Origin: Theristus sp. LFF4_11
Taxonomy: Eukaryota; Nematoda; Chromadorea; Monhysterida; Xyalidae
Assembly: GCA_030248135.1 (NCBI GenBank)
Contig: JASANC010003362.1
Span: forward strand, 29,456-93,455
Direction of reading: 5' to 3'
DNA length: 64,000 nucleotides
Position numbers and translations under genes: made by a program. The number at the start of each line of letters is the position of its first letter. The first letter of the stretch is position 1. Shown here piece by piece: positions 1 to 64,000 of this stretch. Under the pieces are notes generated by a model. The model did not search any database, was not told where the DNA came from, and saw nothing but the letters and a program-made list of their open reading frames with translations.

Positions 1-3000
1 CCTACTACGGTCGCAGCATTGTCGAAAATCTTTGAAAGAGTCCGGCAATAATGAGTAGTCGAGTCGCTGTCTGAAGATTTCATTTTCGCTTCGTAATTTC
101 GGACAAACGTGGCGATTGCGACTGACAGATTTCAGTTCGTCAGCAGTTGGATTGAGGCCTAGAAAAGTTGCATGATGTGGTCTGTAATTTTGGTCCGGAG
201 ACTCAATGCGCACTAGATACAATGTAGGTGAACAGTTTTGTGAATTCAAAATCGGCAAAGTGATACGAGCCCTCCAACATAAGACTGAGTCACTTTGGCG
301 ATTTTGAATTGGCACATAAAGATTGAAACTAGATTCCTTTCTAAGTCTGCATACGCACGCACTGAGTCGCAGAATAAAAAAATTGATAATACTAAAGAGA
401 ACGAAAACAAGAGGTCCATCTCAACAGAAAGCTAAACTGAGAAAAAAACGTGTAACGCAAACAGTGATATGCAAATTGGAGCATTCAAATCCGCAGGCAC
501 GCTAAAAAAAGATATCTGTGTCTCCATCTCATGATGGTCCAGCAAACCAATCAACATTCAACTTTCTGGACAGATACAACAACAAGAAACCGATCACATA
601 TGGCTCCAACCAGTGTATGACATTGCCATCAAGACAGCACGATGTGGACTGAGGGCGCCAGACCCATTGAGCGACTCGTAGTAATGCTGGTAGGAAGGGG
701 TGCAGAAGTCGACCATTTGCAGGTACGGGTAGATCAGCAATTGCGCCTGTGAACGAACGTTGGAACGCTTGAAATTATTGCTAACAACGGTTGTATCTAT
801 TTGAAAAAAAAATGTTTAATGTGGTGTTTATTGGAAACTCGAGATGTGTAATTCCGTGCAGAGACGGAACTTACATAAGTCAACGAATAACATAACATTT
901 TGTTCAGTGAGGCAAAAAGAATCGACTACTAAAGAGTCAACACTCTGTTGATCAAATAAGACTTTGGTGCGACCGAAAGATTCTGTGGTCAACAAAAGCT
1001 GCTGACCCTACTGTTACTGTTTTGCTTTTTTGCGATAAACCAACCGCAATTCTGGGCAGCTCCTGATTCTCGACTCTACTCAATCGGTTCACAATGGCAG
1101 CGGCGAGATTGCCGCCAGCGCTGTCGCCCATCACAATCGTTTTGGTCGCATCATAAGAGAAGAATGAATGTTGTGTTCGCAAATGACACTGCAGCACATG
1201 CCAGCAGTCAGTCAGCGCCGCTGGGTACGGGTGCTCGGGCGCGAGACGGTAGCTGAAATAGAGCGGCAAGTTGTTGTTGTTGGCATTTTTAGGCGATGTT
1301 TTTAGCCAGGGCTAACCCAGAGAAGCGTACAGAACGCCATTGAGTAGGGCGCCCATCGAGTTTTCTCTGTCATTAAGTGCATATACACCCCTCGGCGGGG
1401 CTCGATCCCCCAAGCGCACATACTAGTCCAACGCACTACCACCAGGCCACGAGGGTGACATTGTGTGACAAACAAGGAGGTGCGATCAATTTGATCAATC
1501 AAATGCGATCAAATTGGCTTTGATTGAACCGATTTTGAGCGCAGACGTTACTCGTATATCATGCAGATTGAATCGCATCTTCACAGCAAACCAGTCCATT
1601 TTTTATGTCGCATTACCGTCACAAAAAAAACGAATCCAGCAACTCTCAAAATTCCCATACTCGATGGAGATGACCGGCATGCGCGTGTGCTGTACGAGCC
1701 GGACAATCGGCTTATCGTAGTCCTCTGCTCCGAGCACGCAGAATCCACCGCCGTGAATGAAAATTATCGACGCTCTGTTTGTAAGTAGCTGTTCGTCGTC
1801 AGTGTTGGAGTTTGGAAAGGCAGTCTGTTCATGATGCGATTGTTTCGGCCGATCATGTTCAGTTGTTGTCGTCGGTGTGTACACACGAACGCGAACAACC
1901 GACGATGCGTGGTGTCTCGGCAGCGTCTCATTGCGCACGTGCACGCCTCGGGTGTCGCGAGCTCGAAAGAAGCCGAAGAAGCGAGCTGCTGCGAGCACCC
2001 GGCGACTCCAGCGGATCTGCGCGTGACCGCCGAAACCGAGCCGCTCGAGCACGATGTTCTGATGTGTTGATTGAGCGGCATGCATATTTTCGGAGGCATA
2101 TTGATATTATCAATTGTTTAGGTTCTACGGACTGAATGCGTATGCAGACACGTTGGAAAGGAAACTGTGCCAATCTTTATGTGGCAATTGAAATCGCCTA
2201 AAGTGACCCTCGGCGACTCGGATCAATTTACCAATTTTGAGTCCCGTGTCATGCATGAAACTGTTTCGGGACCAAAGTAAAAGGTATCAAGTTGATGTGT
2301 GAAGACCGCAATGCTGTTGGTATGTCCGCCATCCGTGGCACTGACGAGCTTCCAGGGCATTGTAAACAGTTTCGCAACTTTGCGCCAATAAACGTTTTTT
2401 TGCCAAACGCACCATGTTGTTTTTTTGCTACCAGTGATAGCGACAAGAAATAGGAGCGTTTGGCTGAGGTGTTTGGAAACGGTTTACAATGGCGGAGACA
2501 TGTCCGTTGTACAGGGTGGGCCAAAAAAAAGGTTCCATTTTCAAACTGCTGTCACTGGCTGGTGTTTTAATATTATGAGCTGAAATTTTCAGCACTGATA
2601 AAACATGCGTTGCCATTTTACTGACAAAATTTTTTTCCGATATATAATTCCTAGCGCTCACTGTGGCAGATTTTCTAAAAAAAACTCGAAAAATTAACAA
2701 ATCTACTATACTAAAAAAATACTTTGTCTGTCCGTCTGTCTGTCTGTCTGTCTGTCCGTCCAACTTTTTGCTATAAAATGCTTTGTTTTACTTCCATATT
2801 CTATTATTTGTACTTCTTTAGCTAATCAATCAAGAATAAGAAGAAATCGAAGCCGTGTTTGTTCTATTTTATTGTCATCATCTCAATCTTAAAACAAATT
2901 TTCAATATTCTTCGCCATACAGTTTTCCTGCTTGCTGTGTTTTTTATCAATTGTTTTTTACTGCTCACATTCTGCAACAAAAACAACGCCTCTGCATCAT

Positions 3001-6000
3001 CAACGTTAAAATCACTGAAATCGTGCCGCTTCCACGCAGCGTCTGTGTCATCAATGAAGCGCAATCTCGAAACACCACAAGAATACAACACAAGGAAAAA
3101 GCGCGAAAAGCGTGCGAAAGTGAGAATAGACGAAACAAATGAAAATCGTAATGATCGTTTGGAGTCTGAACGGTGAGATTACGATATAAAATTTTAATTT
3201 CAGCTAAATCCGCGTATAATATAATTTAATAATTCAATTTACAAATGCAAAATCAAATAAAAACACCGAAATGCAATTTTCACTGACTTTCAGACAAGAT
3301 CGCGTTCTTAGACGGCGCAAGAGAGACCAACAGGAGACAGATGAAGTTCGCGCAGAACGATTGGAACATGAGAAGTCTGTCGATTAAGATAGGCAGTGTT
3401 CAAAATTGACATACCAGTTATCTAAGAAATCATATACAACACATTTAAATTTAAAAACAAAACATTGGAATTCAGTTTTCACTGATTTTCAGGCAAGATC
3501 GTGTGGAATTCAGTTTTCACTGATTTTCAGGCAAGATCGTGCTATAAGGCGGCGAGAGAGAGATCAAAAGGAAACAGATGAAGTTCGCGAAGAACGATTA
3601 GAAAATGAGCGGTCTGTCGATTAAGATAACCAGTGTTTAAAATTCACATGTCACTTATCTTAGAAATCATAAACAACGCATTCAAATTTAAAAAAAAATA
3701 AAAATACTGAAATCCAGTTTTCACTGACTTTCAGGCAAGATCGTGCAATTAGGCGGCGAGAGAGAGATCAAGAGGAAACAGATGAAATTCGCGAAGAACG
3801 ATTAGAAAATGAGCGGTCTGTCGATTAAGATAACCAGTGTTTAAAATTCACATGTCACTTATCTTAGAAATCATAGACAACGCATTCAAATTTAAAAACA
3901 AATAAAAATACTGAAATCCAGTTTTCACTAATTTTCAGGCAAGATCGTGCAATTAGGCGGCGAGAGAGAGATCAAGAGGAAACAGATGAAATTCGCGAAG
4001 AACGATTAGAAAATGAGCGGTCTGTCGATTAAGATAACCAGTGTTTAAAATTCACATGTCACTTATCTTAGAAATCATAAACAACGCATTCAAATTTAAA
4101 AAAAAATAAAAATACTGAAATCCAGTTTTCACTGATTTTCAGGCAAGATAGTGCTATAAGGCGGCGAGAGAGAGATCAAGAGGAAACAGATGAAGTTCGC
4201 GCAGAACGATTAGAAAATGAGCGGTCTGTCGATTAAGATAGCCAGTGTTTAAAATTCACATGTCACTTATCTTAGAAATCATAAACAACGCATTTAAATT
4301 TAAAAAAAAATAAAAATACTGAAATCCAGTTTTCACTGATTTTCAGGCAAGATAGTGCTATAAGGCGGCGAGAGAGAGATCAAGAGGAAACAGATGAAGT
4401 TCGCGCAGAACGATTAGAAAATGAGCGGTCTGTCGATTAAGATAGCCAGTGTTTAAAATTCATATGTCACTTATCTAAGAAATCAAAGACAACGCATTCA
4501 AATTATAAAACAAATAAAAGAAATCATAGACGACTCATTCAAATTTAAAAACAAATAAAAATACTGAAATTCAGTTTTTACTGATTTTCAGGCAAGATCG
4601 TGCTGTAAGGCGGCGAGAGAGAGATCATGAGGAAACAGATGAAGTTCGCGAAGAACGTTTAGAAAATGAGCGGTCTGTCGATTAAGATAACTAATGTTTA
4701 AAATTCACATGTCACTTACCGTATTACCCCCATTAAACCCCCCACCATTAATCCCCCCCAACCAATAAACCCCCCCCCCCGACAAGTTTCCGAATAATCC
4801 CCCGCCCCCCACAAATAATCCCCCATGGGGGTTAATTGGAAACCTGTTTGAAACACATACCCAGCGAATTCAGTGGCAGAATGCAGTGACATGGTGAAAT
4901 TGTGCTACCAAAAGCCCCAAAGGGATGAGTTAATGGTAATTTCATTACAAAAGGCTGTTACAAAAGAAAATCTCTGTGAAAAGTAGAAGTTTCTGCGACT
5001 TTGTTGCCTGCCATGCAAGGTATTTTTGCCATTTTTTAAAAAACCCCCACCCATAGAATTTGTTTGTAAATAAACCCCCCCTACCAATAATCCCCCCCCA
5101 ACCAATAAACCCCCACCCCTAAAAGTCGCTGATGTATTAATCCCCCATAGGGGTTTATTGGGGGTAATACGGTATCTAAGAAATCAAAGTCAATTTTCTG
5201 CAGTATTATGAATACCTGCATAGTCTTTTCCGATGGCCTTAAAAAATGCCACATTTTTTGTTTGGCAAAACATCTGATTTAAATTTCACAGACTATTTTT
5301 TACGATGAATTTGTTTTAAAAAAGAAAACAACGGCTGCTGCAACATAACATAAATTATTAAAAATTTTAATTTCAGCTAAATTCGCGTAGAATATAATTT
5401 ACGCTTCTGGAATATATTTTTTATCCAAATTGCATTATTCATAAAGCTTTCAAAACATCCAGGCATCGAACGTCTGAACGTAGAGGGCATTTGGCGGAGA
5501 ATGAAACTCCAGCAGATCGCGAACAACGGTTGCTGCAACAAAGGTTTTCAGCAAAATTAGAATTGTTATTTCACTAAAAACCACGCATTTGATGTTTTAA
5601 AAATTTGTAGAACAAGCTTGCCTACGAAAGAGCGGCATTTGGTTGGGATCGCACGACAACCAATAAATCCATCATCGAAACCGTTCGTTGATGAAGAAAA
5701 AATGGACAAAAAGTGCCACCACTGTAGCGCGTTGCACTGGGATTGGGAGAAAGGCCGCGGACACAACTACAGTCCGTGCTGCAACAACGGAAAAATCAGA
5801 TTGCCGCCGTGGCCTGAAACTCCGATCGTACTTCAAGAGCTCCTCATGTCCGACACAAAACGCGCGAAGCAGTTCCGCACAAACATCAGAGGTTACAATC
5901 AAGTCTTGGCGTTCACGTCAATTGGGGCTTCAATCAACGCTGATATTGCCAATAATCGTGGACCTTTTACATTCAGGTAAACTGCAAACCTAAGAATCTA

Positions 6001-9000
6001 TGTAAACATTTCATTAATACAAGCAATTGAAAACAATCGGAACTATATATCCAGACTTCAAGGCGAGATTAAGCATCGCATTGGTTCAATCGCGATGCCA
6101 GCCAGTGGTACGCGTCCAAAATTTGCCGAAATGTACGTGTACGACACCGCTAACGAGCTGCAAAACCGAATGAACGCGCTGCCAAATTTGGACGAAGGAA
6201 CGCTGCAAACATTACAGGACATGTTGCACGTTGTGAACCCATACGTGCAAATGTTCGAGCAAGCAGGAAAAGCAATTGCTCTTAATCCAACCGAAAATTT
6301 TGCAATCGTCATCAAAACAGATGTTGCCGGACTTGACAGTCGGCGCTACAACCAACCATCAGGAGAAGAAGTTGCAGCAATAATGATAGGCGATGGCACT
6401 GATGAATTCTCAGGACAAGACATCGTTTTGCGAACGACGCATGGGCAATTGCAACGTATCAGTGAATCCTCACCTGTTTTCGAACCGCTCCATTACGTCT
6501 TGCTCATGCCTTACGGCACATCCGGTTGGACGTATACTTTGGTCGGTCAAGATGGAAAGAAGATTACGCCGATGGACTACGCGAAATTTAAGCTGGCTAT
6601 CCGTGACAGTCCGTTAAAAATTCTTTTAATGCTGATTCTCCATTTATACACGAAAGCTTCATCTCTATCTCAGGTCAATGCCCGATGCCACACCGCGGTG
6701 GCCGACTTTTCCTGCAGTACATGGTGGATCTGTTTGTGCGCATGGAACACGAGCGACTTCAATGGGTGCGTCATCATCAGAGCGAAATTCGCGCTGAGCA
6801 GTACAAGGGATTGTCAGACGCGGTGACGGCAAACGACACAACAATGGCGTCTAATGTCGGTCGGCGTGTTGTACTACCTGCGACTTTCACTGGCAGTCCG
6901 CGACATATGTACCAGATGTATCAGGTTAAAAAGTTATGGTTCAACTGTCATTGTATTCTTATTGCCTTCAGAATTAATAGCTATGAACAAACGAACGGTG
7001 ATTTAAGCCATGTTTTAAGCCAGGACTAACCCAGAAAAGCGTGCAGAACGCAGTAGAGTAAGGCGTTCATCGAGTTTTTACTGGGTCATTAAAAGCCTAA
7101 TCACCCTCGGCAAGGCTCAATCCCCAGAAGGCACAGGCAAAAGTCCAGCACTCAAGCCACGAGGGTGACTTGAAAATATTTGCTTTTAGGATGCCATGGC
7201 TGTGGTTCGCGTGTACGGTAAACCGGATCTGTTTATTACGATGACGTGCAACCCCCAATGGCCTGAGATCACGCAGGCACTTTTGCCTGGACAAACGTCT
7301 TCCGACCGGCCAGACATTGTCTGTCGTGTCTTCAATCATAAACTTCGCCAAGTGCTCCATGAAATTCGAGATGTTGGCATATTCGCACAACGCCACGAGA
7401 CTCGATACGCTATTCGACCCAAAGCAATTGTGCACGTTGTGGAGTTTCAGAAGCGAGGTGTCTTTGACTTCAAACATGCATGTAATTTAATATCAAACCA
7501 TGTTGACATCTTTACCATTAGGCTTGCCTCACGCGCACATTCTGGCCATTTTGCATGACGACGACAAATTGCGATCGCCGGATCAATACGACCAAATTGT
7601 TTCTGCAGAACTTCCGCAACAGGCTAGCAACTATAACAAACAATCCAAATATGGCTATTATGATTGAAATTTTTGAATTTCTAAAATTTGATTTGTTATT
7701 TTTACAGTTCTACATCGACAACAAAGGTGATCAGGAAGAATCTGCCCTGTACAAAACCGTTGTTACGTGTATGATGCACGGGCCATGTGGCACAGCCAAC
7801 ATGAGTGCGCCATGCATGTCCGACAGTTGTTGTACGAAGCGCTACCCACGTGATTTCTGCGACAGCACAGCAGAAAATTCCAATGGATACCCAATATACA
7901 GGTTAAATTTGACTGCTCAATTTCATAACAATTTTCAAAATCATAGCCGTCTAAACTTTTAATTTTTGAATTATAGACGCCGCGATGATGAGCGCACTGT
8001 GACCATCCGTGGTATTCCACTTGACAACCGCTGGGTTGTGCCGTACAACCCGTACCTCTCACAGAAATACAACTGTCACATAAACGTTGAAGTGTGCACA
8101 TCCGTTACATCCGTAAAATATTTGTACAAATATGTTTACAAGGGTGCAGACAGGGCGGTGGTGGCCATCAGCAAACAGCACAGCACCGGCAGCGACAATC
8201 ACGATCAGCCGGCTGACACAGACGAAATATCACGATACGTTGACAGCCGTTACGTCTCGACATCAGAAGCGTGTTGGCGTATTAATGGATTCGCAACACA
8301 TAGTCAACAACCGAATACTGTCAGATTGCAGGTTACCACAACAATAAAAAATTGATTAATGCAAACATCAAACAGCTGAAACGGGTAAAAAGCTAAAAGC
8401 AGGTCCATCTGCCAAGCGAGCAGACTGTCCAATTTCATGAAGACGACGACCTGCGTGAAGTCGTACGAAAAGGTCCGCCTGGAACGACGCTAACGGCCTG
8501 GATGGATTTCAACTGTCAGAGCAACAAATATCACAACCTTTACTACCACGAATTCGTCAAGGCAACTGTTTTTCCATCAAAACAAAAAACATTTATTATC
8601 ATATACATTGTTTATAAAATATAAAATAACGTTTCAGTAATTTTTTCCAGGTAGCTGTATGGAACCGATCAAGTTTTAAATGGACAGAGCGAAAGCGTTT
8701 CGCAACCGAAACGGTCGGACGTATGTACTTCGTGCAACCGACTGAAGGTGAAAGATACTACCTGCGTCTGATGCTGCACAATATCCCAGGCGCAAAGTCA
8801 TACGAAAACTTGAGAACGGTCAACGGCACAGTGTATGAATCGTTCCGCGAAGCCGCGAACGCAATGGGCCTGCTGGAAGATAACAGAGGTTCACAACGGT
8901 CGCATTTTTTCATCAGCCGTTTAATAAGCCGCTGAATTTTTTATGAAACGCAGTGCGAAAATATTTTTTAAGAGTGGGCACAGTGCTTAGAGGAAGCAGC

Positions 9001-12000
9001 TGCAATGCACAGTGGCCGTCAGCTGCGCTCTCTGTTCGCCACAATCCTAATTTTCTGCCAACCAACCGCACCAGAATCACTTTTTGAGCGGTTTCTACCC
9101 AATCTTTGCGACGACCTGCTCCAACGGAGATCACAAAAAAATCGACCAGGTGGATAATTTCTAACTGCATAAACAAACAAACCAAAAAACTAAATCAAAA
9201 ACCTCAGAAGAGATCAACGAGCGCCTGATCAACGAAACGCTGCGTGACATAGCAAACAATTTGGAGGTGCATGGCAAAGCCTTGGCTGATTTTCCGAACA
9301 TGCCCACACCATCCAACCAAGACATCACAACCGATGAGGACGACGCATTATTATACGCGATTGATATGGCAAGCTTGCCCGCAAGAATTGAAAACCTGAC
9401 AAATGAACAGAAAAACGTGTTCAACGAAATAATGTCAGCAATTCATGACAAAAATGGGCGAGCATTTTTTATCGATGCACCCGGAGGCACAGGTAAAAAA
9501 ATTATTTTAATTCAAAATGAAATATGCACGTATGTACAGAACACTTAAAAAAAACTGTGAGGACCTTAACGCAGGAAAGTCGCACACCATCAACACAATC
9601 ATCGACAATGCACGCTTCAACAACTACAACGTGATTGCTGTCGCATCGTCCGGAATTGCAGCCTTGATCCTTCACGGCGGACGAACGGCACATTCACAAT
9701 TCAAGATTCCGATTGCCAACTTAAATGAAACATCCACACTTTTTGTCCCAAAGCAGTCACAGTTGGCCAAGAGGCTGCAAAATGCTCATCTTATTGTCTG
9801 GGATGAAATCAGCATGGCGAACAAATACCAACTCGATTGTGTTGATCGATCTTTGCGTGATCTGTGCGGCAGTGATCAACTGTTCGGTGGAAAAGTTTGT
9901 TTAAAAGAAACTTAGTGCTCAACAAAAAATTACAAAGGGAAAAAACGCAAAATTTCATTAAAGGTGGTCCTGTTTGCTGGCGATTTCAGACAGGTCCTAC
10001 CTGTCGTCCGCAACGGCAATCGCGCAAGAATTGTTTCGGTAACAGCAAAAAGATGGACAAACTGGGATAAAGTTAATCATTCTTCTGTATTAATTCTTCG
10101 ATTGTGTTATTAAATAATGTCTCTTAACTTCCACAGTTTTCAAAAAATAGGTCAAGACTCTCCGATTGACGATGAACATGCGAATAGCATCGGCCACTCA
10201 GAACCACGAAGAGTCAGAGAAGTTTGGCAACTGGCTCCTGCGTATCGGTGAAGGACGAGAGCCCACAACAACAGACAGCGTCCAGCACGATTTGATACAG
10301 CTGCCGCAAATTATGTTGCTACCATCGGTCAATAAACTCATGAATGAAGTGTTTCCAGATCTCAAAAATGAGTGCCATTTGACATCAAGGGCAATTCTAA
10401 CGTCGAAAAATGCTGATGCTGACAAAATGAACTACGCCATCATGTCACGAATGGAGGGAGACAAGAAACTGTTCAGATCAGTTGACACAGTCGACAACGA
10501 CGGTCAAAATGCCCTTTTCCCAACAGAATATCTAAACACACTGACACCAAGCGGCATGCCGCCACATGAGTTGTGCCTTAAGATCGGAACGCCCATCATT
10601 TTGCTACGGAATTTAAATTCAAAGGAAGGACTTTGCAACGGCACCCGACTGATCTGCAGGCAATCAAATAGACACTTTAAAAATATGGTTTCAAAGATTT
10701 TTTTTATTTAAAAATTTTTAGATTTAAAAATTATTATTTTTTTAACAAAACAAAAATACAGGGCATTCGGAGGGCGAGTGATTGACGCAGAGATCATCAG
10801 CGGTGTTCAAAAGGGACGGCGTGTGTTTATTCCTAGAATCACGTTGACCCCATCTGACAGTCCGCTGCCGTTTGCATTGAAAAGGAGACAATTTCCGGTA
10901 AAAACAGATAAAAAATCAAAATCAGCAATAGGACATCGCAATTAAACGCAAAAGGTTAACAAAAATCTAAACGTCAGGTGCGCATATGTTTCGCGATGAC
11001 AATAAACAAAGCTCAAAGTCAGACGCTGAAGATGGTGGGCATCTACCTTCCACAGTCTGTGTTCACTCACGGTCAACTGTATGTCGCATGCTCGCGCGTC
11101 GGAAACCCAAATTCAATCAAAATTTTTGTCGAAAACAAAAACAAACCAGATGCTGATAAAACAACAACGCGAAATATCGTATACAAGGAAATATTGTGAA
11201 TTCGAAAAATAATCGTGTTGTTCTCAGGACCAAGTTAATCAAAATGGCGTTTTTGTTTTGCACAATTCCATTGTTCACGTACATTTCTTTATGTCCCAGT
11301 TACATATGTTTAAAATCAACCAAACGTGGCCAATTGCTATTTCTAATGAATTCATACCGAAAAAGAAGCTACAAGAATTGTTTTTCAAAATTTAAAACCA
11401 GAAAGAAGTTGAAATTCAAATATTCACGCAGTTCGTGCAGTTAGGGTATAGATTCACAACCATAAACACAACAACTTAATTTTTGCTAACCAAAAACGGC
11501 CTTTTTTCTTCTGAAAAACAATGCAGAAGCTCCAATATTTACCTTAGGAAAGTCTAATGAATCAGCAATCAATAAGTGCACGGATTGTGCATCAACATCC
11601 ATAAGTTCGGGAACATGTGCATAAACAAGAACATTAATTTTCTGCGTGTTTGACAAGCTAAAAATTCTATCCCTGATTTTACACAGTCAATGAATGCCAT
11701 AGTAGCAAAAAAGTTGTGTGATTGTAAGTGAAAAAAAGCACGTTGCTTGACAAAAGTTCAAATAAAAGCAAATGAAACCAAAAAAACCGACACCACAAAA
11801 AAACGTGAAATATGTTTAAACAAGGATACAAATACAAGGAACGATTATAGCCAAACGGTAACGTTTACCGTAGTACGGTTCAAAGCATATTTTCACAACG
11901 TACACGTACACGTATAATTTTAATTACGTTACACTACGTACACGTACACCAACTCACAAAAGACACGTAAACAAATTTGGAAATAAAACGAAAAAACAGA

Positions 12001-15000
12001 TCCGTTTTCAACTCATTACAACATCTGTCTGCTCGCAAAAACTTTTAAAGCAGAAAAAAATAAAAAAAGAGAAATCAAGTCATCATCTTGGAATGGCTGA
12101 GATTGCAGTGGACGCGGCAGCTGAGAATCAGCAACAAGCACAAGAGCTGCTGACAATTAGTCAACTGCAACGAAGCTCGACAAAGTAAAGTGACCATTGT
12201 ATTTCTAATTGAACAAGTATCATTGTATACTTAAAAAAAGATTTGTATTTACGGATTTGAACACACCTAAAAACTCAGCTGGGAATTGCGAGGCAGAGTA
12301 ATTGAGCAAGGCAACGTGCACGAGTTCACGCGTCCAAACGGCACGGGGAAGGTGTTCTCAATTGAAATTGCCGACGCAACAGGCGAAATCAGAGTGACAG
12401 CGTTCACAGAGCATGTTGAGTCATTACGCGCAGTTCTGGCCGCAAACACACTCATCAGTTTGAGGTGATTATTTAAAAAATTTAATGAATTATGAATTTA
12501 AAAATTAAAAAAATTAAGAAAAAACATGACATTCAAGCAACTGCACTGTGCGCGACGCGAACAAGATCTATTCGTCATTGACGAACGGCCTGGAACTGAC
12601 GCTGAATGACAGCTGCACAGTAAATTAATTTAGTGTTGAATAAATGACACAAATGGAACATTTTGAAAAACAAAAAACAAAAACAAAGGTACTTTTAGAT
12701 AAGTGAGTGCAGCGATGAAATTGACCATGTCCCTGAGAAGGTGTACAATTTTGCGCAATTTCCAAACCTGCCAAAGATGGTTGGACAAACCGTCGGTAAG
12801 AAACTACTGTGAAAATAAAACATTACAAACGAACACTAAATTATTGTAAATTATTAGTTGGTAAACACACGCATGATGATTGTTTAGCATCACGTAATCA
12901 CAAGCCAATCAGCTTCAACTCCAAATTTACATATTATTATAATTGCAAATATATTCTGAAATACGAAAAGCAGACGTTATCGGCCAGTTGATCGACGTCA
13001 AACACGGCACGGTGAAAAACAAACAAACGACAACAATGAAGCTCAAGGACCAACATGATCAGCTGATAAACTGCATTCAGTGGGAAAAGACGGTAACAAA
13101 CTATTATATCTAGATATTTATAAACGAACATGCACAAAGAGTGAAAACGAAAAATGAAAATGAAAACGGCCTAGCGGCTACAAAAAAACGACAAATTATT
13201 GCAAAAAGTGGAAAAAAAACCAATCAAAGTCCTTCTCACAAAACATAACAAATAGAATTTATGTTCTCACGATGTTCAGGCACGAAATAAAGTTCACCAT
13301 TTCAAAAAATGAAAATGAACTTTATTTAACTTTTATAAACCAGGACTTGGATGCGAGCAAAACGACGAAAGTGGCAATAAAGGCTGCAAAAGTGAACATG
13401 TTCAACAACAGTGAGTATGTACAATAAAAAAGAAAAAAACGATAAAAATTGACAAAATTAAAAGATTGTGATTAAATTGTAGTGGTGCAGCTGTCCGGCG
13501 GAACAATTGAGAAGAATCCAGACATCAACATTGACGGACAGTTGTGTGCGGATGAGGACGGCACCAAGTACCGAATCTATCACAATCAGTACGAAGAGGT
13601 GAAAATGTGTTTGGGCCTGTGTTTCAGTTGCAAAAGACGGAAACATAAAAAAACGCGTACATATTCAAAAACTAAAAATCATCAATCATTTATTGTGTAC
13701 AAAACTCAGAATGTCAAGGCAGAGCCGAAGGTGACGACCAAACGAGCCGCCGACACGCTGAACAACAGCAACAAAATCACGGAGTTTATCAACACGCTTG
13801 AAAAGAAGATGCGCAAAATGAACAATAAAGAAGCGCAGAACATGATCGACAAGATCAAAATTTCGTTGTTTGATGCAGAATAATTTTATTCAGTACGATA
13901 CTGATCTGTGTTTTTTTTTACCAAAAAATATTTGAATTACATGATGTTTTTTATTTAAATCAATGCGAATGATTTTAAATGATTTTAAAGCTTTATGTTC
14001 AAAAAAAGAGAAAAACATACACCGTGCCACAGGCACGGGTCAACGGCTAGTCTATAATACTAAAATAATACTTTGTCTGTCCGTCTGTCTGTCTGTCCAA
14101 CTTTTTGCTATTTAAGGTAACGAAATCAAAATGTTGCTGTCACTTTTTAACAATTTTTCTATGCGAATCATTTTCTTTTGGTTTTCAACAACGAGTCATC
14201 ATGATTCATTCAGTTCTTTCCTCAACGTTGGTTGGTTGGTAGTTGGTGGTGATGTAAATAGATGAGATTATAATGTGCGGGAACGAACTGCTCTAACGAA
14301 GCCATTATCTCACAGAATGGACGGCACATCCGATTATGATCGATAGCAAAAATTGGATAAACGGGTCTCCCGATAAAACGAATTTGCGACTTTTTGAAAA
14401 CCCGACAAAAACGAAATTGGCTTTTGAATTTTTTTTCACACAAAAGTGAATAATAATTGAATCCCATATTTGTTTCTAAACTAAATACACGGGTAACGTT
14501 GATGCGGCACATTCTATCAAAGCAAAATGAAACAGGTAATTAGAGCACTAAACAAAAGCAGTTTTACAAGATTTTAACTAAAATTCTGTGACTTTCAAAA
14601 AGCAAAATTGTGAATACAAATTTTTGTGCAAAAGCGGGTTTACTGTTATCTTTCTTATTAAACGTGACCCAATATGCGTTTGCACGCTCAGATAGAGAAA
14701 ATGTTTCATGGCTGCGCGGCAATTTAAAATCAGCAAAACTTAACGTATTCTGACGGCAGATTTGTGCAAGAAATTGAGAAAAAATTAGAATTTTATCTCA
14801 CTAAATAAATTTACTTTATTTCGTATTTGAATTACGTTCAGGCGCGATACATTTTTTCAGCTGTGCGGCTTTTCCACACATCATTCAACATTACTCGGCC
14901 TCCTTCGCACGAAAAGATAATACAAAAAACACAAATGGGATTGTGCAAATGAACGGGTATCGATTCCGGCCAGTTCTGTACAATAAAAATAAACGGGCCT

Positions 15001-16460
15001 CTTTGGGTCAAACTTAGCGACTTTGAACAATGAAATTGTTAAACAATCAAGTCACGTTTGAACAATTTCAGTCAACCAGAAAAAATCTAACGGGAACGAA
15101 ATGCCTTTAACAGGTATATCTCAACGATTGCAAAATCAGCAAAACAGAGTTATAAAAAATCATTTTTGACATTAACTGACACTGTTTGAATTGACACCGA
15201 ATCGAAAAGCTTGAAAACAAACATTTGAAACGTTTGAAAAGCACTTTTAAAAATCGAGCGGGTACTCGAGATAAAAATAATTGCGGAATGCTTGCCTCAA
15301 ACAATAAACGGTATCAACGAATTTAAACGCATGAAAGCTTTGGTTAAAAAAATCAACACGTTTCCAGTTCCAGGAAAGCAGAAGCAAAGAAATGTCAATT
15401 GGGTGCACCTTGCTGTTAACAAAATCGCAAAAATTTCTTACCCGGGCCGTAGGCACGGGTCAACTGCTAGTTGACTAAAATGAGTGCAAGAAAAAATTAG
15501 TATCAAGATGCGTGATTCAATTTTGAAACTGTTGCGAAAGTGACAAATTGGTCTTTTTGGATACCCGCGATAGTTCAAATCATGCGCTCAGAGTGGAAAG
15601 GTCTCACACTTGAATTGCATTTGAGCACCTCGAGCGAAATTCTGATGTTTCACAACGGACTCGAGTCAGCAGCCATGCGACTGCGACAGAAAGAATTGTT
15701 AAGTTGATTTTTTGTTTTCTGTGTTGCTCTGTCTGTTAATTTGTTTCTTTTGAAAAGTTTTTCTGCGGTTTGAATAAAAACAGTGTTTCAGTTTCAGTTT
15801 TCTGCAGTTTCGTCATGGTTAAGTGGACAGCAGAACAACGGGTCTGGTGTGCTATCTGGTGGGAGCAATCTGAAAGTTTTTCTGCAGTGACTCGCCAGTT
15901 TCGCGTAAAATTCCATCCAGCCGCTGCCGGACGACAAACCTTGATGATGATTTGGATGTCTATGAGCAATGATTCGTTGTTAAATTCTTGGTTAAAAATC
16001 CGTTTTTTTGAAAATTTGGGAATTTTTAAACATTGTGCTGTAAAACTGAATCTACTTGACCAAACTGGATAAAAATTTTGTCAGAAAAATGGCATCACAT
16101 GTTTTATCAATGCTGAAAATTTCAGCTCATAATATTGAAATACCAGCCAGTGACAGCAGTTTGAAAATGGAACCTTTTTTTTTGGCCCACCCTGTACATA
16201 TTGTACCTGGCAAAACCTCAAAACAGCCAACTTTGCGCGATGCAACAATACAGCGTATGGCCTTTTGTCTTCTAGGCGGGGGTGCAAATGGCATCATACT
16301 CGTGCAACACATTTCTTACCGGCCATTCATCGACGAATCGAATACCAGTGGCAATCGCCTGCATCACCGCATAGTCGGACACGTCCGATGGCAGGGCGAC
16401 GTGCACGAAGTGGAAATAAATGCAAATGAACACAATGATGACGAACAGTACTGCGGCCAT
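1..16460 (-). CDS. AADAC-like microsomal serine hydrolase, C-terminus beyond left edge
   Basis: Arylacetamide deacetylase/hormone-sensitive-lipase-type ester hydrolase, expected as a type II membrane protein facing the ER lumen. Exons read from splice sites and phase: 16460-16320, 2058-1661, 1252-1045, 746-611, 158-<1, giving about 347 residues so far (human AADAC has 399). Exon 1 encodes a start Met and a hydrophobic anchor (residues ~3-20, MAAVLFVIIVFICIYF). Exon 2 has the oxyanion motif HGGG in FIHGGGFCVLG. Exon 3 has YRLAPEHPYP and the nucleophile elbow GDSAGG. Exon 4 has LLIYPYLQMVDFCTPSYQ. Exon 5 ends near LLPDSF. Catalytic Asp and His should lie left of the window. All junction phases agree. 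Intron 1 is 14.3 kb because of nested transposons. Two donors are GTTGG rather than GTAAG. I infer an intact gene but cannot see the end. Confidence 0.88.
189..385. repeat. M1 MITE copy (imperfect-TIR family)
   Basis: About 200 bp, starting with TGGTCCGGAGACTCAATGCG and ending with the near-complement ACTGAGTCGCAGAAT. It shares the internal 'cactttggcgattttgaatt' block with copies elsewhere in the window. It lies in the AADAC-like intron between exons 4 and 5. Confidence 0.65.
1286..1462 (-). mobile_element. tRNA-derived SINE, family A copy 1
   Basis: On the minus strand it opens with a tRNA-like head. An A-box-like GGCCTGGTGGTAGTGCG is followed by a B-box-like GGGATCGAGCCCCG, then a body ending GGGTTAGCCCTGGCTAAAA and a CGCCTAAAA tail. 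It lies between AADAC-like exons 2 and 3. Four further copies lie near 7000, 22800, 52820 and 59260. Confidence 0.8.
2121..2285. repeat. M1 MITE copy
   Basis: Begins GGTTCTACGGACTGAATGCG and ends TTTCGGGACCAAAGTAAAA. The ends are imperfect inverted repeats matching the other M1 copies. It lies just upstream of AADAC-like exon 2, in intron 1. Confidence 0.65.
2286..2511. other. unassigned intron sequence
   Basis: AADAC-like intron 1 between the M1 copy and the mariner left end. I see no exon or recognisable repeat here. Confidence 0.5.
2702..2761 (+). other. Helitron 5' terminus with TCTG microsatellite
   Basis: TCTACTATACTAAA followed by ACTTTG and repeated TCTG/TCCG units, then CAACTTTTTGCTAT. 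The same order is present at 14051-14112 at the start of Helitron-2. A related 5' end on the minus strand starts at 40132. This is the probable left transposition signal. Confidence 0.8.
3054..11199 (+). CDS. Helitron Rep/helicase (HUH replicase fused to Pif1-type helicase)
   Basis: Rolling-circle transposase of Helitron-1. About 25 exons follow by phase: 3054-3172; seven 81-nt exons (3294, 3531, 3735, 3939, 4143, 4347, 4592); 5463-5543; 5611-5976; 6055-6602; 6674-6924; 7190-7457; 7522-~7623; 7708-7901; 7977-8331; 8403-8555; 8651-8888; 8973-9149; 9208-9492; 9575-9894; 9964-10071; 10151-10658; 10762-10897; 10978-11199. Order: charged N-terminus; Cys-rich CHHC...CC and IRGYNQVLAFTSIG; Rep domain with KPDLFITMTCNPQWPEI, the HUH motif in LPHAHIL, and the tyrosine motif in VKYLYKYVYKG; then SF1B/Pif1 helicase with Walker A DAPGGTGKS, Walker B VWDEIS, GDFRQVLPV and TINKAQSQTL. 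No disabling stop was found along this path. Two junctions need GC donors (CAG|GC). A SINE sits in the intron after 6924. Confidence 0.9.
3294..4672 (+). repeat. tandem array of seven 81-nt symmetric exons
   Basis: Exons at 3294-3374, 3531-3611, 3735-3815, 3939-4019, 4143-4223, 4347-4427 and 4592-4672. Each follows TTTCAG, starts mid-codon (G/A + CAA GAT), ends mid-codon at CG or AA before GTCTGT, and encodes 27 charged residues such as RQDRAIRRRERDQ then EETDEVREERLENE. Units 2-6 are exactly 204 bp apart. Introns are duplicated along with the exons. Reading through any donor meets TAA within four codons, so splicing is required. The 5463-5543 exon is also 81 nt and in the same phase, with a diverged sequence. 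Confidence 0.88.
4719..5172. mobile_element. M3 MITE (CCGTATTACC ends) inside exon array
   Basis: 454-bp element with inverted ends CCGTATTACCCCCATTAA and TTTATTGGGGGTAATACGG, flanked by TA (4717-4718 and 5173-5174). Neighbouring 204-bp units give the empty site CACTTATCTAAG, which confirms a TA duplication. The interior has repeated AATAAACCCCC/AATCCCCC runs and the palindrome CCCCCATGGGGG. A second copy is at 49184-49653. Non-coding. Confidence 0.82.
5175..5462 (+). repeat. degenerate array unit between exon array and last 81-nt exon
   Basis: An ATTTTAATTTCAGCTAAATT block near 5360 matches the intron after exon 1 (near 3196). AACAACGGCTGCTGCAACA near 5330 resembles the end of the 5463-5543 exon. 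This looks like an older, decayed duplicate unit; no intact 81-nt exon is visible. Confidence 0.5.
7000..7172 (-). mobile_element. tRNA-derived SINE, family A copy 2
   Basis: Minus-strand copy in an intron of the Helitron Rep/helicase gene. The head (GTCACCCTCGTGGCTTGAG, B-box-like GGGGATTGAGCC) and the GGGTTAGTCCTGGCTTAAA body match the other copies. It inserted after the Helitron acquired its intron and lies between exons 6674-6924 and 7190-7457. Confidence 0.75.
11200..12092. other. spacer between the two Helitron genes
   Basis: AT-rich, no convincing coding exon. Short repeats of ACGTACACGTACAC and TACGTTAC-type words occur near 11860-11965. It may hold the promoter of the RPA-like gene; nothing specific can be shown. 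Confidence 0.5.
12093..13882 (+). CDS. Helitron-encoded RPA70-like single-strand DNA-binding protein
   Basis: Second gene of Helitron-1. Exons: 12093-12184, 12279-12464, 12539-12620, 12699-12795, 12973-13092, 13345-~13411, 13483-13598, 13709-13882. The protein shows the OB-fold order of replication protein A large subunit. DBD-A-like: WELRGRVIEQG, GKVFSIEIADATGEIRVTAF, then ANKIYSS. DBD-B-like: DVIGQLIDVKHG, MKLKDQ, INCIQWE, DLDASKTTKVAIKAAKV. The C-terminus is charged and lacks the zinc-bearing DBD-C domain, so it is much shorter than cellular RPA70. RPA-like genes are known as Helitron passengers in several eukaryotes. The likely role is coating strands peeled off by the Rep/helicase. Some exon ends could shift by a few bases. 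Confidence 0.82.
13883..14050 (+). other. Helitron-1 3' end: AT-rich tail, hairpin and CTAG
   Basis: Non-coding tail ending in the stem CCGTGCC/GGCACGG (14022-14038), then GGTCAACGGCTAG ending at 14050. Helitron-2 (ends 15470) and the minus-strand Helitron-3 (ends 38341) have near-identical hairpins, with GTCAACTGCTAG and GTTTTCTGCTAG. Confidence 0.85.
14051..15470 (+). mobile_element. Helitron-2, non-autonomous, fused to Helitron-1
   Basis: Starts TCTATAATACTAAAATAATA directly after the CTAG of Helitron-1 and ends CCGGGCCGTAGGCACGGG...CTGCTAG at 15470, followed by T. It is 1420 bp, with the same 5' microsatellite block as Helitron-1. I see no Rep, helicase or RPA motif in it; the short reading frames inside look random. 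Confidence 0.85.
15816..15965 (+). pseudogene. mariner-like transposase N-terminal fragment
   Basis: MVKWTAEQRVWCAIWW and VTRQFRVKFHP resemble the N-terminal helix-turn-helix of Tc1/mariner-type transposases. A related fragment, MVKWTAEKRAWSANWW, occurs at 30243. The frame decays within about 50 residues and no DDE catalytic domain is present. It belongs to the mariner split by the Helitrons. Confidence 0.6.
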
Positions 16461-18306
16461 TTGTTGTGTTGATCGCGTGAAAATGGGGGATTTAATAGGG
16501 TTTTTTTGGATATTATTTATTATTAGTTCGTTTTTAATAGAATCTAATAGAATAATCTAATAAATTTTTAATAGAATAGAAATCTGGAGGCCAAGAATAA
16601 ACTAGAACTGCGCACCTCGTAAGCGCTGACAACTGAAACGAGCACGCAGATTATTTCTTGAAAAGGAATAAAGTAAACTGAAAAAAAGGAAAACAGGGTT
16701 TGGAAAACGAGCAGCAATGTGCCAGCCAGACACAATTACCACAGCAGCTGTGCTGCACGTTCAACAACACACTTTTTTTGCGGTGGGGAGCCAATGTTAC
16801 TGGCGCAAAAACAAATTTGAGTGAACGTTCGTGTCCAAGTAGAGACGGGAACAAGAAAAAACACATCACCAGACGTTTTTGCCACTGCTGCCGAGCTAAT
16901 TTTTTATCAATACAATCGTGAGTGTGCACACTTTTTCACAAACAGCACACATACAGAGAACATAATCATGCTAAAAGTCTGCGGTCTCACTGAAAACCAT
17001 GCGCTGCGCACACAGCACACATACGCGCGTATATGGCGAATAAATAAAGTGCAGCGGTCTTTTTTGTTGCTCATGATTCTGTGCGCACACGCACACGCAC
17101 GGGCAAGGTCAGTCAGGGAATGCATAAACGTAAATTATACATTTTGCACTGTATGCTGCACAACCAGGCATTGCCGAAGGGCACCTGGAAAGTTTGTGGC
17201 ACCGCAATGCATTCCAATTTGGGTTCACTTTTTTGTTTGCATGGTGAACTGGCCGGTGTGCTATCATGCGCTTGAGTGTTTTCTTTCACTTGTGTGCGTG
17301 CGCAGCAGATTTTGGGATCAGAAAGAAACCACTGATGACTTTATGCACACAGATATATTACATTATAACGGACTGTGACAGTGGCAATACAAATTGCATT
17401 CTTGCGTACAAACAAATTTTAAACTTGAAAAATTCTGAAAACTTACACTTTACATTAACTTTCACAAATAGGTGTACACTCGAATGTATCACAGACTTGA
17501 AAAAATTACGTACAATTATAAGACCGTATGTCGGATTGTGCAGAGAATGAGTGTGAAACAAAAACAGCGAAGTTGTGAACGTTTCAATTTCAAAAAATTC
17601 TTCAATCCTAAAAAAAGCACTGCACAAACACTGCGCAGGGTTCCTGTCGGTTCTATTTGTTGCAGGGACACTCTGCATGTGCAATACATGATACATTGAA
17701 ACAAAATGAAAAAACGAAAACAACACGATACAATTAAAAACAACAACAAAACGTTACAATTGGAAGCACGTTTTTCCTGTGGAGCGCGCTTGTCTGTGGC
17801 ACAGAAAAGGTTGAACCGCTGAATGGTAAGGGAATAAAAAAATAAACCACGTAGAGAGAGAGATTGTCACAAAATAAATAAAAGAACTCTAAAATGGAAT
17901 AACACAAGTAACATAAAAATCACCCAGTTATCCAGACAATGAATGCCATAGTGTTTGCAAAATCTGATAGTAAAAGAACTTTTGATAAAATACAAAATCT
18001 TGAAAAACCAATCTGTTTTGCACAATTGCACGACAAATCTTCACGCAACCATTATTTACAACAAGTTGAACTTTACAAAAGTCACAAGGTTACAACGAAC
18101 GATGCTTGACCGAGCTGAAGAACGGAAAGTTGAAAACGTTTTTTTGAACAGCAATCACCAGAACCCAGAACCAGATGTCCAAACCTACAAACAGCAAACG
18201 AAGCCGAAAAAACACAACCAGCCAGAGGAGAACCCCGAAAAGCTCTCATCCTAAAACCCCAATCACAACAAGCAGAGCGACAAGATTGCAACTGCTGCGA
18301 TAACCG
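16461..18306. other. intergenic: AADAC-like upstream and FCHO downstream region
   Basis: Space between exon 1 of the AADAC-like gene and the stop codon of FCHO, both on minus. It should hold the AADAC-like promoter and the FCHO 3' UTR. CA-rich stretches occur (16930-17110). An open frame at 16821-17378 has no recognisable domain and I do not call it a gene. Confidence 0.5.
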
Positions 18307-21300
18307 TCAGCGTCTGCTCGGCTCACAGAAATACTTTCCAGCGATCACTTTGCGGCGCAGCAGCGACAGGCGGTACTGTTCGCCGAGCACTTCGACGCTC
18401 GAGCCGGATATCGTCGCGTCGCTGGCGGCGAACTTGACGTACGTGGCCGCCGGAGCCGAGGGGCCCCGCGAGACGCACATGCGCGCCTTCAGGGAGCCGC
18501 TGCGGTCGCCGTGCACCGAGAGCTCCGTGAGACGCCAGGTGAGTTGCTCGCTTGGGGGCAGCCTGCAAGCGCACGCGTGCGCGAGTCGTTCAAGAAAGGC
18601 TTCGCTTAGGGTTACGCTTGCATTAGGAACACATCAACGATTTCATTGCACGCAACATTTGATCGAACATCGGAAATCATTTTTAAGTGAGAATAGCGAT
18701 CCACTGCTGTCAATGGTGTGCGCGTCTTCCTAGTTAGCAACGAAAAGTGCCAATTTAGAAAATTCTTTGTCGCGATGTTACACGAACACACGAACAAACA
18801 CAGTCGAAACCACAATTTTTTCTTGTCACTTATCAGCATTTGAAGCTCGACAAATAATTCCGAGCGAACACTCCACACAGAACTTCCCCACTTTACCGAC
18901 ACACAGTAATATGGCGCCTAAATGGTTATGTTCCAAATTGTCTTCTTAATGTGATTTTCCAACAGAGCACACGGATAACAACGTTGTTTATAAAGTAAAC
19001 CAAAACGAAAAAAAACAGTGTTGCCAAAAAAACCAGTTTCGCTCGCTGACTTTGACAACATAAACAAAACCCCGCATGTATTTTTTAGCAAGCAAAAAAG
19101 ATTGGAGGCCTGTGACCTGAATGGCCCCGACAAAACCGGGGCAAAACTACTACAAATACGAACATTGCCGTGAGTGTGCAAGCATAGCCAATCAGCGTGC
19201 AACACGCAATTGCAACCACCACCAACCACTCAGCGTCCGGCTTCGCGACCACGTCCTGGACGGCGCCATCGATCTTGGTGGCGAACTGCAGATTCAGCAA
19301 CGCCACCGACAGACGACAGTCGGCATTCAGTCGATAGTCGACGCGCAAGTCCGTTTGCGTGCTGTCGCACTTCCAGTACGACCAGACGATCAGGGGCGCC
19401 GCCACCGGCTGGCGCACCTCGTAGCGAAGCACCTGAAGGCATGTTTACACCTGACGTATGGCCTATTTTTTTAAACGTGTCCCACTGAAATGACGTCATG
19501 TGCCACAAAACATGCGCTTGTCGTTCACAGCAAACCAGACTATCCGTTTAGCCGATTTCTTCCCGTAAACAAATGGTGAATGTCGAATCAGTCACCCCAA
19601 ACTGAAATTTTAGTGCCTGTACTTTGACAAACGGGTTTTTTTAAATAAAATGACGTCACGCTAGTCCGGACACGTTTGAATAAATCCACAATACACACAG
19701 TGACAGTCCATCTGGATAATATGTGCAACTGGCTGATTGGTTGGTCATGCGCAATTCTCAGCGCTGATTGATTGGTCCTTGGTCATGAGCATTTCTCAGC
19801 GCTGATTGATCGGCCATTACGTCATGTTGCATATATTGTCCAGATGGACTGTATGCGCATACGGCACGGCACATAACGTCACGTCACTTTAGGTCTCGTG
19901 TTATACTGTTATTGCATACTACCGTTCATACCTGACGTACGTCGACGTACGTCTGCATACGTCAGGTATAAGCGGACCCTAACTACAGAAATGCACAGTT
20001 CACAGTTGACTGGCTGCTGTGTCTGTCTGTTATGTCGTATGACATTATGCACATATATGCAACTGGCTGATTGCTTGCCGACCACGCGACGCATACACTC
20101 GGTGCAGTTCGGCACCCCGCCTCCACGGCGATGCGTGCACAAAAATGCTTGCGGCACGTGATTTACAAATAGCCTGTTGTTGCAATAAAATGAGAAACAC
20201 TTGTGTGTGAAGTAAAAAACAACACAACATTAACAGTTGGGTTTTTAAAACACAGTGTTTGATTGGCTGCGTGTGCATTGCACAACCGATCACCAGCCAG
20301 CAATGTAGTATGTCTTCCAGAAATCTCACAAGCATCATAATGTAAATCGCCCGATATCCATCAATCACAGTTTCATGCGCGCTGCAAACTGCAGCCCACA
20401 GAGACAACAGAGCCAGACACACCTCGATATTGTAGAACTGAGCGTTTGGCTTTGCATCGCGTTCCCGTTGCAAATGGCGACTGAGTCCGCTGGCATCGAA
20501 CGTGAACTCGTGCGAGGAGCAACTGACGAACTGCGATTTAGCATCCGCTGAGAGCACCTGAGTAGGAATTAAAAAAAAACGTTTTTTGTCAAAAAACCGG
20601 TTTTTTCATGGTTTAAAAACTGTTTTTCTTGAGAACTTTTTTCTCGAAAATGGCTTTTAGCTTGAGAATATTGCTCTGGATTTTGCCAAACAAACAATTA
20701 AAACATGAAAAGGTGGAGAAAACCTGTTGAACAATAATCAACGGTGTTCTAGCCACCAACAGGCAACTCAACAACACAACTGTGTGGTGGATCGACGACT
20801 GAAAAGTTGCATTTGTTTCGACGACTGGAAATTCAGTATTGGTGAAAAAACCGTTTTTTTCGTGCCATCCCTATACCTAAGAAACAAAACATCCAAAATG
20901 CAGGCGGCAGGCTGTTGCTGATTGGCTGGCATCGCAGAAACACCAGGCGCACCACCAATCAGCGGACATCGATCTTTGAAGCTCGCCTGTTTATTTGGAA
21001 TCAACGCGTGCAACTTCTCGGCGTGGTTGAGTCGGAACGTCAACGGCAACGGTTTGCTCAGATCATCGTCGTGCTCAACGTCAACGTGCAACAGCGGCAC
21101 GGCGGCACGCGGGAACGACACGAGCACCGAGCCAAACACGCGCACTTTCTCAGCTCTGCAAGAAAATGCACAGTTCGAAACAAGGCTCGACGTTTTGTTG
21201 GAATCGAACCGCCATGAGAGATGTTCCAGCATGCTCTGCAGCGATAACCGAGTGGGGCGGTGTTTACCGGAACGTGGTGAATCTGCCGGCCATGTGGTGA

Positions 21301-24300
21301 GCACAACAACACACACGACACACCATGTGGCAATGTTCAGCACACGGCGGCAGATTCAGCACGGCTGCACAGGTGATGCCATGCCAAGCCAGTACCAACC
21401 AACCAACCAACCCAGCCAGCCAGCCAGCCAACCTGTGCGTGTCACCAGACGCAAACCACGCGTGCACCGTCTCGTTGATCGCCATCGCCACCGGTATCAC
21501 GTCAGCAGCAGTCAACTGCGACAGACTGTGCCCGGAGCGCAGCGTGCCGAACGCGTCGCCCTGCAGCGAGCCCATCGAGTCGGCGCGGTAGAAGCGGTCG
21601 CCACCGGTGCTGGTGCTGGCGCTCGTGTCCAGCGACGTCTGCAAAACAACGCGCATGCGTGTGTGAATTGTGTTCGCTCGGGTGATCTTGGGGGTGGCAG
21701 ACAGCAAGCGGATTGCCTGAGCGGCTCGCAAACAAGCTGTTACCAATTTTTTTCGGTTGTGCGAACTGCGACTGAATGCGTTTGCAGACGTAGAAAGGAA
21801 ACCAGTTTTTCATCCGTATGTCGCAATTCAAAGCAGCCTAAGTGACCCGACCCTATTTAGAGGACTCGGATCTCGGATCACTTTGCCAATTTTGAATTCC
21901 CGCGTCGTGCATGCAACTGCTTATTTATCTATGCGCGCATCGAGTCTCGGGACCAAAATAAAAAATAATAAATGCACGACTTGATGCACTGTTCAGCAGT
22001 GTTTCGCTTGGCGCGGAACGCACATGTTCACAAAGTAGCACATCGTTCGCCAACCTGTTTGTTGAGCGAGAAAGATGAGTGGGGGGTGTGGGGGGGGGGG
22101 GGGGGAATGGGGGGGGGGGGGGAAGGGATTGGGGGGTTAAAGGGGGAGGAAAAAATTTTGAATTATTTGGGGGTAAAGGGTTTTTGGGGGGTCGCCGGTG
22201 AGTGCCGGTCGCAGCAGCTGGATCGAGCGCTTCGGTTTTGTCTGCGTGCCCCCGACCGGCGCCCACGGGTCGTTCTCTCCAGAGCCACCGCTCGGCGACT
22301 CCTGGATGCGCGCCAACATTTCCGGCGCACCCTGTGCCCCGCTAATGCGGCTGATCGTCGACAGTTTGTCTGCACGTACAACACACACACGCATAAAAAA
22401 TCAAGCAAGTTGCAGCATGTGGTTCTCTGCATTTCGGCCTGGCCAACACCATATATGCAGAAAAGGGGCGGCCTCATTAGTGGTGTTCAAAGGCACATGT
22501 TCAGCAGTTCAAAGACACTGTTCAGCACAAATTGCTTTGCCGGATTTTTCGATGCAGGATTTCTCTTCAAAAAACCGCCCGGGTAGTGGTGATTGAACAA
22601 AAGCGGACGCAAACCGATGGTCATTCGTAGTTCATCAGCAGATGCGGTCAGTGATTTCGCGGTTGAATTCAACGTGCCGCCGGTGGTGTCCGCTTCAGAC
22701 GCGATCGGCTTGATCGCCAGACGTTTCAGCTTTTTCGTTTGCTCATCTTCCTCGCTGTCTGAACAAAAAAAACCAACGAACCATTTGTTTTGTTGGAATT
22801 TTAGGCGATATGTTTTAGCGCCAGGGCTAACCCAGAGAAGCGTACGAACGCCGTCGAGTGGGGTGCGCCCATCGGGTTTTCTGTCTCTAAGTGCATCAAC
22901 ACCCTCGGCGGGGCTCGATCCGCCGAACGCACAGACAAGAGGCTAACGCGCTACCACAGGCCACGGTGACACGAACCATGGTATATTACTGAATGAAATC
23001 GATTGTGCGCAACGCGCTGATTGGCTGCGCGTGAGTGGCGCCTGCGAAATGCAGGGCAGAACAGAAAAAAAACATCGAACCGGAAAACTCCGAGGATTCT
23101 TCAGCACTCTGCCTGCTGTCCCACTTTGGCGGTTTCCGGGGGTCAACGATTGGGCGCACTGTGTATCCCTGCTCGTCAACCGGAGGCAGGTCACGTGACT
23201 GCAAATACAACTTGTTCAATCTCACTGCTCCGTCGAATTACAGCCGAACTCTGAGTTATAGGCAATCAGCTGATTGGTTGTTGATCACGTGCATGCACAC
23301 TTTCTGTGCAAAACCGACTCCTCTCCCACGGCAATTTCTGCACAGAAAGCATACATCCACATGATCAGCAACCAATCAGCTGATTCCCTATAATTTATTG
23401 CTCGACTGTAACTGATCGAGCCATATTCCGCAATAACCAATTTAACAAGCCAACAGAAATGTCGCTTTAAAAAAGCAATGGAGCAAAGCTAAAAATGGTG
23501 AACGATGAAAGTGGTGATGCAACCAAAGAGCACAAAGCAAGCCGCAGGCCACCGACTGACCGTGCGCTGCTCACTTCTGCTGCTTGTCTCGCTTCTCAGG
23601 TCGTCGTCGGCACTGAAAACGCACTCAATCGCGCTTATTATTTTTCATTTTTGTCCCGCGATACTCAATGCACGCATAGATGGAACAGATTCATGCATGA
23701 CGCGGGAATTCAAATTTCGCAAAGTGATCCGAGTCACTTTGGCGATTTTGAATTGCCACATAAAGATTGGTTTCCTTTCTACGCCTACGCATTGAGTCGC
23801 AGAACCTAAAAAATTGATATCAGTTTCGCAGCAAAATTTCTGTTGTCCAACATAAAAACATGCTTTCCAATATCCTACCTGGTCGCTGCCTCCTCGCGTT
23901 GCTTCTTTTTCGCTTTTCGTCGTTTCTTCAGAAAGTTCAGACTGTGTTCTAAAAAGAAAAAAAAATTCAGACGTCAAAAAACCTTTCCTTGCGCAACCAT
24001 GTACTTGCAGATGTGTGTCTCCAAAAAAAAATTGTATTCGAGTGTTTGCTGAAACTGAACAAGAACCACGTGGTAAAGGCGTCAAGCGCCCCCGGTCACC
24101 TTTCTCAGCGGCAGCGGTGTTGTGCGCGTTTGACGTGGGCGTCACGCCAGCACTGCTGTCCTCCATTGGACTTGGCGTCGGCGTCGCCAGCACGGTCGAC
24201 GTTGACTTGGAGGATTTCGATTTGCGGCCGGGCAGAAATAGATTCAGTTTCGCTGACAGATTCGAGGCCGATAGTGACGAGTGATTGCCGGCCGCTGTGG

Positions 24301-27300
24301 TCGGTGGCGCGTTTGCGGAGCCGCTGGTCGTGTCTGATAAACCTGCCGATCACTAATGAATGAACTATTTTATTGGCACATGCAACAATGAATGATGGCT
24401 GTGTGCCCAGCTTTGCTGCTTTGGAAACTGGTTCTCCGTGTGCATCGCATACGCCTGACAATTACAATGCGTCGAATAAAATCAATCAATCAATCAATGC
24501 AACGGCGGGTTTCACTACCATGGAATTGTGCGTTATTTTTTTTTCAACGACATTCTTTTTTCAGAACACTTCAATGCTTTCTTCTTTTAGGCGCTCGACT
24601 CCCGCTGATTCGCGAAAGACATCCAAGCAGCGGAGAACTTCATTCAACCTTGTGCATCATTTGACCGACACAACAAACATCAAGTTGGTAAAAAAGCGTT
24701 CACATTGAACGCGCACGCCTGATATCCTCAAGGATCAAACAAATTCATTCAGAAAACATCACAGAAAGCCGATACAATCCGACAGTCGACAGCAAAAATT
24801 CCAAGAAGCTATTAGCAATTTTCTAGGGGTCTGCAACTTTGTACATGTGCAGACGTAGAAAGAAAACCAGAAAAACTTTCCGTGACCATTCCAAATAGCC
24901 CAAGCGACCCGGCCCTTTATAAGGCACTCGGCGCCACTTTACTTTACCAATTTTGAAGTGCCGCGTCATGCACGAAACTGTTTACCTATAATCTATGCGC
25001 GCATTGAGTCTCGAAACCAAAAAATAAAAGATAATACCATACCAGTGGACGACATGGGAGAAGGCGGCGCGACTTTGTCAATGGTGATCACGCTCGGTTG
25101 GCCGGCGTCAGCAGATGCGCCGAGGTGAATCGAATGTTGCAACTCGTCCAGATTGGAACTCGCCACGGCATTGGTGGTGTCCGGTGGCACTTTCGTTGTC
25201 ATCAACGGATCGAGTGAGCCTAACGTCGGCGACAACACCATTCTACCGGTCTGCTCTGCGTTCGTTGGTTGGTGCGCTGCTGATTCCGTCGTCTCACCTG
25301 GCGATCGTGAAAAAATTGTCTTTTAATATTTTCAAAAAAACGGTTTTATTTTCCATGCCAAACACTCGTCGCACCAACCATTCAATGGTGGCGGTCCAAC
25401 GAGTGGCAACGGCGGCGGCTGCTCTTGCACCGGCGACAAATGGATCAAGTTCTGATCGTCTCGTGTCGCTGCAGTGTCGGACGCTGCGCTCAGCGGTGTT
25501 TGTGTGCCATTCAAGTTTGCCGCTGAATCATTGATGACGATCGCACGTTTGTCGGTTGGTTTCGGTGACGCCCCCGAGGTTGACGGTAATGAAACGTCGA
25601 GCAAATCGTAGACGGACGTCAGTGGGCGCCGTGAGTCCTGCAAACAGAAACAAAAGTTGACTGGAAGCCAATGCAACGGAGACAGCTCAAAATGCTCTGT
25701 CAAGCCAACGGCGCACACAAAGAAACCAGTTAAATCTCAATGCGACCACCGGAACCTGTATTTTGTGTTCTGTTCTGTTTCGGGTTACGAGTTTCTAAAA
25801 TATGGACAACGAAACGAGCAAAATTTCAATAAAACACGATTTGCGCTTTCACAGTTGATTGGATCGCTCTAAAAATGGTCTAGCTTTACTCAGCTCGACG
25901 AGACGCTTTGAAACAACCGAACGCTTCGAGCTTGTGAAACAAAAATTCAGGTTTCCCTCTAGTTCTGTTCACCCACACAACACACACATTGCTAGCTCTC
26001 ACTTCACAGTAAAGCGGCATTCACGTAGCACTAGCAGTATTTGTGACGCATAGCCATGTTTTCATATAACTACGCGTCACAAATAATTCGGGAAGAATGC
26101 CCCTTCAGGGAAGTTCTCTATGCCCAAGTCCTGAATAGTTCCTGAGAAAAACGTCCCATTGGCAGACTTGCCAAGTCCGTGCTGTTGTTGACCACCGGCG
26201 CACTGTTCACAATTGCAGCATCGCGATTCCTCTGCTTTGTCTCCTTCAAGTTATTATTATTATTATTGGTGCTATTATTGAGCGTCGTGAACGGTCTGCT
26301 GCCGATGCTCGACGCGACACTGCCGCCCGTGCCCGTCGACAGATCGTCAGTGGAGCGTTTTTTATCGCCCGCAATCGGCGGCAATAGACTGGCCAGGTCG
26401 GGCTCTTCAAAAACGGCGACCGCTGAAATGTTCGTTTTGTTCATTTTGTCGTCTCGCTTTGTTTTGCCTATTATCATTTTTTGGGTTCTGCAACTCAATG
26501 CGTTTGCAGACGCAGAGCGGAAACTAGTTTTCATCCTGATGCGGCAATTCAAAATCGCCTAAGTGACCGGGTCCATATTTAGGGGACTCGGATCACTTTA
26601 CCAGTTTTGAGTTCACGCGTCATACATGAAGCGGTTCACTGTATGCGCGCATTGAGTCTCTGGACCAAAAATAAAGAACCATACAGTTCAATGTTTATTA
26701 TAGCTCAGTCTCACTTTGTAAAGTAAAACTAGCTGAGTAGCATGACCTGAGAGCAGATTGACCCGGATCACAGTAACATGAAATTCAAAAATTACAAGTT
26801 AAACGTTACGATTAATCGCTTTCCATTTTTTTAGCATATGTGTGAAATATAATATGAAAACCTAAAGCTCTCCAGCTCACCGAATCCCGCACTGGGTAAA
26901 CCATAAACACATTGATTTACAACAAGAATAAACAGCTAACGGTGTGTTTGTGATAAAAAGCTGCAAAAAATCAACTACAATAGAAAGCCGAAACCACTTA
27001 TACACCCAAAAGCACAATGAAGCAAACGCACGTGGCCTTTCGGAGCCGGTGCTTCGCTCTTCCACAAACTGTAGCATGATTTCATTCGGGTCCATGTTTT
27101 CGACTGCGATGCGAAACTCGTGAAAAACCTGTGAAATGCGTTTGTTGGACAAAGAAACTCGATACAAAGCGTTTCGAAAGTTATCAAAAACCAGGAAATG
27201 GTGATGAATGTGATTGTAGGAAAAGAAACTCGATACAAAGCGTTTCTAAAGTTATCAAACATCGAAAACGGTGTTTTGAAAATGTTTATTGTCGTGAATG

Positions 27301-29565
27301 TGTGCGCTAGCAATGTCATTGTTAATGTTCAAGCTGCATCGCTGAAAATGTATGTACTTTTACAATTGAAGTATTTTATGTTACGTTTGTTTCCCGCCAC
27401 TTTTTTCGCAAAATACAGAGCTTACGAAAAAAGAACGGCGATATCGGATTTGCAAGAAAGCATATTCGCTCTTAATACATTCGCTCTTTTTTTTACTGCA
27501 ATTCAAAATTCTCTCTCATGTTCCAACCTGCGCCGAGACATTATGGCAATCCTCGACGTGTTTCGCGAGTCCAATCAGCAGTGCCTTCATCTTCAACAGA
27601 TGCTCAAATTCGTGCGCCTGAAAATGACCGGCACTCGTCGTGAGCTTGTGCTCGAAGTCGACGCGCACTAGTTCATACTTGTCGATCTGCTGTTTGTAGT
27701 CGTCGCGCGCTTTGTTCAGTTTTGCTTCCGCCTAAAACAAGCGTGAACGACAAAATGCAACGTTGGTTTCTTGGATTCTCGGGCATAACATACGTTGTGG
27801 TTCAGGCATGGTCAGAGATATGAGCAACTTCAGTAACGCGCAATTGGGCAAGATAAACGAACGCATCAATGTTTCAGCAACGTTGATGTCACCTTTGCGA
27901 TTTCCTTCGGTGTGCTTGAAGAATCCTGTTTCAGCTTGTGCAGCTCCACACAGCGAGTGGCATACGTTTCTTTTGCCTACAACAACAAAAAAATGTTAAT
28001 AAGAAAAGCGGTTCAGTTCCTGCAATCAGTTCAGATATTCACGAATAGATTTTCAATGTTCATCATGTTATTCATTGGACACAATATCTAACATCCATTT
28101 TTGAAATATCGAAAAAATCTAAGGTTTGGAAACGATCTTGGAAAATGAAACGTCAAGTGTATCTCAACCAATCACATGAAGCACGCGGATCGGCTGTTGA
28201 ATGATGATTCAAAAGCAGCAGATCCATAATCTTTTGTGTTATTTCTGCTCTGCGGTTCAATGTGCCAGCAGACGTGGATTGAAAATAAAAAACGATTGGA
28301 GTTTTTGATCCGCGTGTCGAGTTTTAGGGATCCGGCCAGCGTCATAAACGATTTTAAATTGCCCGTGTAAAAAATGAAACTAATCTCCCTCTCTGTACAC
28401 ATCGAGTTGCAGAACTAAAAAACACAAGCACTGTGACTGCATAACTGCCGCCAACCCAAAAACTGCGACCAACTTTCTGCAGACACGTCGTCGTGGTCTG
28501 CATCAAATTCACGGCGTCAAACGTCGCCTGCTCCTTCAGTTTGCGTTGCGCCTTCTGCAGTTCATCGCTGTACTTTTTCGTCTCCTTCTCCAGCAATTGT
28601 ATCGACTGTAGCAAATTGGCGCGCGTTTGCAGCACCCGTTCCAGTGTGTTCTTCGTCAGAAGCCATGCGCCGACAAACGAGTGGTGAGTCGGTTGACTCT
28701 GTTGCTGCTGCGATCCGCTGCCGGAGTTTTGCGGACAATAGGAACAGACCTGCAGAAGCAGTGCGTGACTGTCAATAGGGACGCAATGAATCAGTGACGA
28801 ACACAGTCTTTCAGACAGCAACTGTATCGTATGGTGTATGGCAGATTTGCGTTGTGCGGAAAATGAAATGTAGCTGATTTGGAAAGCCGACAAAACTTTA
28901 TGTCAAGCAATCAAGCATTTCAACGCGTTTCAAGTTTTTCATTTTCCAGCATTTCAAAGTTTGACGTTGCACTGGTAAAAGCGGCTGTTTTGACTGCCAG
29001 CATGCGGCCGTCCCGCAGGCCAAGCCAGACACACCCGATTGAAGTGTTTCGCGAGCATCTTGTTGTAGTCGTCGTCCATCTGCTGGCGCTCCTTCACCAT
29101 TTCGTGCAGCTCTTTCACGCACAACTGGCCGCATTTCATGTTCTGGTACATCGCTTGGAAACCTAGGTGACGTTCGCCCTGGAACGAGAAGTTGAAGCTG
29201 TAGCAATTTCGTTCCGTTGTAAAAGATGATCGACAGAAAGAAACTTTCGATGTTTGAACAACACATCACTCAGCACTTGGAACGTTCACACTTCTGCGTT
29301 CACAGCAACAAGTCAAATATCTACCTAGATACTTATGGTTTGGGCCGGAGTTTGGTACTTTATGGTTTCCGGAACCGGCGCGTGAACAAACAAATAAATA
29401 AATACTTTTGACAATGAAAACAATCGACGACCGGGCCTGACCACCTACCAGTAAGTAACATGCCAAAAAAACGAACGTTAAACTCACCCAAAAATGATCG
29501 GCAAACGACACGCCATCAGAGTCACCGTCTTTGTCGCGTACGTGCGCAGTTTTCGTGTTCGCCAT
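18307..29565 (-). CDS. FCHO: FCHO-type F-BAR / mu-homology-domain endocytic adaptor
   Basis: Membrane-bending adaptor that helps nucleate clathrin-coated pits; F-BAR binds the membrane and the C-terminal mu-homology domain binds cargo and adaptors. About 20 exons, firm ones: 29565-29488, 29178-29035, 28749-28474, 27976-27893, 27731-27528, 27128-27032, 26422-26172, 25637-25379, 25255-25043, 24333-24100, 23948-23879, 21638-21446, 21153-20987, 20557-20423, 19432-19227, 18562-18307. Less certain: ~23612-23575, ~23192-23080, 22758-~22620, 22369-~22200. F-BAR: FADHFWGERHLGFQAMYQNM, KETYATRCVELHKLK, VEERSTGSERPP. Linker: PPVDEQGYTVRP. Mu-homology: DVIPVAMAINETVHAWF, VLVSFPRAAVPLL, FYNIEVLRYEV, STQTDLRVDYRLN, YRLSLLRRKVIAGKYF. 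Several linker boundaries are tentative. Two introns appear to use GC donors and four use GTTGG donors. Confidence 0.92.
19690..19865. repeat. M2 palindromic MITE with CCAAT-type arms
   Basis: Left arm ACAGTCCATCTGGATAATAT and right arm ATATTGTCCAGATGGACTGT are inverted. The interior is rich in CTGATTGGTTG/GATTGATTGG words. It lies in the last FCHO intron. Similar palindromes occur at 23225-23415, 58325-58495 and 58680-58835. Confidence 0.7.
20563..20873. mobile_element. hAT-like miniature element on an FCHO splice acceptor
   Basis: 311 bp between TAGGAATTAAAAAAAAAC and GTTTTTTTCGTGCCATCCCTA, with subterminal AAAACCGGTTTTTT words. It is flanked by CACCTGAG (20555-20562) and TACCTAAG (20874-20881), an 8-bp duplication with two changes. 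On the minus strand the right-hand copy reads CTCAG|GTG, the acceptor and first codon of the FCHO exon at 20557-20423. Confidence 0.72.
21765..21962. repeat. M1 MITE copy
   Basis: Runs from GTGCGAACTGCGACTGAATG to GCATCGAGTCTCGGGACC. It has the same internal AGTGACCCG/GGACTCGGATCACTTT blocks as other M1 copies. In an FCHO intron. Confidence 0.7.
22080..22195. repeat. G-rich simple sequence
   Basis: Long G runs separated by T/A/AA (GTGTGGGGGGG and GGGGGAATGGGGGGG types), followed by AGGGGGAGG. Low complexity next to an FCHO exon. Open frames through it are composition artefacts. Confidence 0.7.
22800..22980 (-). mobile_element. tRNA-derived SINE, family A copy 3
   Basis: Minus-strand head GGTAGCGCGTTAGCCTCTTG with B-box-like GGATCGAGCCCCGC, then body GGGTTAGCCCTGGCGCTAAA and tail CGCCTAAAA. 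In an FCHO intron. Confidence 0.78.
23225..23415. repeat. M2 palindromic MITE
   Basis: Arms GGCAATCAGCTGATTGGTTG and CAACCAATCAGCTGATTCCC are inverted, with matching ATTACAG/CTGTAACT outer ends. A smaller inner palindrome is TTTCTGTGCA/TGCACAGAAA. In an FCHO intron. Confidence 0.75.
23652..23812. repeat. M1 MITE copy
   Basis: Opens GTCCCGCGATACTCAATGCA and closes GCATTGAGTCGCAGAACC. It is opposite in orientation to the 21765 copy and shares the CACTTTGGCGATTTTGAATT block with the 189 copy. Confidence 0.7.
24395..24505 (+). repeat. retroelement 3' tail with (TCAA)n
   Basis: GGCTGTGTGCCCAGCTTTGC through CCTGACAATTACAATGCGTC then GAATAAAATCAATCAATCAA. The same tail occurs at 55010-55105, and its last part follows the SINE at 53005-53050. 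This looks like the 3' end of a non-LTR element or SINE partner ending in a microsatellite. Confidence 0.6.
24828..25022. repeat. M1 MITE copy
   Basis: From GGTCTGCAACTTTGTACATG to GCGCATTGAGTCTCGAAACC, with the AGTGACCCG-like and GGCACTCGGCGCCACTTT interior. In an FCHO intron directly before exon 25043-25255. Confidence 0.65.
26483..26675. repeat. M1 MITE copy
   Basis: From GGGTTCTGCAACTCAATGCG to GCGCATTGAGTCTCTGGACC, with internal AAGTGACCGGGTCCATATTT. In an FCHO intron. Confidence 0.7.
28240..28425. repeat. degenerate M1-like copy
   Basis: CTCTGCGGTTCAATGTGCCA at one side and ACACATCGAGTTGCAGAACT at the other resemble M1 ends. The middle is poorly conserved. In an FCHO intron. Confidence 0.45.
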
Positions 29566-29695
29566 TTTTGTTCAGTTCAGTTTCTTAATTCTTAAATCTT
29601 AAACCAATCCCACGTAATAGTTTCGTTTTCAAAAGCTTTATTTGTTGATCAAACACCTGCAAAAGCAACATTGTTTGGTGTTTGTCTGTCATATA

Positions 29696-30790
29696 CAGGG
29701 TGAACCAAAAAAAGGTTCCAATTCTAAAATGCTCTCACTGGCGTGTGCTGAGGTGTTTAGAGCTGAAAATTGGAACGCTATTAGAAAACAGTTGGAGGTT
29801 TTTCTGACTGTTTTTTTTTTCACGGTATGTTGCCCCTATCACTCACTGCAGCAGAATATCTGAAAAACATGAAAAATCGACAAATGTGGTGAAATGCAGA
29901 GAATTAATTTAGCTGTTACAAAGACCAAATGATGAACGTTGGTGATAACCCGAGTGTTCGCAACACAAAAAAGATGAAAAAAACAATACGCACACACAAC
30001 AGCTTGGAAATGCCGAATGCTCAATGGCATTTGAACAGTCTTTGAGCAAGCTGATGTTTCACTTCGAATCTTCTAGGGTGCGTGAGCGGTTCTGCTCAGA
30101 ACAGATGCGAATTTCTCTTTTCAAATGCGAAATGTTTTTCTTTTTTAATTCACACAATTTGCCACTCTGCTTTTTTCACCATAGCAGATTGATTGTTTTC
30201 TGCAGTGAAAATGCAATTCCATTTTCAGTCGTTGCGGCCATCATGGTTAAGTGGACGGCAGAAAAGCGAGCCTGGTCTGCCAATTGGTGGGAACATGCGA
30301 ATAAGTTATCGACAGTGGTTCGCCAATTTTGTACAAAATTCTATTTTACACCTCGTGGCGATACATCAGTTCACAAGTCGGTATGAGCAATGATAAACAG
30401 TGAGATTATGGGCGACCGTTGTTTTTCGTCAAAAATCGCTATTTTTTTGAAAATTACACTGTAAAAATAAACTGAAACGTGTAAACCAAAAAAAAAAATT
30501 TTTAATCACAAAAAAGCTCTCAAAGTGTTCTGACAGTGTTCCAAATTTTAAGCCATGAGGTTCTTGCTACAGCTAAATCAACCCTCTGTATTTCTCCACA
30601 TTTGTCGATTTTTCTTGTTTTTCAGATATTCTGCTGTAGTGAGTGATAGGGGCAACATACCGTGAAAAAAAAATAGTCAGAAAAACCTCCCAACTGTTTT
30701 CTAATAGTGTTCCAATTTTCAGCTCTAAACACCTCAGCACACGCCAGTGAGAGCATTTTAGAATTGGAACCTTTTTTTTGACTCACACTG
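29696..30790. mobile_element. mariner-like element with ~195-bp inverted ends
   Basis: CAGGGTGAACCAAAAAAAGG at the left is mirrored by TTTTTTTGACTCACACTG at the right, with TA at 29694-29695 and 30791-30792. The inverted similarity runs about 195 bp per side and includes CGGTATGTTGCCCCTATCAC and its complement. It sits just upstream of the FCHO start codon, between FCHO and VIRMA. Only a short transposase fragment is present inside, so it is non-autonomous. Confidence 0.82.
30243..30385 (+). pseudogene. mariner-like transposase N-terminal fragment
   Basis: MVKWTAEKRAWSANWW, then VVRQFCTKFYF, resembles the N-terminal helix-turn-helix of mariner-type transposases and the fragment at 15816. It stops after about 48 residues with no catalytic region. 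Confidence 0.6.
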
Positions 30791-30873
30791 TAGTTGTTTC
30801 AGTCCGGCCGAACCCGAGGGGGGGGGCGATGTAACTGTAATTTTTTTTTTTTAAATGTAATGTAACTGTAATC

Positions 30874-31231
30874 ATGGCCTACCGACTGAAAAAACATGTT
30901 CTAAGTTGCAAGAAAACGATTTCTGAAACGATATTTCAATTCAGTTAAGTCATTTCAACGCTAAAAATTGACTCTAGAAGTCATCCAAATCGAAAAACAT
31001 AGAGTACGTCGGTCAAAATGACCAAATAATGACATGTACCTAAGCACACAAAGAAGTTGGGAAGAAAATTTGGTTTGAACTTTCAAAAAATTATGCCATA
31101 AATCGAATTTTCAGAGCAAAGTAGAAGAAAAATTTTTCAAATTTTTTTTTAAGTTTGAAAAAAAAATCCAAATTTAAAAAAAAACGAAAAAAAATAAAAA
31201 AAAAATTTTTTTTCAAAGCCCCTAACCCTAG
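30874..31231 (+). repeat. 5'-truncated copy of the T1/T2 hAT-like element
   Basis: Nearly identical to the right-hand 360 bp of the elements at 35114-36169 and 37026-38062, ending in CCCCTAACCCTAG. The left part is missing; a T-rich/ATGTAACTGTA tract precedes it. Confidence 0.75.
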
Positions 31232-31574
31232 TCTGGTTGCCGTTTCGTGTCCTGCCGTCGCGACACATCATCAGATTTGATCGAATTTCAAGCCGGTATG
31301 TGTATTTTCACTTGGGCTGGGTACAATAAGTGACGTTTTGGGGGTCAAAACACTAGAAGAGGCATGGTAACGGTTTGGAAAAGGGGTAATTGAGGTCACC
31401 AAAACAAAATCTCCAAAGTTCCGCCATATGGGAGTCATTCCGGAGGCGCTTGCATATCATATGTGGTTCTTCGATTTCCCTGATTGATTCAGCACAACTT
31501 TGATTTTTGAATTTTTTTTTTAATTTTCTTTAAAAAAAACAAAAATGACGATTTTTGTTTTTTTAACAACCCTA
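31232..31574 (-). repeat. inverted partial copy of the TAGGGTTGTTAAA element
   Basis: Ends TTTTTTTAACAACCCTA at 31574 and is the reverse complement of the left half of the 34050-34774 element (CATATGATATGCAAGCGCCT block and others). Its other end is cut by the 30874-31231 element. Confidence 0.65.
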
Positions 31575-31800
31575 CCTGGGAGCACCAGTGGTCTTAGCCC
31601 GATTTCGGTTTCGGTGGCCTGCGGTCGCTATATCCCCGTAAGGCAGCGAATCCGAAAGCTTTAGTTGAAAACGAGTGTAGTTATTAGAGTAGAGAGCTAC
31701 ACTGGCGGCAGTTTGTCATCCTCCGTGGGGGATCGAACCCGTCACCTTCTGGGTTGAAGGCGAACGTGCTAACGACCGAGCCACGGAGGCGACGATTTTG
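31575..31800 (-). mobile_element. tRNA-derived SINE, family B
   Basis: The minus-strand head at 31790-31719 folds like a tRNA: GCCTCCG and CGGAGGA arms, A-box-like GGCTCGGTCGTTAGCACG and B-box-like GGGTTCGATCCCC. The anticodon stem encloses only six bases. An unrelated body follows towards 31575. I therefore call it a SINE head rather than a working tRNA gene. Confidence 0.62.
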
Positions 31801-34049
31801 TCGACAAGACACAAATTTCGAACCCTATGGACAGCCCGGCGCCGCGCCCATTCGAGACGACAAATCGGCAACAGCCAAGAGTTGACATGCAGTTTTCTTC
31901 CCGTTTTTGAAGCCTAAAAATAGGGTACTGCTTTATCCATATCATCCATTAACAACGAGCTCACGAATGCGGCAGTGGCGGTAGCTTCCATCGGTACCTG
32001 GAATTTGCTCGTCGATCTTTGGCCTGAAAGTACAAATTGTCAAAAAAATCTGCCACAAACAAAGTCCACACGAAACTCTGGGCAAAAAAGCATGATGTCA
32101 CTTTCTGGGGAAAAAGGTGCTTTGAGTGAGACGCATTTTCAGATGAAAGTCTTGCGCAATTTTTGATGGCAAAGATTTGTAAAAAAGGAATAAATCAAAA
32201 TTCAAGAAAAGTAAAAAAAATTGGAACCCTAACCTAAGCCTGGTAAGTGGGAATAGAGAATTTTTTTAAAAGTAGTTTACAAGTAAAAAGTTCCATTCCA
32301 ACCTGAAGAACAACAATTTTTGACGTGTAAATGAGTTGTTTGTTGCTCTTCAGAAAAATCGATTTTTCAGATCAAAAAGTAGAAGAAAAATTTCAAGTTT
32401 GAAAAAAATTCGGATAAAAAAGATTTTTTTTTCAAACCCATAAATTAAAAATAATAATCCCGATTGAATTTTTTTCTCAAAGTAAAAAATCATCGAACAG
32501 GAACTCCGTATTCCTGATCCTGACAAACCAGGACAACTACAAATAAAAAAAAAACAAATAAAAATACAACTAATGCCCCCGCTTTACAGTCGCAGAAAAT
32601 CGCGACCTATTGCGGAGTGCTACATTATGAAAGAAATGCACATGCATCTTCATCAAAAATCCATTCCACTGGTACGGGTGCAGCGGCTGCACACGCACAG
32701 CATCTACTCATCTGTGGGGAGGTGTCGTGAACCCATCTGTAATACTTGTCGATGTGGAAAATGGATCAGAAAACAAACTGGAACGATGAACTGATTCCAT
32801 TCAGAGTCGCCTTATCAGTCTATCCTTCAATTCACCAGTTTTTTATTGTTTTAATGGCTGTGAGCTCTGTATCTGTCTGTCTGTCTGTTCCCTCTGCTGT
32901 GCCACAGTGCAAGCAAAAAAAGTGGCGATGTGTGCTAGTCGTGAGGCATACAAATAAACTTGATTGACTTATGAAAATCGGCTAAAATCACTTTTCAGTG
33001 ATGTTTTCGTATCTCTTGTTCAGTTCAAAGATCCTCCGATTTCCGTCTGCGATTGCTGCCTGATTGGATTGTACTGTGCCATATGAGTGAGTTTGGCTGC
33101 CACAAATTTTTGATAGTGCACAAAGTTTTGAACAACCAATCGAATGTGCGTCCAGAAATTGTTCGTCGTTGTAGCCTGTGGTGATACCACCAATCAACGT
33201 GCCCGATTCGTTTTTCATTTGTTTTTCTGGGCAAGCCAATCAGGGCGCTATCAACCAACCGACCTTTATTTCGATCTTCATTTTAAGATTTCTGTTTATG
33301 GTCATCATGGTCTTGTGCACCATGCAACCAATCACCGTGTCACTTGTTTGTTTCTCTGGGTCAACCAATCAGAATCTCTGGTATCTCTGAGATCGCGAAC
33401 AACGGCCGAAAGCACACGAATGGCGCCGCTTCAGCTTCTTCACTACGTCCCTTAATTCAAAAAGTTGCAACAAGGAATTGCTTTTTCTCTTTTTGATTGA
33501 AAAACTAAACGACAGAAAACTAAATGAGTTTGGCTGCCACACCTTTTTAAAACGTCTATTTCTGTTTGTAAAGCGTGATTACTTATAATTCACGCTCCGG
33601 TTTTTTTTTTGCTGTTTAGTACAAATTATTTCTTTCCCTATGTAGGCCAACCGTCTTATTGCAGTCAGTCTCAATTCAAAGGAGAGAAATAAAAACAAAC
33701 AAACAAAGTTGCGGCTCAGCTAGAGATGTCAAGAAAAAAAAATTTCTATTTTTTTTCTTTTTAAAATTTTTTTTTAAATTTTTTTTTTAAAATGAAAGTT
33801 GTTCAGAATTTTTCAGGGAGTCCGAATATCACCATCTGAGGAGCCACCGACTTACCATATGACCCCCACTCATATGGGAGGAGGGTGAAAATTTCAGACT
33901 CGGTTTCGGCGACCCCATTTTCCCACCGACGACATCACGTCTCGTGTTTTGCCTCTCAATTCACCTCAAATAACACGGAAACAAGTTCAACAACAAACCG
34001 GTGTGATCATGCTGACCAGTACCGTGGGCGGGGGGGGGGGGGTGGGGGG
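31801..34049. other. AT-rich unassigned interval
   Basis: No convincing exon. CCAATCA/TGATTGG words are dense at 33040-33400, and GTTTGGCTGCCACA appears twice (near 33090 and 33530). A related TAGGG-element fragment may lie at 33750-33990 (CAGGGAGTCCGAATATCACC). The missing first exon of VIRMA could be in this interval, but I could not find it. Confidence 0.45.
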
Positions 34050-34774
34050 TAGGGTTGTTAAAAAAAACAAAAATCGTCATTTTTGTTTTTTTTTTTAAAT
34101 TTAAAAAAAAAAAAATTTCAAAAATCAAAGTTGTGCTAAATCAATCAGGGAGTCCGAAGAACCACATATGATATGCAAGCGCCTCCCGAATGACTCCCAT
34201 ATGACGGAACTTTGCAGATTTTGTTTTGGTGACCTCAATTACCCCTTTTCCAAACCGTCACCATGCCTCTTCTTGTGTTTTGACCTCCAAAAGGTCACTA
34301 ATTGTCCCCAGCTAAACTAATGCTAAAGTGAAGACAAACATACCGCCTTGAAATTCGATCAATTCTTCTGATGGTGTTGCGACGACACGACACGAAGCAG
34401 CAAGCAACCAGACAACGTAGCGCTTGCAAACGGAGCAGCGAGCACAATCGGACGCTCTGCGAGGCAAATCGTCACCTTATCTGCATCGGAAATGGTAGGC
34501 CAAGCTTTGGGACGCTCAAAAACTTCATCGCAGATGTTGTCGTAGCCTAAAATCAGTCGGTAAAACGGCCCAAAATCGACTGCTAAAGGTTTTACGAGGT
34601 ATAATCAAAGAAAATTTTTGTTGAACTTTCGAAAAATTTTGCCAAAATTGAGGTTTTCAGAGCATATTAGAGGATAATTTTTCGAATTTTTTTTAAAAAA
34701 AAATTGGCATTTTTGTTTTTTTTTAATCACTTTTTAAAAAAAAAAAAAATTTTCATTTTTGTTTAACAACCCTA
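34050..34774. mobile_element. hAT-like element with TAGGGTTGTTAAA ends
   Basis: Left end TAGGGTTGTTAAAAAAAAC and right end TTTGTTTAACAACCCTA are inverted. Flanks GTGGGGGG and GGGGGGGG give an 8-bp duplication with one change, so it appears to have landed in a G run. No coding domain. Confidence 0.65.
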
Positions 34775-35112
34775 GGGGGGGGGGGGGCACCGTGCCACCC
34801 CCCCCCCTAAAACCGGGCACCCCCCCCCCCCATCGGACCCCCCCCCTCGAAAATTTGGCCGACACCCCCCCCCACACCCCCCCTGAAATTTTGTCTGGCG
34901 GAGACCCCCCCCCCCCCCCAAATTTTCAGCACACCCCAAAAATTTTTTTCGAAAATCATGATTTTTTGTCTATAAAGTCTATAATATAAGCTGAATATAT
35001 GATAACTTGACCATCTTCATTGTAATTTCAAAGATTTTGCAGCTAAATTTAGCGTTTTTCCTTTAAAATTTAAGCGAAAAAATTTCATGGGGGGGGGGGG
35101 TGGGGGGGTGGA
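34775..35112. repeat. C/G-tract mosaic
   Basis: Runs of 7-15 C separated by short spacers (GGGCACC, ATCGGACC, CTCGAAAATTTGGCCGACA), then G runs near 35090. A related stretch is at 36171-36310. Low complexity, non-coding. Confidence 0.6.
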
Positions 35113-35113
35113 C

Positions 35114-36169
35114 TAGGGTTAGGGGAAAAAAAAAATCCGGATTTTTTTTTTAAATTAAAAAAAAATTTTTTTTTTTTTTAAAATTTTTTTTTACAAGTTA
35201 GGTTTGTTCGAAGCGTCTCGTCGAGCTGAGTTCATCTAGACTATTTTCAGAACGATCCGGAAAACTATAAGAGCGAAAATCGTGTTTTATTGAAATTATG
35301 TCCATTTCATAGAGGGAAAGTTGCATTTTCAACAGTAAAACAGGACAATTTTCGACGTGTACTTGAATATTGAACCGTTCTTAGTTGTTCCTCTTTAGAA
35401 AATTACCAAAATTTGACTGTGTTCAAAAATTCCTGTTTGCTGCTCAAAAAGTCGGCAACCCCTGTCGACCCGGTCGCCCCCCCCCCCAAGACACTTACTT
35501 TCAGGTTCAACCAGCTATGCTATCTGCCACATGGCGAGAGCCCACTCTTCAAATCATCGTATCGAAAACACGTACCATGATTTCGCGATCACGTTGCGGG
35601 CAACTGACAGACGCAAGTTTAACACGTTAGTTTAGCTCAGCACGCAAGTTTTAACATGTGGCCATGTTATCGGGCATCTGAAAAACGGTCGTGTGATGTG
35701 GTATTAACCAACATCTCCGCTCCAATTGTTTAACAATATATCGCACAACTCCATTGTAGACCTATAACATACGCCAATCAACAAAATATCATGTTCATCT
35801 CATGGCCTACCGACTGAAAAAACATGTTCTAAGTTGCAAGAAAACGATTTCTGAAACGATATTTCAATTCAGTTAAGTCATTTCAACGCTAAAAATTGAC
35901 TCTAGAAGTCATCCAAATCGAAAAACATGGAGTACGTCGGTCAAAATGACCAAATAATGACATGTACCTAAGCACACAAAGAAGTTGGGAAGAAAATTTG
36001 GTTTGAACTTTCAAAAAATTATGCCATAAATCGAATTTTCAGAGCAAAGTAGAAGAAAAATTTTTCAAATTTTTTTTTTTAGTTTGAAAAAAAAAATCCA
36101 AATTTTTTTTTTAAAAAAAAAACGAAAAAAAAATAAAAAAAAAATTTTTTTTCAAAGCCCCTAACCCTA
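35114..36169. mobile_element. T1: hAT-like element with telomere-like ends
   Basis: TAGGGTTAGGGGAAAAAA at the left and CCCCTAACCCTA at the right are inverted. Almost identical over its length to T2 (37026-38062). No clear target duplication here. A small open frame (35385-35630) has no recognisable domain. Confidence 0.72.
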
Positions 36170-37025
36170 GGCAGGGTGGACCCCCCCCACAGAAAATTTT
36201 GAAAAAATGGGGTCCCACGTTACCATAGGTTGGACCCCCCCTCACTTTTTGGTCGGCACCCCCCCCCCACGGCACCATACCCCCCCCCCCCCTTCGAAAA
36301 TTTGTTTGGGCCCACGGTACTGATGCTGACGACACGAGGCGAAACAGCAACGAGCAACCAACGAAGTTACGCTTGGGCTTGCAGTGGCAGACAGTGCAAT
36401 TTCGACCTTTCGAGATCCTGAAAAACGATGCGTAAATGTGAGTTCTCTGCTTCTATCTCACCTTAGCGGCATCGGAATTTGTTGAACTAGCCTTTGCGAC
36501 GCTCAAGTACTTCAATGCGCGAGTCGATCATCACTCACCAAGGCTGAAAACAGTCGATAAATCAATCCAGAATACCACCTGCAGCGTTGAAGACTAAGTG
36601 ACAAGGTAAAGTCAAAGAAAATTTTTGTTGAACTTTCGAAAAATTATGCCAAAAACGGCATTTTCAGGGCACATTAAAGAAAAAATTTCAAAAATTTTTA
36701 ATATAAAAGAAAAAAAATGCTAATTTTTTTACTTAAAAAAAAAATTTTTTTTGACCCTTACATCTCTAGGCTCAGCCAGCCCCAGCTGGCGTTCTCAAGA
36801 ATTACTCACACAAAAACATGGAAAACCCATTGCAAATTGTGTTTGCAGACACATTCACACAGACTTCGGAACAAGTAAGGCGACCATTTTTATTTCAGTT
36901 TTACAATTTTCTTGTTTCAATTCAAATTTCGAGTTTTTTGTGTTTACCTTCTGTCTGAATTCAAAAAATGTTTGTGTTGGTTTGTTTGGTTTTTTGGAAG
37001 TTGCATGCAAAGATGGCGGTAGAAT
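36170..37025. other. remnants between T1 and T2
   Basis: A C-tract piece (36180-36300) is followed by sequence related to the right half of the 34050-34774 element (GAAAATTTTTGTTGAACTTT near 36617; CTTACATCTCTAG near 36760). The rest, 36775-37017, is unassigned. Confidence 0.5.
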
Positions 37026-38062
37026 TAGGGATAGGGGAAAAAAAATCCGGATTTTTTTTTTAAATTAAAAAAAAATTTAAAAAAAAATTTTTTTTTTTAC
37101 AAGTTAGGTTTGTTCGAAGCGTCTCGTCGAGCTGAGTTCATCTAGACTATTTTCAGAACGATCCGGAAAACTATAAGAGCGAAAATCGTGTTTTATTGAA
37201 ATTATGTCCATTTCATAGAGGGAAAGTTGCATTTTCAACAGTAAAACAGGACAATTTTCGACGTGTACTTGAATATTGAACCGTTCTTAGTTGTTCCTCT
37301 TTAGAAAATTACCAAAATTTGACTGTGTTCAAAAATTCCTGTTTGCTGTAGCTAAGTCGGCAACCCCTGTCGACCCGGTCGCCCCCCCCCCCCAAGACAC
37401 TTACTTTCAGGTTCAACCAGCTATGCTATCTGCCACATGGCGAGAGCCCACTCTTCAAATCATCGTATCGAAAACACGTACCATGATTTCGCGATCACGT
37501 TGCGGGCAACTGACAGACGCAAGTTTAACACGTTAGTTTAGCTCAGCACACAAGTTTTAACATGTGGCCATGTTATCGGGTATCTGAAAAACGGTCGTGT
37601 GATGTGGTATTAACCAACATCCCCGCTCCAATTGTTTAACAATATATCGCACAACTCCATTGTAGACCTATAACGTACGCCAATCAACAAGATATCATGT
37701 TCATCTCATGGCCTACCGACTGAAAAAACATGTTCTAAGTTGCAAGAAAACGATTTCTGAAACGATATTTCAATTCAGTTAAGTCATTTCAACGCTAAAA
37801 ATTGACTAGAAGTCATCCAAATCGAAAAACATGGAGTACGTCGGTCAAAATGACCAAATAATGACATGTACCTAAGCACACAAAGAAGTTGGGAAGAAAA
37901 TTTGGTTTGAACTTTCAAAAAATTATGCCATAAATCGAATTTTCAGAGCAAAGTAGAAGAAAAATTTTTCAAATTTTTTTAAGTTTAAAAAAAAAATCCA
38001 AATTTAAAAAAAAACGAAAAAAAAAATTAAAAAAAAATTTTTTTTCAAAGCCCCTAACCCTA
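37026..38062. mobile_element. T2: hAT-like element with telomere-like ends
   Basis: 1037 bp from TAGGGATAGGGGAAAA to CCCCTAACCCTA, flanked by a perfect GGTAGAAT duplication (37018-37025 and 38063-38070). The 8-bp duplication and TAGGG ends fit the hAT superfamily. It sits about 70 bp upstream of the first VIRMA exon I can see. Confidence 0.82.
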
Positions 38063-38134
38063 GGTAGAATCATAGAAAGGCTCAGCAGAAACAATGTGCA
38101 TTTGTCTGTTTCATTCCTTATATTTCCGAAACAG

Positions 38135-41100
38135 TGCGACAATTTCGACGCGATTCGCTTTCCGGCCGATCGGGGCACTGTCGTAATCAGTGAGGTTCAC
38201 ATTTGCCCGGATGGATTTCAACTGCCGAAACCGCCCGGAGGCAGGCCGTCAATTCTGTCGGAGTCGGTGGTTTGCGGTGTTCAGCATTTTGGGCTACCAT
38301 TTTGTTTCTGCAGAAAGTTGCATTGTTCTTTTTAGTTTTACTAGCAGAAAACCCGTGCCTACGGCACGGTTAGCTGACAAAATACAGTTATTATTTTTGT
38401 GGATTTTGGCCTTTTGACCCGGACTAAAAACGCACTGGATTTTTTGATTTTGAGCTGGTTCAAGCGAATTTTGTTCATTTGCCATGCAATGATCGTTCAT
38501 TTTCAAAGCAATTTGTAGCCGTCGATGCTTTATACCTTTTAAAAATCGCAGCATTTTCAGTTTCTTTTTGAAAACAGTTTTTTCAACCACCGTGCTTTTG
38601 CTGAATTTATTGCTTTCGATCATAAACTGATTTAGTCACGACAGCACTTATTATTGCGTGGTTTGTATTGTGAGATTTTACTACCTAGGTTCGCTGATGT
38701 TTTGCCCAGACTATAAGATCTGTCTGTGGTAAAACACCTTCGGCAGTTCTGCGGACTCTGCCTGGTGTCCGTCGCAGTGACGAGCCAGGGGACACCGCGG
38801 TATGCGTCTACCTGGCGACACCGCAAACAGCGAACTTGTATTGTATACACTCGCAAAACACCGGGTCCCTTGTGGCTTTATTGCCCGGGATGGTTGTATT
38901 GTGAGATTTTACTACCTAGGTTCGCTGATGTTTTGCCCAGACTGTAAGATCTGTCTGTGGTAAAACACCTTCGGCAGTTCTGCCTGGTGTCCGTCGCACT
39001 GACGAGCCAGGGGACACCGCGGTATGCGTCTACCTGGCGAAACCGCAAACAGCGAACTTGTATTGTATACACTCGCAAAACACCGGGTCCCTTGTGGCTT
39101 TATTGCCCGGGATGGTTGTATTGTGAGATTTTACTACCTAGGTTCGCTGATGTTTTGCCCAGACTATAAGATCTGTCTGTGGTAAAACACCTTCGGCAGT
39201 TCTGCCTGGTGTCCGTCGCACTGACGAGCCAGGGGACACCGCGGTATGCGTCTACCTGGCGAAACCGCAAACAGCGAACTTGTATTGGTTAACGATAAAA
39301 GCAACAGATTTTTTTTAATCAGCAACAAACAACTGCCATTCCCATTTAAAAAAACAATTTTTTTGATTAGCTTCTTTAATGTCGCTTAATTATCGTATCA
39401 GTCTTCTTTGATCCGCTGCATTGCTGTGTCATTCCCGTTTAAAGTATCAAAAAACAATCTTTTTTGATCAGCGACAATTAACAGCCATTCCAGTTCAAAG
39501 TATCAAACATCCATCTTGTTTCATTAACTTTCCATTTGTTGATTATCGTTCAACTGCTACTCCCGTTCAAAACATGAAAAAACAATGCTGTTTGATCAGC
39601 GACAATCAACCGATAGTCCGATACCCGTTTAAAATATTAAAAAATAGAAAAGCAATCTGGTATTAGTCAGCTGCATTGCGCTGAAATTCCTGTTCAGTAT
39701 AGCAGAAATCATCTTCAGGATCATCAACAATCATCCCGTTCAAAATTGATCGATTATGTGTGGACCGTTCCACTGATTCGCTATCGATCATGGCCGCGTG
39801 TTTGTTGATGCTGCAATTTATTTGTTGTGGAACCTGTTTAGCCAATTTGTTCAGCAACAATCAACTGCCATTCTAATTCGATTGGTGTAGATGGCGAACA
39901 GCACGAACAGCAACAGCAGCAGCCAAATTAAAGTGGTCGATCATAACCTAATAATTTTATTGCATGGGAATGATGATGATTTTTTTTACCTTTCACAGAA
40001 CAGAGATTGAAAAAAGTTCACTTGAATCATGAATAAAAACTGGAGTGAAGCTACCGATGATGCTATATATAGCAAAAAGCTGCGGACAAACAAACAATCA
40101 AGCAAACTTTCTTACTATCTTAGTATTATAGATAGATACCTCGTTTTGCAATGTTTGCTATTTCAGGTTGAAAATTAGCACTGACTTGTTGTTTGTCGGT
40201 CGAATTTTTTTCATTATCTGGTTGAAATTTCAACTCAAACGGTTGAACTTTTGACTGTCCCCGCACACGGTGGCCTTCAAAATCATGGCCACCACTTCTG
40301 CTCCACCCTGTTTGTTTTCAGTTGTCGCACGGCGCCACGCACTTTCGATCTCGCCGTGTACGCACGCAATCTCAGTCGAAACGATCAAGCGAGTTATCAG
40401 AAAATTCTAGAGTTGGTTTTTAAATTAAAAAATTTAAATTTAAAATAAAATTTAAAGTTTAAAATGTTTAAACGCTTGTTTGTAGCGCAGTTCAATTTGC
40501 AAACTGTAACTGTTTACATTTTTTTGTTTCTTTTATTGAAAGTGCATGGACAAATAGTGATTGGGACGGAGTGGCAAATTCAAAAACGCAGCCCATTAGC
40601 GATAATGGGACAAAACTGTGACAAAAGGGGTTACTGTTGCCAAATGAACACAACTGAGAATTCAACGCCCATGTTTTCAGCTGCCGTTACAATGAAGGCA
40701 GCGAGAATCGTTTTCGCGTGGACATGCGCATGCCAACGGATCATCTGCTGTTGCGTGGCAAATACTCGGCGCTGTCGCTGGTGTTGGTTGCTCAGATTGC
40801 CTCGCCAGTCACTACAAACACAAATCCTGCAACGGTACGTAACATTCGCTTTGGCGTTCAATCTGCAGAGCGGTGTCCACGGGCAAGTTGTCACTTGGAA
40901 CCGAAATTCAACGGGAGCAAGCTTCACTCCTTTTTCCTTTTGCGTCATTTTTCATTCATCGGGTCATTTCTCGTTCAAATGTGGTGAATCTGGTTGGTTG
41001 TGTCATCGCTCTCTGTCACGGTTGGCCTGATCGAGCGGGCTCGGTGGGGTGTGGAGTGTGGACACGCTGTGTGTGAGCTGCGTCGTTGTCCACCTGTCGC

Positions 41101-44100
41101 CTGGTAGTTCCCCGACCAGATAAACGAGCGCAATGTCTCTTAAGCGGCATTCATGAAGAAGTATTTAGTGACGCGTAGCTGTGTTCGAACATAGCTACGG
41201 GCTACGCGGTCACTAAATGCTGTTTCATGAATCCACCTTTAATCTGAGTCGCTTGAAGCTGTTGCGTTTTCAGTCAATCGCGAAATCGGCGGTGACCACT
41301 GCTGGTGGTGTCGGTTTTGCGGCTGCATGCGTCGTGTCGCAGCCGTCCGCCGCCGTGTACCCTCAGCATCACACACCCACTTCGTATGCGATCATGCAGA
41401 CTGGTTAGCTAGCATTCAGCTATTGGCAATTTGTTAGGTTCTGCGACTCAAGGAAACTAGTGTCAAGGTTTATGTGGCAATTCAGAGTTGCCTTGTGGTA
41501 TGGTGCAAATTCACTTCGCTCACGAGCAAACATTCGCAGACACGACGCAGCAAGCAGCACAACAGAGCAGAGCGCCAATTGGCGGGCAGAGTCTGCCAGT
41601 GCGAATGCAGATGTACTCGCAGCCGCCACCGCCCGCCGCGCCCATACCCACAATCGGCACCATCGCGTCGTCCGGTGTGCCGATTTGTGAGTTTGCTTGA
41701 TTCTGTGTTTGGTGTTTTTTTGTGTTAATTTTGGCAAACTGTTTCAATTCACATTAATCAAGCTCTTGGACTTTGTTGAATGCGGCCGTGTGGATTAGTT
41801 CCGGTGCGATTTGGGGTCGTGTGGTACTTGTTGATTTGATTGTCATTCACTGATGCTATTCATGATGCAACGTGTATCCATTCGCAACGAGCCACTGCCA
41901 CTTTTGCCAGTACGTGCCCATCCGCACTCCTCGCCAATGCCCGAGTTCAACCCGATGGTGCCGCCGCCTTCGATGAGCGCAGCGCCAACAAACCCGTCCG
42001 TGTCGGTCGGCGCCCCGCCGTGCACCACGGTCTCCAGCGCGTTGATGCCGCCGGGCACCCGGGGCCACGTGACCGCAGGCCCGCTGCCGCCTCCGCCGAC
42101 GCCGCCGAATCTCGGTGCAGCCTCCGGCGGCGTCGCCTACGACCCGCATCGCCCCCCTCCCGGTCTGTCACCGCTGGCGCCGCCGCCGTTGCTCGCTGCT
42201 CCCGGAACGTTGCCGACGCCGCCGCCGCCGGCTTTGTCCGTCAGCTCGCAAATGCCGCCGACGCAGAGCTCTCTGTGAGTTTGGAGGCTGTCACTGTTCC
42301 GTTTCTGTATTAGCCAGATGTAACATTTGAATGACTGTGTTTGTGAGTTGGTTGTGGGCGCTGTCATGCAACCATTCTTCTGTTGCATATTTATTGTCTG
42401 TCATGTGACTCCCCGAATCCAACCGGCGCATTATCCCCGTACCCGTTTCACTCGTTTTCAGCACCCCACCACCGCATCTCGCACCACCACCCGCTCAGCC
42501 GCCACTGATACAAAGCGCCCGAAAGCAACCACATTCACCGCCCGTCACATCGCCGTCGTTTTCTACGTCCACAAGGAATCAGGCGTCAAGAACAACGACC
42601 GGCTCCTCCAGGGCTTTGTCGAAGTCGAGCTCCACGAGGAAGACCTCACTTTCGCCGCCGAGGTCTTCTAGGCGGACGCCTTCTGCTGGACGCGCTGCTA
42701 GTCGAGAACGGAGTGCGTATTTGTAGCGTTGTTTTGGTTGTCTGTCTAGCTATATTCAGTTCTTTCTGTTGTTTGATATGTTTTCGCTTTTTTAAAGGCT
42801 TGTTTTAAAGCAACTGATTTTATGTGTGCCTTCAAAGGCGCGCGCAGTGATGTTAAAAATAGCTAACTGGGTCGCTGCAATGTGCTAGCAAAAAAATGGA
42901 TTAGTCTGCTGAAACTAATCTCAATCGACTTCATCAACGAACCAATTGCGACAAAGTAACAGCATTGCAAGTTTCACCAGTACAGCGGACGAGCTAAGTG
43001 AGCGTCGTTTGAGTCGCAAACGCACTGGCATCGAGCGTCACTTCGACGCGTCCACCAGCCGAAAGCGGCACAGCAGCGCAGAGCGGGCGGCATGCCGCGA
43101 GACGCCGCCGGGCACGACCACTGCCGCGGGTCGGCGGGCCACGTCCCGTTCGCCGCTGAGAGCGACCGCAGCGCCTGGCGGTCGTGCGCTGCGACGGTCG
43201 CGGTCGCCGCTGCGAAAATCCACGAAAGTCTCGACCGAATTGACGTCGAACCTGCAATCGGGCGTTGCGGTGGAGAAGGATGCGAACGGGCAGGAGCAAG
43301 CGAGCTCGTCTGACGAAGGAATTGGTGCGTTCTCTCGTGTGCTCTGTTCGCCATTTGCTGTGTTCGGTGGTTCGTACGGAATTTCAAGCTTGTTTTCTTC
43401 TGCATTTTTGATGCTCCATTTTGGGGAGCGAAAGAGCGGAGATTTCAACTCGGGGGAAGAAGCAATGGGCTTTGTTTTTTGCACTTTTATTTTAATGTTT
43501 GCACTGAATTTTATCATGCAGTTGAGTCCGGCTCGTCTGACACGGACGACAGCCAAGACGGGCCGGATAATCTGGAGAACATCAGCGAGGACGAATTTGA
43601 ATACGATGAAGTGGTTGGAATGGCACTTTTGTTGTTGTTTTTTAAGTGCACTTTACATTTTTTTCAGTTTCGCGTTTCGTATTTATTCCAAATTTCGATT
43701 TTCTCAGCGTCAGCAGTAGGGATGGATCCGGCAAATTTGCCGGAATCCGGGCCGGATCCGGCAAAAGTCCATTCCGGCCGGGCCGGATCCGGCAAAAATT
43801 GCCGGAATCCGGACCGGAATGGCCTTTTTATGTCTAAAAAACATCTACGCACATTTCGTCGCTTCTTCATCACATTTTCAGCATAAAACAGCACAGACAC
43901 AGAAACAAAGTCAGCAAGACACAGCACGTGAACCAACCGAAAATTAAAACAACAATTGACAAAATTCACATCGCATAGGGATAATCAAGTGCTGGCAACA
44001 CTCCATTCAGAAACATGACCTTTTCGGCGTTCTGAGTTGACAGACGAGATCGGCTGTACACAAACACCTGCCTGGCTTCACAGAACATTCGTTCGCTTGC

Positions 44101-47100
44101 CACGCTTGATGGTAGCGGTGCCAGGTATCTGCGCGCGATTGTCGAAACTTTGGGGTATTTCAAACGAGTTCAGCCGCCAAAGCCTAGCATTAGATCACTT
44201 TTGTCCGGTTCGTCGATAAAATCATCCGACTCGTACATATTCATTTAGCCGCGCAGTTCGTCCTCGAGACTGGATTCGCCTGACTGGTTGGGCGGTCGCG
44301 CAGCGTGAAACTCGATGCCTCCATAGAGGCCAGTCGATTTCTTTTTTGGTTCGGGCTCGCGTTCACTTTCGTCATCGTCGTTGTTCGCGATCTCGGATGT
44401 ATCGTCGCAGTTTGTGGGCGTCTCCGGTCGTTTCAAGATTTTCTTTGCAATGTGAAGTAGTCACAACGAATCGCGCCTTCATTTTCGAAGACGACTGCAG
44501 TATTCTTGAATCGCGGATCAACGTACGTGGCCATGATGTTGGATTCGTTGGATTTGTTGGAAAAGCGCACGGAAGCGTGTGTCGATGCTGGTCAGCAGCG
44601 TTTCTTTCGTCGTACCAATGCCACTCGCATCGACTTGTTCGATGCGCTGCTTCAGTGCGCAAACGGCGGGCAACACCATTGAAATGGATTCGTCGTCTCG
44701 TGGATTCGTCGTTGGGGGGGGGGGGGTCTATCGGGTTTTAGGGGATCACGGCACCCCCGCACACCCACGGTAACGCACGTCGCTAAAATCGCTGGTGTTC
44801 TGGGGCTCACAAAAAAGCAACTGTTTGACAGCTAACTGAATATGACCAACGAAGATGGCTGATTTAAAAAAACCTGCTATTGTTCATCAACAACGTCGGC
44901 CAAAAGCTGGCAGCCACGTTTTTTAAAGTGGACGTTGCTGCACATAAGTTTACCACTCAAGACAAAAGCAGTGAACCATTTACCATTGAACAGAACACTA
45001 AACTAAAGAAACGCTCACTGATCACATGTCAAATGCACAACAACAAAACCAACAAAGCACCGAAACAAATTTGTCAAACCATTGAACAGCTCTGAAACGG
45101 AGGAATCAACTGGTTAATTCGCGGGTCTCGGCCATTCCGGCCGGATCCGGCCGGATCCGGCAAAATTGCGCCGGAATCCGGACCGGATCCGGATCCAATT
45201 TTAGGCGCCGGAATCCGGAATCCGGACCGGAACCGGCTCCATCCCTAGTCAGCAGCACCGTTCTCAATGAAGCTCTTTTTTTCACTGCAGTCCGCAGGCG
45301 ACGTTGTGTTGACTGAAGAAGAAGAACGTTTGCTGCAGAAGACGACCGCGCAGTATCAGTCGCCCGAAATGGACTTACCCGAGTTGAAAGTAAAAACGAT
45401 TTGCCGTTTTTTGCACTTTCACAAATGCTAATTTAGAATAAAATTGAGCGATCCGGCTATTACAAGAGCAAAGTAATCAATCAGCGTTCTGCCCTTCAAC
45501 GGTCAATCTCATTACTGTTTCTTTTGACGAATTTGTTGAATTGTTTTTGTCTTCAACTATTTTTTCTTAAAATTGTATCAAAATGTGTTTTGCTTGCATT
45601 GCAGTACTTCTCAGCGCCTTGGTTAACGCCGTTTGAGTTGGCATGTCGCCATTGGCAAACAAGCAGAACTGCTGTGGACGACGCTTCAAAGGAAGACCCA
45701 CTTTTTGAGTCGTTCTTGGATGCAAGCACAAATCGATACACGACCCTGATGGAGCTGCAAAATAATATGTTTGTTTTTTTAATTGCTATCTTATTGTTTC
45801 ATGTTTTCCGTTTCTTTGTTGTTTGGTGTTTGTGATGTGACACAATTGCTTCAGGGCAGATTGGCTGGAAACCTGCGAATTGTTCTCAACGGAAGTTGCT
45901 CGGCTTTTGACGATGGTGACAATGACACATTCGGATGACAGTGAAACTGTGCACAAAGGTGTCCAAATCTTACAATTGTATTGCACTGTTTTTGGTGGCA
46001 CTTGGTTGTGTGAATGAGACGCCATTCAGTGAAAAGAAGTGGATAGCCGTGTCTTTTCTGTTTTCTCTACTGTTTTAGGTCCATAATTTTTGCACTGCAA
46101 GTCTATTCTGCACACCATTTTCATGACCGTTTACAGTGCGCCGCAGTTTGGTCGAGTGGATGTGCTTTGGGTTGCACTACGATTCCGCTACCGAACAAAC
46201 GCCGCCGGCACACATTCTGCGTCACTTGAAACTCGGCATTCAATTGGCGGCGACATTGGCTTCGTCTGTTGACCAATCCATGGCTGAACTGGTTGTAAAG
46301 GTGAGTCTGTTCGTTGACTGAATGTCAATATTTTGAGGAGCACCGCACGACTGTTGTGTAAAATGAAAACTGGTGTATTTCATTCCGTTTTATATTTCTT
46401 TCGGCGCTTTATAAATGTTTTTCCTTATAAATTTACCCATATAAACAACCAGCAAACAAGTGGCGTTTCGACCTGAGCACAAGACGCCGAGCAATGGTGG
46501 TCTCTTCAGTTGTGTGCCCATTGCCACAAAAACTCAATAAATAACCTTTTTTGGGTAATCTTGAGATTTAGAAAAGCTAAGAAACGCTAGAAAAACGTGA
46601 AAACGTGCTGTTGCAGGAGCGTAATGTGCACGACCGCCTGCTCGACCTCTACACGCACGAGTTCATGTGCGTGCCGATGCGTCTGGCCATCCTGGACGCG
46701 CTGCACCAGTCGCTCACATTCCACGTCGGCTACCGCGCGTTCGTGATGCAACATCGCCCGGCCACTCCGGCCGTCTCGAGTCCGTACGAACGACTGTTGG
46801 CAACATTTCTGGCAGCAAAGTCCAATTGTAGACTGTTGGCCGCGTACAGAGTGCTGATGCACAAGACTGCGTTGTTCGAGTACTTGGCGACCGTGAAAGA
46901 CGCCGTCTTGAAGTGAGTTGTTGTCGTTTTGTCCTTCTGAAGGAAATTGGGCAGTTCTGATTTTTACTTTGATTTCACCACGGCTGCGGCGCTAATTGGT
47001 AATTGGTTTGATCATGGGGATTTACAATAGTCGACTTGATTGATCAATAGTCGATTGATCAAGAATCAATATGCGCGAATCGGAATAGATAGATAAACAG

Positions 47101-50100
47101 TGTGATGCGTGACGCGGGGATTCAAAAATGATGAAGTGGTCCGAGTCTTCTGAATAGGGCTGGGCCACTTAGGCTGTTTTGAATTGCCGCAAAAAGATTT
47201 GAAAATAATTTCCTTTCTAAGACTGCAAACGCATTAAGTCGCAGAACCGAAAAAAATGACAATATCTTGTTAATAGAATCGCTGTTGTGGCGTCTACTGA
47301 ATGACGTGATCTCATGTCAGTAATGACGCATTGCTGGTGTTTCAGTCTCTCGGAGCAAGTGGCCCTCGGCAATGCAAACGGCGTTGGCGGCTTGATGTGT
47401 GATTTGAGTGAAGCGTTGAAGCTGATCACGAAGACATACAACGAGGCGCAGTTTATGCTGGTTCGCTTGAATGTCGCTTTCATTTGTCTTTGTACGCACC
47501 GCAGTGGAGACGATGAAAACCACGGAACTGAAGACACGATTGCGTTTGAATTGAACGCGCTGATTGGTTGCTGTTTGACAGACCAATCAGCGGCCTAGAT
47601 TTGAGTATCGATGTGTCAAAAGTATGAAAGTTGCTGTTTTTAGTGTTCGTTTGAAATGCAAAATGTTTGCCAACATGCTCACACACCAACGGCGCATTCA
47701 CACAGAGCGTATCACGCAACACGTTGCCGGTGTCAGTCGTTTACGCGCGAAAAGCGAACGTGCCGAACTTGTTTGATCCAATGCCGGCTGTCTATCGAGC
47801 GTTTCATGAGTGGTAAGAAACTTGTCAGTTTTGGACTAATTTTCTGTTTGGTGTTCTTGTTGGTTTACTGTCAACAATTTCAAAGGCTGATTCCGTACAA
47901 TCGCATGAAACCAGTGCCAGGCCCGTCCACTGCCCACAAAGCAGCAAATTTGAAGAAGAGCGTGTTGATTTTGTCCATTTTATTATGCACTGAAAAATGC
48001 GGCCAACGATTTTTTTATTTGTTCGCACGCCGGTTTCGGAAACCCTAGGGTACCAAACTCCGGCGGAAACGGGCAATACTGCCTTCAGCCCAATTTACCC
48101 TCGGCTTTGGAGGGAGTAGACCATTAGATCTTGTTGGTCACTTTAGTTTCTCCATCATGTGTCTTGTCCGCAGTGGGGTTGTTCGAACTTTCCACCTACA
48201 GAACGGTAGGCGAAAGCCCTACACCTGCGCTACAGACGCGACATGTCGCTTTTTATTCAGCGGGCTTGTTGAGTCGCTGTCCGTTGCGGTGGCGTGCCTG
48301 GCAGAGCTGCCCGCCTGTAACAACGACCTCCTAACATCGGTCGCGCTGTGTTTGTGCGTGCTGCTGCGCAACGAACGAGGCACTCTGCTGATTGCGTCGC
48401 AGCCGGAAGCAGCCCGACAGTTGACGGCTGCGTTCGAACGAGACTCGCAGGTCGGCGCAAGTCGCGGCCGTGGTTGTTGCATTTGCTGGTGTTCCATGCG
48501 GCAATGGGAGGACACGTAATTGGTGCGGAGCACACTCAGTGCGAGCACAGTGGAAGAAAGTGCAAGCGGCATGCCAGATGGTGTCTGTTGTCGCACGTTG
48601 GCATGCCACTGAGCACTCGGTGTGCCATCATCAGTGCTCGTCGTGGCGACAGACAGACGCAGACAACCCGGTTTTTTTCTCCGCGGTCGCTTGCTCACGT
48701 GACCGGTTTGCGTTGTGTCCTAGCATTCCGCATGCGGTCACAGTCAAATCGGTGCAGCGAATGGTGCAAGCAACTCATATATCAACAAAATCTCGTTTCA
48801 AGTCACCGCATTGTCGATGTTCGCATTCTGGTCTGCCTCAATGTTCGCCAGCTTTTGCAGTGCGCCAGTGACGAGCAACGCACGACACACAGCGGCAGCG
48901 GCGGCCTCTGCAGTCCAACGCGGATTGGTCTGAACGACACGCCAAACAATGACGCCAACGTGGCACAGTGCACGCCAGTTGGGCACACGCTCGTATGCCA
49001 GCTGCGTGCCATCCATTTGGTCGACCGCCTCTTAACGTACGTGTTTCTGGAAAACCCGGAGCTGCGCATGAGGCAGGAAACCGAGGACGGACAGGTATGG
49101 TGGTTTTGTGTTTTTGTTGTTGTTGTTGTTTTGATGATACACAAAATCATAATATGCCCATTGAATCGTCGTGTCGGTTACTACCGTATTACCTCTATTA
49201 ACCCCCCCCCCCAAATTAAACTCCCTCCCCAAAAAATAAACCCCCACCCCCTCGACAAGTTTCCAAATAATCCCCCCAAAAATAATCCCCCATGGGGGAT
49301 TATTGGAAACCTGTTTGAAACATACCCAGAAAAACATACACATAAACAGTGAATTCAGTGGCTGGTTGCAGTGAAAATGATGAAATTGTGCTACCAAAGG
49401 CCCCAAATGGATGAGTTAATGGTAATTTCATTACAAAAGGCTGTTGTAAAAGGAAATTTCTATGTAGAGTAGAAGTTTCTGCGACTTCCTTCCTGCCATG
49501 GAAGGTATTTTTGCCATTTTGCCCACCCCTAAAAATGGTTTCCAAATAAACCCCCCCCCCCCAAAAAAAATAAACCCCCCCAAAAATAAACCCCCACCCC
49601 CAGAAGTCGCTGAAAAAATAAACCCCCATGGGGGTTTATTAGAGGTAATACGGTATTCGTCGTTTAAACTTTACCACCACCTTTTTATCACCACTCAAGC
49701 ATTTTTTTGGGTAACGTTTTACATCCAACCTTGATATCCGGTTTTCTTGTGGTAGTGAATAGTAAACTTTTTTGTTTGTTTTTTCACGGATTGTGGTCGC
49801 CAGCGTCCTGATTGGCGAAAATTCAGCTAGGCTGCGTTTGTGGGATTGAAATTTCGAAATTACCCGAACTCAGCAATTGATGCCCAGAGAATGCATCCAT
49901 CAAGCAATCAGCTAGTTGCATATGTCATAGAGGTCGACTGTAGTGAGTTGCTTGGTTTGCGCCAATTCAGGTTGACGAGCACACGTGCGTGCCGGTGCGC
50001 GAGGCGTCCGGCGCCAGCAGCAGCAGTCGCTCTCTGATTGGTGCACTCTCGTCCGGCCAGCTGGAACAGCCAATCCTTCTGTCCGCGCTGCACGATCTCT

Positions 50101-53100
50101 TTCTGTTGACGGTCTCGCACGCCGCGAGTCGCACGATCGCGCGCGTTCTCGCTTTTGACTCGGCCTTCGCGCCAATACTCGCTTGTTTGAAATTGACTGG
50201 TGCGCCGGGGGCGGGATGGCCGATGGGTGTTTTTGGTGCACTCGGCTGCGACCGAGTGTTGGTGGGCTAAATCAAATGCAAACAACACACAGAAATTCTG
50301 GAAGATTGCTGCGATTGTTACATTCAAAACGCCAATCGGATCGGATTCGCTGATTCGCGTTCAACTGTTTGCACGACCAATCAGCGAGCGCAGCCAATCG
50401 TTGTTCACCTGTTTTTTCCCCACACAGCAAACCAATTCAGGCGAAGCGGACGTGGACACGCGGATTCGCAAGTCAGCCGCCGCCGGCTACAGCACGGAGC
50501 TGCTGTTGGCGGCGTTGCGTTACGCGACGGACAGCACGCTGCTGCGAAAGTATCACGACGTTTTGGTGGCGTTGAGCGCTCTGGAACAGCTGCCGAAAGT
50601 GGCCGAACTGCGAGTCTGCACTGAGCCGTTGAAGCGGCTGCCGTCGTACGAGCCGACAACGGACAGTCTCGTCTATTTGGTCGATCGACTGAAGCACTAC
50701 GCCGAGCAGATGGCGAAAACCGGCAAATTGTGCAAGCCGCTTGTGCCCGTGCTGAATGTGTTAGAGGGATTCTTCGCGGACGTCGATGCGAGCACCGGTC
50801 CGGGTTTGGGGGGGTTTCGGTTTTTTGGTGTTTGAATTTTTGAGTTAGCTGCGCATTTGAGTTTGTGGTGTGTGGTTCTTGGAACCAACTATTACATCAC
50901 AAGTTTAATGCGTTGCCCCTTTGGTTGCGTACCAGTATGACACGTCCAATTGTGCTGGTTTTCATATTTTTTGTTGTTGTAATCAGATCACAGTTCATTA
51001 TTGCTAGCAACACGTTGCACTGCTTGCAGTTCAATTGAAAAAAATAGAAAAAATATCGTGTCACCGAACTGAATTGGCTCTGCAGAAGGCCCAATCGAGC
51101 TGAAACCACGCCAGCTGCTCTGTGAACTGTACCGCCTGGACGCATTGCCGACGTTGTGCGACATCATCAAGGTTCGGTCGTCCATCGGATGTTTTTCGCC
51201 CACTTCTTGGGCGCATCGTCGTCGTTCTAAGTTGTTCTCTCTTCCGTGTTCGTTTCGTCGTCGTGTATTTCAATTTTGCTCGTTGATTTATCAGCAGTGC
51301 ACGTCGCTGTACCAGATCAACTGGCAGCAGGGCATCAGCAGCCGACACAAGCACGGCACGCTCTACTGCGGCCTGGTGGCGCCGGCGATTGCGCTCGCAC
51401 GCCGCATCATCGGCACGCTGGTGAACGCGCGCGGGGCGGAGGTGAGACGAAACAGTTGCTGCAGATCAATAACGCTGATCAATAACAATAAATCTGATCA
51501 GCACTCAGATCAGCTGAGTCGGTTGTCATTTCTTGGCAGACTATTGTACCATGCCATTTTTGTCATTGCAAAAGATTTCTTTTTGAGCAAGAAGAACATT
51601 CATAATTCGATTGCTTGCCCAAAAACGCGTGAGAAAAAAAAATGCGAAAGCAGCTGAGTTCTGCCAATGGTTTTTTTGTTCCCCCTCAAATCTCTAAAAC
51701 TGCATGCATTCGAAATATTGACAAATTACATAGTATTTTATGCGGTGAACAACACAACCGCTTGCAGTCATTTCATGCTATGTCCGTACGACGCTTTTCT
51801 CAAGGGGAATGTAGCAATTAGCTTTTCGTGCGTACGCACGGACACGACACTTAAAAAATGGCTACACGATTTAGAAATCGTGTCTCGTGTGTGCTATCTT
51901 AATGCATTACGGACATATTCATTTGCGCACGGGATTTGGAACGACGGTCTGTTCGCACAAGACAAAATACGAAATGGCGTTCTCGCCTTCAGTTCACCGA
52001 CGTCAGCGCCGTCGCGCCGCTGCTCTCCGCATACGCCGTCTGTTGCACCCTGCAGCCGCCGGCGACATTCGCTGCGAGCAACTGGGCGCCGGAACTGTTG
52101 TCGCATCGCCAGTCCGGCAGCACCATGAACGCCGCCCGAATGCGCGCCAGCGCAATGCTGCACGTGATCGCGTCACCGGTGGAGCGGACGCGAATGGAGA
52201 TCGTCGACACGTTGCACGCGTTCACCACCGTTGACGCGCAGCAGACGGTCGAGCAACGCAAGGAGACTGTGGATGGTGCGCAGGCGACAGGCAGGCAACA
52301 ACACAAGGACGACAGGGCGGTGTTGGCGGTGTTGCGGAAATCGCTGTGCAGCAAATGCATGCAACAGGTGCGCTGGTCTGGCGCATTACTGCTGCATTGA
52401 AGCGTTGTAACATGAGAGAACGCACTCGGGTGGGTGGCGTGGATTGCGGCAGACGCTATGTGCGTTTACCAAAAGTGAAATAGGTGTCTGATTGTAAATT
52501 GTTTTGTTTGAGATGGAGTGGAGTTGTGAACGGAGTGGTGTTGAGTTCTTGTTGCTGTACAAACATCATTTCTTTTGAGATTATCGATTTCACGATTCAA
52601 TCTCCGTACTGTTTCGTCGCCGGCGTCAGCGTGCTGTCTGAATTGCTGCCATTGCCGTTGCCGCTGCACACGCTGCAGGTCGCTTTTTGGCGTTGCATTG
52701 TTTAGTTTTTTTTTAATTTTGATAGTTTTCAACTCGGTACGCAGCAAGTGTTACTTTTACTTCGTAGCAAAGATAACAAGGCGTTGTTATCTACCGTGGT
52801 TATTGTTGTTGTTGGGATTTTAGGCGATGTTTCAGCGCCAGGGCTAATATCCAGATAAGCGTACAGAACGCCGTCGAGTAGGCTGCCCAACCCCATCGAG
52901 TTTTTTCGGTCATTAGGTGCCAATGCACACCGTCGGCGGGGCTCGATCCCCGAACGCACAGACAACGAGTCTAACGCGCTACCACCAGGCGACGAGCGGT
53001 GACTTGGTGCACCTGACACGTGCAATGTGTCGAATAAAACCAATCAATCAACCCAGATTTTCGACGCCACCGCACATTTTTTTCCAGCCGCTGACGGCGT

Positions 53101-56100
53101 CCGAGAAGTCGCGCGTGCGTGCGGCCCGCCATCTCTGGGCGGCTCATCTGCTGCCGGTTGAGTGCGACTTGCAGCGACTGTTGGCCGCTCTGTCAATCTC
53201 GGCGCATGCTCAACTGCAGAAATGCGTCCGAAGGCTGTGTCTGCAATTGATTGATCTGAACGCGCACATGGCCACTGTCGTTGCAAAGTGCGTATTGCGT
53301 TTCGCGTCAGTAGGGACGTTTGTTTTCGAAATAGCATCGTACGCTTCTTTGTATATTACGTCCATCTAGGGTTTGTAAAAAACCGGTTTTAAAACGGAAA
53401 AGAAACCGTTTTTTCTTGTGCCAACCCTACGTCCATCCGCACGCCAGTGCAAGAGTCGTAGCTGTCCAAATCCAATGAAGTTCCGCTTCGTTTTTACTGT
53501 GTGATTTATATCAGAAAAAAAATAACAGCACACGGTTTATGGCGGTGGTCAGCGCAGCGGATTGATCAGTCTGACATTTGTAGTTGAAAATTGAGATATC
53601 AGTTTGACAATTTAGTTTTTGCACACGACAAGCGGCAGACTGCAAAGCAGTTCACCATCAGCCGGTTGCTTACACACCCCAGATGTCTGCTGCAAACGGT
53701 GGTGCAACTGTTCGAGCGTCCCTCGACATCCAGCTCGGAAACGAAGACTGGCGGGAAAACGAGCGCAACGAGTGAAACGCACACGGCAGCGGATTCAAAA
53801 TTGAAAGACAGCAGCACGTCAAAGTCGACGGAGCAGTCAGCTGGCGCCAGCAGTGACCAATCAGCGCACGACACGCCGGCAGCAGCCGCCACGGACGCCA
53901 GCAGTCGCGCACTGTGCCTGCCTGCCGACCTGCCACTGGCGAGTCTGCTGAATCTGTGTGCGCACCTGTGCTCGCAGCCGTCGTTCAAAGTGGCCGTGCT
54001 CTGCTTGATCCGGTTGGTGAGCCTTTTTTGGAGTTGCAATGAAACTTTCGTCACAAACTGCGTAACAATTTTGTTGACTGAAATCAGTTTCACGTTTCGC
54101 CAGTAATATGCGGTTACTTTTCCGGTTTTTTTTCTGATCAACTGTCCGTTCATCGAGAAAACTTGCAGCCTGCGCAGCAATTGTCCATAACAAGAAATGA
54201 AGATTATAAATGGTAAATACGAAATAGGAAGCAAGGTCCCACGCCCGCCTGTTCTCATCTGAGAACTGCTTAAAGCCTGTGTGTTTCGGGTGTAAGTAAC
54301 GGACACACTATACTGAGTGTGATGACTCAGTAATAACAATTGAGTGTTCTATTTGATATACACCTGCATGTCAAGTGCCAACAAAAGCCGATGCTTCATA
54401 GAATGCCAACTTCAGTGAACCGACGCATGCAGCGTTGCCGTACTTGCTGCGTGCGCTGAATCACGGTGCCCCAGCCAGTGGAAATGCCACGCATTCCACG
54501 GTGGTACATCAAATGACGCAGGAGAGCATTGTCGTGAGTGACGCTTGCTTTTCTCAGTATTGTCTTGTCTTGTGGTTCTGCGACTCAGTGCGAAAGCAGT
54601 TTTTCATGCGAAAGCGTGACGCGGCATCTCAAAAATCGTTGAAGTAACCCGAGTCCCTGAGATTCGACCGGGTCACTTCATCCATTTTGATCTGCCGCAT
54701 CAAGCATGAAACTCAGTTCCTTTCGACGTCTGCAAACGCAGTGCAGTTGCAGAACCAAACAATATGGAAAATATTTTGGTGTGCGTGCGCATGTTCTACG
54801 TCAAGTTTGCGTGCGACGAATTTAGATTTCATGTCAGGATTTCAACTCGAATCAATTGACACCAAGAAGTATCATTTCAGAGTTTGATTACGTCGCTGTG
54901 TGACGTGACACTTGGCCTGTTTCCGGAGTACGAGACACATTTGGATGTGCGGTTTTTTCGCCAAATTTAATTTCTTTGCTGACGGTTAATGCTTGATTGA
55001 TTGATTGATCACTGGCTGTGTGCCCAGCTTTGCTGGTTTGAAAACTGGTTTTCCTTGTGCCTGACACTTACAATGTGTCGAATAAAATCAATCAATCAAT
55101 TAATTGATTGGCCAATTTGATTGATGAAAGTGTTTGTTTGCTTCAGCCGCCGCTGCACGCGCATTGTCTCCCATCGAATAAACAACTGCAACAAATCACC
55201 GCAGCGCTGCTGGCACACGTCGGTGGCAGCAGTTTCCACTACGCCACCGTTATACCAGCACTGAGAGTGCTGTTGATGTTGGCCGACTTCGATCACGGCG
55301 TCTATGCGATTGTGAAGTCAGTTTGCGAACGGAATTCAAATGCACATCCAGTACTCTGATTGGTGGACGGCAATCGATTTTTTTATTGTGATTTTTGGCA
55401 TTCTTGGTCAAGAATAGAAAGACTTCGCAGGTGCCCTCTATTTCTGGAATTTCCGTCCAAGTCTGTGGTGTATCAACCAAGCAGGTTAGCCAGATACAAC
55501 CCAACGTGTACGTTTAACCGAAGTTCAAACTCACGAATTAAATGTGTACTTCTCTCCTTGCCAGGCATTGTTCAAGCTAAAGAAAAAGTTAAAAAAAGCT
55601 AAAAATCCAACCATCTCGTCTCTAAAAATTCTACAGCTATAACGAATGCTTCTGCAATGATTCTGTTTGATTGATTGATTGATGATCACAATTTGTCGAT
55701 TCAGGGAAATGCGCGCGCAGCCTGCGCACCTGCTGCAACTGCTTGCGCGTCTCGTCTCTGAGTTCAATGGGCACAGTTCCGATTGTCTCAGCACGTTGAG
55801 CACCGTCGCTGAATTGATTCGTAGACTGCATGTGCTGGTGCCTGCTACTGTTGCCGGCACTAATGCTACAAACAATGCTAACGGTCAGTTTGTACGAAAC
55901 AAGCTTATAGCCGGTTCGTACCAACCAACCAACATTTCAAGTGTTACGGTTTGCTGTGCTCACTGGCGGTCGTTGTCATGTCATGTGTGTTTCACGTGTG
56001 TGTTTTAACAAAATCACGTGACCATCTATTGTATCGTACTTTTTCTTTTCTTTTTTGGTACTGGGAAGTTTTAACGTTTTTTACGCTTTTTACGTTTTCC

Positions 56101-59100
56101 ACTCGCCATTTCATTCATTGTCAATGATCGCACGTTTCTTCAGGCTCGTATACCGTCAGCCAATCAGCGTGCAGCACAGTGCGACAGCAGCGCCTGCTGG
56201 CGTCGCGCAAGTTGACCGTGGACATCGGAATGCTGCGTGTGTTGTTGCAATGGAACAGCGGCGGCAAGGCGGCCAACGAGACACACGCATTGGTGGCGCT
56301 GAATCACTTGTTGTCGGTGGGTTGCTGCTGGGCGCACTGGAATTTTCATTTATACGATCATTTGAAGTGCTAAATCTCTGCAAAAAAGTGCTAGTCTATT
56401 TCTATAGAATAGACCAAAGAGGTATCAGTCTTCTACCTTTTAGTTGATCTGGTTTGCATAATCCGAGCACAGCACGTGCCATCAATGACATGCGTGTATT
56501 GCATTGTTCCAGAAATGCAGCGAAACGGATGCGTCCGTGAACGCGTATCTTCGGGACGTCGAGTCGCTGATTTGGATGATCACAGCAGAGTCGGATCAGA
56601 CAACCGTGAAGGGTCGGTGGTGGGTGGTGGTGTTTTCAAATGCATTCACGTTGTGATTGACAGCCTGTGAATCAGGCGAACAGGGATTGGTTCAGGTTTG
56701 CGAGTGCAGGAGGCCAATAAGCAGCGTGCTCGATAGACAAAATGACTTGACAATATGCCTTGTGACGTGTGATGATTCACGAGAGACACGGCTGTTGCAG
56801 AGCCGAGCGAGCCGCCTCTGGAGACGCCCATGGAGCTGGCAGCCGTCTTCGATCAGCGGCCAATGTTCGTGCTGTTCAACTGCGACGCCGACGCGCAGTC
56901 TGCGGCCGAGCACTCGGTGAACGGCGGCGATGCGCTGCGACTGCAGTCTGCCTATTGGTTTCCGTCCGTCGTCGAGGAACCGCACTGTGCGGAGGAGCAC
57001 TCGCTGGTGGAGACGGAACGGGTGTGCTAACGGAGGAGGGGGGGGGGGCTGTCGAAGCGGTCGAAATGCCTGTTTCTTTAATTTATTCGCTAGCGAAACA
57101 GCGTTGCAATTTGTTGCTGATTTATTGCGTTTCTGAGAAATTGAGAAAAAAACTAATTTTTTGTCGCCCTCCAGGTGGCCACCGATCTCGAGTCAATTCG
57201 CCAAGAGTTCCTGCCGCAGTTCGACCCGAAAGAAGACCTACAGCGGAGACTCGCACTGAAGCAAGCGGAACGGCCCATTGCGAAACGGTGTGCTCGTGCA
57301 TCACTGTTCTTGTCATCTGCCTTTTCTCCGTGTTACCAAGTTCTTTCGAACGTTGCGTCTTCTCTGCTTCAGACGTGCCGGCCGCCCGGGCATCATCAAC
57401 ACCAGCAGCGGCGACAGTCGACGTCCAATGAGTACGGCGATTCGGTGTTGTCTGCAACTGTGCCGCTGACATTTGCATTTTTTAGTCACTTCACTCGTCT
57501 GGCAAGCATTCTAGCGAACATGCCCGCCGCACACGTGCTCAAGTGGTGTGCCAAGCTCGTTTCCTCCAATTGCAGTGCCGCCATTGCGTGGCCGCGGGTT
57601 CACGGTACGCCCCGGCTCGTTCCACGGCTCCGCCTACCACAAGGACTCGTTCCGCAATCGCCAGCCGAACACCAGTCGTGCGCCGTCGATGCACGTCGAC
57701 GATTTCATTGTCATGCAGGTCAACAACACCTGCAGATTGTGTTCTTTTGCTGTGTTTTGCGGTGGCCGGGAAAAAGTGGGAATGCTTATTGCGACTGCGA
57801 GCAAATAGAAGGTGCTCTCAGAAAAGCCGCAAAGCGTGCATTTCGAATTTCTGTTTCTTCGCCTGTACGAGTGTTGATGTATTTTCGTTTATGCTCTTGA
57901 GCGGAGCTTCTATGTGGAACAAAATGGCATTCCGATGCTGCGATGCCGCGTTTTTTTTGTACACCACTCTCGGTGGAAAACCTCTGAAAGCGCCAAATCA
58001 CACTGCAGCATTCCGCGCAACGTCACGAGGCGATGCACGCAAAGAAGAAGGAGCAAACCGGGTCGTCCGGCAGCGTCGGCGAACACGCGCATGCCTCTGC
58101 CAGCGCCTCCTCGCACGACCAGAAACAGTCGCGGCTCACTCCGGTGCCTCTCTTTTGCGGCGTTCGATGATTTTTTTACGATTCTGCGTTGGAAAACGTA
58201 TCGTTTTCATCGGTGATTTCGTACCCGCGCTGCGCAGTGTTTGAAAATAAATGCACGAGATGATTCGCCCCTATCGCAAGGCAATTGACGAGTGATGAAT
58301 TATTCGTCAACAGTCTTGCTGTACAGTGTGACTCTATAACATATCGAACTAGCTGATTGGTTGATGTATGCATTCAGTGCATGAATTGCTGCGGAGGCGG
58401 AGTTTGGTTTGCACAGAATGGAATGCATGGATGCATCACGTGGTGACCACCAACCAATCAGCGAGTTGGATATGTTATTGAGTTAGACTGTACCTGTGTG
58501 GAGTTGCCTGCTTTTCAGCCTCACTCGACCGGCACCGGATCGCGACAGGCTGGGGCGAGTGCAGATGAGCGCAGGAAAAAGGACGATCGAAGGCGCCCTT
58601 TGCCCTCGGCATCCGCCTCCTCACATCATCGTTCGTTTTAGGGGGGGGGGGAGGATTTGTCATGGAATTATTATTTTGCAGTGTACTCTATTTCCAAATC
58701 ACATCGCTCTGTGCAATGAGCTGATTGCTTGTGTGATGCAGGCATTATTGTGGAGGCGGAGTGATTACGCCACAGACTGGGCGTGTGCTCACCAACCAAT
58801 CAGCTAATTGCGTATGATATAGAAATACACACTGTATACTAATAAATTATTGCCGACACCGACGGTCACACAAACTCATTATTGCCAAGCGAGACTCTTG
58901 TTGAGATTGAAATCAAGTGGTGCACCGTATTGAATTCAGGGTCGAGTTTGTCGCGCTCTTCCGGTCAACGATTTGGCGTGCTCGCCTCGCGTTACCACCG
59001 GCCGCCGTTGCCGTGAGCTTTTTGGTTTCGTTTTTTTCCAACTTATCAATAAAATATCAGAGACCGAGTCGATTCTCAAACGGTTCAGCGCAACAAGGCT

Positions 59101-59608
59101 GTTTATGCCACCGGTGTCACTTTTTTGAAATGCCTTCACCAGTTCTTGCCGGTGGTGATTGGTGGAAACTGTGTAACCCGACGGGCTCTTCTGACCGGCG
59201 AAACAACTGTTTTACTTGAAAAATCATCTCATTTGGGTCACATATGAATCAGGTCACCGCTCGCAGCCCGGTGGTAGCGCGTTAGAGTCTTGTCTGAGCG
59301 GTCGGGGATCGAGTCCCGCCGAGGGCTGTATAGGCACTTAATGACGGAGAACACTCGATGGGCGCCCAACTCTAGGGCGTTCTGCACGCTTCTCTGGGTT
59401 GCCCTGGCTAAAAACATCGACTAAAATTCCAACAAGGCAACACAAATACCGTTTTTGCTGTACGTCAGTGTTCGGCATCAGCAGCGCAGGCCCACCGGCA
59501 TGGTCAACAGATCGAGTGGCTCCTCGGCAAAACGGCCGCCTCCGCAGCGGGACACATCCGGCCGTAACAAGGCCAGCCAAGCGCGCTCTGGCTCGCATCG
59601 CAATCGAT
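38135..59608 (+). CDS. VIRMA: virilizer (m6A methyltransferase complex scaffold), first exon not found
   Basis: Scaffold of the nuclear m6A-METTL-associated complex. About 39 exons, main ones: 38135-38247, 40322-40411, 40681-40786, 41274-41403, 41540-41686, 41911-42274, 42462-42712, ~42977-43324, 43522-43610, 45291-45389, 45605-45766, 45858-45957, 46138-46302, 46617-46914, 47346-47453, 48259-48449, 48871-49093, 49970-50196, 50428-50805, 51085-51171, 51298-51440, 51992-52275, 52619-52678, 53091-53288, 53690-54012, 54415-54535, 54881-54945, 55147-55315, 55706-55880, 56195-56318, 56513-56610, 56803-57027, 57175-57287, 57374-57432, 57574-57717, 58010-58138, 58517-58640, 58938-59012, 59475-59608. 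N-terminus matches: VVISEVHICPDGF, CRYNEGSENRF, MPTDHLLLRGKYSALSLVL. A Pro-rich then Ser/Arg-rich segment, an acidic stretch and helical repeats follow. The C-terminal signature PNTSRAPSMHVDDFIVM is diagnostic. Ends HRNR-stop. Many middle boundaries are approximate; the start codon was not located. Confidence 0.88.
38663..39285. repeat. three ~230-bp tandem repeats inside Helitron-3
   Basis: Units start at 38663, 38894 and 39116 (TTGTATTGTGAGATTTTACT), period 231 then 222. The second and third lack a 9-bp GGACTCTGC present in the first. Each contains CCGGGTCCC/GGGGACACC GC-rich blocks. The third is truncated. Open frames through it are repeats of one another, with no recognised domain. Confidence 0.85.
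39380..39690. repeat. ~80-bp diverged repeats in Helitron-3
   Basis: Several imperfect copies of TTTGATCAGCGACAATCAAC followed by ATTCCCGTTTAAAGTATCAA, spaced about 70-80 bp. Confidence 0.55.
41437..41490. repeat. partial M1 copy
   Basis: GGTTCTGCGACTCAAGGAAA then TTTATGTGGCAATTCAGAGT matches one end of M1. Only about 55 bp is recognisable. In a VIRMA intron. Confidence 0.5.
43717..45247. mobile_element. hAT transposon, degraded, in VIRMA intron
   Basis: 1531 bp from TAGGGATGGATCCGGC to GGCTCCATCCCTA, flanked by a perfect GTCAGCAG duplication (43709-43716 and 45248-45255). Subterminal regions hold many CCGGATCCGG/GGAATCCGG words on both sides. Inside, on minus, is a remnant of the hAT C-terminal dimerisation region. 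Confidence 0.9.
43966..44436 (-). pseudogene. hAT transposase remnant
   Basis: The 44163-43969 frame has STIARRYLAPLPSSVASERM and SRSRLSTQNAEKVMFLN, the conserved C-terminal dimerisation motif of hAT transposases. The upstream minus frame at 44436-44245 is acidic and Pro-rich (TPTNCDDTSEIANNDDDESE), possibly the linker before it. The rest is missing or broken, so it is a dead copy. Confidence 0.8.
47095..47262. repeat. M1 MITE copy
   Basis: Opens GTGTGATGCGTGACGCGGGG with the CCGAGTC...GGCCACTTAGGC interior and ends ACGCATTAAGTCGCAGAACC. The far left end is truncated. In a VIRMA intron. Confidence 0.62.
48015..48240 (-). mobile_element. tRNA-derived SINE, family C copy 1
   Basis: Minus-strand head GCGTCTGTAGCGCAGGTGTA with B-box-like AAGTTCGAACAACC, then a body containing GGAGAAACTAAAGTGACC. 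The same order occurs at 62525-63640, interrupted by another element. In a VIRMA intron immediately before exon 48259. Confidence 0.62.
49184..49653. mobile_element. M3 MITE copy 2
   Basis: 470 bp with ends CCGTATTACCTCTATTAA and TTATTAGAGGTAATACGG, flanked by TA. It has the same AATAAACCCCC runs and CCCCCATGGGGG centre as 4719-5172, and an almost identical middle (CAAATGGATGAGTTAATGGT). In a VIRMA intron. Confidence 0.85.
49885..49960. repeat. half of an M2 palindromic MITE
   Basis: CAAGCAATCAGCTAGTTGCA then TATGTCATAGAGGTCGACTG matches the right arm of the M2 elements at 58325 and 58680. The left arm is not seen. Confidence 0.5.
52816..53003 (-). mobile_element. tRNA-derived SINE, family A copy 4
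   Basis: Minus-strand head GGTGGTAGCGCGTTAGACTC with B-box-like GGGATCGAGCCCCGCC; body and CGCCTAAAA tail as in the other copies. In a VIRMA intron. It abuts the CCTGACACGTGCAATGTGTC tail at 53005-53050. Confidence 0.8.
53367..53429. mobile_element. 63-bp hAT-like miniature element
   Basis: TAGGGTTTGTAAAAAACCGG at the left and TTTTTTCTTGTGCCAACCCTA at the right are inverted, flanked by a perfect CGTCCATC duplication (53359-53366 and 53430-53437). It has almost no interior. In a VIRMA intron. Confidence 0.88.
54571..54760. repeat. M1 MITE copy
   Basis: From GGTTCTGCGACTCAGTGCGA to ACGCAGTGCAGTTGCAGAAC, with the long internal palindrome GAAGTAACCCGAGTC / GACCGGGTCACTTCATCC. The inverted ends are clearest in this copy. 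In a VIRMA intron. Confidence 0.75.
55010..55105 (+). repeat. retroelement 3' tail with (TCAA)n, copy 2
   Basis: GGCTGTGTGCCCAGCTTTGC, CCTGACACTTACAATGTGTC and GAATAAAATCAATCAATCAA in the same order as 24395-24505. In a VIRMA intron. Confidence 0.65.
58325..58495. repeat. M2 palindromic MITE
   Basis: ACAGTGTGACTCTATAACAT and ATGTTATTGAGTTAGACTGT form the outer arms; GCTGATTGGTTG and CAACCAATCAGC the inner. GGAGGCGGAGT lies inside. In a VIRMA intron near the 3' end. Confidence 0.78.
58680..58835. repeat. M2 palindromic MITE
   Basis: AGTGTACTCTATTTCCAAAT and ATATAGAAATACACACTGTA as arms, CTGATTGCTTG and CAACCAATCAG inside, with GGAGGCGGAGT shared with the neighbouring copy. In the next VIRMA intron. 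Confidence 0.72.
59258..59432 (+). mobile_element. tRNA-derived SINE, family A copy 5
   Basis: The only plus-strand copy. Head CCCGGTGGTAGCGCGTTAGA, B-box-like GGGATCGAGTCCCGCC, body GGGTTGCCCTGGCTAAAAAC, tail CGACTAAAATTCCAAC. In the last VIRMA intron. Confidence 0.8.
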
Positions 59609-59971
59609 GATTGTTGCGAAATGATTGCTTCGTTGTGTGATTATCACTGTTGTGTTCAGTGGTGATTTTGATTGTTGCAATCGATTGTTTGTTGTAGTTA
59701 TGAACACGATTCCTTTGGGTGTGTGTTGCTTTTCATTTGCTTTACTTCTGTTTACTTTCTGTTCAAGTTGTTTTTTTCTTTTGTTCTTGTGCACTTTGTT
59801 TTGTGTTCGTCTTTTATCTGCTGTATAGATGAATTTGAAAACAGCAGCTGATTACTATACTCTAATTTGACAAACTACTCTTTCAACTGTATGTTGTGTT
59901 CTGAAAAAGTCCCATGTTCTGTGGGTGTTATTTCATGTGTCATCTGTGGAAGTGTTTGATTCCAATGAATG

Positions 59972-59977
59972 AATAAA
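59972..59977 (+). terminator. VIRMA polyadenylation signal
   Basis: AATAAA 364 bp downstream of the VIRMA stop codon, in AATGAATGAATAAAAATC. It is the first canonical hexamer after the stop in this orientation. Confidence 0.6.
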
Positions 59978-59979
59978 AA

Positions 59980-60941
59980 TCTGAAACACTTTTGGGTCGC
60001 TTGTTTTTAAACTGCTTTATTGTTCCACTTGAGCAATGATACTATGAACATTGGATTTCATTTGATACTTTTCTTGGTGTGTTCGCTTTTTTATTTATTT
60101 CACGAAAATGGATTTCAAAAATAAAAATCAACATCGGTTCCAGCACCATGATTGATTTCATCATCTTGGTCATGCTTATTCAACAAATCAGCGTGTCCAG
60201 TTCAATTGCAGCCAAGAAGTTGGATGTATGTAGCTCGCATAGGGCACAGCATAACAGTGCTTTATTGTGGTTGACATAACCACTGGATCTTGTTTCGTGT
60301 GGTTCGTGTCGCATTAAATTTCTCGAAAAAAACATCCGTTTTCTGGTGTCCATGCAAAACATGAAGCATTTCAAGCTTGATCACAGCACGCGCGTGACGC
60401 TTTGTGTTGTGTCGTGTGGTCCAGTGATTCAAACCAACGAGCTTCATGGAATAAACCACACGATAGTGGGGTTGGTGCTGAAGCTGAAGAGAATTTGGAT
60501 GCAATATCTGGCAGAACAGAAGTATGGCACTGCATGTTTAAAGTGGCAGTTTGTGAAACATTCTGTAGATGTCCAACGCACAGCTTGTCAACCCGTTGTT
60601 TTATTTTTTATTTTTGCAGAAATTGCGTGTGTGTGTGTGTGTGTGCTTTTGGTTGATTGGTTGCTTCACGATCAGTCCGCTGATTGGCTGTGGTGGTACG
60701 GTCACGATCACAGTGAACATGCAGCGTTGTAAGTAAAGTAGAACAGCCGAGATATGATGATGCCCACAATTGAACAGCACCAAAGAAATGACCGCACTTT
60801 TCCATTTCAGCCGCGAATATTATTCAAAAAAACCAACAAAAAAACAAAACACGTGACTCGCGCACCAACGAGCAGCTGCTGCACAGCGAGTGTGGTGCAC
60901 GTTTCATCGCGCGCGTGTCTGTCCCCGCCCCCTCATTCAGA
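59980..60941. other. intergenic: VIRMA end to ARP1 start
   Basis: No convincing gene. A (GT)n run lies at 60625-60645, then CCAAT-box words (GGTTGATTGG, GCTGATTGGCTG) at 60650-60690 and a C-rich GTCCCCGCCCCC at 60920. Together these are plausible promoter elements for ARP1. Confidence 0.5.
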
Positions 60942-63804
60942 ATGTCGTACGACGTGATCGCGAATCAGCCGGTCGTGATCGACAACGGCAGCGGCGTCAT
61001 CAAGGCCGGATTCGCCGGCGACCAAATGCCGCGGTGTCACTTTCCGAACTACGTCGGTCGCCCGAAGCACACGCGCGTCATGGCCGCTGCCTTGGAGGGC
61101 GACGTGTTCATTGGTGCGTTTGAGCCGAACTCGGCTGGCAGGCACACATTTGAGATCTGTGCTGTTGTGTCGTGCATGTGCTCGGGGCCAGTTTCATAAA
61201 AGCGCAGTAGTCGAATAGCGCCACACACCACTGAGTCCACGAATAAAATCAAAAGAAACGTCACAGTTTCGTTTTTCTGCATGCAACAGATTCACCGATG
61301 TCTGCTCTTCGACGTGACATTAGGAAACTGAAATTTGTTGACTGATGAGTTCATTTTGGCACTCAGTGGTGTAACACTATTGAACTGCTAAGTTTTACAA
61401 AAAACTGGCCTTTGGAGGTGTAGCACGGTGTTTGTGTTCGATTTTTTTTGGAAAGCGACGCAGGCCTCGGAAGGTTTTTTTGGGAACCTTGAGTGAGATT
61501 CGAGAGCACCGTCTCTGGTAGGATAGCAGCTCATGCCTGATTTTTTTCTGGCTGCCAACCAGGCATCGATCTCCACAGAAATTCTTGCCGGAAACAGCTG
61601 ACTGCCAAAAGTCACAGCCAGCAAGGAATGACTGTTAGCGAACGGCAGCACACGTAACAAATTTTACAAACGGTCATCATTGATGGCCATAAGCATAGCA
61701 TGATGTACGTTGCAGGTCCGAAAGCTGAAGAATACCGCGGTTTGCTGGCGATCCGCTATCCAATGGAGCACGGCGTTGTGACGGACTGGAACGACATGGA
61801 GCGCATTTGGCAGTACCTCTACAGCAAGGACCAAGTGCGAAAAACACGTTATTGTTGCGTGCATACGAGGGTGAAGCAAAACCAATGGCCTTGGACGAAA
61901 TCAACGTGCCGAATATAGCTGTTGTGTATCGTGATAAACGCTGTGGTTTGCGTTACTTTTGCTGCTACCGAACTCACTGGAACAATCATTGAGAAGACTG
62001 CGGCAGATTTTGCGGTTTCAAAGCTAAGCTGTGGTGACCCAAGTTCATCATTGTAGTTGCGACTTGTGTGGCTGAAGCTGACTGGTCTCTCGACTGCGTA
62101 TAGTTCTCGGATGTCCTTAAACGGATTCACGCAGTAGCAGATTATTGATCTGCAACAGCACGTTGTGTTTGCATTCTCAACAAACGAGACGTTGAGAGTT
62201 ATTGTTGCGTTTCAGCTGAAAGCGTTCCCCGAGGAGCACCCAGTTTTGCTAACCGAGGCGCCATTGAACCCGGCGAAAAACCGCGAACGAGCGGCCGAGA
62301 TTTTTTTCGAGACGTTCAATGTTCCGGCGTTGCACGTGCAAATGCAGGCGGTGCTCAGTCTGTACTCGACAGGTACGATGATGTCGCGAACACGGCATAC
62401 TGTAGCATGTCGTTCGGTCTCGACACGATTTCACTGCAGCGCGCTGCCGTGCTTTGCGAATGAACACTGTTTTGAGAAGACAGTAAAAATCTCTGAAGGC
62501 AGATACCAACCATTAGTGCGACCTGTACTGCACGTCGTGTCTAGGCTCTGGAGAAAGCCGACCATCAGATGTTATTGGTCACTTTAGTTTCTCCATATAT
62601 ATGTCTTGTCCACAGCGGGGATCGAACCTGGGTTTTTTTTGCAGAAAAACGTCGGTTTTTTGCAGAAATTTTGGACCGTTTGCAGAATTTTTTTAGCAGA
62701 TTTCTGCAAATTGCAGAAACAGATTTGCATACAAACTTTGGTTTTGCAATATTCATTTTGTGCTTAGCGCTTGACTGAAGTTTCACATCAACATGGAAGA
62801 AATTTCAAATAGTTTTTCGACACAACAGAAGATGCAAAAATAGGTAAGACATTGGCGGAGGTACGGTGCGCAAGTTTGTCGTCGAGCTGGTCGAAAATCT
62901 CAGCAACCTATTCGAAGATGCGCACAGTGTTCTCAAAACTGCCAAAATATTCTACCGTCTGAGATGGATGAACAGCTGCTAGCGTACGGAATTGCCGATC
63001 TGCCATATCTGCACTTGTTTTATTCATCAATTTTTCCGGGCAAGGGCAGCATCGCTGACGAATGGAAACGATTCAAATGCGAACGAATTTAATTCCCTGG
63101 TCCGAGTATAACTGCAGGCAAGCATGCAGTATCTGGGGATGAAAACAAAGAGGCGATACAAAATCAAACCGTACACCTTTGCACCTTTGAGAACGTCGAA
63201 CCGATCGAAGCCCATCGCTTTGATTGCGAAATTTGAGCAATGAGGGTTCTCATTTGATATGATTGTGTTGTTGTTACGTTGAATGATTTGAAACGAATGA
63301 TTGGTGGTTTGTTTGGTTTGGCAATCTGGTTTGGTTTTGGTGTTTTTTCTGAATCTTTGAAAAATTCTGCGGTAAAACGATGCAATTGGCAATTGCAACT
63401 CTGAGAATCGTTAAGAAATGATGCTCAGAACGAAAAAAATGACATTAAACAAGCACAAAAACCATTTTCGTCATGTTTTTGAAATTTGCAGAAACCAAAT
63501 TTCATTTGCAGAAATTTTTTACCAAATTTCTGCAAATTGCAGAACCGACTTTTTGAGAAAAAAAAACCTAGGATCGAACTGTTCACCTGCAGAACGGTAG
63601 ACAGAAGCCCTACGCCTGCGCTACAGACACTTCAGTTGTGCTGGCTGTTTGTCAGTCGGAAATCTAATTTTTAATTTTTTTCCCAAAGGACCGTTGAAAC
63701 GAATCGTTTCATCGTTCAGGTCGAACGACTGGCGTTGTGCTGGACTCTGGCGACGGCGTGACACACGTGGTGCCCATCTACGAGGGGTTCGCCATGGAGC
63801 ACAG
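60942..63804 (+). CDS. ACTR1: actin-related protein 1 (centractin), C-terminus beyond right edge
   Basis: Subunit forming the short filament of dynactin, which links dynein to cargo. Exons 60942-61113, 61716-61834, 62216-62372, 63720-63804, with consistent phases (1, 0, 1, 2), give 177 complete codons and 2 extra bases. The residues read [119 protein letters not shown]. These are the actin-fold phosphate-1 (DNGSG) and phosphate-2 (DSGDGVTH) loops; [13 protein letters not shown] and the overall spacing favour ARP1 over conventional actin. The last donor is at 63805. The start Met lies just after a TTCAG, so a 5' UTR intron is possible. Confidence 0.95.
62525..63640 (-). mobile_element. tRNA-derived SINE, family C copy 2, interrupted
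   Basis: Minus-strand head GTGTCTGTAGCGCAGGCGTA (near 63635), then GAACAGTTCGATCC. After a 944-bp insertion, the B-box continuation GGTTCGATCCCCGCTGTGGA and body GGAGAAACTAAAGTGACC follow. It lies in the ARP1 intron before exon 63720. Confidence 0.65.
62627..63570. mobile_element. hAT-like element inserted in the SINE B box
   Basis: 944 bp, flanked by perfect GGATCGAA duplications (62619-62626 and 63571-63578). Ends CCTGGGTTTTTTTTGCAG and GAGAAAAAAAAACCTA are roughly inverted, with TTTCTGCAAATTGCAGAA palindromes near both ends. No transposase motif was recognised. Confidence 0.78.
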
Positions 63805-64000
63805 GTAGACTGTGCGATATGCTCACGAGTCACTTCGGTTGAAAGCGAACATTTATGTTTTGTCAGTACGCACAGACGTCGTTCGAAATCATCGCGCACA
63901 TGACACGATTGCTAAATTGCTTGGCCATTTTTTCAAAAGTGCCGTGTCCGTGCGTACGCACGAACAAATTCGCTAGATCCGCCTTAACTGCAAAATTCAG

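What the first reader, a model, noticed from the sequence alone, without database searches (positions are those of the whole stretch)
3294..5543. Tandem array of frame-neutral 81-nt exons in a Helitron transposase gene
Seven near-identical exons plus a diverged eighth (5463-5543) are each exactly 81 nt with phase 2-2 and TTTCAG/GTCTGT borders. Units 2-6 are exactly 204 bp apart. Any subset can be spliced in without shifting the frame, so N-terminal length could vary in 27-residue steps of charged, probably helical sequence. Exon 1 ends with a similar charged stretch, suggesting that all derive from one ancestral exon. I know of no Helitron described with such an array. Introns are copied along with the exons, so this is genomic tandem duplication rather than cDNA-based.
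Basis: partly seen in the sequence, partly recalled or inferred. Interest (0 to 1): 0.88.

Follow-up and report, generated by a model that had tools for sequence, protein, structure and literature searches.

The report
Helitron with one-repeat-per-exon array
A rolling-circle transposon carries a row of eight 81-base stretches, each predicted to be a separate exon that adds one 27-residue, probably helical repeat to its transposase, and three other transposons of the same kind in this genome carry rows of their own that appear to have grown separately.

Summary
Seven 81-nt units and a diverged eighth lie at 3294-5543. All are phase 2-2, and units 2-6 start exactly 204 bp apart. They sit in a Helitron with both ends present (2702-14050) and a predicted 1665-aa gene without internal stops. 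The array is not a one-off. Three other Helitrons found in the genome (47-82% aa identity by segment) carry 2, 3 and 11 such exons; the one with 11 lacks a matched C-terminus. Of the 24 internal unit exons in the four elements, 23 are 81 nt and one is 75. The expanded units are more alike within an element (78-100%) than between elements (42-58%), and representative introns do not align, so expansion was probably separate. Four chosen unit pairs show excess synonymous change in the predicted frame. The unit keeps the Glu1-Glu4-Arg9 register of STPR, a 23-residue DNA-binding repeat; seven of 139 sampled Helitron proteins have N-terminal repeats with period 23 or 46. Splicing, alternative inclusion and DNA binding are untested, and the window's array is net acidic. 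The closest precedent is Tetrahymena's 90-bp phase-2 exon arrays. It is a new variant of a known kind; my searches found no Helitron example in print.

The parts
2702..14050 (+). Helitron with both ends: 5' TCTACTATACTAA..., 3' hairpin and CTAG, between A and T
   Evidence: similar 5' end in all four elements; 3' hairpin and CTAG read
3054..11199 (+). RepHel transposase gene, predicted 25 exons, 1665 aa without internal stops
   Evidence: joined by hand; Pfam Helitron_like_N, PIF1, Pif1_2B
3054..3172 (+). Exon 1; its tail encodes a first STPR-like unit (motif at residue 27)
3294..3374 (+). Unit exon 1, 81 nt, phase 2-2
3466..3541 (+). 38-bp tandem duplication: second acceptor and exon start before unit 2
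3531..3611 (+). Unit exon 2, 81 nt, phase 2-2
3735..3815 (+). Unit exon 3, 81 nt, phase 2-2
3939..4019 (+). Unit exon 4, 81 nt, identical to unit 3
4143..4223 (+). Unit exon 5, 81 nt, phase 2-2
4347..4427 (+). Unit exon 6, 81 nt, identical to unit 5
4592..4672 (+). Unit exon 7, 81 nt, phase 2-2
4719..5172 (.). Short inverted-repeat element inside the intron after unit 7, flanked by TA on both sides
5463..5543 (+). Unit exon 8, diverged, 81 nt, phase 2-2
5611..5976 (+). Exon after the array with the CHHC...CC zinc-finger-like stretch
   Evidence: residues 259-378 are 56-72% aa identical in the three relatives
7522..7622 (+). Exon with HUH-type motif (PHAHI) of the Rep nuclease
   Evidence: read by eye in the model; motif name recalled
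12093..13883 (+). Second gene of the element, OB-fold (RPA-like by my reading); limits approximate
   Evidence: weak Pfam OB-fold hit of 22.8 bits, below the cut-off of 27; start and stop read by eye
14022..14038 (+). 3' terminal hairpin CCGTGCC-ACA-GGCACGG

Best explanation
The array is the N-terminal repeat region of a Helitron transposase gene, in which each 81-nt phase-2 unit is predicted to be spliced in as one exon that adds one 27-residue, likely helical STPR-like repeat, and the number of units has likely changed by tandem duplication of exon-plus-intron blocks. Shown by sequence: the unit lengths and open frames; the same one-unit-per-exon layout, open through to the next exon, in four Helitrons of this genome; different unit numbers (8, 2, 11 and 3 internal exons) and unalignable representative introns; and an excess of synonymous change in the predicted frame. 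Inferred: that the exons are all spliced in, that amplification was by unequal exchange or replication slippage in each lineage separately, and that the repeats form an arm before the zinc-finger-like motif that contacts nucleic acid or sets reach during transposition. Because each unit starts and ends in phase 2, gain, loss or skipping of a unit would leave the Rep/helicase frame intact, so the arm would be free to vary in length.
For: Eight units, 81 nt, phase 2-2. The joined gene reads 1665 aa without internal stops; Helitron_like_N and PIF1. Relatives C699, C2519 and C2896 carry 2, 11 and 3 internal unit exons, 15 of 16 being 81 nt and one 75 nt; in each, exon 1, units and the CHHC exon join into one open frame. 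Identity within the expanded sets: W1-7 78-100%, D4-11 99-100%, E1-3 89-91%; between these sets 42-58%. FastTree on the 27 units of 81 nt, exon 1 tails included, places each set as a clade, support 0.84, 0.99 and 0.96. One intron per element compared: cross matches of 9-13 bases only. Four unit pairs, one per element: 28 synonymous against 39 non-synonymous differences, pN/pS 0.40, p 2.5e-4 in the coding frame; the other five frames give 0.59-1.29. The motif E[TSN]x[EDA]x[RA]xxR[LR] recurs nine times at exactly 27 residues; 2000 shuffles gave mean 0.05, maximum 2. 27 of 28 units in the four elements carry a looser form, two of them at position 9 and not 14. Published STPR repeats begin with Glu and have Glu at 4 and Arg at 9 (PMC4821344). 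Seven of 139 other Helitron proteins have N-terminal repeats whose strongest period is 23 or 46. One unit is predicted as a single helix. Helraiser transposase without its N-terminal 489 aa did not bind ssDNA (PMC4778049).
Against: No transcript: splicing is predicted from borders only, and the GTCTGT donor is not the textbook one, although donors elsewhere in the model vary as much. The relatives' units were found by a scan that fixed phase 2 and allowed only 75, 78, 81, 84 or 87 nt, so the uniformity is partly what I looked for. In recent window units exons differ more than introns (0.042 against 0.024 per site), so constraint is not visible there. The four unit pairs were chosen by me; among the 12 pairs the ratio reaches 0.62 (C699) and 0.79 (W2/W7). 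One minus-strand frame also gave p 0.017. The copy with the largest array, C2519, has no significant match to residues 1411-1665 and may be defective. The window array's net charge is -14, against simple DNA binding. The period is 27, not 23. The motif was written after seeing the units; only the Glu1/Glu4/Arg9 positions come from outside. The upstream acceptor (exon start 3493) would break the frame if used.
Confidence: 0.76

Rival explanations
1. The repeats form a charged single-helix spacer rather than a nucleic-acid-binding domain; unit number only sets the reach between the N-terminus and the Rep core.
For: Unit 2 is 70% charged and net -1, and the window array is net -14; AlphaFold2 gives one unbroken helix for a single unit.
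Against: The C699 units and the repeated C2519 unit are only 37-41% charged and net +1 or +2; the ET(P/D/V)E stretch looks like a helix start (recalled rule), so a continuous rod is doubtful; the STPR register is kept.
Confidence: 0.3
2. The array is a tandem repeat in the 5' untranslated part of the gene or in an intron, and the real protein starts in or near the exon at 5611; the open frame is a relic.
For: Recent window units show no exon-specific constraint; no transcript evidence.
Against: pN/pS 0.40 in the frame with p 2.5e-4; 81 nt in 23 of 24 internal exons over four diverged elements whose compared introns are unalignable; open joined frame into the CHHC exon in all four.
Confidence: 0.08
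3. The unit numbers are assembly artefacts of collapsed or expanded repeats.
For: Eight C2519 units are nearly identical over about 670 bp; the assembly is a draft of 3744 contigs.
Against: Units differ from one another in the window and by 7-9 of 81 bases in C2896, with introns differing at 29 of 185 sites; three contigs with three different periods. This could alter counts, not the layout.
Confidence: 0.07
4. One ancestral array was inherited by all four elements and homogenised within each by gene conversion, rather than expanded anew in each.
For: The last units W8 and C699_2 are 67% identical, closer to each other than W8 is to W1-7, so at least that unit is old.
Against: Unit number differs, and so does the main intron length of the expanded arrays (123, 588-589 and 201 bp); recent units differ by whole copied blocks at fixed spacing. 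Conversion and expansion can act together, so this is only partly exclusive.
Confidence: 0.25

Closest known systems
90-bp exon arrays of Tetrahymena LRR genes (PMC6564038, 12 of 63 passages seen)
   Same: Tandem exons of one exact length, phase-2 introns on both sides, intron lengths characteristic of each species, independent recent expansions ascribed to unequal crossing over.
   Different: Host LRR genes in a ciliate, in large numbers; here a transposon's own transposase gene, 81 nt, STPR-like repeat.
STPR domain of silkworm FMBP-1 (PMC4821344, passages seen)
   Same: Tandem repeats with Glu at 1 and 4 and Arg at 9; helix-rich when bound to DNA.
   Different: Period 23, four repeats, transcription factor; here 27, 3 to 12 repeats, transposase, binding untested.
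Helitron proteins with N-terminal 23-residue repeats (P0014, P0020, P0024, P0026, P0044, P0063, P0135; P0024 from Colias croceus, P0026 from Leptidea sinapis, P0020 from Amphibalanus amphitrite)
   Same: Repeats in the same place in the same enzyme; read by eye, alternate repeats of P0014 and P0024 and most of P0044 keep Glu1, an acidic 4, Arg9 and Leu10.
   Different: Strongest period 23 or 46, not 27; whether each repeat is an exon there is unknown.
Helraiser / Helibat Helitron (PMC4778049, passages seen)
   Same: TC...CTAG ends, 3' hairpin, zinc-finger-like N-terminal part, HUH Rep and SF1 helicase.
   Different: 1,496-aa transposase; no repeat array mentioned in the passages seen.
Piccolo b zinc-finger exon amplification in teleosts (PMC3484663, passages seen)
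   Same: Repeated domain exons amplified several times independently, with unequal crossover proposed.
   Different: Host synaptic gene, exons of varied length.
Schistosoma micro-exon genes (PMC10526429, abstract start in search listing)
   Same: Rows of short exons (3-81 bp).
   Different: Secreted proteins of a fluke, with long introns; not transposon genes. That they yield variant proteins is from recall and another abstract in the listing.

Membership tests
Helitron (RepHel rolling-circle transposon) | Helitron_like_N domain plus PIF1-type helicase in one protein | tested here: met
   E 8e-57 and 3.2e-69 on the joined model
Helitron (RepHel rolling-circle transposon) | 5' TC, 3' hairpin and CTRR, inserted between A and T | tested here: met
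   A then TCTACTATACTAA at 2702; hairpin 14022-14038, CTAG ending 14050, then T, which is also the first base of a neighbouring element
Helitron (RepHel rolling-circle transposon) | HUH motif with two active-site tyrosines | tested here: inconclusive
   PHAHI is read in the model; the tyrosines were not mapped
STPR repeat domain | Tandem repeats of 23 residues | tested here: not met
   Strongest period is 27 in the model, next 54
STPR repeat domain | Glu at 1 and 4, Arg at 9 of each repeat | tested here: met
   Eight of nine window repeats have all three (the eighth unit exon has Ala at 4); 27 of 28 repeats over four elements match a form that allows D or A at 4
STPR repeat domain | DNA binding with gain of helix | not testable with these tools
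   Helix predicted for one unit alone; binding needs an experiment
Uniform phase-2 exon array as in Tetrahymena LRR genes | Consecutive exons of one exact length with phase-2 introns | tested here: met
   Eight of eight in the window at 81 nt, phase 2; 23 of 24 over four elements, relatives found with phase 2 assumed
Uniform phase-2 exon array as in Tetrahymena LRR genes | Encodes leucine-rich repeats in host genes | tested here: not met
   Charged repeats in a Helitron gene; no LRR family among the five Pfam hits
Alternatively spliced variable-length gene (micro-exon gene kind) | Isoforms with different numbers of units | not tested
   No transcripts were available

The most novel reading that the evidence does not exclude
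Helitrons in this genome carry an exon-cassette DNA-recognition arm: each 81-nt cassette adds one STPR-like helix, cassettes are multiplied again and again by duplication within each element, and one gene makes transposases with different numbers of helices by skipping cassettes, so that binding strength or target choice is tuned by copy number.
Probability: 0.22. Interest if true: 0.85.

Novelty: new variant of a known kind. Interest (0 to 1): 0.62.

Why it matters
The authors of the Tetrahymena study were unaware of exon and intron features of such uniformity in any other eukaryote (PMC6564038). A second, smaller case inside a transposase gene would show that the layout arises elsewhere and in a selfish element. 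It also offers a natural series of repeat numbers (3, 4, 9 and 12 counting the exon 1 tail) in one protein family, so what the long Helitron N-terminus does could be tested by comparing copies.

Tried and rejected
Genome DNA searches with a window unit and a C2519 unit found each only in its own contig; the tool says such counts are lower bounds. The fifth contig with Helitron_like_N, C2266 (30.5 bits), showed no convincing unit exon: two charged 81-nt stretches appeared, without the motif, and were not counted. Rfam at gathering scores and ARAGORN found nothing in the window. No PDB sequence matches the array at E up to 1.

Rows dropped: one search listed, besides the unit exons, two unrelated or offset 81-nt rows in C2519 (starts 42016 and 34500), an unrelated 87-nt row (41628), and 75- and 87-nt rows that overlap counted units; these were dropped. 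The 75-nt exon at 34904 was kept as a shortened unit, and the row at 35202 was counted as the exon 1 tail after reading. could place only 88 of 139 proteins and was replaced, which placed all 139; 65 had an N-terminus of 80 aa or more, 11 were periodic beyond all 100 shuffles, and in 7 of those 23 or 46 was the strongest period (15, 33, 44 and 49 in the other four). The 139 come from the lists; one search listed 120 of 1809. They were gathered by similarity and are not a random sample.

Host identity: COX1 was not found in the assembly; neither the SL1 family (no positive control rang) nor a typed SL1 sequence was found, so my guess of a nematode from TTTCAG acceptors got no support. Searches scored only the 7980 and 7994 candidates sharing most words.

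Literature: 8 of 10 searches used. No held paper has both Helitron and STPR as whole words.

One search showed that C2519 has no significant match to residues 1411-1665 in the stretch compared, so that was corrected and the confidence lowered slightly.

Full report
OBSERVATION. Eight 81-nt open units lie at 3294-3374, 3531-3611, 3735-3815, 3939-4019, 4143-4223, 4347-4427, 4592-4672 and 5463-5543. Units 2-6 start 204 bp apart; Tandem Repeats Finder sees five copies of a 204-bp unit, 96% matches. Joined by hand with the predicted downstream exons they give a 1665-aa protein without internal stops, with Helitron_like_N, PIF1 and Pif1_2B. The nine introns from exon 1 to the exon at 5611 are phase 2; the other 15 have mixed phases. 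Two predicted introns downstream have GC donors, so the model there is a prediction. Reading on past a unit's donor meets a stop soon: after four further residues in units 1-7 and eleven in unit 8, so the protein needs the splicing.

THE ELEMENT. The Helitron runs from TCTACTATACTAA at 2702, preceded by A, to CTAG at 14050 followed by T, with a hairpin at 14022-14038, 11,349 bp. A second gene downstream of the transposase gives a weak OB-fold hit, below Pfam's cut-off; its RPA-like nature is my reading.

RELATIVES IN THE SAME GENOME. The genome (159.4 Mb, 3744 contigs, unnamed) has Helitron_like_N matches on five contigs, a lower bound. Besides the window's, three (C699, C2519, C2896) match the transposase after the array at 47-82% aa identity by segment, figures lowered by introns that the alignments run through. 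C699 and C2896 are matched to residue 1665. C2519 is matched to residue 1410 only; the C-terminal part has no significant match in the 18.9 kb of that contig compared, so this copy may be cut short. Whether the relatives' genes are open beyond the N-terminal part was not checked exon by exon. All three have the same N-terminal layout: an exon 1 ending in a unit, then separate unit exons, then the conserved CHHC exon, and these join into one open frame. C699 has 2 unit exons, C2896 has 3, and C2519 has 11, eight of them nearly identical in blocks of about 670 bp. Of the 24 internal unit exons in the four elements, 23 are 81 nt and one is 75 nt; the scan assumed phase 2 and lengths of 75 to 87. 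C2266, the fifth contig, is weak and no unit was found there.

HOW IT CHANGED. Expanded units are alike within an array (78-100%, 99-100%, 89-91%) and 42-58% identical between the three expanded arrays; a FastTree tree puts each set together with support 0.84, 0.99 and 0.96. This does not hold for the older units: the last window unit is closer to C699_2 (67%) than to its own neighbours (42-47%), and D1, D3 and D12 stand apart in C2519. One intron from each element was compared and they do not align; expanded-array introns are mostly 123, 588-589 and 201 bp. This fits duplication of exon-plus-intron blocks separately in each element, though conversion within arrays is not excluded. Smaller slips are visible: a 38-bp duplication before unit 2 and a 41-bp one before unit 7.

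CODING CONSTRAINT. In four pairs, one per element (W1/W2, E1/E2, C699_1/C699_2, D11/D12), 28 differences are synonymous and 39 not, pN/pS 0.40, p 2.5e-4; the five other frames give 0.59-1.29, one of them with p 0.017. I chose the pairs, and the test is simple (Nei-Gojobori counts, rounded, no correction for transition bias). Over the 12 pairs, ten gave a dN/dS, from 0.14 to 0.79, and two gave none. In C2896 exons differ at 7-9 of 81 sites and introns at 29 of 185 with 32 gap columns; in C2519 0.3% against 0.5%; but in the recent window units exons differ more than introns, 0.042 against 0.024. So constraint shows over the longer distance only.

WHAT THE REPEAT IS. Most units carry E-T-x-E-x-R-x-x-R-L. 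In the model a form of it recurs nine times at exactly 27 residues, the first in exon 1. The paper on FMBP-1 gives STPR repeats that start with Glu (E99, E168), with a Glu4-Arg9 salt bridge, and that turn helix-rich on DNA (PMC4821344, passages); laying Glu14 of our unit on Glu1 puts Glu at 4 and Arg at 9. Of 139 Helitron proteins listed by three searches, 65 have an N-terminus of 80 aa or more, 11 are periodic there, and in seven of these 23 or 46 is the strongest period; in none of the 11 is it 27. I therefore call the unit STPR-like and not an STPR, since the period fails. One unit, with three intron-coded residues, is predicted as a single helix.

WHAT IT MAY DO. Inference only. The repeats lie before the zinc-finger-like stretch, in the N-terminal part whose loss abolished ssDNA binding in Helraiser (PMC4778049, passages). 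I favour a nucleic-acid-contacting or positioning arm whose length can vary without harming the enzyme. The net charge of -14 in the window's array is the main point against contact with DNA; the units computed for C699 and C2519 are neutral to positive.

NOVELTY. The nearest match in layout is the exact 90-bp, phase-2 exon arrays of Tetrahymena LRR genes, whose authors were unaware of such uniformity elsewhere (PMC6564038, passages). My searches for Helitrons with exon arrays or STPR found none. I rate it a new variant of a known kind.

Noticed in passing
window 14051-15470: A second, short Helitron-like element starts with TCTATAATACTAA directly at the 3' end of the main one and ends in a hairpin-like stretch and CTAG (read by eye); about 1.4 kb, so probably non-autonomous, in head-to-tail order.
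   Followed up: partly
window 4719-5172 and 49184-49653: Two copies of a short element with CCGTATTACC.../...GGTAATACGG ends and C-rich tracts; the first has TA on both sides and lies inside the intron after unit 7.
   Followed up: partly
window 38663-39287: A 222-bp tandem repeat, 2.8 copies, 96% matches.
   Followed up: no
G000 C2145:23991-25493, just upstream of the window: PIF1 helicase pieces, perhaps another Helitron or the host Pif1 gene.
   Followed up: no
C2896 near contig positions 2044 and 9456 (reverse strand), C2519 within L032: Helitron 5' ends lie directly behind, or three to four bases behind, a CTAG end, so head-to-tail neighbours may be common in this family.
   Followed up: no
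window 28354-28902 (-) and 1603-2106 (-): Host gene pieces: GMIP-like FCH domain and an alpha/beta hydrolase.
   Followed up: no
window 7623 and 10660: Two predicted introns of the transposase gene use GC donors, and GT donors vary widely after the first two bases.
   Followed up: no
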